Assembly: GCA_034620365.1 (NCBI GenBank)
Contig: JAQGEQ010000192.1
Location: 2,413,001-2,477,000, forward strand
Reading direction: 5' to 3'
Source of the DNA: Pegea sp. RAD2-039
Taxonomy: Eukaryota; Chordata; Thaliacea; Salpida; Salpidae
DNA length: 64,000 nt
Shown here: in pieces, positions 1-64,000 of the stretch
Layout: every line of letters starts with the position of its first letter
Position numbering within the stretch: position 1 is the stretch's first letter
Notes under the pieces: model-generated
What the model saw: the letters and a program-made list of their open reading frames with translations, nothing else
What the model was told of the DNA's origin: nothing
The model's database searches: none
Program-made: the position numbers and the translations under genes

Positions 1-266
1 AGACTTTTTGAGCAGTGATAAAGAGATCACTAATTTCTTCTGGCAACAGATCATTAAACCTTTTGACGACTCTGTCCGGACAGACCATCACATCTAAAAG
101 ATCAGTTTAGAAAAATAACTTCATTTATATTAATCAAAATTTAATGATTTATAAGGATACGACCAGGTACAATTGGTTTCAAATTGACTAAAGCATAACT
201 CAAAGTTGATTTGTAGAATGTGTGACAAATGGGAATTAATTTTGTTCCAAATTGATAAGAGCTCAT
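1..266 (-). CDS. FHIT: FHIT, bis(5'-adenosyl)-triphosphatase (5' two exons, partial)
   Basis: Fragile-histidine-triad hydrolase, which splits Ap3A-type dinucleotides. Two exons are visible: 266-161 and 93-1, separated by a 67-bp intron with donor C|GTATCC and acceptor TTTTAG. The spliced product starts [12 protein letters not shown] and reads through [19 protein letters not shown] to [14 protein letters not shown], which follows the known FHIT order (FGQ.. / ALVNRKPVVPGHVLVCP / RFxDLxPDEVxDLF). The split His codon (C|AT) of the PGHV motif is restored exactly by the splice. The catalytic HxHxH triad lies beyond the left edge, so activity cannot be judged. A TTTTTTTAG tract 24 nt upstream of the ATG could be a 5'UTR or trans-splice acceptor. 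The identification is firm; only the missing 3' part is unknown. Confidence 0.93.
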
Positions 267-1429
267 TTTATTAGTCCTTAAAAGTACTACCTAAAAAAAT
301 TACTTAAAAAACAGGTTTAAAAATCTGATACAATAAATAATTTAATAATGTATCATTGTTATATATATAATTGAAATAACTATCATTCAATATTTAATCA
401 TTTGAGTTATTTTATACAAAGTTTAAAAGAATTATAAATCATTTTTAAAAATATTATTTTTTATCCTTAGAGTCCACCAAAAATTTACTAAGAAAAAGCT
501 TTGCAAAAAGTAAAGTTTTATTAAAAAATTTCATTATAAGATATATTTAACAACATACAATTTTTTTGTCATCTATTAGAAAAAACTTTTATATTACGAG
601 AAGCAAAATTATTTGTTGAGTTATTGCTGCATGCTAAAAGTGTTTTAATATAATTTTGAATTGATATATCATGATAAAACATCATTTGTATCCTAAGCAA
701 CTTGCATTGTAGAAGTTTATAAGCACTATGAGTTAAATGAAAAAATAATGCTTTTAATAGAAAGATTTTCTTTAGAAATTTTAATCCAAGTTTTTTTACC
801 AGCTTTTTAGTTTCTTTAAAAATTATTTAGTAAACTTTTGGAATAACAGCTTTAAATCTGTATAGCATTACGTTGTAAAGTCTACATTACTAGAGATAGC
901 AATTTACTTTCATAAGTGGGTAAGCACCAGTTGAGCTCAAGAAAAAGTATTTTTGTAAAATCTTAATTTGTATCTAAAATACTGTATATTTTCAAGATTG
1001 TATATATACAAATATACATATTACATATATTGTATATAATATACATAATTTTAGTTGAAGATCTTATAAACTAATGAAAATTATATTAAAATTATTGATC
1101 TTAGCAAAACTAGTTTTCACTATTTATTAAAGGGTTCTTTTCATGTAAAAATTAATTTACAAATAACAATTTACTGATTAATGAATAGTACTAGAAAAAA
1201 TGGTCGAATTCTACATAAAATATTTAAAAACTAAGTAAACTTAGAAAGTGCCTACATAAATTTATATGAAATTTTCGCCAACAGATGAAGTTGTCAATGC
1301 CCTAGTTCAAAATTAACTAGTTTTACAAATTTTATGTTATCATAATGCAATACTCATCCATGCAATACTATTGCTATTATTATTAATTAATTGGTGATTA
1401 ACTGATTTTTGCTAATGTCACATCAATTG
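267..1429. other. intergenic, no gene seen
   Basis: AT-rich sequence upstream of FHIT. I found no exon-like reading frame bounded by splice signals on either strand. Short TATATA-rich tracts around 1000-1045 look like simple sequence. Confidence 0.5.
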
Positions 1430-1930
1430 TTGCACATTCAGTAAAAGAATTACAGATGCTGATTGATCAGTTTTCATCAGCCTGTACAGACTTTAGAATG
1501 AAAATCAGTCCAAAAATTCCAGAAGTTCTTGGCCAAGGTGTAAATTTTACATTCAATCAACATCCATGGCTGTGACGTTGAGAATGTAGATAATTTGATA
1601 ATCTGAGTGAAGGACTGATGGAAAAAATATCGAATTGAAGGTCAACTAAATTATGGCAAGTTTAAAAAATTAAGTCTTATATAATCCGTCGAATTTGTAA
1701 AATTTAAAAGGTATCTAATTTTAAGAATCTGAGATGATGTTTATAGCTATCGTATTTTATATTAAGCTTCCTGCATACCAATCTCGTAAATGTTGCCTGA
1801 ACAGATTCAATCGTTTTGATATTACCAACTTGATTTGGCATCCATGCACTGGCATTGTATTTAAGAATGTATTCAAAATTGCGTTAAATTTAAAGAGATT
1901 GATAAAGAAGTATAGATCTTCAGAATTAAA
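1430..1930 (+). mobile_element. decayed non-LTR retrotransposon reverse-transcriptase fragment
   Basis: The plus strand at about 1440-1545 reads LQMLIDQFSSACTDF, then MKISPKIPEVLGQG. This matches the stretch downstream of the RT catalytic motif in many LINEs (LLDxFSxACxxFGLTISxKKTEVMGQ). About 30 nt further on VENVDNL appears in a shifted frame, matching the usual VVExFxYLGS. Around 1790-1850 another frame gives CCLNRFNRFDITNLIWHP, matching the (R)RLNxFHxRCLRxILGIxW block. Stops and frame changes between the blocks show the element is dead. No ends, target-site duplication or tail could be defined. A family cannot be assigned from this much sequence. Confidence 0.7.
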
Positions 1931-2933
1931 GGTATAAAATAAACAAGATTGATTGATTTTGGAAAGATTTTAGAAACATAAACGTGCTATTTAAATTCAG
2001 ATGATAGAGTAAAACTTTGTGGGCTGAAATCTGAGCTGCCATTTCATAGACAAGTTTTTTACAGTTTTTAGTGCAGTTTGAAGTTTTGAAGGATTGCAAG
2101 ATAATAGCTTAATATCATCTGCATTTATCAAAAAGTCTATTTGAATGTTCAGAAGAATATAAGGAATCAAAATGAAACATTCTCTGTTTCAAAAGATAAA
2201 AATAGCGGTTTTGACTGAAAAGCTTAACTATAAAACAAATTTCTCAGAATTTAAAAAGTTTTTTTAGCATTATAATTCTTCAAACTATTTAATAGCAAAC
2301 CTTTGAACAAGTACATGAAAAAAAAACAAATAATAAATTATTATGAATTTGTTTGGATTGGAAAATATCTTCCTACTGATTTTAAAATCTACTAAAATGT
2401 CTTGCTCCAAAGCAACACTTTTTTTTAAATATAAGCCATAATAGTATTAAAATGACCTATTCTTACAGCTTTTGAATACTCAGAAATGGGCTTTATGGTC
2501 CTGAATTTTTAGTTATATTTATCTTGCTCTTATAAGTTTAATGCTAACATTTATATCAGTAGTAATCAGTAATAAATAGTTTAAATGAGTTTAAAATGCT
2601 TGTTTTTATTTATTTATTTAAATATTTGTTGTTCATTAACCATATAACTTAGATAACACTTAATAACTCAAATAAACAACTCTGCAAAAAAAAATCTTAT
2701 TAAATTAATACATTGTTTTGTTCTTATAAAATCAAAATAACTTATTATATGGTTTTGTAATTATATGAATAGTTTATTTTTAAAATGGGAAACTTATAGA
2801 ATGGATTCTTGTATTAAATTTGATTAATTGTTCTAATTGTAAGATGTTTTTAATTATTCTTTGTATATATTTCGACTAATTTGTTATGTTCTATAAATAT
2901 TCATTAAAAATGTTTATTTAATTTTGTAGAAAA
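1931..2933. other. no gene seen
   Basis: AT-rich. It may contain the missing 5' exon(s) of MTIF3, but I could not recognise an IF3 N-terminal domain here. Confidence 0.4.
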
Positions 2934-4813
2934 ATGTTATGTAAAAGATATTTTATATTTTTTAGTCATGAACCTCAATTAATTGCTTCAGTACCTGCTT
3001 ATTTAACTAATTCCAGAAACAAATCAAAAAGACCATTAGGTTTGAATTTACTTAAAAAAAAAGCTTGTGTCTTTATAATTATTATTTATTTTTAATGTTT
3101 ATTGTTAATATATTTTAAATAATTATTATTATTACATTATTTTAGCATTACTTTTTTCATTTAGATGCAGAAAAAAGTATAGTTCTCAGAAAAACTAAAG
3201 TCAATGATCATGATCTTGATTATAGAGCTAAACAGATTGCAAATTGGATATCTACTGGGAAATCTTCAGAATTCTTACTAAAACCCAGGCGTGGCTTCAG
3301 TGAAGATGACCAAAAGCTAATAGTAAGATTTCTAACTGCTAACAATTTTACATTTATGATATTTAATTGCTTTTAAATGCATACTATTGAATTTGGTTTG
3401 CTTAATTATTATTTCCATCTTGCTTTATTGAGATCAGAGGTTTTTTAGCAAGATCTAAGAATAAACTTTTAAAAATCTTATTGGCAACTTACTTGTTTTA
3501 TCAATTTCAAAATCATGCACAAAACTAGCATTTGTAGCCACAAGTATTTCCTCTTTATGTTACTTTATGAAACTTATTGTGAAAAATGATTGTCTACCAA
3601 TTCTAAAATTATATCATGTTATTTTTGTTGAATTATTTGGTTATTTATAAATCATGTATTTTCTTGTTATTATTATTTTACTTTTACATTTGTATATTTT
3701 ATTAATATTTATTGTGTTGCCCGCTTTCAGTTTTTACTTTTTTATTTTCAAATCAAGTTTGCAAATAACTGATCCAAATGATATCTAATGAGATTTCAAA
3801 TAAGTCCTTAGCACTAACAAATAAATTGATTTTAAGCAAATATTTTTACCTCTCAAAAAATATCATGTATCCAAAAGACATCTACAAAATTGATCACTAA
3901 GATGATACAAGAAAAGCAATTGATAATATAAAATGTTTGACGAAACTTCAATCACAAAATAATCTCAACGTGGTAGCTACAAGTCAATTTTTCTTAACTT
4001 GGTAGTAACTATTAGAAAGCAATTTTATTGGAAGGGAGATAAGTTGCCATACGAGGCAACAAAATAATGGTTTACCTGTAAGTGGTTTACCTCGCAGACT
4101 GTCTCAAGGCTTCTATGGACATCTGTTTATCTACGGATGCAGCTATATTTCCACTTTCCTAACTTACCGGTCTTCAAGTTAGGGCTCCAACTTTTTTGTG
4201 CCCAGGGACCTTTCCACTTTACTACAACACCCAACGTTTTCACTCCATTTCTATTCTTCGCCCAACTAGCCACTTTCGGGGCGTTTAGTTAGAATTTCAG
4301 TTAGAATACGAGAAACTCCTGAAAGATTTTATCTGCATCTCACAAGTGTTTTATCAAAACAACTCTGAAATTGTTGAAGTGTAACTTTTTTAATCTTAAT
4401 TTTTGCACTTTTTTATATCCTACAAATAATGGATATCACTTTTTCTCATCTTAAATACTTCAAACATTTGTGAGCAACTTTATTCGAGTAAATCATTTTT
4501 GCATCTAATATTTTACAGCAGAAAAGCTGACTGACCTACAACTTTTGTGAGCGATTCTGTTTCTAAATGAACTGAATAATTTAAAAGCATTTTTGAATCT
4601 TTATTTATTGTAAATATTTATTATCTTAATATATTATCTTATTTCGTGAAAACCAAAATGAACAATTTCTTCTATTTTTAGCAACATATAGAAAAATACA
4701 CGAAAAACGCCGTTGAGGAATCTGTCCATCAAAAAGTAAACGTGAAAATCGTGAAAAATGATCAAATGTTGAGGATGCTTTTTCAAGGACTTGCTAAACC
4801 TATAGATGACTAA
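2934..4813 (+). CDS. MTIF3: mitochondrial translation initiation factor IF-3 (C-terminal domain)
   Basis: Exons 2934-3039, 3165-3322 and 4682-4813 join in frame to a 131-residue product. The block VNDHDLDYRAKQIANWI matches the start of the IF3 C-terminal domain in animal MTIF3 (HDLDxKxKQIxxWI). It is followed by a KPRRG loop and a last exon with KVNVKIVKNDQML before the stop. IF3 binds the mitochondrial small subunit and keeps it free for initiation. The N-terminal IF3 domain is missing. Either upstream exons were not recognised, with the first coding segment really an internal exon starting after TTTTTTAG at about 2965, or the gene encodes a short form. The ATG at 2934 directly follows TTTTGTAG|AAAA, so the 5' end is uncertain. 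Intron 2 (1.36 kb) holds a repeat-like island. No prokaryotic features are expected and none are seen. Confidence 0.78.
4020..4330. repeat. unclassified GC-richer repeat-like island in MTIF3 intron 2
   Basis: This stretch is clearly less AT-rich than the flanking intron and has no open frame. It contains an 8-bp inverted repeat (CCTAACTT at 4158-4165, AAGTTAGG at 4176-4183, 10-nt loop). The reverse strand has a phrase like GTTGGAGCCCTAAC, resembling GTTGGAGCCTTGTA in the repeat at 37.2 kb. The relation is weak. It is probably an old SINE or other interspersed repeat. Confidence 0.35.
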
Positions 4814-6126
4814 CTTGTTGATTTATTATTTGATTGATTTAAATGAAATATTTGTTTATTTATCTCTAATAGAATTTTTAACGTGAATGCATATTAACTT
4901 CTTTTGATGACTAGATGTAGAATATTACAAATATATAAAATTCATTTCACAACTTTTACTTCATTTAAAAAAAAATTTAACCAATAATACAAACAAAACT
5001 TATTTTTATGAACAAATGCTTTCTCAACATAAGGTGCAGTGTATTTTAGATCTCGAAATAAGAGACTAACTTGTCCTTGTATCTTCTACTCCATACTAAA
5101 TAATCGACGCAACTTGATGACAAACTTTTTCATAAAAAGTAGAAAATTTCTCTAAAAACTAAAAATTTTCGGTCAATTTTGAAAATGTTAGAGAAATTAG
5201 TTTTTTTTATCTTGTTGGATGGTAAATAACCCTTTTTTTTAATAGAAAAGATTTAAATTTGGTTTTCTTGTTGAAGCTCATAAAATGATTATTGATAACT
5301 ACAATTTATTGAAATTTTTTAACTATATCGTCAAAGTGATGATTTTTTTTGCTAGAAAACAGCTGAATAATAAATAAATTGCTGAGTTACTTGTAGCAAC
5401 TAACTTAATTTACATTCTGTCAAGTTTATTGATCTTTCTGGAGCTTGTTAAATATTTGGTGTTACGTGCTATTGCACAAATATTAAACACTTTCATTAAA
5501 CTATAAAATTTGAAAGTAAAAAATGTGAAATAAGAAAAGTTAAATAATTCTAAAGCTTTTTGCCAGTATACAATTAAACACAAACTTTGGATCAGTAAAA
5601 CCGTTGAAAAAATCGACTTTATCTCCATAATTTGCTTCAAAATTACTCTAACTTCGAAAGTTTATTTTTTTAACTTTTGTTAATGGCTCTTATTTAAATC
5701 CTCTAAAGTTTACAAAGTTGTAAATCATAATTCCTAAGACTTTGATACGTTGAAATAAAACAAACCACACCTTCAGTCTGATGTTAACAGACTTCATAAC
5801 TAATTGAAAAAGGAAAAATCAATAAATGTTGAATTGGATATAATTGAAAAAATTGATAACAGCTTTTTAAAATTAGATTTTAAGCTTTTCAAACAAAAGA
5901 AAATTGACATTTGAGAAAAACAGTTTCAAAAAACATCAAACTTCAGTAAACTATTCACAGGTAGCAAAATTATGATCTGAAGAGTCACTTTGGATAAAAT
6001 CGTATGATTAAAAATAATAAAAACGATTGCAGGAATTGATAATTGTGCAGCTAAAAAATTAAAATGTTCAAAAAATATAAAAGCGAACCTTCAAGAAGAA
6101 AAAAGGCAGATTTTAGTCTAAAAGAA
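4814..6126. other. intergenic, no gene seen
   Basis: AT-rich DNA between the convergent MTIF3 and four-pass protein genes. Open frames here (for example 5410-5640, minus) show no family motif and no splice context, so I regard them as chance. Confidence 0.5.
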
Positions 6127-7027
6127 TTACAAAGAAAAAATATCATTATCGTTGCCTTTTGGCCCTTCAATAAACTCATTTTTTTCGCGAATCTTTTTAG
6201 CATCAGCCTTAGCAACAAAAGAAGTAATAAAACCAGCAACTGCTGAAGCTACTGCGCCAGATAACAACCAAAGTGATAACCCAGGTGTAGTGGAAGTTAT
6301 TTCATATCCCTAAAAAAGATAATATAAGTTGGTTACTTTTAAGAAATATAAAAACTAACTTACTCTTTCAGATGTTATATCAGAACCACTTTCAGGTAAA
6401 GATGAAGGGTATTCAACAACTAAAATAACTACCCCCATAATTATCGCCAGAACACCAAAACCAACTGCAAAAAGAAGATTTAAAAAAAGATAAATTAACT
6501 CTTCTATAAATTTAAAAGCAAATTTACTTATCACACTGAAGTAGATTGTAAAAGCTGTTACATCTGCAAATGTTTGATAGGGTTTTGAAAAAAGATTGTA
6601 AATTGCCACAGCTAAAGCTATAAGGCCTGGTATAAAGAAGGCAAATTCTGATGCTAGCATCGCATAAATATATCCAGAATTTATATCCAACTTATTACTA
6701 TCAAATACTGAAAATAAAAGTCATTAAAAATTGTGTAAGAGGTGAAATCAGTTGCTTACAACTTAACTTGTCAGCTACTTCACCAATACAAAGACCTTCA
6801 GGATGTTGCTGGCATTCAAATGTCCCATAAATTCGATTGATTGTACAATTGCTAAAAATTTAAAATAATTACAAATAAGCTAAAATAATTAATTGAAGTT
6901 AAAAATAACTTATAAACCTTTTCTTAATCTTTTGTTCAGTAAAACTATTGGTTCCCATTGAAGCTGCCATTAAAGCTATTCCTACAGCAGCAAAGGCAAA
7001 AAAAAGAAAAGCAAAAACAGTTCTCAT
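6127..7027 (-). CDS. four-pass transmembrane protein, claudin/PMP22/clarin-like topology
   Basis: Five exons (7027-6918, 6851-6760, 6707-6528, 6464-6364, 6309-6127) give a 221-residue protein, with GT donors and AG acceptors throughout. It has an N-terminal hydrophobic segment (VFAFLFFAFAAVGIALMAA), then a 60-residue loop with three cysteines. Two further hydrophobic segments follow (around FFIPGLIALAVAIY and GFGVLAIIMGVVILVV), then a loop and a fourth segment (LSLWLLSGAVASAVAGFI). The short lysine-rich tail ends in DIFSL. This layout is that of tetraspan junction or vesicle proteins. The claudin W-GLW-C-C signature is absent, so I do not assign a family. ATG lies 4 nt after TTTTTGTAG, an acceptor-like site. 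Function unknown; plasma-membrane location is inferred from topology only. Confidence 0.8.
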
Positions 7028-8255
7028 AGTTCTACAAAAATCTAATACTAAACGAAGTATGAGTCAGTAAAAAACATCAAATTAGTTCAATGGATATTGA
7101 ATAAAAATGTATTTTGCTTTAAATAAATTAATTTTTATTTCATAATTTAAGTTTTGCATAAAACATTTTTACTTTTATTAATCAGAATTTACATCAAAAT
7201 TGTTTTACTATATTCATAAGCTTGTAAATGATATTTTAAAGTTGTTGAGATATTAAATAAGTTGAAAATTATTCTATCCATTATTTTTTTTTGTAAAATT
7301 AAGCTCTATTTTAAATCATAAAACATTTAAAAAAGATTATGCCATCAATATATGAAGTCAAATCGTTTATATACTTTCGGAATAACGCATGGCTATAGAT
7401 AAGAGATCATAGTTTTTATAGAGAAAATAATATGATTATAAAGAAATTAGATCAAATGCTCACATTATATATTTCTCATTATACTTTTTTTTTAGATACA
7501 AATAATATTAAAAAGAAAATGTCACCAAAATATTCTTTTTAAATTGACAAATACATTCAAAGAAAATTCACACAAATATTAGAAAAACTTAACAATTGAA
7601 TTAATTTTTTTTTATTTTTAATCAAAACTTCATTAAATTTCATTTTCTAATTGAATATAATTTGTTGATAGTTTGATATAAATTGTTGGAAAACATTTTC
7701 TTTTACATTGAAGAAACAAAATATATTATATAATGATTTATATACGTTTTATCATACTAAAACAAACAAAACTATTAAGCTTTAAGGAATATTTTTATTA
7801 AACGATATTAATAATTGATTAAGTTAGTTTAAATTTATCTATTAATTTATTAAAAATGAATAGGTATATTAAAACTTTCAAACTCTCTTTAAATCAAAAT
7901 TTCGCATCTTTAAACTTCTGGTATTTGAAAATTACTAAATCCCAAAAAATAAATTACAATAGCAACTCATATCCAGTAAAAGTACTATTTATAGAGTTGT
8001 TTAATCATTGACAACGATAATGAGACTAAATTGAGTTTTAAATGAAATGGAATACTTTTATTATTTAATAAATTTCAAGTTGTCTTTTCTCAAATTTAAA
8101 TTCTTACTTACTATTGCGTGATCAAACTATTTTTTTATAAAAATGTATAGATTGTAATTTTAAAGTTTATTTTACTTACAAACAGACAAGTATTAAACTA
8201 GCTTTTAAGATTTATTCTGTAAATTGATTACCAAACAAGTCAAGTACTGAATATA
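7028..8255. other. intergenic, no gene seen
   Basis: Very AT-rich sequence upstream of the four-pass protein gene. No exon-like frames, repeats or RNA genes were recognised. Confidence 0.5.
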
Positions 8256-8740
8256 ATGAAAGTTTTATTTACAGCAAACCTTTGTAAATGTCATTTTTTA
8301 AGAAAGCTAAAGATAGAATTTCATTCCCTCAAGTTATATCAGCTCAGACGACACACATTACATCTTAATAAGCCCATATCACCTGGCACAATAATCAAAG
8401 CGAATTTTTTCTCATACTACACAATTAGTACATGGAACCAGCTGCCATCAGACATTGTCATGTCATAATCATTCGCGTTGTTCAAAAAGAAGTTGAACCG
8501 TTATGACATTGCCAACACTGCTATTTCTAAACTGTGAGTTTTTCCTTTTTTTAATATTATTATAACTCTATGTAAGAATTATTCACTGTTATATGCTTTG
8601 AGGGCTATCGAATTGCCATGTGTTACATCTTTTGCTTTCTATATTTTTGACTAAATAGATGTTATTTGTGAGATTGTGTGTTAGCGAGAGGTGATCTCTT
8701 CAGGCGCCCTCCTTCGAATTAATTGTAATAAATAACTAAA
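8256..8740 (+). mobile_element. 3' end of a non-LTR retrotransposon (ORF2 C terminus plus 3' tail)
   Basis: The plus strand reads LRRHTLHLNKPISPGTIIKA, then FSYYTISTWNQLPSDIVMS. A stop follows, then SFALFKKKLNRYDI. This is the usual C-terminal end of jockey/CR1/L2-group reverse transcriptases (xxxTIxxWNxLPxxIVxSxSxxxFKxxLxxY). Downstream, at 8598-8735, is a conserved non-coding tail ending in GTAATAAATAA. The same tail recurs at about 34645 and 47318, so this is the 3' end of a family, truncated at its 5' side. The in-frame stop shows that this copy is inactive. Confidence 0.75.
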
Positions 8741-9065
8741 CTTAGTATGGAAGATGGGTTATTTTACTTTATATTTCAAGCTTTATATGTGCATTATTAT
8801 TGCTTTTAAGCTACTATTTATCAGGTATTTGATAATTTGCTAGTTGACAAAGATTGAAAGCTACTTACCATTCAGTAGTAGAAATCTTTAGCTTGTGGTT
8901 TGTTTATAGACCTGTATGTAGAGTCACAATTTTATTTAAAAATTTGTAATGCAGTTCTGATAACGGATTTTTATAACTTCCGTCACAACAAGTAAAATAG
9001 CAATTAAAGAGTTTTGTTTATAGATTAACATTAACTTTAATCTAGCATTATATTTCCTTGTAGCA
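8741..9065. other. no gene seen
   Basis: AT-rich spacer between two repeat fragments. Nothing recognisable. Confidence 0.45.
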
Positions 9066-9595
9066 TCAATTTACAGTATGTTTGTCACAGTAGAATACTG
9101 GTAATCCCCAAGCACCTAATGAGAAAGGCAAACTGTGGCGGAACAACACCTTATTGGTCGGGGCTATCCAGCGTAAGGCAGGCAGTGGCTGTTTAATGAG
9201 ATGAGTACATTCCTCCAACCGACGGAAGCTACCCCTGGCGCCCGTCTCTTCGTTAAACGAGATTAGGCTTATAACCGGAAACTGTGACTTCTCATTTTGG
9301 TTCGACGCTAAGAAAGCGAAGCTAAAGTTTTCTCTCGAAAGCACAAAGCCAGGGCAGAAATTATGGAAATCCAGTTGTCGCCATGCAGCAGGATTCCACT
9401 CTCCACGCCAACTGGGTGTGCAGCGGAACAGAAGGACTGTTACAGCTACGCCTAGGTGGCATCGCAGGAGCTGCCAGAACGACACTGATTACAGTGATAA
9501 ACTGTCCGAGTGGGGCTCTAACTTAAATTATGAGTTTTGCGTCTCCTAGAAGTGTTGTAATAAAATAAACTCATAAGACCCTTCTACCCGGGTTT
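9066..9595 (-). repeat. interspersed repeat related to the 37.1-37.4 kb element
   Basis: Read on the minus strand, this stretch aligns for about 250 bases with 37114-37360. Shared phrases include ACAACACTTCTAGGAGA, TCACTGTAATCAGTGTCGTT and CTGGCAGCTCCTGCGA, plus the stretch around GTTGGCGTGGAGA-TGGAATC. The base composition is much less AT-rich than the surroundings. A 139-codon open frame (9066-9485, minus) covers it but carries no family motif, and the other copy has stops in that frame, so I do not call it a gene. The right border near 9595 abuts LINE-derived coding sequence of opposite sense. Confidence 0.72.
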
Positions 9596-9830
9596 TGTGG
9601 ACTTTTCCTTGTTGGAAGGGAGCTATCTGAAGGTGAACGAAGCATCGGTCGTCCCTGTCTACGTTTCGAAGGTACCTGTAAGCGTGATATGAAATCGCTT
9701 AACATCAATACTAGTAACTGGTTAGATATAGCAGCGGACCACTTCGTAAAGGGCTCTCTACTTCGCAAACAAATAAAGGAGATAGAAGAAAAAACAGCTT
9801 TAAAGGAAAGAAAGAAACCCTAAAGACTTT
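9596..9830 (+). mobile_element. C-terminal fragment of a LINE reverse-transcriptase ORF
   Basis: The plus strand reads ELSEGERSIGRPCLRFEG, then TCKRDMKSLNINTSNWLDIA, then a Lys/Glu-rich end and a stop at about 9822. This matches the very conserved C-terminal block of a widespread LINE group (GxRxxGRPxLRFKDxxKRDMKxxxIxxxxWExxAxDR). Its RT body is missing upstream, replaced by the repeat at 9066-9595. The copy is truncated and not mobile. It may be the same family as the RT fragment at 1430-1930, whose blocks belong to the same kind of protein. Confidence 0.72.
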
Positions 9831-10034
9831 TTCTATTCTACTTCACCGTGTCTTTCTCGTACATTTGCTCCGCATTTAATAAAAATAAAACTTATAGTAA
9901 CCTGAAAAATTTTTACCTTCATGATATAACTTCATGATTATTATCGTGATTAAGTTTTATTTAATTAAAATCAATATTAAAAAAGTAAAATTGAAAACTT
10001 CAATCTATAATCATGATTTTATTTAAACATTAAT

Positions 10035-12577
10035 TTATAAGCCTTTAAATTCATTTGTTGGAGCGCACAACATTATACTTTGCAAAAAAACAGAATTTTT
10101 GCTCATTTTTTTGAAGTTTACATAACCTTTTTCCACTAAATTATATAAAATATAGAATAAAAGAGCAAAAATAATATTCAAAAAGTATAAAGACTTCGGC
10201 TCAACTATCAAAGAACATAAAATCAAGTAGAAAACAACAAATGACGAAAGGACTGCAGTACCTTTGTAAACCTGTTAACATAGAGTTATCAGAACTTAAT
10301 GTGTTCTTGTTGTTATTAAGTAATTATATTACCTTATATTCTCTTTTTTTGTTTTTCATTTTCTTTCTTAATATTAGTACAGCTATACAGCATAAACCTT
10401 TGAATATCCATCCACAAAAAATAGTAGCGTCCATTAAAGCATGAATGTTACTAAACAAAAGGAGCAAGATTGAAAGAGTGGACAGTGCAATGAGACCAGG
10501 GACAGGGGTCACATGGCGTATATGTAACATCCCAAATATCTGCAAACATAGTATGAAAAATGTTGCTAAAAACTAAATAGATTAATTGCACTTTACTCGT
10601 GAAATTCAAGCATGTTATTAATATATTAACAACAAATATGTTAATTAAAATGATTAACGTTGATATATTTTGGATTATGTAAGAAACTACTGCAAACACC
10701 TTTGGCATAAAGTTCATTCTGGCAGCTACAAATGGAACTCTTCCAGCAAATATGTAAATGCTGTTGATAGAGCCCATTAAAGACAAACAAACACAAAATG
10801 TGATGACTTTTGATAACCATGGGTTTATTCTAATAGAGTAATCTAACGCAATTGCGGTTGACTGTCGTATCTCATTTACACTTAAAACTGAAAATAAAAC
10901 AAACAAACAAAAGGTTGTTTATGTAAAGCATATTTTGAGTAATACCTAACACATAATTACTCACAAATAACTACTAACGTATTCAACAATAAACATTAAA
11001 AAAGTTAATTATGCTTTAAAGATATTCAAACTTTTTCTTCTAATAAATCTGACCTGACAGAAATGATATAAAGACCAAAATATACAATCCCATAACAAAA
11101 GTGATAGATAAAATGATAACACGAGGAAGAGTTTTACTAGGATTTTTGACTTCTTCTGTGATAACATTAATTGAATCAAATCCATCATATGCCCAGAGTC
11201 CTTCATAAACTGCTAAGCTCAGAGCAACAAATATACTGGAAGTTGAACTGTTGGTAAAAGTAAGATAAAAATAATAAAAAAAGTCTAAATTAATCTTAAT
11301 ATATCAAAATAAATAAAATAAATTTGCTTATTATGACCATTTTCGCCTTATACTGTGATTTAAAGATTAATAAATTTCATTCAGAAAACTTACAACAAAC
11401 CTTTAAAGCAAATGATTACTTCACAATTTCTTTAAATAATGAAAAATTAAAATATTTAACAATTTCAAATAATACTTTATAAAGCAGCTCAGTATAAAAG
11501 AGATTATTATTTAAAATGAAAGACTTTAGTAATTTAGTAAATTATATTATCAAAAGACTTACTCATGAAGCTTATATGTTACATTGCTATTAAGATTTTC
11601 CATAAAAAGGGTTTTATCATTAAAAAGTTGAATCAAGCCAAATAAGGAGATTAATACCAAGGCTATGACTTTTCCAAAAGTACAGAAAACCTTTAACAAC
11701 ACAAATTTGAATAACAATAATCAAAACCATTCATGAAAATTTTATTAAACAATTTCATTTTAGTTCTTTATTAACTGATAAAAAATATTTTAAATATTTC
11801 AAGGGTCTACTTAAATTACTTGTATCTTAAGTTTGTATAACTATAGATAAATAATTTAAATTAGATTTAATTTATTTAAAAACAGACTTAAGAAAATTAT
11901 TTATAAAAGAAGTTACCTGAAAGTTGATTGCAGATTTTACACTTATGATATTTATATAAGCTATTAAAGTCAGTATTAAAACAGCCACAATTTGAACAAA
12001 GCTATCTGCTGATTGGTAGTCAGATATTTTCAAAGTTTGATATAATCCATTTGAGATATAATCTCTATTATAGAATTAAAAAAAGATTATTTCTGTATCC
12101 AAATACTAAATAAATAAGGCTTGTTCAATTAGATCAATTTATAGTTCACTTTTATAAACAAACTTACCCAAAGGCAATAGATTGTACAGCAATTGATTCA
12201 GGAAATACTGTTAAACAGACTAACCAAAGATAGATAAAACAAATCCAATCTCCAAAAGACTTTCTAAGATAAACTGATGCACCCCCTGATTCAGCAATTA
12301 ATGTTCCTAATTCACAATGGCAAAGTGCAACTAGTATTGCTACTATACCAGAAAGAATCCAAACTAAAAAGCTTAATTTAACATCACCATTACAATAGTT
12401 CATAATATTTGAAGGTATAACAAATACTCCAGAGCCAATAATGTTTCCAGTTACGATAGAAATTCCAGATAATAAATTGATATTTCTTTTGAATTTAAAA
12501 GTTTGTGAATTTTTTTTAAGTGATGATTCTACTAAAGGTTCTTCATCATCTAGTTTTGTATACTTTATTGAAGACAT
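10035..12577 (-). CDS. SLC7-family amino acid transporter (LAT/HAT light-chain type)
   Basis: Seven exons (12577-12168, 12064-11917, 11690-11563, 11247-11054, 10887-10700, 10539-10333, 10271-10035) sum to 503 codons in one frame. The N-terminal cytoplasmic segment is followed by the APC-fold substrate motif NIIGSGVFVIP in TM1, the usual GSGIFV(S)P site. Other family blocks are GGASVYLRKSFGDW, WAYDGFDSINVITEEVKNP and HIRHVTPVPGL. About twelve hydrophobic segments are present. Light chains of SLC7A5-11 pair with a glycoprotein heavy chain through a cysteine between TM3 and TM4. In that loop (ISNGLYQTLKISDYQSAD) no cysteine is present, so either no covalent partner is used or another contact serves. 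The acceptor of exon 4 has an in-frame alternative 12 nt downstream. Substrate cannot be predicted. Confidence 0.9.
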
Positions 12578-15500
12578 TGCTCATGAAAAAAGATAAGATA
12601 AACAATTTAATTTAAATCAATTTTCTTGACTTAAAATAAAAAGTACATCTTTCAAAAATAAGATAACAACAATTTTAATAATAAATCCTATAAGGTCATT
12701 AATAACTATTAAAACATAGAAAATAATGAAAAATGTCAACTTAATTCAAGTATTATGTGATAGAAAACAAAGGTATTTAAAAAAATCGTAAAAATAAATT
12801 GTAAATTCAAATTGCTGAATAGTTTGTCTAAATCAATCTAAAACGGTTATAAAATAAATTTCAGATTAAGAACACAACTTATCAAAACAAATTCTTGCTT
12901 GTTTGTATAAAATGTTAATAACGCACATGTTAAAGTTATGAATAGTTTGAGGTAATTCCCAGTGCTAAAACTTATTTTAAAGCTGGTTAATTTATTTTTC
13001 CGAAAAAGTTGTTCAAATTCTATTTAATATATTTTGTTTCATACACTCACAGAAAAATCAGAAAGAAAATTAAATATGATTTTTATAATAAAATAGTTAA
13101 TCAATTTTCAGAATAGCAAATTTCAGATCTAAAGTTATATTTAATTACTTTAGTTAGTTGATCTAAGAAGGCTATTTTATTTATTACTTTTAAAAATATT
13201 CATCAAATTGATCTATTTACGTGAAAATAATCAACGCCCCAGGCAATTCTTGTGGTTACTCATTTGGTAGCAAAATAAGGAAATCACCAAGATCATAACT
13301 GCACGTATTTTGAGTATTAATTTTATTTTAATAATTTGTTTGCTTGTAAGTAATATAATTGCTATAATATTCTTCAACACTTTAAATTAAGTTCATAATA
13401 TTAAACACCTTCAGTTTTATAGAAATTAAACCGAATTTAATTTTTTAACAGAAATTAAATGAGCAACTTTGAATAAAATTCAAACAACAAAGTGTAACTA
13501 ATGTCACTAAAGAATTATTTAATTCCAACATTTGGAAAATTGAGCTTTCTCAGACTCCATGATCATGGATCAAAGATAAATAATTTAGTATAGTAGATAT
13601 TTAACAAAATTTGAATGTTACTTTATTTATTGACAGAGTGTGTTAGTTTGATCCAGATTCAGACTCGCCAGGTATTACTATATACGTTAAGTGCTACTGT
13701 TCTAACTTACAGATTTGTTACTCGTAAAGTTTTATTCCATCCAACCTCCTTATAGCTGAAGTTTTTAGAATGTAACCAAACATAAAAAAACGATATGGCA
13801 AAAACAACGTCAATGGCAAAGGAAAAATGTATTTTTAAAATTAAGTTTCAGCTGTGAATGCTTATCCTCAAATAGTATTCGTGATATTTGTCAACCCAAT
13901 TGCAAAGCAAAAAAGTTTTCGAGCTTTTTACAATCGTTGAGAGGTAATGACAATATAAATAATTATTTTTAGAAATCAACTATTCGACCAGTGCATAGAA
14001 GCCATGCTAGATAATTTTTTACGATATCTATATTTATTCTAGCAAATACTTTTATCATTTTAATAGTTCACAAGTTTCCAATTTATCATTCTTTTGACTT
14101 ACTTTAAAGCTTAGATACTTTTTAAGCATTATTGAGCTAATTAGGTCGTTCTTATTTACTACTAGCAACTCATTCTACAAGGAAGTTTATATTTCGATGT
14201 TTTTGAAGGTTTATGTTTAGGAGTGAGAGAAATATATGATTTACTTTCGATGATTTTTTCTCATTATGGTTCTCTGTAAACATAAAAACTTCTATATTTT
14301 ATTATTGTTAATTAATTTTTTTTTCAAGTTGTAACAAAGTTTACTTCTACTTTCTTTTGTATTGCTTTTAACAGCTTATTAGAGATAACACCTTGTATAT
14401 ACAAGTTGAAATTATTGCAATTGACTTTTTTCTAGTTGTAAATTCTATTACAAGCACAGAATTAGTGCAGCTAAATTTAGGGTTTGGCTGATGAGCTTCA
14501 ACTGTTTACAAAAATTATTTGTTTGTTTTAGATAACAACTACAAAAAAATACTTATTACACCACTATTAAATTATCTTACTAAGTTGTTTATATTTTTAC
14601 GCGTTCGGTAAAAGTATTATAATTTTATATTATATCGATATTTAAATAATTGTTCAACTTAACCGTTATGCACAGAGCTATTTTGGCTTATTTCAGTGGA
14701 TAGTGCAATCAAAGCTGATTAGGTTCAAAAGATTGAAATGAAAAGTTTCACTACCTAAATAAAATATTTGTTTCATCAAATTTATTAATAACCAAATGGT
14801 AAATTATTTGTTTACTTTTATATTGCTGACATAATGTTTATTTAATATTATACAAAGTTCAAGCCTAAAAGCCTTGATTTAAAAAACAGCTTCCGCATTC
14901 TTGTACTAAATAGAAAAATGTTAAAACTGGTACAAATTGAAATTTACATATAGTAATTTAAATACCTGAGTTATGATTGGAATGTTTTTTCATAAACATT
15001 TATATTTTTATAGAAATTCTTAAAATTATTTTATTTTGGCATTGTAATATCTCTATGAGTTTCATAAGAATTTATTAAAATATCTAATAATTTTGAATAA
15101 AGCTTGAATGTGCAGTTATAAAAATTGTACTTACTTATTAAGGTAACCTTTTATTTTTATGTTTTATTGCTTATAGTTATTTATTTGCTTGCTTTGGGAT
15201 AAGCTGTATAAATATTGTTCAATCTGTAAATGTTTGTCACTATATTTAATACATTAGTTATTAATATTTTACATTTTTTTGTTTTACCACCAATTACATA
15301 GCTTGTTGTAGTTGTAAATTTACTTTTAATGTTTGTATACAAAGTATTTTTCTTGGCAAATTAACCAGATATTTTTTAGTTCAAGATTTTCTATAGATTT
15401 CATATTTAGCTGATATAATAAAATCTTTTTTATTATTTTTTAAAGTTTTTATGATAATAAAATATAATATCAAAATATTTTTATCTGTTTTTTATGAATG

Positions 15501-15629
15501 CTTCTTTTCAATTATTATTTTAATAAAGTTGTTTTTAGTTAGCTATAAATTACTTTTAAATAAAAATGTCATTAAACAAATAATATCATATTCATATAGC
15601 TATAAGGTGTGGTAAAAAAATTTAGAAAA
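12578..15629. other. intergenic between divergent SLC7 and S1P lyase genes
   Basis: Three kb of AT-rich DNA that should hold the 5' regions of both neighbours. A small GC-richer island at about 13215-13315 is the only compositional exception. I see no supported exon, RNA gene or repeat. Confidence 0.45.
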
Positions 15630-17294
15630 ATGTATGAATGTCTTTGTGACTGTATGGAAGTAATATTTGACTTTATTAATAAGTTTCTACTTATGATAAA
15701 TGACCAATGCACAGATTATGAAGCCTGGCAAATTATTCTGGTTACTATAGTAACATGTGTCCTCATTAACTGGGTATCAGACTTTTATAACTCTAGTGAT
15801 TTGTCTCTAACTGAAAGGATCAAGTTTAACTTTTTTTATTATATAAAAAAGATTCCTATTGTGCAAAGATATATTGAAAAAGAAATGGAAAAGGTTTTAG
15901 TGGATGTTTCTGCTGAGAAGTTGTATAAACTACAAGGTAAAAAATATATAAAAGTCTTACCTAAAGATGGAAAAGATTTAAAACAGATTTCAAATCTGAT
16001 TGATGAATATTTGGACTTGGATAAAGTGGACTGGAAAAGTGGAAATGTTTCTGGGACTGTTTATAATGGTAATGAAGAGTTGACTGAGATTGTTGCTGAA
16101 ACTTATAAGAGATTTGCTTGGTCAAATCCCTTACATCCTGATGTATTTCCTTCAGTTAGAAAAATGGAAGCAGAACTTGTACGAATAACTTGTAATTTGT
16201 TTAATGGTGACCCAGATAACTCATGTGGTTGTGTTTCTTCTGGTGGTACAGAAAGTATTATGTTGGCTTGTAAAACTTATAGACAATGGGCTTATGAAAA
16301 AGGTATCAAAAAACCTGAAATTATTTGTCCAATTAGTGTTCATGCCGCATTTGAAAAAGCTGCAACTTGCTTTTGTATGAAAATTATCTATGTTCCAGTA
16401 GATGCTACAACAAGAATGGTTGATATCAAAGCAATGCGAAGAGCTATTACAAAAAATACTTGTATGTTAGTTGGTTCATCTCCACAGTTTCCTCATGGTG
16501 TTATTGACTCAATTGAAGAAATTGGAAATCTTGGTGTAAAGTATAACATTCCTGTACATGTTGATGCTTGTCTTGGTGGATTTCTTATACCATTTATGGC
16601 TGATGCTGGCTTTAAAATCAGACCATTTGATTTTAGTGTAAAAGGTGTAACTAGTATAAGCGCTGATACTCATAAGTATGGTTATGCCCCAAAAGGAACT
16701 TCAATCTTAATGTATAATTCAAAGAAATGGCTTCATTATCAGTACTTTGTAAATCCTGACTGGCAGGGTGGGATTTATGCAACACCTATGTTTGCTGGTA
16801 GTCGAAGTGGGGCTGTAGTTAGTGCTTGTTGGTCTGCTCTTTTGTATCATGGTTTTGATGGTTATGTGAAACTTACCAAGAAAATTATTACAACTACAAA
16901 GTACATTGATTCACAGCTACGGAATGTGGAAGGTATCTTTGTCTTTGGAAAACCTGATGTTTCTGTTGTTGCTATTGGAAGTGATGAGTTTGACATTTAT
17001 AGATTATCTTCAGCACTTGTTGAATTAGGTTGGAATTTAAATAGTCTTCAGTTTCCTTCTAGTATTCATATTTGTGTTACACTTCCTCATACTGAAGATG
17101 GTGTTGCTGACCGGTTTGTCAATGATGTTGCTAATAGTGTGAAAGAAATACTAAAAGTACCTCAAGCAAAGAACGAAGGTGCTGGAGCCATGTACGGAAT
17201 GGCTGCATCAATTCCAGACCGTTCTATTGTTGGTGATTTAACTAAAGCTTATATAGATGCTTTTTATGATACTAATGATAAAAGTAATCAATAA
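15630..17294 (+). CDS. SGPL1: sphingosine-1-phosphate lyase (intron-less)
   Basis: PLP-dependent lyase of the ER membrane. It irreversibly cleaves sphingosine 1-phosphate to phosphoethanolamine and a fatty aldehyde, the exit step of sphingolipid breakdown. The 554-residue product (human about 568) has a luminal N terminus and one membrane segment near residues 33-50 (WQIILVTIVTCVLINW). The group II decarboxylase-like fold follows: SSGGTESIMLACKTYR, the PQFPHGVID block, HVDACLGGF, and the PLP-lysine motif SADTHKYGYAPKG with Lys at residue 349. The late motif DWQGGIYATP is also intact. An in-frame GTG at 15609 extends the frame, but the ATG at 15630 is the likely start and sits 4 nt after AATTTAG. 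Unlike its multi-exon neighbours it has no intron in the coding region, suggesting intron loss or a retrocopy. All recognised motifs are intact. Confidence 0.95.
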   Translation: MYECLCDCMEVIFDFINKFLLMINDQCTDYEAWQIILVTIVTCVLINWVSDFYNSSDLSLTERIKFNFFYYIKKIPIVQRYIEKEMEKVLVDVSAEKLYKLQGKKYIKVLPKDGKDLKQISNLIDEYLDLDKVDWKSGNVSGTVYNGNEELTEIVAETYKRFAWSNPLHPDVFPSVRKMEAELVRITCNLFNGDPDNSCGCVSSGGTESIMLACKTYRQWAYEKGIKKPEIICPISVHAAFEKAATCFCMKIIYVPVDATTRMVDIKAMRRAITKNTCMLVGSSPQFPHGVIDSIEEIGNLGVKYNIPVHVDACLGGFLIPFMADAGFKIRPFDFSVKGVTSISADTHKYGYAPKGTSILMYNSKKWLHYQYFVNPDWQGGIYATPMFAGSRSGAVVSACWSALLYHGFDGYVKLTKKIITTTKYIDSQLRNVEGIFVFGKPDVSVVAIGSDEFDIYRLSSALVELGWNLNSLQFPSSIHICVTLPHTEDGVADRFVNDVANSVKEILKVPQAKNEGAGAMYGMAASIPDRSIVGDLTKAYIDAFYDTNDKSNQ

Positions 17295-18233
17295 ATCTTT
17301 GTCGATTTTCCTTATTTTCAAGTAGTTTAAATAATTTTGATGTTTTTAATTAATCAAATATACATGTTTCTTATTGATTACATTGTTCTAAATCGTAGAA
17401 ACTCTAATCATTTAATCCAATTCTTTTTTCTTTTTCTAGTATTTTCTCTATTGTACCATAAATCCACAAAATATATTTTGTTGTTTGATATTTGTTTTAT
17501 ACTTTGCATTATGTTATGATGTGGTTACTGAGACTGTATTCAAAACAATTGGATAAAATGAACAAAGTTCAAATTGACTTTGAAGTGATTTTACTTTTGA
17601 CATTATTTATCAAATATAAAATTCAAATATTTATCAGTCAATTATTTGACCTTATCAAAATAACTCGATCAACATACATTTATGAATGAAATTATTTTTA
17701 CCCAAGTTAAGGAAATGAACTTTTTAAATGAATTAAAAACCTAATAAGAGAGAGTTAGTAGTAAGTTTATGACTAAACTTTATGACTAAGTTGTATTTGT
17801 GATTGACGCTTCTAATATTCAGATACTAATTTCAATTCGTAATTTTATTCAGTAATGTTTACAAACTTTCTCATATTCTTTACTTTTCTATACACGGAGA
17901 TTGAAAGAATTATTTAAAAACTTCAATTTAGAAGTAATCGCAAAATAAATTTGTGAGTTTCAATATAAGATAATTTGATTAACTTATCAAAACTCTAGTC
18001 TGATTTGATATATCGATTTTTGTTTATAAATATCTTAAATTGAAACTTAATTTTAATATGTAATAAGTATCACAAGATAGGTTGAAACTAAACTGACTAA
18101 AAATATAAGACAATTTGAAGTGATAAAAACAAATTTATTTTTTGATGATTTGATGAAATTTATAATTAGATAAAAGCTCGATTTAGTTCAAAGCTTATTA
18201 TTCATAGCACAAAATAGTTACTTATCGTCATAT
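17295..18233. other. convergent intergenic region, no gene seen
   Basis: AT-rich sequence between the 3' ends of the S1P lyase and dipeptidyl peptidase genes. The open frames at 17337-17689 are low-complexity and unsupported. Confidence 0.5.
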
Positions 18234-21200
18234 CTATACTATTTGTTGAAAGTTTTTTTGTGGTTTGAAATCAATAACGTCTAAATTTTGATATTTTATC
18301 TTTTTGTTGTTATAACTTTTGTCTTCTTCTTTTGATTCTGTCCCGATGAACTGAAGATTGAAACATCTTAAAACTTTTTGAGTAAGCAATTGATAAATAT
18401 GCCGATTTGCGTTTTCACCACTGTTAATTGAATGTGCTTCATCCCCATAAAACTTGTAAAAAATACAAATATGGTTATATACTAATTTGCACCGGAAACA
18501 AACGTGCATAACCACAACAACTAAAATTTATGAAAAAATATGAAGGCTTACAAAGTCATCAAAGTTGACATTAGCTTCTATTAGTGCTTTTGTTATTAAA
18601 GCTGCATTTTGAAAGTGTACATTGTCATCTGCAGTACCATGTATGATAGAGTACCAAGCCTGAGCAAGTGAAATAATTTTATTGCTTAATATAGTTTAAT
18701 AACTTCTTAACATTTTAATTATTAATAATTTAAAACTACGAATATTTAATAATTTATTCTGATAACAATTTTGTAAATTTATTTTTCTTTATAATTTTAT
18801 CTCTGATAAAAACTACTTAACATTTCCTTGTAAATAACATCAGTTTTCTGTTTAACAAATTGTTGTTATGTAACTTTTTTTCCACCTACCCGGTTAAAAT
18901 TGGATAATTCAGTCTCTAAGATAGAACATTTTCTATAACCGTCTTCATTGTCTTTAGGTGTTGACATAAATCGTTCAGTATGAATAGAATCTTTTAAAAC
19001 AAACTATTACTGCGTGTATTTAAAGAGTTATGAAATAAACTTACCGTAATAAAATCTGCTTGCTAAAGGGGCCACTGCTATTCCACATTTAAATAAATCA
19101 TTACCTTCTGCTGCAATTTGTATAAAAAATCAACTTAAAAAGTATTATAGTTGCTGCATCAGATAAATAAGTAATTATTTTTGACAAATCCTTTATGAGT
19201 GCTTTACATCAATAACAAAATTACAAATTGTAAGTGTAGTCGTGTATCCTCCATAACTCCATCCCCAAACAGCAATTCTATCTGCATCTATAAACTTCAT
19301 ATTAGCAAAATGAAAAGCAACCTCGCTGGTATCTTTTTTCTCATATTGACCTGAAATATTTGAAAATCGAAGATATTAAAGGATTTAATTAAATAAAGAC
19401 TCACCAAGTTTTCGATAAACAGAATGCATGATATCAGTTCCTCTAAAAGCACTGCCACGCCCATCAAGACTAACCACAATAATGTCATATGTACTGACCA
19501 TGTGTATAGGCGCCCAACTTCTTGTCCATCTGACAAATTAATGTTTACATAATTAAAAATTGTTTAGTATGCTTCAATAATGCTAAAAAACCAAAATATA
19601 CTTTTATTTATTAAATTTTTAGTGTTTTATTTTGACCTGTCTTGAACTTTTTGGTACCCAGGACCACCATACACTTCTATTAGCAGAGGATATTTCTTGT
19701 TTGAGTCAAAGTCTGATGGCTTATGCATCTGATACAAAATATCTATTCCTGAACTACCAACAAAGCTTCCATATTCTTTTAATGGCCATTTTACCTTTAA
19801 AAGATAAAAAACTATAAAGAAATTATAAATTGATTGTTTTGGTTAAATTTGGTTACTCAAAGTTTTCGTTTACATAACACACATTATTTATTATTTAAAC
19901 AAAAAATACATAAAACATTTTCTATATTTTGAAAAATTAACTAACTACAAAATTATAATAATTTTAGATACTTTTAAACACCTAAACAAGCAGCTTATAT
20001 AAGATACCATCAACAACGCTTTCGAAAAAAATTGGTAATTCTGATTAAACCTCAGACTTTCGCTGAACCAGATCAGCGTTATCAATTACTACTTCAGGGT
20101 CTGTCCATTCTCCGTCTCCTGCATTACTCATCATAAAAGACATTGGAACGCCTGGACCTCCACAGTTTATGACTAAGTTAATCATTTCCGGACTAAAGTC
20201 AGCAGATATCCAAGAACATCTTCATTAACAGTTTTAGTAATGAGATTTATAAAAAGGTGAAACATAATACCTTTTCTGATCGAACTGACAGGTTAAACAG
20301 TCCCAGCTGTCAGGCTTGATTTCGTTTTGATCTGTCAGCTTAATTCTGTCAATGTTGATAAATCAAAAAATAAATTAATGAATTAAACCAAGTGAAAAAA
20401 TAATACTTTCAAATCTCTCTTATTGACATATACGATACTTTATTTATTAATTACTCGAAAGTCGAGATACTATTTTCTAGTTTTGTTACGATCAAGTTCT
20501 ACCTCATTAAATGTCTGTTTCTCGGTAAAGGGTATGCCGCCATAAAGTAAAGAATCTGGAACTCTTCATCTAATCCTACTAATTCAGTAATAACTATATC
20601 TCCACTTGTCAAAAATCGTTTTGTGTCGTACTGGTAGATTAAGAGTTTTTTTGATTAGTTTTGTTTCTTGTATGACACAATAACTGTGATAATATATAAA
20701 ATTTGAAATTTATTTCATATATTCTATATGAAACTTTAATATTTAAATTAAAATTTTTTAGTATGTAGTTCTTCCGCAATTAGCAGTTCATTTGGACATA
20801 ATTTGAAAGCTTAAGTTGTCATCTTTTCAACATATTTAGCATCATTCAACGTATAATAGTGAACAAATCTTGTGGCTAAACTATTTTCTTACTTCCACGC
20901 TAATTTCTACAATGTTGGAAAATCCATTGTCATTTGTAAGGATTGAATAAAATGTCGAAGTGTCTGACAAAAGAATAGGCATGTAAGGGATTCCCGATTC
21001 GTCTCCAGCCCATCCTGTAGAGCTTTCTTCTGAACCACTCTTTAATTGTTATATTATTTTCAATAATTAAAAAAGAGAACTAAAGAGAGATTAGTATTAA
21101 AAACTTCTAAATCAATGTTAGCTGCTCTATATTATTATCTGGATTTTTTTTATCAAAAGGTTGTCAACAATAAGGTTTAAAAAGGTAGTTTTAATTTAGG

Positions 21201-22792
21201 TTATTTTTTATCATTTATGTTTCAATTTATTTCAAGAAAAGTTTAAAAGAGAGAGAAACCTGAATGACTGAACAACTGAGCTTTGTGATGATCTCAGATC
21301 CCTCTATAAAACAGCGTTGTAAGATTGTGACGTTTGAAATTCGATTTAGCCAGTACACTAAATATAAATTTGAATCAGGAAACCATCTAAATCTACTGAA
21401 AAGATGTTCTCTGAAACAATGTATGCGACTATTAAAACCTTAAAAATAAACATTTTTCAATTTTTGTATTTAATTGTTCATTTAATATTTTGAAAGTAAT
21501 TTTAATAATCACTTATTTCTCATAGAAAGCAACATTTACTCATTCTTAAATCTTTCTGGTGCATCACTAGAAATAGTGGATTCAGTTGATGTATCATAAA
21601 TTCTTAGCTCAACTGTCGGATTAGTGGTTCCGGCTTTTGGATAAGCCACTTTTATCTGTTTCATAAATGAATTAGAAACTCAATTAAAGGTATTTGAAAC
21701 TTTATACCATCTCCGGGTAAACTCTATCTTTGAACATTGAAAACTCAATTTGATCAACACCTATATCACTTGTAGCAATATAAGCAATATATCTAGAGTC
21801 GGGAGACCAGAAAATGTTATTTTTAGAAAACACCATCTCTTCTAAACAAATAAAAAACGAATCATTATTATAACCATCATAAATGAAAATTACCTTCATA
21901 AACCCAATCGGGTATTCCGTTGTATTTCGTGTTTTGTTTTCCATCAAATGTTAACCGAGTTAATGTTGAAGAGTTAGAAACATTTTTTTGGTAATATATG
22001 TCATTTTCAACAACCCATAACAGTCCATTTCCTGTTGGTGACCATCTTATAAATTGTACAGTATCATCTGTTGGTCCAAATATCAAACTTTCACTGAAAT
22101 TCATAAAATCTTCATTTAATATTATTTCATTTTTTTGAAAAATTTATTTTACTTAGAAATTCTGTAAACAGAATAGGATCCGTTATATGAATGTCTCCAC
22201 TGTTTAAAGTAGCTTGTTCTTGCAAGAAAGTATTGTTGATCTTCAGAAATAGAATATGATTGTGCACCTGAAGAAACCTGTAAAAACCTTATTTGAGCAA
22301 ACTGAATAGTTTTAAATACAAGTTTACATAAAGTTGATTTGAAACAAGAATTTGACTTGTGTCTTCTTCTACATTAAAGATTTTGATTCCTTCAGAGTCT
22401 CTACTAATGTAAGAGTTTGAAGAAATCCAATTTGGATAAAAGGAACTGTAACTAAAACACCAAGTTGATAATATATTTTAACCTAATTAATGATTAGAAC
22501 AAACAGATTAGTGAAGTATTTACCTGAAATCCGCACTGTATAAGTCATCAAAAGCGAATGACGGCTTTTCATCAATAATCGTTGCTGTTGACTCTGCAGA
22601 TTACATCACTTAAAAGTTGTTCATTAACTTAATGTTATGATGCTATGAAGGGCTAATAATTGTATTTTTTCGTTCTTCACCTCGCTTATTGATTTTTATA
22701 CTTGGTCCAAAAAATAACATCATCAAGACGAAAGTTATTATCGACCATAAAATAATAATTCTCATTTTAAAGAACTTTTTATCAAAAGTCAT
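18234..22792 (-). CDS. membrane-bound dipeptidyl peptidase (DPP4/FAP type, family S9B)
   Basis: Type II membrane serine peptidase that removes X-Pro/X-Ala dipeptides outside the cell. Nineteen exons (first 22792-22681, last 18452-18234) join without a frame break into 817 codons. A short cytoplasmic tail is followed by a membrane segment at about residues 11-29. Then comes the beta-propeller with [15 protein letters not shown] and DWVYEEEMVF. The Glu pair that anchors the substrate amino terminus (residues about 210-212) is rebuilt across the exon 5/6 junction. The hydrolase domain has GWSYGG (Ser about 643), GTADDNVHF (Asp about 720) and DEAHSI (His about 752), so the triad is complete. This argues against the inactive DPP6/DPP10 group, and the membrane anchor argues against DPP8/9. 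The polar C-terminal tail of about 50 residues is unlike vertebrate DPP4. Exon 8 has an in-frame alternative acceptor 18 nt downstream. Confidence 0.93.
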
Positions 22793-25700
22793 CGTCTTTA
22801 CAATTTTGACTAGATAGTTTTAGAAAGTGATGAATTTTTTTTGATTAGTATGCATTACTTCTATGAACTCAGTGTTAAATCTAAAATTACTCATACTAGA
22901 TTATTTATTCTATGCTAAAGTGATTACAAAGCTTTATAAGCTATCTCTACAGAACATAATCACTCACTACAAAAATTAACTGTAGTATTATTGAAAATTA
23001 ACAAATAGAATTGATCTTATGTAAGAGACTGTAACCAACTCTTTAAGTTGTGTAACTATAGCCTATAAAATAAATCCCTACTAATTAATCTCTAAAGAAC
23101 AAAAAACAGATTTTTGAACTTAAACTTAACACCTAACTTGCTTTGGATATACCTTTAATAACAAAATTCAGCAAAATTTTCATAATTTTCTTCGCACGAA
23201 TTTATTGAAATAGAAGAAATTACTGATTAACAAAGCTGAAATTTTGGTAAATAAACAAAATGAATTCAAGTAATAAAGTCCTAAAACTACTTTGAATGGC
23301 ATCATTACAAAGAAGTAAATTGTGCTTAAATTTTTACTAAAGGCTTTAATGAAAAATTGGCAGTTTTGATCTTGATTCATATTTTGGAAGCGAAAAAGTG
23401 TTAGGTTTTATTTATTGATGTATATAATGAACAAAATTTAATAAAACAATTCACATAAATATTTTTATTTACAGTTAAAAGCGATAACTTACTAAATATA
23501 AGTCTTGAATCCATACAGGTAAACCATTCTTTCCTAACTAACAGTATTTTCAGAAACTTTTACTTGGCTTGTGGTTAAGTAAAGGATATTATAAAAGTTG
23601 CATCCCATAAACATACGTTACAAGGACTCATAAATAAAACAAAATGACTTTTACATTTAGGACACAAAAAATCATGATACTGTATCCAAAACAACTGCTT
23701 TCCTCAAACGCCATAATCGAATAAGTATCTTAGATAAGACGCTTTTTAAAAAAACTATAATATCTCGCACGATTGTTTTATATATTTTTTTCCAAAAAAA
23801 TTACCTACAGAGCGATTACAATAATTAGATGACTCAGTAGTAAGAGACTTTGATATTTATAAAATGTCTTTGATTTTGCTGTAAGAATGCAATAGCCTTG
23901 ATTACAAAACTGTAACCCTAAGCCATATCTTTATTTTAACAAAAATATTTATCTTAGCCACAATTTAATGTTTTAAAATAAATATTTTATATTATCTGGG
24001 ATTTTTTCTGCACCCTATATTTTCATTGACTATAATAGGCTCGCTACAATAAGTTCCTTCAAATTGCCAAAAAACCTTTTTATGCCAAATCTTTTTAACT
24101 TAAAAAAATCGGTGCAATTTTTTAAGACTTTTTTTATATACTCTCTTAAATTTTCCAGATTAGCATTCTTAAAGTTAATAAAAAATAGCTTTAAAAAATC
24201 AGAAGTCTTGTGCATGATGATTTACAATAATTTTTGAAATATTTTGATAGAACGATTACTTAAAACTATCGTTGTTACCATAATCACTTATTATAACTTT
24301 ATTATTATTATAACTTTATTATAAATAAATTCTTGAATTTTGCTTAGACAGAGCAACTATGGTTGAGTATAAAGTATTGTGAATTCTTATTACTAACTTA
24401 TTATATGATATAGTGTATTCGTAGTTGTTTATTTACGTAAGTTAAAGTTTCCAAATAGAAGTCATTTGAAATGATTTAGAAGTAGTAGATCAAGTTAATG
24501 TTTTCAATTAAGTTTATCATACTGCTTAAAGCTTTAAAATTGTATTGCATAGAAGTGTAGTGAAACTTTAAGTTTTTTTTTATTAGCTTCAAAGTTGTAT
24601 TTGGTAACATTTATGATGTGTTATCTAGAAGTCTTCATAAGAACATTTATTTTTAAGAAGTAATTCAAAGTTGCATGAATTTTTGATAGGCATTAGAATG
24701 TTTTCTTTTGTAGAAAGTTACTAGTTTTATAATGATTAAAAAACTATTTCGATAGCGTTAATCTAGAAACAAATTTAGTTTACAACAGAAAATAAATCAC
24801 CTGGTGAGGCTTAAGAAAAGGGTATTAAGTTATGCTGAAATTTTTAAAGATCAGTTAGGTGTAATTATATTTATGCATTTTGATTACGATAGAATTTTAG
24901 CTATCTACATATCTGCTGAACTATGCTTTGTTTGAAAACTATTTAGGCCATTATAAAAAGTATTTTAGATAGCATCCTGTTTTTATTTAGAGGCGTAATA
25001 TAATTTCTAACCAGTTTATACTTATTTCGTTATAAAAAAGAACATTAAAAAGACTTAGTGCTTCAATAAAAAAATTAACTAAATATTAAAATTTATGTTT
25101 AGAAACACTAGAAGCTACAAGTTAAAGTTAGTCAATTTAGTTTATTGAAGATCTAGAAGAAGTTTTAAGGGCAGGGCTTTTGCTACGTTTTTGTTTTGTT
25201 TTTAAATTTTCTATCTTAGCTGTTACTAATAGTTTCTATTTCTAACTTCAAATATGTTAAAAACTCATTAAATATTATCTGAAAATTTTTGTTCATTCTA
25301 CTGGTATTTTACTAATAGTAACTATAAATATAATATTTAAAAGTTTGTATATACTATATATATTTTATATTAAGTATAAAATCGAATTCTTTTTGTCATT
25401 TAGTTTATTTCTAAAGTTGATAATTATTTATTTAACAATTATTGTTGTTTATAAATTTATAAGTTTATTATATAATAATATTTTTAAGATAAAATTTAAC
25501 TTTTAAATCTTTGACTAGAAAATTATTTATAGTATAAAATTATTGTATTTTAAAATCACTTTTTTTTATAGGAACTTTTAAAATATTTTATTTTGAAAAA
25601 TTAGATAACAAGCTTTATAATTTATAGTATTTAGTGTCAATTTTAGTACAACTATTATTTTTTTATGATAAGTTTAACTTTTTCATTTAATTTTGTTTGG

Positions 25701-26073
25701 AATTTTTCAATAATTGTATACAAATAATTAAGTTATATTTTAAATAACTGTTTATCAAAACTTTGATTTTTGTAATAATCATCATAATTATTTTCAATTG
25801 AAACAAAAATATGCTATAAATCTTTTATAATGTTGATTTTAGTTTTATTTTTATTAGATGTTAAAATTTGGTTATTTAAAACTTGGTAATTTAATTTTTC
25901 TAATCTTTTGATGAGAGTGTTTAGACTTGTTTAAAAGTTTTTTTTAATTAGCAATTGATTACAGTATTAATTTGTTTGTTTATGTACAAGCTCTTTATTT
26001 AATTCTCAATTTTTTAATCAGATATTGAAAGTATTAACGATTTCTTACTTGAAATGGTATAAATTGCCAAAAA
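22793..26073. other. intergenic between divergent DPP and LIS1 genes
   Basis: Very AT-rich. No exon-like frames on either strand. It presumably holds both 5' regions. An acceptor-like CTATCTAG lies 20 nt before the DPP start codon, and TTTTTTAATCAG lies 52 nt before the LIS1 ATG. Confidence 0.45.
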
Positions 26074-29000
26074 ATGGTCTTGACAACATCTCAACAGCTC
26101 GAATTGTAAGTTTAGTTTCGTTTTATCTAATTTTCTGATATTTGTTTGTTTTTAAAAGTATAAAATTAGTGTTTGAGAATGATTAAGATTCTTTATGTAA
26201 GTTTTGTTTTTGATAGTAATTTTTATAATTGATAATGATATTAGTCTTAATTCTTTAAATCATATTCCTATATAAAATGATTTTATGAAGATAGTTTAAG
26301 CAATATTGGTTTATTATTCTAATATCACCAATTTATAATAGATTTTATAGCTTGCTATCATTATATTTACATTATATGTAATTTAATTGATTAATTTATA
26401 GCCTATTTTTTAAAGAAATAAAGCAATCAAAGAATACTTGAAGACAAATGGATATGCTAATACATTAGAAACGTTTCAAGATGAAGCAAACCTGGTAATT
26501 TGTTATATCTGCATATATTTTTTTACATTTGTTTTAAGCAAAACTAACTTTATTCTTTTGTAATTAAACCATATATGTAGGCTTTATATGTAAAATACTT
26601 TGGCATTGCTTCAAACATTTTATGATTGTCAACTGTTTATTAATAATACTAATGTTTCAAACCTTAAAATACATTTCTTATAAGATAGTTTTATTATGAA
26701 AATGTGACAATTTTTCTGCCTATATTAAAGAATGCTTTATAATAATTTTGTTTTAAAGAGTTTTAAATTAGTGTAAAACATTTATATATCTATTTAAAGT
26801 TTTTTGCTTTCTCAATTTTGTGCCAGTGGTATTAAAAAAATTATAAAGTTGTTTAAACGATAAATGAAATAAAGATAAAAACTTAAATTGTTTTTAAGTA
26901 GTAAATATAATTGCATGTTATGATGAACCTGTTTCAAAAATATACTTTCAATTTAGTTGTATAATTAGAAAATAAATACTTAATTTTATGCATTCTATAA
27001 AGTCATGTATATCTGACATGATCAGTATTTTTAACTCCTAAATATTTAATTAGGTAAACCAATGTTTTCACAAAAAATCATAGAAGGAATTTTACTGATT
27101 TCTGTAATTGATGTGTTTAATAAATTGTCAAGTTCACACAATTTTCTATTTTTAAGCCAACAGAATCTGAAAAGAAACATGTAGGTCTGCTAGAAAGAAA
27201 ATGGATTACAATTATAAAGATGTCAAAAAAGGTAAGTCTTTCAATCATCTATTTGCTTCAAAACTTATCTTCGTTTAAATGACAGATACAACAGCTTGAA
27301 GCACAGCTACATGAAGTACAGCATGAAGCAAGAGATAGGCTAGGGAACCCAGGAAAGAGAGATCCTTCTGAATGGATTCCACGAACACCTCAAAGATGCG
27401 AACTTAGTGGGCATCGACGTTCTATTACACGAGTTATATTTCATCCTGTATACAACAACGTTGTATCTGCATCTGAAGACACAACAATTAAGGTAAAATG
27501 ATACTTTATGCTTAGTATGAATTTCATTTGAGTTTGAACTTGAAACAACCTTGGCATTTTTACTCTATTTAATCCTTACTGTTGATTTGTATGATAATTG
27601 ATAGTATAAACTGGACAAAATTCAATGAACTCACTTATGAATGATAGTGCATCTTATAAAGAATTTTATTTCGTATGTCTACTTTATCTATCAATAATTC
27701 AACATTGGCTTTTACTTAAACGTTGAAAGATTTTTCTTGTCAGTACACCCAAGGTATGTTTGATGCACACAAGCAAAGAAAACTCAGCAAAATTGGATTA
27801 GTCAACTATCATGATGTTATTAATCGTCTTTATTACTATTTTTGTTTCTGTTTCCATTTATCAACTTATATAACTGTATTTGGAAATAATATTCAATTAG
27901 TGACTGACCTAATTATTTTGATGTTAATCTAATTTATGCAAATACCTGTTTCAGGTGTGGGATTATGAAACAGGTGATTTCGAGCGCACGCTAAAAGGAC
28001 ACACAGACACAGTTCAAGACATTTCCTTCGATGCCAAAGGAAAAGTGCTTGGTATTTGAAATGTCTTATAAATTGAATTTATCAAAAATCTTTATCAGAT
28101 TTTTCAAAGTTTTTATTTATTAAACAGTTTTAGCAGCTAGTGGTAACATTATGTATCTCGTAATATTTTAGTTTATATTATATGCTCTCTAAAAAACTCA
28201 AAGTTTCTGAAGCTATTTATCTTCATTTCAATTTCTATCTTTTCGTTGTAAACATGATTTTTTACTTGATTTTCTGCTTGTGGTTTATTCGAATGTCTTA
28301 TTTCTGTTTTAGCATCGTGCTCAGCCGACTTAACTATCAAAATTTGGGACTTTGTTGAGTTTGAATGCACGAAAACCTTAAAAGGTGAAGAACTTGCTTT
28401 TATAACTTGTAAAAAAGTATTTAAAATGATGTTTATCTAGGCCATGATCATAATGTATCATCGGTTGCTTTTATGAATGATGGAGATCATATAATTTCAG
28501 CAAGTAGAGATAAAACAATTCGTTTATGGGAACTGACAACAGGGTTTGTTCATTTGCTTTAATTACTTACTTAGTATTAAAACTCAAATAGAATTGATTA
28601 ATTTTCTTTATAATTGTTCACTCTGTTTGCTTTTTGTTGGTTTAGTGTGTCACTAAGAAAGAATATATTTCTTTGAAGTTACAACACATTTATTAACTTC
28701 AAATATTACTTGTAACAAATGATAAGTTAAAGTGAATCATTTGTTTTTACAAAATTATCTGTTTCAAAGTCACCACAATTGTATCGTAATCTACATGTAC
28801 AGATATTACTCAAATTATTCGTGAAAGTATCGATTTTAGCTTTTGTTAGAAAATTATCTAAATTTGGTATTCTGTACTTTTATCTGATTGTTTTATTTGT
28901 TAAACTGTCATTTTGTTAGAAAATAAATATTACTGACATGAAAATTTATTTCCTTGTTTGACTTTCAAATATTTTTCATAAATCACAAATCGATCTGTAA

Positions 29001-29866
29001 TCTATCAACTAACTGAAAGTTTTTTTGGTGTAATGACTTCATTTTGAGGGCAAACTCATCTTCCAACCAACAACTACTACTACCATCTCAAATATTTCGA
29101 AATCAATTGTTGAAATTTCAACCATCAACTCTATTTCTAGATATTGCATTAAGACCTTTCATGGACATGAAGAATGGGTACGAATGGTCCGGCCCACTTT
29201 GGACGGTAGTCTAATTGCTTCATGTTCCAACGACCAGACGGTGACTTCTACCATCTATCTTCGGTTACTTTTTGACGCGAAATCTTTTATGACGTCATAG
29301 GTTCGCGTGTGGTCAGTAAATAGTGGCGAGTGTACAGCAGAATTACGTGAACATGACCATGTGATTGAATGTGTGGCATGGGCACCTGAAACCTCACATC
29401 AAAACATATGTGCAGCCGGTGGACTAGAAGTAATCACTTCAGTTTTGCTTCAAACTTCACTTTTAACGATTTTCTTTCTAGTATCGTAAAAATGAGAAAA
29501 ACGGGCCTTTTCTAGCGTCCGGTTCACGTGACAAAACCCTTCGTGTTTGGGATGTTAGTACTGGACAATGTCTATTTGTATTAATCGGTCATGACAACTG
29601 GGTCCGTGGGGTTATGTTTCACCCCAGGGGCAAGTTTCTGCTTTCAACTTCTGATGATAAAACGCTGCGTGTTTGGGATATTCACAATCGCCGTTGTCAC
29701 AAAACTCTAGCAGCTCACGAACATTTTGTAACGACACTTGGTAAGTAGTCCCTGTTTGTCCCAAGCCTCAAATTGACGGTCTAATTGTACAGATGTGCAC
29801 AAAACTGCTCCTTACGTAATCACTGGAAGCGTCGATCTTCTTGTAAAAGTTTGGGAGTGCCGCTGA
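26074..29866 (+). CDS. PAFAH1B1: LIS1 / PAF-acetylhydrolase 1B regulatory subunit, dynein regulator
   Basis: Eleven exons: 26074-26105, 26416-26494, 27157-27231, 27286-27492, 27955-28051, 28313-28384, 28441-28543, 29141-29240, 29301-29429, 29482-29740, 29793-29866. They give 408 residues (human LIS1 has 410). The order is an N-terminal LisH dimerisation motif ([19 protein letters not shown]), a short coiled coil, then seven WD40 repeats with [38 protein letters not shown] and [11 protein letters not shown] among them. The protein ends [13 protein letters not shown], almost the vertebrate end. LIS1 binds the dynein motor domain and sustains motility in nuclear positioning and mitosis. Identity is certain. 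Intron 8 is only 60 bp and carries a perfect TGACGTCA next to its acceptor. The gene converges with DRC2. Confidence 0.97.
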
Positions 29867-30739
29867 TCGTCAACAGTTTAAATCGTCAAATCTTACCACT
29901 GAGATTTGCCGCTTTTTGATGATGGCCATCAAATTTGTTTTTTTTTTCCTTCTGTTTTATTTAGTTGTCTGTTTGTACCTTTCGCAAAATTATTTCCAAT
30001 TTATGAAATCCAAGAATTTGATCTTCAAAATTTCCTTAAAATTCTGTTAATGAAACTTTTTTATTTAATCTGAAAATAACTCAAAGTAAAATAATGTAAT
30101 GACGTCATTATGGTGATGACGTAATGGTAGTCTCGAAGTGGTTTAAACATGCTCTTGTAGTAAACAGCACGATTCTTTTTACTTCTGTACATATTTCTTC
30201 TTGTAACTTGCTTTTATTTACTGACATTTGTATGCTGCATGCGGTGCAACTGCATCAACACCGCATTTAACTGATTCCACTCACTAAAGTTTGGATAGAA
30301 TCGAGGCTAGCATGGAGTGTCCCGTCAAAAGGTGATGGCCACTTACTTTTTCATATTATATCATTGGTACTTGCTAATTTAATTTTGCTTATGTGGTCAT
30401 TAAGTATCGGTATAATGTGAACGAACAGAAAAAAGTCCCAATTAAGCGTCTGCTAAATGATCAATGCTATACTGACAACTATCTTAACATTTAAGATCAA
30501 ATCTGAATCTTTTTTGTGCGTATTTATCAGCAAAAAGAATGAAAAAGCAGAAATATTGTTTCTTCTGTTTCAGTTTAGCGATTTTTATTATACATATAAA
30601 GATAGAATTTAATTACTACGAATGTGAAGTGCACTTCACTTGAAATAGCTCCACTTATTTAGTTGGTAAGAATTCAATTACATCAATTTAATAGTTGCTC
30701 GATCATTAAAGTAGTAAACAGTATGAAGTTGGTTTCTTG
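29867..30739. other. convergent 3' region between LIS1 and DRC2
   Basis: Probably both 3' UTRs. It contains the CRE-like pair described separately. No gene is seen. Confidence 0.5.
30097..30124. promoter_or_regulatory. CRE/ATF-like site pair downstream of LIS1
   Basis: A perfect 14-bp palindrome TAATGACGTCATTA (30097-30110) is followed 6 nt later by TGACGTAA (30117-30124). Both match cAMP-response-element/ATF half-site arrangements. They lie about 230 nt past the LIS1 stop and away from any gene start I can define, so a regulatory role is only a possibility. Confidence 0.35.
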
Positions 30740-33675
30740 TTAACCCTGCATCCAGTATTGAAACGCTTTTCCAGGACCTATCAACCAAGTAGTAATCAGT
30801 AGATGTAGATGATTTGGTTTAAACCAACCTTCTACATTGTTAGTACTTCGACCAGGCCTTAAAGTTGTCGTTTTAGTGATATTACTTACTCTGGTATCCA
30901 TAACCGGAACGTTCAATCTGAATATTGGAAGGCGAATTTAACATGTCAAGTTTTGCTGGCTTCTATTTGTAACTAACCTGGTATTAGTTTTTCGGTTTAC
31001 TATTAAAAGTGTGTTTTGGTTGCTAAGTATTTCATCATTAACTGATATTCCATCTAAATACTGCTTGACAACAGAACGCAATTGTTGATTCTCCTGAATA
31101 TGAATTAGATCGAATAATCTGATGAAATAAAAACTAAAAAAGTTCTACTTTTGTCAAAACATCTTTTTCTTTGTCTAGAGTCACTTTGTCCAACAAGACT
31201 TTGTTATAACGTTTCCAGAAGTTCTCTAGCGCGGTGTAGTCATGCATGACGCTACAAAGAGGTTCTTCGGGTGTTTCGTACATTGCCGCCTATAATGTAG
31301 ATGCTAACTTGTAGGAAGTGGAAATTTATCAACAATTTACTTCTATATCTTCTTGTTCTTCTTTTGTTAAAGATGTTGCATAAAACGGAAGGACTTTTTC
31401 TTCCTCAGTTTCCAGCTTTCTGCACATCTCAGCAAATTTTACAATAGCTTCTCCTTTCTCAACAATCCTTTGATTGAATTAAAATTCAATATGACATAAA
31501 AATACTTTGGAAAGAAAAGATAATGAAATTGCTAAAAAATTATCAAATATTTTGTTAAATTCAGAAAAGTTTGAAGTAATTTTATTAAAAGAAAAGAAAC
31601 TGAAAGCAAATTACTTTTCTAAAGTTGTAATTGTCGAATTGCTTTGTAGAACAAGTTTTGATAATAATTGTCTTTCTCGGACTCGGCAACCGTTCATCTC
31701 AGATTTCAACTTTTGAAAATGTTTTAAAACGAATTCTCTTTCATCTCGTAGAACTTTATTTCTATCTTCACACTCTTTGCAATTCAGTTGCAATTTACTC
31801 CGGTGTGTATTAATAATTTCCTTTATGAATAAATTTGTTATTCTTTTTTTAGTAAGTAGAAATTACTAACCTGTAACTTTTGAAGTTTTTTCATTTGTGT
31901 GTCAATTTCTTTGGAGCTTTTATCATCTTTTGCTTTCAAATTTTCGAAAGCTATTTTTCTTTCTTCTGTAGTTTCACTATAATTTTTTAAAGCTGATTGA
32001 AATTGCTTCCACAGAGACTCTACAGTGCTCTCAAGTTGTATACGTAACGCGTGCTTGTCTTCCAAGTTCTAAAACAAATTGATAAACCAAATAATAAATA
32101 TCACAAACATCCTACTTTATTCTTAATATCATCTCTTGTACTCTGAAACTCTTGTCTAGCTTCCGTCTCTTTTTCAAGATGATTTTGTTCCATGGCAAAG
32201 AGAACATCTTGAAGATGTTTAATTTCATCTTTGTGAAGACTCATTGTAAGATTCCGTTCCAAATCAAACTCTTGTTCAATAGTTGATAATTCTGTATCAT
32301 ACTCTTCATAAAGACCATTCAGTCTTCTTTTGTGATGATCTACAAACATTGATTAAGAATGAATCTTTATTTTCAGACCTAAACATTTTTAGAAAGTTTG
32401 ATTGAATTATTTATAAGTAGAAATTAAATATTTATAGCAGAACTAAAGTTTTACTATATATCATGAAGGTTTCAATATTTATTGTCACCTTAATATCTTC
32501 ATAAACAATTCTGATTTAATGTAATAGTAAATAAATTCACTTGAAGCATAATAATTATATTATATATTATGATATAATAATTATCTCGAAAAATGATGAT
32601 CTTATAAACTAAATAATTTTTTCATTTATTGCAAAAGAAAAATAGACTTAGGGAGAAACTAAACTTTTGAATTATTTAAAAAGCTTCTCAATTTTTTTGA
32701 AAAAGAAGTAATAAAGAAATAAAATTTTTTCATCATTTTTATAAAAGTTTTATAAAAGAATTAGAAGAAATAGCAAAAAACCCCATGATAAAGAAAATAA
32801 AAATAAATTGATCTAAGCTATCTGAAATAATTTAATTATAAAATAAATTTATTATTTTGCAAAATTTTGAAGAAGTTGAACCACTTTTGAGTTTTTAAAA
32901 ACCATAAAATAATATACTTGTTGAAAGAAAATTGTTAAATTATATAATCAATAACTATTTATCAACAAATTACTTGACTATTATAGAATATTCTACTTTA
33001 AACATTAGTTTTATAAAAACTAATATTTATAATTTTATAACAATTTAGTTTAGAACTATCTAATTGTGATATTATTATTTATAAAAACTTTCAAGTTTAT
33101 GCTAGCTTTGATGTACTACTTCTACAAACAAATTTATAAGATATAAAGAATCAAACTTACCTATTAAAGTATCAACTGTATGAAAATGTCTACGAATTGA
33201 AACATTATATTGTTCTTCAGCTTCTTCAATATCTTTAGAAAGAGCTTTAATAACATTTTGTTTTCTATCAACAACTCTTTCAAATGTTTGACTTAGTATC
33301 GCTATTTCCTTCAAAATTATTTTTCATTACTTTATTTTATTTCAACTTTTTCATACTTTTTTCAGCTCTAAAGATTTAGCTTTTCTCATTATCTGTCTCC
33401 ATTTTTCATGAAGTTTATTGATGTTTATACTTGAGCTTTTTTCTTCCTTAGCCAATTTATCCTTTAGAAATACAAAAAAATGTTATAATCAACAAAATGT
33501 TAAGAAGCTAAAATCATGAAGATACTTTTAGAAACTGCATCAACATTTCCTCTTTCTTCTTTCTCATTTCTTCTTCCTCTAAGGCTTTTTGTTCGAAATA
33601 TATGATCCGTTCTTCTTCTGACATCTTTGATAATTTACTTTTCTTCTTCTTTCCTTTCTTTGCCTTTTTTGCCAT
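30740..33675 (-). CDS. CCDC65: dynein regulatory complex subunit 2 (CCDC65)
   Basis: Coiled-coil subunit of the nexin-dynein regulatory complex that links outer doublets in motile cilia and flagella. Ten exons (33675-33526, 33461-33357, 33308-33161, 32339-32116, 32068-31871, 31820-31615, 31467-31341, 31289-31149, 31093-30978, 30917-30740) give 530 residues in one frame. The family run is clear: a Lys-rich start [20 protein letters not shown], then [87 protein letters not shown] and [14 protein letters not shown]. Most of the protein is heptad-like coiled coil. The last 50 or so residues do not match the vertebrate end and are less certain. The 821-bp intron 3 is very AT-rich. The start ATG directly follows AATCAAG. 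Confidence 0.95.
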
Positions 33676-34644
33676 CTTGATTTTTTATATCTTCTAATTT
33701 TTTAAGTAAGTTTAAAACAATAACAATGAAAAATTAATCATCAAAACTAAAATAGTTTCAAAAAACATGAAAGATATTATTTAATTAAGAATATATTGAT
33801 TTACTAAAATACAAAATATAAAACTTCTAGAAATTTTTTGAGGCAAACCAAAAGCTTTACAAAGTCATTCTATAATTCACAAAATTAGTAACAGAAGTTG
33901 TTTGTAGAGCTTTACAGACTTTCAAAGTTAAATAAAAATCATTTGTAGTAATAAAACTATTCAAAAAATTATCTTTTTAATTGCTTTCAAATAGAATAAC
34001 GACATTAAAAATCTAAAAAAACAGAAAAATTGCATTTTATTTAAATAGAAACAATATACAGAGTTGAATAATCAAAGGAAATAAATTGAATAACTCGTCT
34101 TAGAATCAATAGTACAGAAGTTTTAAGAAATAAAGAAAAGTTTATTGTTAACTACAAATTAATTTAATTAGAAATTTTCAGCATCTAGTTTAGAATAGAA
34201 ATAACTAAGCTCGTTTCATGTTTAATGTTTTTATCAAGTTATTAGTTTCCAATGGTTTCTATAGTTGCCCTAGTGGCTGTTGATTTCAAGTGAAGCTAAA
34301 ATGTCCTTTCGTTTAAAAAGGATATTTTTATAATAAAAGTAAAATGAAACAAAAAGTTAAATAAGTTCTACATTTTATAATTATTTATGGATACTTTGAA
34401 ATAAAAGTTTACTAAGAAATACTCGAAATAAAAAATGTAATTTACATCTAGGCATCTTAATATTTTGATTATAAGTCACTGTTATTAAAAAAATATTATT
34501 TGAAAAAAAACTTACTTGCATATCTTCAAGAGCATTTGGAAGCTAAAATTCTGTATAAATAAAAGCAAATAAACTTTCTGTAAACTATTTTTCTCACGCT
34601 AGTGTTTGCATTACATTTTCTTAGTTTTAACCTTCTAAATTGCT
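33676..34644. other. no gene seen
   Basis: AT-rich sequence upstream of DRC2. Nothing recognisable. Confidence 0.5.
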
Positions 34645-34780
34645 TTGAGAACTACCGAAATACCATGTGTTACATCTTTTTCTTTTTATATTACTAACTT
34701 AATAGATGTTATTTGTGAGAATATGTGTTGGCGGGAGGTGCTCTCTTCAGGCACCCTACGTGGCATTTATTGAAAATAAA
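34645..34780 (+). repeat. LINE 3' tail, copy 2
   Basis: Contains TACCATGTGTTACATCTTTT, AATAGATGTTATTTGTGAGA, then a GGCGGGAGGTGCTCTC stretch and an AT-rich end GAAAATAAA. It aligns along its length with the non-coding tail of the LINE end at 8598-8735. No RT coding sequence precedes it, so it is a severely 5'-truncated insertion or a derived SINE. Confidence 0.7.
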
Positions 34781-37007
34781 AAAAATTTCCAAAGCTTAAA
34801 GTTTTGACACTGGGACAAAATTGATCGCTCTATTTGAATTTACATTTCATCGTTAAAAGCTCTTATAAGTGTTACTATACTTTTTTTGAAAAAGTATAAA
34901 TACACAAGCGTAGCCATAAAAATGTTTGACGATTTTGTCATAATCAGAATGCTAATAATTCTTTAAGAGAACTTTGTAAAAAAGCGGCCAGTAGCAACGA
35001 AGAACAGCTCATTGGTCAGCATAGAGAATTAAGTAGTAATATGCAAAGCGATCATACCAAACTTGAAAAAACATTTACATGAGCAATAAACATTCTACTG
35101 TCATCTCTGTCAAATATACTACAACTAGACTTGTTTAATATTTTTGAACTATAAAATGAGTTATAATAAAAAAAAATCATAAAATTTATACAAATACTTG
35201 ATTGAATTATATGTCTGCCTAAAAAGACTAATTATTAATAGATTAGAAATAGGTACGTGAGATCAACTCTTAAAATATAGATATATAAACTTTATAGTCA
35301 GACTATTGTAAAAATGATTTATGCTTTCATGAAGTAATAAGCTAATTAGCTTCATTTCAAACAAATTTATTCTTGCTGCATATTAGTTTCTTTCAAACTC
35401 TGCAGGCTCAGGTACCCAGAGAATATGTCTTTAAAAGATGATGGCCAAAAAAGGGAAAACTTATTTGCAATTTGCTACATCTTACTTTATAACAATGACA
35501 GTCGTCAAAAAATAAGTAATAATTAAGGAACACTGAACAATTGATTACATGCTTTCTACCTCAAAACGAAATTTTTGCATGATTTTATAACGAATATTTT
35601 ATATTTGGCTCAGTTTATAAAAACAACAGAATGATTGTAATATTTAAAGAAGTTTGATTTGCGTCAAGTAATTAGCAAAATGTATTATCTTCAATTGATC
35701 TGTCAATTCATATCATTGAAAATTACTTTTTTCCTGCTAACCTAGGCTAATGATTTAAGCATTTTTTAAAAATTTGATCTTTAAAGGTCTTTGACAAATT
35801 TTACTCTTAACAATTTTATATTTTATCTCACAGTTTTATTACGAAACAAATTTGTTTCTACATTAATTCTACATTCTTTAAAAATTGTTACCAAGTTATT
35901 TTTGCAGCTTGAAATTTAGAAAAAATTCAGATTTAGATATTTCGCATCACGACAGTGAAATTTAAAGTATTTTGTCATCACGAACATCAAAAATTTGCAA
36001 CCAAATGGTTGTAGATAACAAAAAAGTTTACAGATTCGAAATTTATGACGACACAAAAGCACAGCACGAAAAATCGACGTAAGACGTACTTGAAGCTTTA
36101 TTCAAGTGATACTTGATGTAAAGCAAAGTGAAAATATCACTTCAATAATATCAGGGTTGAAAAAAAATTAGTTTTTTGCATATCCCATGTCTCAGGTGAG
36201 TATTTGTAGTAAAATCTGTTAAAGTTTTAAAGTCACTTCTTAACACTATATCTATTTGCGAATCAAGATAGCGTTTTCAATTGAATAAAATGATAAACTA
36301 TCAAAACTGTAGCTGTGTATGCTCTTATGAGGTTGATAAATGACTCCATTAAAGGTAGAAAAAGAATCCACATCGTAGCAACTCGTCAACCTGTTTAATA
36401 TATGTCTTCAAAAACTTAAAAAATATCTTAACCTGATGGTTTGTTAGGATTGGAAGTTGTTTTTTATTATTATCATTAAGTCGTGTTTTTCAAGCAAAGT
36501 TTTTTTATGAAATCAGACAATGCATTTGATAACCTGTGGCAAAGCTAAAAAGATAAAAAGCATAAAAATGCATGACAGTGTCAAACTATAAAAGTTAAAT
36601 CAGTAACTCAACTCATAATAGTAAGCTGAATTTTATCTTTAATTCGTTCCTAAAACTTTCAATTTTCTGTAAGAAGATCATAAGATCGTTTGAAACACTT
36701 AGCACAGCTTAAGCATCTCACTGCTGAGAACATTATCAGAAAATACTCGGCATCAAGAAGATTTTGATTTTATCATATTTCAGTGCATCTATTTCAATCC
36801 ATTTTAATCTTCAAATTACTTTTTTTACTCATTTGATAGATCCAAATTTTTCAGAAAACTTTCGCGCGGCAAAATGCAATGATGACATGCCACTGGATCA
36901 AAATTACTCTCTTTACATAACTCTTCCCACTGTATTCCCACCAAAATTATCTCTCACTAATAGCTTATAATATTTTGTAAATCAAGTCGTATAATTTCAT
37001 TAATTTC
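34781..37007. other. no gene seen
   Basis: AT-rich stretch. Frames such as 36764-36970 have no recognisable motif. Possibly old repeat debris around 34900-35080, where composition rises slightly. Confidence 0.4.
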
Positions 37008-37079
37008 GCCTCCGTAGTGTAACGGTTGTCATGCTCGTCTAACACACGGAATGTCTTGGGTTTGAGCCCGGACCACACA
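37008..37079 (+). repeat. tRNA-Val-like head of a SINE
   Basis: The stretch GCCTCCGTAGTGTAACGG begins a tRNA-like unit. It has an A-box (TAGTGTAACGG), an anticodon loop CTAACAC (AAC, valine) and a B-box GGTTTGAGCCC. The D and anticodon arms can be drawn. The 3' half of the acceptor stem does not pair with the first seven bases and the T stem has a mismatch. So this is a tRNA-derived promoter head, not a working tRNA. The body continues to about 37380. Confidence 0.7.
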
Positions 37080-37380
37080 TATTTGTGACGTGAAAAACTC
37101 CATAAGAACCAGGTAAAAGGACCTCTAAGTCTAGTTTGTAACAACACTTCTAGGAGATGCAAAGATTCAAATTTAAAGTCGGAGTTGGAGCCTTGTAGGC
37201 AGTTCATCACTGTAATCAGTGTCGTTCTGGCAGCTCCTGCGACGTTAGCTGGGCGCAGCTGCATTAGTCTTTCTGCATAACTTGTTGGCGTGGAGATTGG
37301 AATCGAGCTGCATGGGTAACAACTGGATCTCCAAAATTTCTTTCCTGGCTTAAAGCATGGCCGTCATCGACCGATTCAGA
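37080..37380 (+). repeat. SINE body shared with the repeat at 9.1-9.6 kb
   Basis: Downstream of the tRNA-like head. From about 37114 to 37360 it aligns with the minus strand of 9590-9340, sharing TCACTGTAATCAGTGTCGTT and CTGGCAGCTCCTGCGA. Composition is markedly less AT-rich than the flanks. Overlapping open frames (36965-37264, minus) are by-products of the repeat. Confidence 0.65.
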
Positions 37381-39263
37381 CCATAAGAAATTACTTTTAG
37401 AAAAGTTACCAAAAAACTTAAACCAAAAATATTTCTGTTATGCCATGAAAGTTAAAACTATTTTATACAAATTTAGATCAGAATCTGAATTGTCTAATAA
37501 AAAGTACTTCAGATTTATTTACAAAAATGTAATGAAAAATGAAATTAAAAAATTGTGTAACAGAATGTTTTATGCAGATAATTTTTAATATCCTATTTCA
37601 AACATTGTTGGTTTTAAAAATTGCGTATTAAAAAAATCAAAAACAATTGTAGCTGCTACAATTAGCTTTAAATATCTACATGAACAACATTTACCACATT
37701 TGAAAAGAGTTGTATTTATTTATTGACTACTAAATCGAATTTCAAAAACTGTCTCAACTGCCTAACTCTACATTTCCTAATCAAATTTTCGCAATTTTGG
37801 ACTAATTATTATAAAAATGTTTTAAAATATACAAATTTATTAATTTCCTTTTCCACTATGTTTTTAAAAACTTACCGAGAGCAACAGGAAGCGGTTAAAA
37901 GCTTCTAATGAAGAGAAACTTAAAGATCGAAGGTGCTCATGACCTGTCTACACCAAGCTTCACATTACCATCTCAATTCCGAAGATTAAATTTCAGAAAA
38001 TTGATGACGGTTTTGATTCTAATGGAAAATTCGTAACTTCTTTTATAGTTAGATTTCTTTTATAGAGTCTGTATAGTAAGATACTGAAGATGTTAGCAAA
38101 CAGTACTCCTTATTATTAGCTGATTTAATTCTCACATTCATCAAAAAACTATTAAACTAAATTCTAGTTTCTTAATCTTAATGTGTAATTAGATATTAAG
38201 AATTAACAATTTATTCTAATCAGGGAATCTTCATCTCTTCGAGGGTACCATTAATTTAGATTTATTCTGATCACAGACATGAAGTCCTACCAAGATACCA
38301 ACTTCACCTTTTCTAGTCTCAGCGAGTTTACACTAAATATCAAAAACTTTTAACAATTTTGAAGAGAGACTTTTTTGTGGTTAAAAATTTGATGTCAGTT
38401 TAAAGAGAATTTCTCTTCTGTCAATATTCTATCGCCGGCAAATAACTAAACTAGTGTGGTACATAAAAATCATCAAACCAATTTAATTTCAAATAATCAA
38501 ATACTAAATAAAAAAATATATTATACCTGGTACACAAACAATCTACTACATCTACAACAGTAAACGATACACAACAAGCGGAAACTGTTTTTTTATCTTA
38601 AATTTTCAAACTGTATAAAAAATATTGAAATCTCATAACATCTATAATCATATAGGAACTAATCAAAATGTTAGTAAAAGAAGATTATTCTCATAAATGT
38701 TTTCAAACGATGAACAAATCTTGAATATTCGCGTAGATTTTGGTCTAAAAATTAGCTGCTGATAATTATGATTATATTAAATAAACTTGAAATTTGAGTA
38801 AATAAAACTTTCTTTATTTTGTAAGAAATATACATGTTGAATCGATACGAAGATCATTTGAAACACTAAACTAGTAACTTATTAACGACGAATTACTTTA
38901 ACCAATGAGAAAAATGCAAGAAAACTTATTTTTTTCTATGAACTCAGCCCTCCAAGAAATACCCAGAAACAAGCCCTCATTCGTGTATTAAAGTCTAAGA
39001 TAAAAAAGAGAGCAAGAAACAACTATTAAAAATGTTTAAACAAGAATACATATTTACACAATAATGAATAGGGGTTTCGAATCTCAAAAAAAGCGTTTCT
39101 CGACGATTCCGATGCCGAATTTAGCTAGAAACATTTGATCAAATCGACTTTGGAGATATTCTTTAAACAAATGTCAAAGGATGAAGACAGCTTCTTTGAG
39201 ATGTGACTAATTTTGGAGTGATGTAATCAAATTCATTTTACATTTCAACTGATGACCAGTAAT
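37381..39263. other. no gene seen; probable 3' UTR of the left AT-hook gene at its right end
   Basis: AT-rich sequence with a few GC-richer patches (37920-38000, 38220-38340, 38940-39000, 39060-39130) that show no frame or match I can defend. The last few hundred bases next to 39264 are likely 3' UTR. Confidence 0.4.
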
Positions 39264-42200
39264 TTAACTCTGATTGAGATGCTGAAGAAGTTGCTCAGCG
39301 TTATCGCTTTCACCTACTCCTGTTGTAGTTGTTGTCAAAATCTGCAGACACAAAATGATTAGATGAGAGATAGAAGAGAAGATCTTTGTGAAAATGAAGA
39401 GGAAATAACCTGATCTGACGAGCTGACTTCTTCTCCGCTTGTCATATAAACCTGTCCATCATCACCTTGTACAAACTGAGTTCCAGGATGCCCAATCACA
39501 AATCCCTCATCAGTTTGTATCAAAGTATACCCTTCAGGAAGCTCAAAGTATTGTCCATCACCGATGGAAACCAGTTGTTTGCCTTCCTCAGCGGTTACTA
39601 TGGAACCATCATCCATCATCACTTGTTGCTGTGCACCAGCAGCGCTAACCGCGACTGCTTCTTCGACACCAGTAGTAGCGATTGTCTGTGTGGTTGGAAC
39701 CACAGAGGTCATCACATCTACAAGAGAACAGTTAGAGATGGTGTGATCAGTTAATAGAAACTTCTTACTGGTTGTGGACCCTTCTACTGATATCTGACCA
39801 AGACTCTGGTCCACATCGCTAGTTGAAACATGTGTGTTGGGCACTGGACCATTATCCACCTTCATGTGGTCAAAAGGTGATTGGTGACGACTTGCCAGCT
39901 GAAGTCTGGCTTGCTCACGAAGAGCCTGTGATTCTGGTCTCGAGGACATGCTAGTGGACTGCATTGAGGTGGTCGCAGAGGTGGTCGAGGAGGTTGCCAT
40001 GTAGTTGGTCTTGCGTTGCTGGTACACACTGCGAGGTTTATAGGACATATTTCGAGCTGAAGAGCTAGAAGAAAAGTATGAGAAGCTGTAGACACAAAGA
40101 CAGGGACAAGTTACCCGTAAGTTGCCCGGGACTGCTGTGACCACCTCTTGGGCGAGTTGAATGAAGGCATATTCATCCCATCTAAGTCAGACATTCGAGG
40201 ACTTGGTCTTCGGCGAGGTTGTTCTATAAAAGAGTCGATGAAAGATGAGGATGAGAATTAGGAAGAAGACGGACTGTAATCATAGAGCATTGGAAGATCA
40301 AGTCGATGTAGAGGAGGTTCCATCTTGCAATTGAGACGGAAAGAATTAGCCGCCATCATCTGAGCAGTTGGATGTGATTGGATGTTGCCGATGTGCGCAT
40401 CGATGCTACTTAAATTGATATTGAGTGCGTCGGCCGCCTTCGATCGAAGAGTAAGTAAATGAGAGGAAGAGGATCATGTGATCACCTGTTTGTTGTAGAC
40501 GGGCATGAGGATGACTTTGTCAAGACGTCGATCACCGCCCACTTTGTTCGCGCGTCGAAGCAGCGTGGTGTAGCGGGCGGATTCTTTTTGAACTGACATG
40601 TGTAGAGCTTCAAGTTGTTTGTACAAAGCAGCATAACTGACTTTCTCCTTTGACATCTGACCGCTCTGCGTTCGAACAAGAGCTTGATGAGATCTGTTAG
40701 GATTAAATCTCAATCACTGACTTTATACAAGAAGAAATCTCCGATGGAAATGGAATTAAGAGCTTGTGGGATCGCCACACTCATAATTTCTTCGATTGAA
40801 CACTGCTGTAGAAGCTTGCGTAATCGATACTTGTTGTCGACGTCACCATCTTCTTCAATCTACGTCATCAACGCGTTACTACTAGCAACTGATTAAGAAA
40901 GGAAACTCACGAAATCGCTGATTGCTGAAGGTTGATCGTCAGGTTTGGCAGATAACTTTTTCGATTCAAGAAGATCTAATTTGCGAGCAAGAATATCGGA
41001 AGGATTCTCGCCGCTCATTGGCTTGTTGTTATCATTTGATTCAACTTCTGAAGAATCAGCAACAGCAGAATCATCAGCGTCAGCTATTTTCGAGTCTTCC
41101 GTCTCATCTTTTGGAGTCTCGACTTTTTCTTCATCTTTTTTATCTTTAGAATCATCTTCAGTTTTACTCTCTGCATCCAAGGAAGAATCTTTCTCGTTTG
41201 ATTCTTCTTTTTCGACTTCTTCGTTCGACTTCTTTTCTTCTTCATCTTTTTTCTCATCTTCACCAGATTTTTCTTCCGATTTTTTGGAGGTGCCGAAATA
41301 CTGAGCAACTAAATCCAACAGATTTTCAGCACCCGCATCAGCTGTATCTTCCTTCTCAGACTTCTTCCCGTCTCCCTCTTCACTGCTCTTCTTCTCCTCC
41401 TCTTTCCTTGGAGATAGCAGCTTCTTCTTGATCATTACATCTTCAACTACTCTTTGATCAGCTAGTGACAGGAAGACTCTAGGGATGATCGAAGTATGAT
41501 CAACAGCCTCCGGTTTCTTCTCCACTTTCTGCTTCTTCTCAACATTCTCTTCTTCTGAGACTCCTTTTCTTTTTTGACCTCTGGGTGAAGGTACAGATGG
41601 AATCAGAAAATCTTCATCATGAGAAGAGTAACCGGACTTGCGCTTCGTCAATCGAGCTATGTCTAAACTGAATCTACAAAACACAAATAATTAGATGAAG
41701 ACACGATAGTAGTCGATGGCAACGAACCTAGATGGCTTCCGACGGCGTCCTGAACGCGATTTCTGCTCGGAAAGAACACTCGCGTACAGCTCTGCTTCTT
41801 CTCTTTCGCGTCGCTCTCTTCTTTCAAGCTCCACGATTCTCAACTGATCTTCGAAAGCTGGTTTAGAAGCCACCTTCTTCTTTGATTCGCTGTTTTCGCT
41901 TTTAGCTTCTTCCTCTTGAACTGGAGCTGCCTTTTCCTGATCTTCCAATTTCTCAGTTTCTTCTGCAACTTCTTTAACCGGATTAGGATCTTCAACTGGA
42001 TCAGGATCAACTTCCTGAAAATTAAGGATAAGATTTTGTAAGAATCAAGTTTAAAGCAAAGTTGTCTTCACTATTTTTTTACCATTTTTTCATCTGAGTT
42101 CTGATCTTCATCTGCTTCTTCCTCTTCTTCATTCACTTCATTTATTTTTTCAGATTCTTCTTTTTCAGAGTCTTCTTTAGTGATAACAGAGAGAGAATAT

Positions 42201-44492
42201 TCTGGATTTAATTCCATTTTTTCCAAACATTCGATGGTAACTTGTGAAATACGAATTTTCAGCTGCATACAAACTGATAAGTTCTAAAGAATCACAACAC
42301 ACATGGCAACAAACTAACCTTTTTGGTTGCTGTCGGTTTATTCAGTTTTACAAGGACATCATTGAGTCGAACTTGTGATGTAATTGAAGAAATTCTTGAT
42401 TTATTACTTGCAAGTAAAGCTAAGTTGGAATCGGGAAGCGTCCTTGGTCGTCCAGGACGACGTCTTTTGTTACTATTATAAGGATGATAACGAGCAAACC
42501 TGTTAAAGTAACAAACTCTACTTTCATCTAAATCAAGTTCAATTTCATTTACTTAGTATCGTCACGTGATCGCGCCGTTGCTCCATAATCAGATGAGTAG
42601 TCATCATCAAAATTGTAAACTGAATCATCTAGGTTCTCTGATTTCCTTTTATTTCTTGATTTTCCCAGTGTGTTGAATAAATTTTTAGGTGGTTTTGTAA
42701 AACTTTTTCCACTAGGTATATGTCTAAACACCACCTGGAAAACGAAGGTTAATGTGAGTGAGAAAAAATTGATCCAAATAAATAAACACTACATCATCAT
42801 TTATTCATCAATCTTTTTTATACTACAACGAGTATTTTATAAACAAACTTTAATAGCTTCATTTTGTTGAAATAACACGATTGTTATTTTGTTTAATAAA
42901 ATTACTTTCAAACTACAAACGTTTTTACAGTTTGTAGTAAAATATACAAATTAATTTACTTTGATATTTGGATTTGCTTGTAAAGCTTGTAACTGAGCTG
43001 GAGTAATCTGAGATTGATGTATTTGTACTAATTTAGTACCATCATTTGCTACTCTGACATTTTGAGATGAAAAAGAAAGACCAGGAACACCAAGACTGAA
43101 GGATCCCTAAAAAAGTTTTTATATATTACTTTAAAAATTTATAAAAGAAAGAAAATTTATTTTAAAATATTTACAAATATTTTTTAAATGTGTGAATATA
43201 TTATAATGAATAGTGAATATATTAGTTAGATATTACAAATATTAATAAATGTTTAAAGTTTTTGAATAAAAACCCATTTATAATATTGATTTGTGGGAAA
43301 CATTAAAAAACAAATATTAAGTGAGAAAGGTCACCTTTTTAGGTTTCAATGAAAGTGAATCATCAGTTTCACTTCCATATCTAGTATCACTCACTTCACA
43401 GCTAGTTATGTTGGCAGTCACTCTAGTATCGTTCTCATCGCAAACTGCAGTCACTGAAGTTTCAGTGTTTAGATTTTCAGCATTACTAGTACTATCACAA
43501 TTGGTGTAATTAATTACATCTTTTGTTGAGCTAATCAAAGGTATTTGGTTCGATTCTATAGCAACCATATCATTTTCATAAGTGCCATCTTCTGTAAGTT
43601 CTTTTTTGCTATCATCTATTAACATGTTTTCATCTACTTCTACTGTATCAGTAGCAATAGTACCTACATTCACCAAATTCTTATCATCAGTTGCCAAGAA
43701 TGCATCATCTACTATAGAGTTTTCCATATCCTCAGTTGTATTAACCAGAGAAAAATTACCACTTTCTAATGATTGATCAACTTTTTTCTTATCACCATCA
43801 TCAGACTCCGTAGTTATACTTTGAACAACTGGTAATGTGATTCCTTCATCAGCCACTGTAACTTTTTCTACTTCTTGTTGTGGTAGATCAACTTCTTTAG
43901 TTGTTGCACATAGAATAACATCTTCTTTCAATGATTCATTATCATTATTAAGAATGGACTTTTCAGGAATGTCTGGTACTATGCTACATTCTTCTACAAA
44001 GCCAAAATTAGAAGGCAGTTCTTCTTTACTAACAACTACAGTTTCAATGTCTGAAGGATTTTCTACATATAATGAAGATACATCATCAACTATAGTTTCA
44101 TTTGAAGGCAGTTCAGCTTCATCTATTTTTTCAACTATTTCTGAAATCTCTTTTGGCTCAGTTAAAACATAGGTTTCCTCTTTGATTTCTTGAGAAATAT
44201 TAGAGTCTGACACATCCTTTTCTACATTCTTCTGTTCATCAGTTACAATAACTTTTTGTAGATCTTCAGTTTCTTCTTTTACTATTACTGTAGGAACAAT
44301 TTCAATTGCTTCATTAGAAGTTTCCATAAGAGTTACTTCTTCAACTTGATCATTAATGGTATCAGATAATTTAGTTGAATTAATGGAAGATGTATCTACA
44401 GATGTAGCTTGATTATCATCACTTATTGATGTTGATTGTTCAGTTTTTGGCATTTGATCAATTTCATTATCACAAGCATCTTGTATATCCAT
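39264..44492 (-). CDS. AT-hook nuclear protein A (unrecognised family, paralogue of the gene at 48.0-57.8 kb)
   Basis: Fourteen exons give 1386 residues: 44492-43335, 43106-42960, 42734-42553, 42499-42319, 42262-42083, 42014-41728, 41673-40911, 40859-40722, 40656-40486, 40437-40275, 40223-40115, 40064-39769, 39717-39410, 39341-39264. Exon 1 alone encodes 386 acidic Ser/Thr/Glu/Val-rich residues. Then come [20 protein letters not shown], an AT-hook (KRRRPGRPRTL) that binds the minor groove of AT-rich DNA, a long Glu/Lys-rich low-complexity middle, the helical module LRKLLQQCSIEEIMSVAIP, a Ser/Thr/Gln-rich region and a C-terminal GQYFELPEGYTLIQTDEG module. A nuclear, chromatin-linked role is inferred from the AT-hook only. 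The intron with donor GTCCGT (40274-40224) is the weakest junction. The 39768-39718 intron is inferred from its consensus borders and could be read through in frame. I do not recognise a named orthologue. Confidence 0.82.
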
Positions 44493-45534
44493 TGTGCTAA
44501 ATTCAAACAGATAAATTAACAATTAACACCAAGTAATTTTTGAACAGTTTTAGAAAATAATTTCTTTTGCCCTTATAAAAATATGAATAACATTCTTAAT
44601 TTGGCTTATTTAATAGCTAATCAACAATGTTCTATCATGGCCTAACATTTAAATTACAAAAGCTAAAAATCATAAAAACATATATTATCTATGCAAAAAA
44701 GATCAGCATTGCTTTAAATTTATGATTTAAAAACAAATAAAATAAATTCAAACTGAAAATAAATAACTTAAAATGTGGAAAATAAATAATAAAATCATTA
44801 ATTAGCACTTATCACAGATATATAAAATATAATGTGTAGGTATTAAATTCATAAACTAAAACTTAATAATATATAATATATTTTTCAAAATAAATTTAAT
44901 AAAATTATTTAATATATTAACACTTCATTATTTATATAATAAATAAATTAAATGTGACACTTGCTTTTACGATTAATAAAAAAAACATTTCATTTTTAAA
45001 TAAATAAAATTATTATATTGTTAACTTAACTTAGATATTCACATATATCTATCAACTAGATAACTTTTAAATCATAAATATCTAACCATAAGCTTAAAAT
45101 AAATAAGTCAATAACATTTTATTAAGAAAATGATCAATATCCATACACAAGCTTCCTTGTCTAATTTTAATATATTAAAAATAAATTAAAATACATAACT
45201 TCAAAATATCAATTTAAATAATTTCGTTATAAACAATTATAAATTAAAAAAAATCTTAACCTTACCTAACCTTATATAAAAATAAACTTTTTAACATTCA
45301 TAGTGATGGTATATTTAAATGATTATATTATAATTTAAACTAAGAAAACAAGACTAAACTAAATATGCTGCATAAAGCTAGGATGACAAAATTTTGATCT
45401 TACACACATTAATTTAAAAATATAAAGTAAAACTGGTTTTAAATAAAAATGTATTCATATTATTTAATCATAGAAAATGAAAACAAAAAGATTTTACTCA
45501 TTTTACAAACAGATTACACCCCGTAAAAACCTGG

Positions 45535-45557
45535 TGACAGAATGGCGCGCTCTGTCA
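45535..45557. other. perfect 7-bp stem-loop in a GC-richer patch
   Basis: TGACAGA (45535-45541) and TCTGTCA (45551-45557) flank a 9-nt loop with GCGCGC. It stands out in a very AT-rich intergenic region between two divergent genes. It may be a protein-binding palindrome or part of a promoter; no function can be read from it. Confidence 0.35.
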
Positions 45558-47317
45558 ATTACAAGTAATGGGCGAAACAGGAATATTCTAATGTTTTTGA
45601 ATGAGATGCCTATATTAATTAAAATCGAAAAAAAAAGTTAAATAAAATATCGAAATCTTTCAAAAACGAACTATACTTTAAAACTTTAGGTTATATTTCA
45701 TAGATGAAATGCAAAAGGCTGAAGATAATATTAGGCCAAATGTTAATTTTTATTATACGGGTGCTTTGTAGATTGTCCCCGCTCCCTTTTTGATATATTT
45801 GAAAAATATTGAAAAAACTCTTTATAGTATTTTCTTCGATAAATCAATATGACATAAAATTTATTTTTGTTAGAAATAATAAAAAACATACTCTGCATTT
45901 AATTTATAATAAGTAAAGATTTTTTCAAAAAGTATCATATACATGTTGGTTATCTGGTGACAATCTATGACGCTACCGTATTTTTAGTTGAGTTTCTATG
46001 ATTTACCGCTCATTCTGTGATAAATAACTTGTAAAATCCCCAATAAGATTAAATTTAGAGTTGTTTGTAAATATAATTATTCAAATAGTTTTTTGATGTA
46101 GAGTTCTTAAATTAAAATTTCTAACTAATTAAAAAAATTTACTGCACGATTATTTTAGTTTTAAACAATACATGTCACAAATGTTGAATGATTTATCTAT
46201 AAAGATCGTTGTGATTTTAGCCATACACTCTTTTATGTCAAACTTTCTTATTTTAATGCCTTAAAATCATTTAGACTCATTAAATTTTTGTACTTTGTAG
46301 GATTGGTTTTATTATTTTAGTTAGAATATGATAAAATTAATTATCAATTATTGTAGTCAGCTGATATTTTATTTTTTTCATTACTTAGAGGTAAGTTTAT
46401 GTTTTAGTCCATGTAAATGCTTATTTGCTCATATCTTAGATATAATGATTTCATTTTATCAAATATAATAAAGTAAGATTTTTTTAATTTATCATATTTA
46501 GTATAAATGAATTGATAAAATATATTATACTATAGTATTAGCTGTAATAAATGAAATATAATTTATTTGCTTTTTAAATCATCTTTAATTGATCATTTTA
46601 ATTGACTTAAAGCATCCTGTTTCTTTCAAATTGTTAATAAGCTACTCAATACTTATTGTATTATCACTTTTCAATAAGCTATGTAGAATAGATTTTTATT
46701 ATGAGCTATTTATAAAATTATATTTTATATTCTCACTTAAAGATAAAATTGCTCAAAGTACCTATTTGGTTAAAATTATATTTAAATAATGCATTTATTT
46801 ATCATTTGTTTAGTCCTGAGATATATATAAAGTAATCAAAAGGGTAAAGTAATTTTTTGTTTTAAAATTCATCGTAATACTTTCAAACATTTATTATAAT
46901 ACTCTGAAGGCTGTCAAAGCAATCTTTTGCTGTGAAAAGGTTTTTTTGAAATTTATGAAACTTAAATATAATGATTATAAAATAAATAAGATATATAAGA
47001 AGTAAATAAATGATATTTAAATATAACTTTTATATATAATGTTTGTAAGTTTTAAGAACTAAAATTAGAATTTTTCAGAGTATTTTATAAATTAATATAA
47101 AATTTAATTTTTTACACTTATTGTTAAATAAGTCACAAATAAATTTTTATGTAGCAATTATATACTTATAAATCATAAATTCTCTTATATTTGTTTTTTA
47201 AAAATTTTGACTACTAACTTTTAATAATATGGTTTAAAAAGAAATAAAGAAAAAATAAAGCATTTTTTTTAATAAGTGATTTGGTTATGCAGATCAGTTT
47301 ATATAAATTGATATGAC

Positions 47318-47460
47318 TTTAAGAGCTATATAATACCATGTGTTATATCTTTTACTTTCTATATTTTTGGCTAAATAGATGTTATTTATGAGAATGTGTG
47401 TTAGTGAGAGGTGCTCTTTTGAAGTACCCTCCTTCGCATTTATTGAAATAAATAAATATG
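47318..47460 (+). repeat. LINE 3' tail, copy 3
   Basis: Aligns with the tails at 8598-8735 and 34645-34780: TACCATGTGTTATATCTTTT, CTAAATAGATGTTATTTATG, then the GTGAGAGGTGCTC stretch and CCTCCTTCGCATTTATTG. It ends in the short tandem AAATAAATAAAT expected of LINEs with simple-repeat tails. No coding part. Confidence 0.72.
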
Positions 47461-47999
47461 TGTTTAAAATATATTATTCTGAGAATTATTGTTCAATAAT
47501 TTGTTAGCTTTATTTATTACACTCATAAATTTCTTAAAGTTAATAATCTAATTTATAAAATTGGAAATTTTTTTAAGACTAAATTATTTCTAAAGTAAGT
47601 CATTTTTATAAAATGTCATATAATAATTTATAGTATATGGCAATTTTATTATAAGTTATTGTTTTGTTAGTTTATCAAATATATTTTATATATTTTTCAC
47701 TTATCTTTATGATTAGTTAACAATTTTTTATTAAAGTATTTAATAACTTAGTTTTATAAGTTAGCTCATTAAATATAAACTTTTAAGATGAAAGATATTT
47801 TTAAATATTGGAAAATTATCCCATATAAATTCATGAAACTTTTAGAATTTTATTTTCATGTTAAAGTAATTGAGTTTTATTACCATAATCAATGAATAAT
47901 ATTATTGACATATTTAATAATTGCTATTTACTTTATTAGCTTTTCCATCAGCTAAAAATATCATATTTTTTAGTCGAAATTTTGTTTTATTAATTTAAA

Positions 48000-50900
48000 A
48001 TGGCAGAAGATTCAACTAATCAAATGATGTTGGATCCTAATGTGTTAATTACATCAACAGATCAAGGTAAGTCATTTAGTTTCTTAGATTTAAAAGTGAT
48101 TCGTTACTTTTAATAGGAGTGACTCCAATAGTTACAACTTCAAATGAAGATCAATCTGATATTGTGTCTCAAGCTTTTACAAGTGTTGAGCAAGAAGATC
48201 CATCAGTACAATATGTGACAATGACTCCTGAAGAGGCAGCGGCAGCTGGTGTAATGGAAGAAGATCAGGTTTAGAATTGTTGTTGGACTTTAGTGATAAT
48301 TTCTATTTTAACTTACTCTTATCTAAGATTTTTATTAAGAGCTTCTATAAATTTCTTCTTTACTAAATTTCTTGTATTTTGCAAAATTGAATATTTTTAT
48401 CAATAAAACTTTTAAAATTTTTAAGGAAATCTCCTTTTTTTATTATTTTATTCATTAAATTTATTCAGCAAGCAAGCTAATAATTATAAATATATCGAAT
48501 TCACAGAATAACTCATCTCTTCTTCTTCTTTTTTTCTAAGTTGTTTTATTTACTATTTTAATAATTTATTGAAACGTTTTCCAACTGAATTATTTCTCAA
48601 ATCTCAATATTTAGGGTTCATTTGACCAGGTTATTACCACATCTTTACAATTTGACCCTGCAAACCCAAACGTCTTGTATACTGCCGATGGAACACTTAT
48701 AAATCGATCTGATCTGAGTATGGAAGAACAAGCTCTTGTACAAGCGGCGTTGCAGCAACATTTAGCTGAGCAAGAAGCTGAACAAGAACTTGCTGTTATT
48801 GATCAGGTTTGAATTTAAACAGTTTTTAATCAGCTACAGGCATTTTCACTTGACCTTTAAATGGTGTCTAATTATGTGGTTTTGTAGCTAGTCAATTTTG
48901 ATATAAATATATTATTAAAATATTATTTTTATCATAATCTAATCTAAAAATTACTTAATTTTTTAATTTTTTTTTTCTAAACTGAATTTAAGATCTTATG
49001 TTTCTTTATCAAATAAATATTAATTTATTATATTTAAATTGATGTGAAAATTTTGGTAAATCTAAAAGCAAGTTTGAATGAAGTAAAATCGATATATTTG
49101 TAACATTACAGAGTAATACAGCAGATAAGCAATCTATTGGAATTGAAGGTTCTTCCTCTAATATGATCAACTCCGTACAAACATCCGATATAGGTTTATC
49201 TGATGATTTATCAAAACAATCATCTGTAGAAAATGAGATGTTAACAACCTCTAACATGACTGGAAGTAGGTTTACTACTTCACCAAATTGCCAAGCTTTT
49301 AATCGCTGACTATATTCTAGTAATGACTTCTAACCCAGTTGTAAGCAACGTCAACCTTGCTTCGCCTGATACAAATGCTTCTCAAATAGTTCAAACACTT
49401 GCGAATAACGTTCGACGTCAACAGGAATATGCTAAAGCACAAAGTTTACTTGTTAGTATGTTGTAGTTGATGAAAAAATAAACTAATTTATACTGATTTG
49501 TTTATAGAACCAGGCTCGTTCTACTGAAAAACCAGTACTACCAGCAGGCTACCGGTAATCATTTCAAACTTAACTACATATCAAATTACAATTAGTGTTA
49601 ACTAAATGTTATTACTCTGCTAACTATTAGACTTTTTAATGTCAATGAATATATTTTTTTAGTATTTTTACATCTTACTTTGTCTATTTACTTCAGTTTT
49701 ATTTATTTGAATTTTGTTTAAAATTAACTTCGAAGTTATTTATACAAATGATACATAAACAATTTCACTAGTCAGTATTTTCAAGTGGCTTCTTGTATAT
49801 TCTAGTTTGTAACATACAATTGTTGTATTTCTGATTCAGTGAAATTGGCTTTTTTTAAACTGAATTTATTTTACATCAAATCATTTACAGTTATGAAGAA
49901 AAGATTGTAATACGCCAAGGTCAACCTCATGTCATGAAAATGCCAGTTAAAAGCAAACCTACCCCTAAAAAAGTAAGTTACAAACAAATCATCTGGTTAT
50001 TTGTCTATTAAATCACAACATTTCCATGAAAACTTCGAATCTAGCTCACTAAATATAAAAGTAAACTTCAAAAGTTGTTAATTATCGAAATATCAGTTGA
50101 TGTTGGTCTAGATATTGTTGGGTTGATTGAAGTACCTCTACATCTACTCACTTCAGTTTGAAATTGTTTGTTTTATAGGCACCTGAATTACCAGCAGCGC
50201 TAGCGAGCTTAATGCCAAAAGTTGATATAGGTAAAGATGGAAACCAAGTGATTAGGATCCACCAATCACAAATCACTCCCGAACAGTTAAAGTCCCTTCA
50301 AGTGAGTTGATTTATCCCAAGTCTGATTAACTCATCAAATCTTTACAGGAAAATCCAAACGTCCGTCTCGTGTTCCGACCTCCTAGCTCCTCCAGAAGAG
50401 GAGGATCACGACCTCAACCTACAACTCCTTACTCAGGTAGAAGAAGAGGACGTCCACGAAAGAATCCCTACCAAGTAGCAAGATCTTCACCAGAACCTCC
50501 ACCATTGAAATCCTTTGAAGAAAGTCCTCCCACTACCACTAGGTGACGCAGTTGCAATATAAGTATCGCGTTTGTGACGTCATTCTTCTAGATACGGTCG
50601 CCACACTAAGTTGCCCTATTACACGAAGGATTATTTATCAACTGAGAACGGTGATCTTACGGATGACTTCACAGAGAGAAGCACCGAGACATACACCCAA
50701 CCATACAACTATGTTTCAACTAGAGGTAGAAGAGGAAGACCGCGAGGTAATTAGCATAATACGCTCGTCGTCACGTGATTGAGTTTCTATTGATCAGGAA
50801 GCGGAAATCGAACGGCTGACAAACCTTATCGTCGAACTGGGACTTACTCATCACGTATGGAGATGATCAGGGAACAACAATTGAACAACGATGATGAATT

Positions 50901-53900
50901 AGAAGCTAATCAGCGTTTATCAATCGTGGTTAGTCTTTGCTCTCTAATTTGTAGATGTGGTTGATGTTGGTGATACTTACAGCCTCCAAAACCGACCCTG
51001 TCGTCGGTGGAGCAAGCAATCTCGACAAGAAGACGGAATCGATTAAAAGAACTTATGGAAAGTTGTTCGAAAGATGAGATTATGGAAGTTACTCTTCCTC
51101 ATCTTGCTCGCGTTTTCTCGCTCTATGAGTTTCTTACTATGAAGGTTTGTCTTTTTTTAATATTCCGCTAGAAGGTGCTAGTGAGCAACGGCGAAACTGT
51201 TTTAAATATTTGTCATAAAAACGTTTTATGGCTGAATATGTGTCTACTGCTTTTGTTTGATATCTACATTTTTAAGATTTTCATTTAAATAATCACAACA
51301 AGAAATTATTAAACAAACTTTCAAGCTTGCTTCTTAAGATTTAAAAAATTATTTCAAAAGTTTAAATTTAAAATCTAAAAAAACATTTCATTTTGAAATT
51401 AATTTTTGAAATATTTTTCAAGCTACAAACATTCTTAAGATATCACGGCATTTAACATCAACAGAAGGTTTTTGTAAAATTACTTCTCAGCACAAAACTG
51501 CTGAATGAATTTCCGGATAATACTAACATTCTTCAAATTAATGTTTTAGGTTGAAAAAAATAAACTTAGTCGAGTTTATTTTGCTGACATTTACAAAGAA
51601 TATGAATCAATTCATAAATACGTTACTAATTTGACTGGTACATACAAAGATCTTCTAAGTGATCCCACACAAGCATCCTATTTCGAAATAAAAAAAGATG
51701 AAAATAAATCCGATGTAGATCAAAATGATGAAAGTAATCTCGACTCAGAAGAGAAGAAAATTGAATCTGTTCAGGAAAAGAAACTAAATGAAGCAATCAC
51801 AGTGAAAAGTAAAAAGGTAAAAAAGCATTTTGTTTGAACTTTCGTCAAGAAAATGACAAATAATTGGATTTTATTTATTTGATTGCAAAGATATTTTATT
51901 TGCAAACTCATCACAATTACTTTGCTGCAATCTTACTAGCGAGAACTTTCTTTCAAAACCACCTTCAAAATACATCTTTCTATTTCAGCTTCTTAATTCT
52001 TTGGGTTTGAAAGCTGAAAGTTTCAAGGATGTAATGTTAGATCTAACAGTGAAGAAAACGACGCCAGACCAAGAAAATAACAAAACAGCCAACGACAAGT
52101 GCAGAACTGTGAGTCTTTGCTTCTTTATACGCTTCCTAAGACTCAAATTCATAATAGAATCTGTTTCTAGTCATCTTTAGTTACTCGAATCAGTAATATA
52201 GTAAGATAATAGAGGCAAGCAAATATATATCATTTGTTGAAAGTTTTGTATTCTTTCAATTTCCTCATCTTTAATTACTTCCATCAACTCAAATTCTTTT
52301 TTGTTAATTATTTTTTCATCATCACAGCTTTGATTGTAGATCTGACTTTGTTTAATGATAAATATTTCAGCATCTAGTGATTATTTTAATAGTTTGTTAA
52401 AAAGCTATCTACACAGATAACTCGTCATAAAAACCAAATGCTTGGGTGGTGAAATGATATCAAAATTTTAATGAAATATTTCTCATAAGTCGAATAACTT
52501 CTAATTTTTATTTTTTCACTTATCACGAGTTAATCAATAATTTTAAAATTTTTTTAACTTTAATTTCTATAAAAACAATTTTTTAATTGAAATTTTATTC
52601 TTTAAATTCAACTTGAAATAATCGCCGGACAGCTAACAACATCAAATATCTTTTATTTTTTATTTAAAAACTGAAATACTTTTTCTACTTTCAATCTTCT
52701 TCCAATTTTTTACGCCCTGTATTTAAAAAAAATTTAAGACATAAAAATGTTCAATATCAAATATGCTTTGTTACGAAACAGAATTCTTCAAATACTTCCA
52801 CAGTAATCGAACCTCCATAAGCTCAACTGTTTGTTAAATTAAGACTTTTTGTATCAACTGATCTTTTCAAGCAACTGATGTAAGCATCTTCTGATTAGTA
52901 AGAAGTTGAAAATGTCCACAAACATGTCAATACATTTAGATGTCTAGTTCAAATTTAAAAAAAAAGTTAAATAACAAGGCAATTGGCCTGCAGCTATCTA
53001 CCAAAGGCTTCATCGATATTTTATGGAAAGAAAGTGAATAATAGAAGCTTTGTATTTCACTAAACTCACTTAAAGTTCGGATTCTTTGTGTAGTTTAGTG
53101 GCGAGCTCTTTTGTTTATCCTCTTCTAATTGAAAATTCAGTTTTCAAGTTCAAAATCTATCTTGTGACCTATTTGTCTGTCTTCTTGTTTTTATCATAGA
53201 GATTTAGGGTTCGTGTTGTGGTTTTGAATTAGATCTTGTACAAGATTTTTTATCAGAATTTCATTTTCTATGTAATTAAATGTTGATAGGTATTTCAACT
53301 TTGTAATATCTGTCAGAAGACATTTAAGGTGGAGTTTTTACTCAATAAGGTGCTCATTCGCTCGCTGTATACTAAAAATAAGTTCTTTTTTATTCCGCTT
53401 TTCCATTATGACGTCATTAACATCAATCTAATTTCCTCCATCAAATCGAAGACCTTTTAGTGCGAAATGTTCTCTTTTATTTGCTCTTCAACAAAGACAT
53501 TTTTATCATTCATTCAACCATTTTTGTAAAAAGTTAGAAAGAAGTCTAATTGAAAAACAATGACGTCAGCTTAGATGTGAAGATCATTTGCTGCAAGATT
53601 ATTTACATCTAGTTATCAACTGAAATCGAATTTCAGTGAAGAAGAGAAGAAGGTTTGACGTCAAAGATTTTACAAATCAAATATTTAAAATAAATAAAAA
53701 CTTGTGGAAAAGTAGTAAAAGAAAAAGCAGAAAAAAGCGATCATGTCCATGCTTGCCGTGGTTTTCCACTACTGGTCCACATCTATCCACATTACTTGCT
53801 GTCCACTTGTCCATCAAAACTCGTACTCAGACACAAACACTTTAACAGTCACTGTCCGGTTGTCCCTTTTCTTGCCCTTTCTGTTGTAAGTGGTCACGTC

Positions 53901-56900
53901 CACCTTGACCTGGTGTTCACTTGGTCCTTTCAAACTTCGCTGCAACATCAGAAAAGCCGAGGGTACTTGGGGCGAGACATGGGCCAGTCCAAACACTGTC
54001 TGGTCGCCTTCAACCATCTGGAAGCTATATCGTTGTCTCCGGCGTCTTGTTTTCAATCGAATTTGGAATATTCGTCGAGGAACAACCAACATAGATGTGA
54101 TATCGATGTAGTGGTGTGAAACGCTCGATGGTTTCTCTCGACACTTCTCGTACATCGTGACGTCATCACGAAGCGCTTTACAGCGACGTCGGCAAGTGTT
54201 TGTAGTAAATTGACGTCGTCCAAATTCATCAGTCCGTGTTAATTTGCGGTAGAAGTCACGTGATGGACACTGGACTCTATTAATACAATGGAAACCACCT
54301 CTGGTGTTAATACACATCTCATTAGGTCCACAAACGTGCCCCAGACCACCTTCAATGTCCTCACGGTCACATTCGTTGATGTCCACACATGTAAACTCAC
54401 TTCTTGTGTAACTAAACAAATTGATAAATTTATCAATGCCACAAACTGTCCCACACTACTTACCCTAATGGACAGGTGCATTGAAATGAACCAGGGACAT
54501 CTACACACTTCCATTGACACCTGCTTCCTCCCGAGTGAACACAATCACGGTTATCTTTACAATTTCCTGAAATAAAAACTCACAATCATCTTTATTCTTA
54601 TTTGCTTTCACTTACCATTATATAAGCTGAAGCCTAGATGACATCTACATTCATAACTTCCATGTGTATTGACACATTCTGAATTAGGCGGACATGAATC
54701 CAATTCACACTCATTCAGGTCTTTACAATATCTTCCTGTCATCTCATCAGCAACGAAACCTTCTGTACACACACATCTGTATGATCCTATTGTATTTTTA
54801 CAAGTTTCTCCATATGCTGCAGTAAAAAAATATCTTTGATAAAATTGACCTTTCAAATACTGAAGAGTGTTTTGATAACAGAAATTGTCAGATTGTTACA
54901 CTAAAAAGAATTCCTCTGAAATTTTTACAACAAATATTTTATCTTTTGGTTAGACGATTTTCTAGATTATGTATCTTCATGAGGAATTTTGACGTTGCAA
55001 AGAATTTGTTTTTAGTATTTTTTATACTTTTTAATTTAACAGTTTTTATTAATTTTCTTTTTTATTCTTACATTCATTTATTTCTAACTTTTTAGAGGTT
55101 TATTTAGATAAGTTAATAATAAAAATAGAATTTTGTGAAATATTTCAACTCGTAAAATCTTCTTTCAATATTTGAAGTTAATGAATTCCAAACACAATTG
55201 CTATCTACTTTTCCACAAATATTTGTTTGTACTTAAACAAAATGGTTTATTTATAAACTAATTTATTATAAAATGTTGTTTGATTTGCTAAATAAAATAA
55301 TTGGAAGAAATTTTTAAAGATAACATTATATTGTCGTTAAAAATATTTCCGTTGGTCGTTTTGTAGTAATTTTGATTTATTATATTTGAAATATTTCCAA
55401 CTTAAATTTTCTTGTTGTTTCTAATTCATATTTGTCAATCAAACTTTCCTTCCACGTTTGATTTACATATAGCTAACAAGTACTTTTCATATATTAAGAT
55501 ATCAAATCTATATTTTAAGATTAAATGATCCAATCATATTCCTAAAGTTTTTATAAAGTTGTTTGGAACAGAACACAAAGAAGAAAACTTGCTGATAAAT
55601 GATTTGTAATCCTCTGTCAGCTTTCATTCACAAAATTCAAACTTATCCAAATGAAATTGGGATAGTAGATACTATAGAAGCAGCACTTGCTAGAAGGCTA
55701 GCTGGTATCAGTAGTCACTACTAACCTGTGCACATTCCTAAACTGCATTCGTCCGTATCATTACATGATGTTCCATCATCATTAAAATTAGGTTCAAAAC
55801 CTCTTTTACACATGCATTTGTAGCTGCCTCTTGTATTGATGCAATACTGATTACTGTTACAAGGATGAGAGATACATTCGTTGATATCTCGACAAAATCT
55901 GCCGATCTGAAAGAAACTGAATGAAATTGAAGCTATTTACTAGTAATAATTAAACCTTTTTCATTCCTTTAGGACAAACACATGTGTATGAACCTATTGT
56001 ATTGAAACAGATCTCGCCACCACAATAACCTTGTTTACATTCATCAATATCTACACATTCACCTAGAAACTCACAAATATAGTTTCATAATCATTCACTA
56101 CATCAATGACTTACCACTAGAAGTATCTAACTGATATCCTCGTTGACATAAACATGTATAACTGCCCATCAAATTACGACACGATTGGTCAGTTTTACAT
56201 GGCATGTCTAGACACTCGTTAATGTCTTCACATCCCTCTTTTTTGTCGTATCTACTCAACATAAAAAGTCCTCATGTCACTGGTTGCACTTCACTGCACA
56301 CGTCACCTACTTATATCCTTCACTACAAAACTTATCCATTAAATTTTCACTTTTTTCAACTTTAGTAGTATTTGCTTGAGTTAACCAGCTGCCCACCAGG
56401 CAAACCAGCCACCATCTGCAAAGCATTTTGTACTTTTTTTTTTCTTAGCAACTAAACAGATATCTGCAAGACATTAAAGTTAGAAAAACTTCTTAAAAAA
56501 ACGGCTACCTTCAACGACTTCTACTAAATTACATCTTCTGAAATTTCTCATCTTTTAAACTCTTATAAAAACTTTCTTTTTTTCCGTTAACCGCATCATA
56601 CTTTCTGCTTTACAATTGATTCTATTAAACAACCCCACTTCAAATTGAAATACTAAATTTATCTCACAACCCCTGACTACTGCCTTCAACTAGCAATTTC
56701 TTTTGTTACAAAGCTTATGAGACTTATTCTGTGCGTGAATGTTTCTTTTATAGCTTTTTTACCGCTTGCCTTTTTTACTTTATTCAAACCACTAGTGATG
56801 CTACATTCAATTCAACAACGAGCTTACTAGTTAGTTGATTAAACTCAAAACTCATTTCTTATCTGTTTTTAAAGTTTTTTTTTTATTTTTCGAACTTGTA

Positions 56901-57839
56901 CAGTTTAATAATTTGACAAATACACAGAAGTTAGTTTCTACCGCTCAAGTAAATGTTGCTTAAATTTTTCTAAATCCAGATTTTTCTTGTTTTAGAATCG
57001 AAATACAATTGAAAGCATCAAGGAAGTAACTGATGGAGGTGATGCCTCGGCGATCATCAACAATATCCCGCAAGTATCAATTGGAGATCAAGGTAATCTT
57101 TCAACTCTATCTGAATAAGATTATATTCTTTGTTCAAAGTAGAAACTTCACTTATCAACGATGTAAAAGCTGAACATATAGAGACCAGTGAAGCAACCTC
57201 TGCTGTAGTCACTGATCAGGTTTGTTCCTCATCATTAAATCTTTTCATTCTCAACTCTTCTTCATCTGCAGTCATCTCTTCTTGTTTCCAACCCTCTCAC
57301 AGCGCAAGGAACCACAGCAGTCACTGCTACTACTGATGGCTTATTCACAGTGGACACTGTCCAAACAATTTCAACTTCAGAACAGACATCTACAAGCGAA
57401 CAAGTTGATGCCAACGAGTAAGTTCTTCTTCATCAATCAATTCGTTAGTTAAAAGACATATTTGCAGAGCAACAACAAATGTAGAAGAAACTACAATTGA
57501 AGCATCTGAAACGGGTGCCACAACCATCGTACCTGCGAGTACTAGCGGTCCTCAAATCATTCAAATAGGAACAGGCGAAGATAGACAGTTTATAGAAGTA
57601 CCAGAAGGTTACAGTTTAATACAAACTCCAAATGGACTGGTGATGTCACAGGTAACCACTCATCTAAATCCTCATCTTCTTCATCTATCTTCTTTTAGGT
57701 TGGAACTACAATCACACAAGGTGAAGACGGAGTCATCTATGTCACTAACGAAGATGGGACCTCTACTCCGTTGGATTCACAAAAAAGTTTCCCTCTAGAG
57801 ACTGTAGAGTCGTTGCTATCTCTTGATAATCAACAGTGA
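48000..57839 (+). CDS. AT-hook nuclear protein B (unrecognised family, paralogue of protein A)
   Basis: Nineteen exons sum to 874 residues: 48000-48066, 48117-48268, 48615-48806, 49112-49265, 49321-49451, 49508-49554, 49891-49972, 50179-50301, 50349-50542, 50592-50746, 50798-50928, 50983-51144, 51550-51816, 51989-52108, 56996-57092, 57140-57219, 57272-57417, 57468-57651, 57699-57839. Features in order: a short acidic N terminus, [20 protein letters not shown], two AT-hooks ([10 protein letters not shown] and RGRRGRPRG), the helical module [19 protein letters not shown], an acidic Lys/Glu stretch, and the C-terminal [19 protein letters not shown] module. The splice after the module's last Lys is at the same place and phase as in protein A. 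Intron 14 (4.9 kb) contains a whole opposite-strand gene. Function is unknown; AT-rich DNA binding in the nucleus is inferred from the hooks. Confidence 0.85.
53814..56426 (-). CDS. secreted fibulin-like cbEGF protein, nested in intron 14 of AT-hook gene B
   Basis: Seven exons (56426-56311, 56251-56115, 56062-55956, 55906-55726, 54816-54616, 54566-54464, 54411-53814) give 480 residues. A signal peptide ([18 protein letters not shown]) is followed by about seven EGF-like units. Most have the calcium-binding start D-(I/L/V)-(N/D)-E-C and the GSYxCxC core; one (CKDNRDC) lacks the consensus. The last exon carries a fibulin-type C-terminal domain, with [20 protein letters not shown] and an end [10 protein letters not shown], as in fibulins and the tail of hemicentin. 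Such proteins build elastic and basement-membrane matrix. At this length it is a short fibulin, not hemicentin, which has many Ig domains. The gene lies wholly within, and antisense to, its host. Several TGACGTCA sites lie in and just past its 3' end. Confidence 0.93.
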
Positions 57840-58715
57840 TGTGATAAAGAGAAGGTTGTTGCCACTGACTGTCGACATTTCAATGTTTGATTGATTGGTT
57901 GCTGTGTAAATACAAGAAAATCAGCAACTCAATTAGCTGTTGATGGCTTTGTTTCAATTTTGTTTACCAGTTGTCAATTGTCAATTGAATATCGCTTGCC
58001 TTTGGCACGTTGCAAATTGTTTATATCTTGATTTTATTGGATTCAACCAGTTAAGGCGACGAACACCAGCAAAAGCTCGCATGTACATCATTTTAGTTGA
58101 CAATCAATTTCAGTTTTTATTTGATTTGGTTAAGTTACGGTCTTTTTTCAAATTTAAATAAATTGTTTAGTTCTGGATTTAGTTTCTGATTGGAAGTTGC
58201 TTGTCTTAACATGGCATTAATATTTCTTTATGTCCATTTAACTATTGGCGTAAAATACAAGTTTGTGTCTCGATCAAATATTCCAGTGTGCTTCCTTGAT
58301 TCAATTGTAAAGTTCATAAAAGAAATGTCTAGTTGCCTTGTACTAACTCACATTTACACACATCAACTCAAATTTGTGTCTTTAAAGATCTCTATCTTCA
58401 ATGAACAAAATATGAAAGAAATCAATTGAAGATTGATGACATTTTTCAATCAGTTTTACTTTTTCTATAGATCTCTAAATGACTTTTTGCCAGACTACAA
58501 ACCTCTCCAACTTTTATGATCAAAAAACAATTTATAAACATTAATTTGATTGAAGTTTCAACATACTTCAACCCCACAATTGAAATGTTTTCGTTTGAAT
58601 TTATTTTGCCAACTTAGCAATTATTTGCTTGAAAAGTCGCACTGATAATCTTCATCTAGTTTCTTATTTTTGGTTTCACAACTACTTTAAGTTGGATTGT
58701 TAAATGAAGTTACAA
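57840..58715. other. 3' flank of AT-hook gene B, no further gene seen
   Basis: Probably 3' UTR at first. Frames at 57940-58161 and 58190-58429 have no family motif or splice context and are taken as chance. Confidence 0.45.
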
Positions 58716-58905
58716 CTAAGCGATATGTTTTGATTTATAATTAGTGTTCAAATAAACGAATAAATTTTCATTAAATCTGTTCCATTTTAAATCAAGCTGT
58801 TTCTTCATTGGCTCAATTTCTGTTTCTAAATATTGAAGAACTTTATGTTTCTTTTTTGAACTAAGCTCATCTGTACCAGCAAATCCCTTAAAATTCGCCA
58901 ACAGC
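58716..58905 (-). CDS. possible terminal exon of an unidentified minus-strand gene, or a pseudogene remnant
   Basis: Behind a strong acceptor (TTGTTTTTTTAG) an open frame runs about 62 codons to a TAG at 58718-58716. It reads ANFKGFAGTDELSSKKKHKV, then QYLETEIEPMKKQLDLKWNR, and ends NTNYKSKHIA. The residue mix looks like real protein, Lys/Glu-rich and helix-prone, but I do not recognise it. Upstream to about 59042, behind another good acceptor (GTCATCTCAG), the minus strand stays open (SYKKVEVNSSVNGYVDIYS) and would join this frame if the T7 run at 58907-58913 were one base shorter. Either a sequencing error, a pseudogene frameshift or coincidence explains this. No further 5' exons were found. 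Confidence 0.4.
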
Positions 58906-59054
58906 CTAAAAAAACAATTTCTTCGTTTTACTCTGCTGCAATTCGTAGTCTACAGTGACTAAAAATAACAGAGAGCAATTAGAATAAATGTCAACATATC
59001 CGTTTACGGATGAGTTCACTTCCACTTTCTTATAAGACTGAGATGACAATAAGA

Positions 59055-62000
59055 GCAAAAATTACAAGTAGTTCAAGCAACAATTGAAAATACACAAGTG
59101 TATTTATTGGTTCCACTTAATTGTTGATATTTCCACAAATTATTTCTATTATATCTCTGATGCTTAAGAAGCTAAGAGTCTTATAATCATGAAACGTAGA
59201 ATGCTGTATCCTTGATTTCATTATGTATTTGCAAACATTTTTGATTAGACTTAATTATCTTTTAATATCTTATTAAAAGACTATTAAAAACAAAGTTTTA
59301 GAAATTATAGTTTTATTTATAAGCTTTTCTACAACTACTTTGGTTTTTTTTCACAAAATACTTTTATTTGATATTAATTTATCAAAGTAACATTTGATTA
59401 AATGCTTTGAATTTAGATAATTTTTCAAAAAAGTCAAGTTTATGTTTTAGTCATCGTTTTATTATTATTTATATTATAAATTATATGATTGTAAATATAC
59501 TTCATATAATTTCATATCATCAAAACGCTTTCAACTAATTTTCTAAGTATTTTTCAGCATCTGAAAACTTAGTATAAAATTAAGTTTGAATTTAAATTGG
59601 TTTTTATAAACATCGTTTGTATAAAATTCTATCAAATAATTAAAAAAAAGTTGTATTTTTAAATTTTATCTGTAAAACTAAACATTTTTACAAACGATAA
59701 AAGTTGGCCTTTATCGTTCTTAAATTATAACAACTATATTTGAAAAAATGAATTAAACTGAAAATTTAATACTAAGCTCTATAGATTTAGTTTACTATCT
59801 ACTTTAACTACTATAACTTTCTATTAATACATTTGTTTATCAACTTCATAAATCACTTTAAAAAACGAATTTAAATTTAAGAATTTTTTTAATACCATCA
59901 AGTATTTAATCATGATGTAATCAAAATTAACCATAAAAAATAGTTTCAATTAAATTTGCTTAACCCATAAAAATAAAACAATATTAATTATTCAAACTAT
60001 TAAAGCTCTCAAGTTGTAATTATTTGCTTTAACATCGATATCAATAATATATTAACATCAAGTTTAACCAAAATGACAAAAGAAATATTTTAAACTTTCC
60101 ATTAAAATACTTATGAGTTATTTTACACTTTAAAATTCTGTGTTTTAAATGAAGTATAATTAATGTAAATTTATTTGTTACTTGCAAGAACAAGTTATAA
60201 AAAAAATTTAACCTGGCCGACCAAATAAGTCATACTTTTTGTCAAAGCACATTTTGGGTCATTTAAAGTTTAGAAAAATTGAAATCCATGAAAAATAGTT
60301 TTCTCTAAGTAAATGTTGCAGATTAGTTCAAGCAGTTTACAGTGAAATTTGACTAAATATGATGACAAGACGAAAATTCGATTAAGTTATTTAGTTAACA
60401 AGGTTAAAAATATTACTTGCGACAATAATAGACATGTAATCTTTAAGCTTACGGCTTGTGTAACTTTTGTTATTATTGTTATATGATTATTTAAGTAGCC
60501 TAAAACTATTTAGTAATAAATTCATTTTAATAAACTTTTCTTGTAAAAGTCGAAAAACTTGATTGTTTAAAAGAATTTGTAATATTTGAAAAATTTAACT
60601 TTGTCTATATGTTGAAGAATAAGGTTAAAATTTAGTTGTAATTATGTAAGTAACAAAGCTAATAAAACTAAGCAAGCTAATTTCTACATTTTAAAATCTT
60701 GTATATAATTAAAACTTTTAATCTAATACAAATTACTTAAATTAAAGATTTACATTTTAGATATATAATTTTCGTTTTGTTTTTGTAATATTTTTTTTTC
60801 AATTTTATATGTTCTATCTACTTTTTTGTTCTACCTTTTTATAAGTAATCAACCATAAATTTATTGATAAGTTTGTCGATGGTCTAAATGAGTGATAATC
60901 TTTTGAAAAACCCTATCAAGAATGATTTAGTCATTTTAGCTTTATTTTAATTTAGAAATCAAAAAGATAAACTCATCTAAAAAGATTTTTAATTTTTTTT
61001 TCAACCACAAATTTGAAATCAATATTAGCTAGCGAAATATAATTTGTTAGTAAAAAAATTTAAATAGAATAAATCATTAAATTTTGTTTTGGTTTTTGTC
61101 ACGTTTTAGGTACACCAAAAAGTTTTATAAAAATATAATTTTATTTTAAAGAATATAATTAAAAACTTTTTTTGGCATACAATCATCAGCTTTTATCAAA
61201 CCGAATACGGAATGTTTGTTTTAAACCCTAATTTAACTAGATAAGATAGTTGATTCCAAGATGAAAGATAAGCTATTTAAAACATGACAGATAAGATAAA
61301 AATTAAGTCATTTCGAAAACAAAACATTTGTAGTATATAAAATTCAAAACTTGTATTTTCATTTTTCGAAATACTCATTTTAATTTGTTTTGTATAATTT
61401 TTGGGGCTTATAACCACAGCTGTTTAATCTACATTAAAATACACTTAAAGTAAAAAATGTATTTGAATAAAATAATTTAATTAACGCTGAGAAATCTAAT
61501 TTTGTATTTCTCATGTAAATGATACTTTTATCAATAAATATGGTTTAAAACATGTATATAATAAAAGAAAAATTTCTACTTAATACAAAAAGCTCTCCAA
61601 AAACGTTTCATCCAATTGTAAAAATATTCTAGTCAAGGCTTAATCAACAACTTGTTGCATTTACAAATTCTTTGAATCAAACTTTTCTTTAATTATATTT
61701 CAAGATTTCATTTTGTTTTAGGATTTTGATATTTTCTATTTATTCTTTTCTACATTTATAATCTAATTCATAGCATTTGAAGGATAAATTAACGCTTAAT
61801 TACCATAAAAAACGTATTTTGCTTATAAAAATTTCAATAGAATAACTTTTAATGAAACTAATTCATTTGACTAAGGAGTGAACACAAAATATCTTTGTTT
61901 ATCATGTTTACAGGATTATTTGATAAAATTTCCATAAAATTGGTTGTCTATATTTACAAAAATTATGTTCTTTTCGGTTTAGGTTTGACTTCTGAAACGT

Positions 62001-64000
62001 CTCATAATTTCAATTGTTTTTAACTTGAATGTTTAATTTTAATATTTGTGGTTTTACAGATGGTTTAGATCCTTCTTAAGTAAAATGATACGTTGAAGAA
62101 AAGCACATGATATTAAATAAATAGCAAAGTAAAACTTTATTTTAAATTTTCACACGGTGGAAATATACCATCAGTATGCTTTATCTTACTATTTTTTATA
62201 AAATGTAGTATCACAAGAGATACATTTACGTGCTTTGTCAATAATTATTTGTGTACCAAATTAAAGTAAATAAATCTTTAAATTGTAATAAAAGCTTTCA
62301 ATGTTGACGATATTCAAATTCAACTTAAATTTCAACTTTTAATAAATACATGTAAATTTATCTGTGTATGTTTGGATTCCCAAATACTCGTTTTTAAAAC
62401 GATTGTCTCCTTAAATTACATTGATTAATGGAATTTATTGGTTTATCCTCTAGTTTTTATCTTGTAATCGATGTTGTCACTGACTATTGTTGACTTGCTT
62501 TAACATGTAACTTTAAACTACTCTCAAGTATAATTATTGTAAAGTTCTTATCTGATTAACCAACGGCTTCTTGAAGTGATTCATTGTTTTGCTTTTTACT
62601 AAAGTATTCCATACTTACTTTGATTGCTTATAGGAATTTTATGTTTTCAATTGAACTTACACAACTTTGCTTTTAGTTATCCAAACTTTTCCATGTGAAA
62701 CGGTAAATAAATGAAATGAAAATTGAGGTTAAAGTAATAAATAGAAAATAGTATACCGACTGAACACTTATGAGTATAAGCTAAATGGTTTGAGCTTGTA
62801 AAAGCCGCAATTATTTTGGAATAAGAGATACAATTATGTTCAGTTTTTAAACGTATATTTCTAACAGCGAAAAATTAAGTAAAATTTTAAAGCAAACTTT
62901 TTTATTTGTAAGTTTATAACTAGAAACTTTATCTGAATCCTATTCAAAACTTTATTTAATCTTCAACACTTGATTAAAAATAAATTGATTGTAAGATTTT
63001 AAATTTATAACAAATGATAGATAAAGATTTTTTGTTGAAATTAAATTAATGCTTTTAATCTAGCTTGCAAAATTTAAAGCTCTGTATTTTAATCATTCAA
63101 TTTAGACTGGCAAAGATATTATAATTGGTTACTTTTCCCAGACTTTAATCTTACCATAGAAAAGTTTGCAAAGTTTTTTTAGCCTTGTTGTTAACTTCAA
63201 AAAGATTGTTATTTTTAAGCCTCTGTTATCTTTTCATTTCACTAATTTGTAAGTATCAAGAGCTTACAGTATAAACAAACTCAAGTAATATTTACTAAGC
63301 AACTTTAATTTCAATTGATTCTTTCTAAAAGTATAAGCTTTATCATATTTCTACGGAATAATACTTCCCTTAACCTGGTGTAATTGTAACCATGTACTTA
63401 TGATTTATTCAACTAAAATAAACATAATTATTTGATTTAAGTGTTTGACCTGATTCCGCCAATTTATTTTTATTTAGCTGCATTAATGTCTCTTGTTATA
63501 AGTGGATTGAATTACCCAAGCAAACTTGTTAAGATTATTCAAAATATTTTCATAGATCAATAAAAGTTGAAGTTATGTATGATATTTGGCAAGTTATAAT
63601 GAAATAATTGCATAATGAAATAAAATAAATAGATTAAAAGATAAAGTTTAACGTTTTCCAAAATATTTTAACTTTTTCTAATTATCTTTAAGTAACAATG
63701 TAAGCCAGTTTTTTTATAAACTGAAAATTTATAAATATACATTTTTATAAGTAAGCTTGTAACAATTAAATAAACTTAGTGAAAAGTCAAATAAAAAAGG
63801 TTTTAAGAAGTTCTTAATGTATAGAGTTCAAAGATATTAGCAAAGATTTGATTATTCTTTAATTGCTCGTAATTGTCTGTTGATAAGTCTTGATTTTATA
63901 AATTTTTGATGATTACAACTAAAAACTATGAATAAAATCATACAATGTTATTTAAACTTTATTTATTCTAACTTTATTGAGGTTTTATAATCAAAAACAA
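59055..64000. other. no gene seen
   Basis: Five kb of very AT-rich DNA. Neither strand shows exon-like frames with splice borders, repeats related to those above, or RNA genes. It could be intergenic or a large intron of a gene beyond the right edge. Confidence 0.45.

What the first reader, a model, noticed from the sequence alone, without database searches (positions are those of the whole stretch)
39264..57839. Head-to-head paralogous AT-hook genes of an unrecognised family
Two large multi-exon genes diverge from a 3.5 kb spacer. They share at least four modules in the same order: (Q/R)[19 protein letters not shown], AT-hook(s), L(R/K)xLxxxCSxxEIMxVxxP, and (E)(L/V)PEGYxLIQTxxG with a downstream QGxDGxxY. 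One splice site (after FLYK / LTMK) is at the same position and phase. This looks like an inverted local duplication of a nuclear protein family that I cannot tie to any named one.
Basis: partly seen in the sequence, partly recalled or inferred. Interest (0 to 1): 0.8.

Follow-up and report, generated by a model that had tools for sequence, protein, structure and literature searches.

The report
Two back-to-back tunicate ZNF839-family genes
Two neighbouring genes of a tunicate, pointing away from each other, are duplicated relatives of the vertebrate protein ZNF839, so the family is already catalogued although its function is barely studied.

Summary
Two multi-exon genes diverge from a 3,507-bp spacer: A (-, 14 exons, 44492-39264, 1389 aa) and B (+, 19 exons, 48000-57839, 874 aa). 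They share three collinear blocks (59.3, 56.2, 50.8 bits; best of 500 shuffles 33.9) plus AT-hook patterns. The main interpretation fails: the family is known. B matches Pfam DUF4764 (PF15961) at 5.8e-23 and A at 1.4e-10, both over the curated cut-off; this domain covers a bird ZNF839. B has uncharacterised orthologues in Ciona, Clavelina, Phallusia and Styela, A in Ciona and Clavelina. No C2H2 finger was found in A, B or any retrieved protein but the bird one. Best reading: AT-hook transcription co-regulators. This leans on one study of mouse Zfp839 as a Runx2 co-activator and was not tested. Ordinary, with mild interest as an ancient, unequally diverged pair.

The parts
39264..44492 (-). Gene A, 14 coding exons, 1389 aa, divergent DUF4764-family paralogue
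   Evidence: Spliced model; exons match the intron-free relative P0014 at 77-96% identity and only here; Pfam DUF4764 40.9 bits, cut-off 25
48000..57839 (+). Gene B, 19 coding exons, 874 aa, tunicate relative of ZNF839
   Evidence: Spliced model; Pfam DUF4764 81.9 bits, cut-off 25, residues 469-774 on profile 318-622 of 799; relatives; own-genome matches of P0004 at E<0.01 all at this locus
44493..47999 (.). Spacer between the two start codons (3,507 bp, 17-25% GC), possible shared promoter region
   Evidence: Gene models; composition; no Rfam match in the window
42966..43025 (-). Gene A module 1 ([20 protein letters not shown]), in exon 2
   Evidence: Inside the 56.2-bit block with B; alignment
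50254..50360 (+). Gene B module 1 ([20 protein letters not shown]), exons 8-9, split by intron 50302-50348
42442..42468 (-). Gene A AT-hook pattern (KRRRPGRPR)
   Evidence: pattern scan of the protein; not reported by Pfam
50439..50465 (+). Gene B AT-hook pattern 1 (RRRGRPRKN)
   Evidence: not reported by Pfam
50722..50745 (+). Gene B AT-hook pattern 2 (RGRRGRPR)
   Evidence: not reported by Pfam
40486..40859 (-). Gene A exons 8-9, helical core module (LRKLLQQCSIEEIM...LEALHMSV); shared phase-0 splice after FLYK (exon 8 ends at 40722)
   Evidence: Pfam DUF4764 stretch 937-1040
50983..51816 (+). Gene B exons 12-13, helical core module ([14 protein letters not shown]...YESIHKYV); shared phase-0 splice after LTMK (exon 12 ends at 51144)
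   Evidence: Pfam DUF4764 best stretch from residue 469; helices in the low-confidence model of the Clavelina relative
39410..39717 (-). Gene A exon 13, C-terminal module (ELPEGYTLIQTDEG...QGDDGQVY)
   Evidence: 59.3-bit block with B
57468..57839 (+). Gene B exons 18-19, C-terminal module ([14 protein letters not shown]...QGEDGVIY)
   Evidence: row of short strands in low-confidence models of relatives
53814..56426 (-). Separate fibulin-like EGF gene nested in gene B intron 14 (52109-56995), opposite strand; not part of the pair, exons not assembled
   Evidence: Pfam Fibulin_C 9.5e-14 and EGF_CA in its open frames; frames

Best explanation
The two genes are an old, inverted tandem duplicate in the DUF4764 family, relatives of vertebrate ZNF839, in a tunicate. 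B keeps the more conserved form; A is a longer, more acidic, fast-diverged copy. Shown: family membership, paralogy, splicing by comparison with relatives, and that no other strong match lies in the genome. Inferred: both act as chromatin-associated transcription co-regulators without a zinc finger. The AT-hooks would hold AT-rich DNA, and the helical DUF4764 core and the C-terminal module would contact transcription factors, as mouse Zfp839 is reported to do with Runx2. Membership alone I hold at about 0.95; the mechanism at about 0.5.
For: Pfam DUF4764: B 81.9 bits, A 40.9 bits, cut-off 25. Bird ZNF839 (P0013) against the Clavelina B protein: 34% over 158 aa, 3e-21, and the C-terminal module aligns in the same order (E 0.003); against the A relative P0014, 28% over 87 aa, 5e-9. 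A and B share modules and two splice sites. Group A is one clade at 100/100 holding the window, P0014, Clavelina and Ciona rows. Clavelina A (LOC143446593) and B (LOC143446594) are each on a contig of 26,535,022 bp, which fits chromosome 2, 26.54 Mb, in the genome note PMC10884593 (passage). P0014 (1385 aa in a 4,695-bp contig) and P0001 (564 aa in 2,250 bp) are uninterrupted frames on contigs too short for the introns seen here, so they read as spliced. Mouse Zfp839 binds Runx2 and raises its reporter activity (PMC8590051, passages).
Against: In the tree the five A rows branch beside four Styela-like B rows at 98/100, on a branch of 2.74 changes per column, and in 0% of 200 bootstrap trees were the B rows one side of a branch. 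I read this as long-branch attraction, which I did not test. Both Ciona A proteins, P0016 and P0017, gave no DUF4764 match up to E 1. Pfam's AT_hook model was not reported for A or B. No test of DNA binding, location or expression was made. The Runx2 work is one study of a mouse protein described as a zinc-finger protein.
Confidence: 0.8

Rival explanations
1. A and B are an older duplicate, from before the tunicate-vertebrate split, and vertebrates lost the A copy.
For: A is far from B (branch 2.74), and the bird protein matches the B relative better than the A relative.
Against: A and B share HQSQITPxQL in near-identical form, which is not recognisable in the one bird sequence. They lie side by side and share two introns. 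Only one vertebrate row was available, so the root cannot be placed.
Confidence: 0.25
2. The genes are unrelated and the shared motifs are low-complexity coincidences or shuffled domains.
For: Outside the three blocks BLAST finds nothing better than E 0.59 between them; both are rich in acidic residues (19% and 14%).
Against: All three collinear blocks score above each of 500 shuffles that keep local composition; two shared phase-0 introns; both match the same Pfam family.
Confidence: 0.02
3. Gene B is really two genes, cut by the nested fibulin-like gene in its 4,887-bp intron 14.
For: The intron is far longer than the others of B (47-405 bp) and holds another gene on the opposite strand.
Against: P0001, 89% identical, reads without a break from the end of module 1 to the C-terminus in a 2,250-bp contig. 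The Ciona intestinalis, Clavelina, Phallusia and Styela B proteins carry module 1, core and PEGY in one chain.
Confidence: 0.03

Closest known systems
ZNF839 / Zfp839 (vertebrate; Pfam DUF4764, PF15961), here the bird protein P0013
   Same: DUF4764 helical core (FRRKARLKELIQQC...YREFEDLH), two GRP AT-hook cores, KTRSGR motif, AESLGI motif, and a C-terminal FIQTSDGLILS module, the core, KTRSGR and C-terminal parts in the same order
   Different: P0013 has one C2H2 pattern (Pfam zf-C2H2 15.4 bits, under its cut-off of 25.2); none was found in A, B or the 19 other retrieved proteins. Module 1 is not recognisable in P0013.
Ciona LOC100178511, Clavelina LOC143446594, Phallusia, Styela and Ciona savignyi proteins (gene B orthologues)
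   Same: 45-49% identity to B over 60-100% of the searched region, residues 270-874
   Different: Sequence divergence; listed as uncharacterised or by domain only
Ciona LOC100180874 and Clavelina LOC143446593 (gene A orthologues)
   Same: 46-50% identity over 96-100% of the searched C-terminal region (run with the first A model)
   Different: One Ciona record bears the name 'microtubule-associated protein futsch', which the domain evidence does not support

Membership tests
Pfam DUF4764 (PF15961) | Match over the curated score of 25 bits, gene B | tested here: met
   81.9 bits, E 5.8e-23; best stretch covers profile 318-622 of 799, so a partial, divergent match
Pfam DUF4764 (PF15961) | Match over the curated score of 25 bits, gene A | tested here: met
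   40.9 bits, E 1.4e-10 with the corrected model; best stretch covers profile 307-406 of 799. The first, mis-spliced model gave no match; its Ciona orthologues give none either, Clavelina's gives 31.2 bits
Relative of ZNF839 | Direct similarity of the core and C-terminal modules in the same order | tested here: met
   Bird ZNF839 vs Clavelina B: 3e-21 and 0.003, collinear
ZNF839 as a zinc-finger protein | One C2H2 zinc finger | tested here: not met
   0 C2H2 patterns in A and B; 0 in 19 of the 20 retrieved proteins, 1 in the bird P0013; several of the 19 are fragments. I therefore file A and B under DUF4764, not as zinc-finger proteins
AT-hook proteins | AT-hook motif | tested here: inconclusive
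   GRP cores in basic surroundings by pattern, A one, B two; Pfam AT_hook not reported for either
Runx2 co-activator (reported function of Zfp839) | Binds a Runt factor and raises its activity | not testable with these tools
   Reported for mouse Zfp839 only (PMC8590051, passages)
Local inverted duplication | Adjacent opposed copies with no other copies in the genome | tested here: met
   Every own-genome match at E<0.01 is at this locus; weaker ones on C8, C103 and C108 have E 0.61-1.13

The most novel reading that the evidence does not exclude
An ancient head-to-head ZNF839-type pair kept together across tunicates because both genes share one regulatory spacer. The A copy has become a tunicate-specific acidic AT-hook factor, and the absence of a zinc finger shows that the family's core task does not need one.
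Probability: 0.25. Interest if true: 0.4.

Novelty: new member of a known kind. Interest (0 to 1): 0.2.

Why it matters
It ties an apparently unnamed pair to a named, poorly studied family. It suggests that the conserved parts of ZNF839 are the DUF4764 helical core and the C-terminal module rather than the zinc finger, and that tunicates carry two copies that could be compared in Ciona. Otherwise it is an ordinary annotation result.

Tried and rejected
First gene A model: donor after FFL with a 35-nt intron. Rejected once P0014 read FLYK-SGQM; corrected. With the wrong model Pfam gave no DUF4764 match. The homologue search for A was run with that first model, residues 940-1396.

Reaching other phyla failed. 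Three protein searches gave 13, 4 and 14 proteins (11 of the last 14 already known), of which one is from a named vertebrate. Each scored only about 8,000 candidates, and the third did not even return the bird protein that was in its query, so absence from these lists (for example of a Styela A copy) means little.

Literature: searches for ZNF839 or DUF4764 (56 papers, 20 listed), ZNF839 with 'interact' (52, 30 listed), Zfp839 (11, all listed) and the Ciona LOC numbers, DUF4764 or 'zinc finger protein 839' (15, all listed; LOC numbers in none): among the listed titles I saw none on the tunicate genes. A DUF4764 gene is named in mosquito expression data (PMC11034644, one passage). PMC11957562 puts ZNF839 ChIP signal on mitochondrial DNA in its least reliable set (passages). 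A paper search on head-to-head genes and operons in Ciona gave 2 papers, neither of use by title. Rfam: no match in the window.

Full report
What is there. The window lies in a 105.7-Mb, 387-contig genome. Gene A runs on the minus strand from 44492 to 39264 in 14 coding exons (1389 aa), and gene B on the plus strand from 48000 to 57839 in 19 (874 aa). All introns in the two models are GT..AG. The start codons are 3,507 bp apart across a spacer of 17-25% GC.

Is the likeness real? BLASTP gives three collinear blocks, 59.3, 56.2 and 50.8 bits. In 500 copies of B shuffled inside 20-residue blocks the best score was 33.9 bits. The FLYK/LTMK splice site is phase 0 in both genes, and a second phase-0 site (NKQ|AADALN and SKK|LLNSLG) is also shared. 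Near relatives read through without introns: P0014 (93% over the searched C-terminal part of A; 77-96% exon by exon; 1385 aa in a 4,695-bp contig) and P0001 (89% to B, 564 aa in 2,250 bp). P0001 also joins the two halves of B across the 4,887-bp intron that holds the nested gene.

What family is it? Gene B matches Pfam DUF4764 (PF15961) with 81.9 bits and gene A with 40.9 bits; the cut-off is 25. Both cover only part of the 799-position profile. A bird ZNF839 matches the same model at 4.1e-256. Compared directly, the bird protein and the Clavelina B protein align in the KTRSGR motif (E 0.089), the core (34% over 158 residues, 3e-21) and the C-terminal module (E 0.003), in that order in both. 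The A relative P0014 aligns in the core at 5e-9. So the family has a name, even though ZNF839 is little studied and the tunicate proteins are listed as uncharacterised. The two Ciona A proteins gave no DUF4764 match up to E 1, while the Clavelina A protein did (31.2 bits), which shows how far A has moved.

Copy number and age. Searches of the whole genome with the Pfam model and with the proteins P0004 and P0014 found matches at E<0.01 only at this locus. In a tree of 19 rows on 198 columns the A proteins of the window, P0014, Clavelina and Ciona form one clade (100/100), so the duplication is older than the split of those lineages. The same tree places A beside four Styela-like B rows (98/100) on a very long branch, and B was one side of a branch in 0% of 200 bootstrap trees. 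I read this as an artefact of the long branch, but did not test it; it is a result against a clean two-clade picture. In Clavelina the two genes have consecutive LOC numbers and contigs of the same length, 26,535,022 bp, in keeping with chromosome 2 at 26.54 Mb (PMC10884593, passage). That they are neighbours there is inferred from the numbers; their orientation was not seen. With one vertebrate row the tree cannot be rooted against the vertebrate split.

How it may work. A and B have AT-hook patterns (one and two) and no C2H2 pattern. Pfam's AT_hook model did not report the hooks. Of the 20 retrieved proteins only the bird one has a C2H2 pattern, itself under Pfam's cut-off, and several of the others are fragments. 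Low-confidence models of relatives show a helical core and short C-terminal strands with no convincing structural match for the one that was searched. Mouse Zfp839 binds Runx2, did not change reporters alone, and raised Runx2 activity (PMC8590051, passages). I therefore infer a chromatin-bound co-regulator whose AT-hooks hold DNA and whose conserved modules bind partners. None of this was tested for the tunicate proteins.

Verdict. The claim of an unrecognised family is wrong. Interest is low, with a modest open point in the long conservation of the pair and the absence of a zinc finger.

Noticed in passing
53814-56426 (-): A fibulin-like gene with calcium-binding EGF domains and a Fibulin_C domain sits inside intron 14 of gene B on the opposite strand.
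   Followed up: partly
15606-17294 (+): A 562-residue open frame without a break matches the pyridoxal-dependent decarboxylase domain and resembles sphingosine-1-phosphate lyase (name recalled); an intronless gene among intron-rich ones may be a retrocopy.
   Followed up: no
10451-12580 (-): Two open frames match the amino acid permease domain AA_permease_2, probably exons of one transporter gene.
   Followed up: no
P0016 (Ciona, gene A orthologue): A public record names this protein 'microtubule-associated protein futsch', perhaps an automatic name drawn from its acidic low-complexity stretch.
   Followed up: partly
G000:C8:826552-826716: A weak match (E 0.61, 38% identity) to the C-terminal PEGY module elsewhere in the genome.
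   Followed up: no
P0019: A fragment ending in the PEGY module carries the precomputed label PF27926 rather than PF15961; what that entry describes was not looked up.
   Followed up: no
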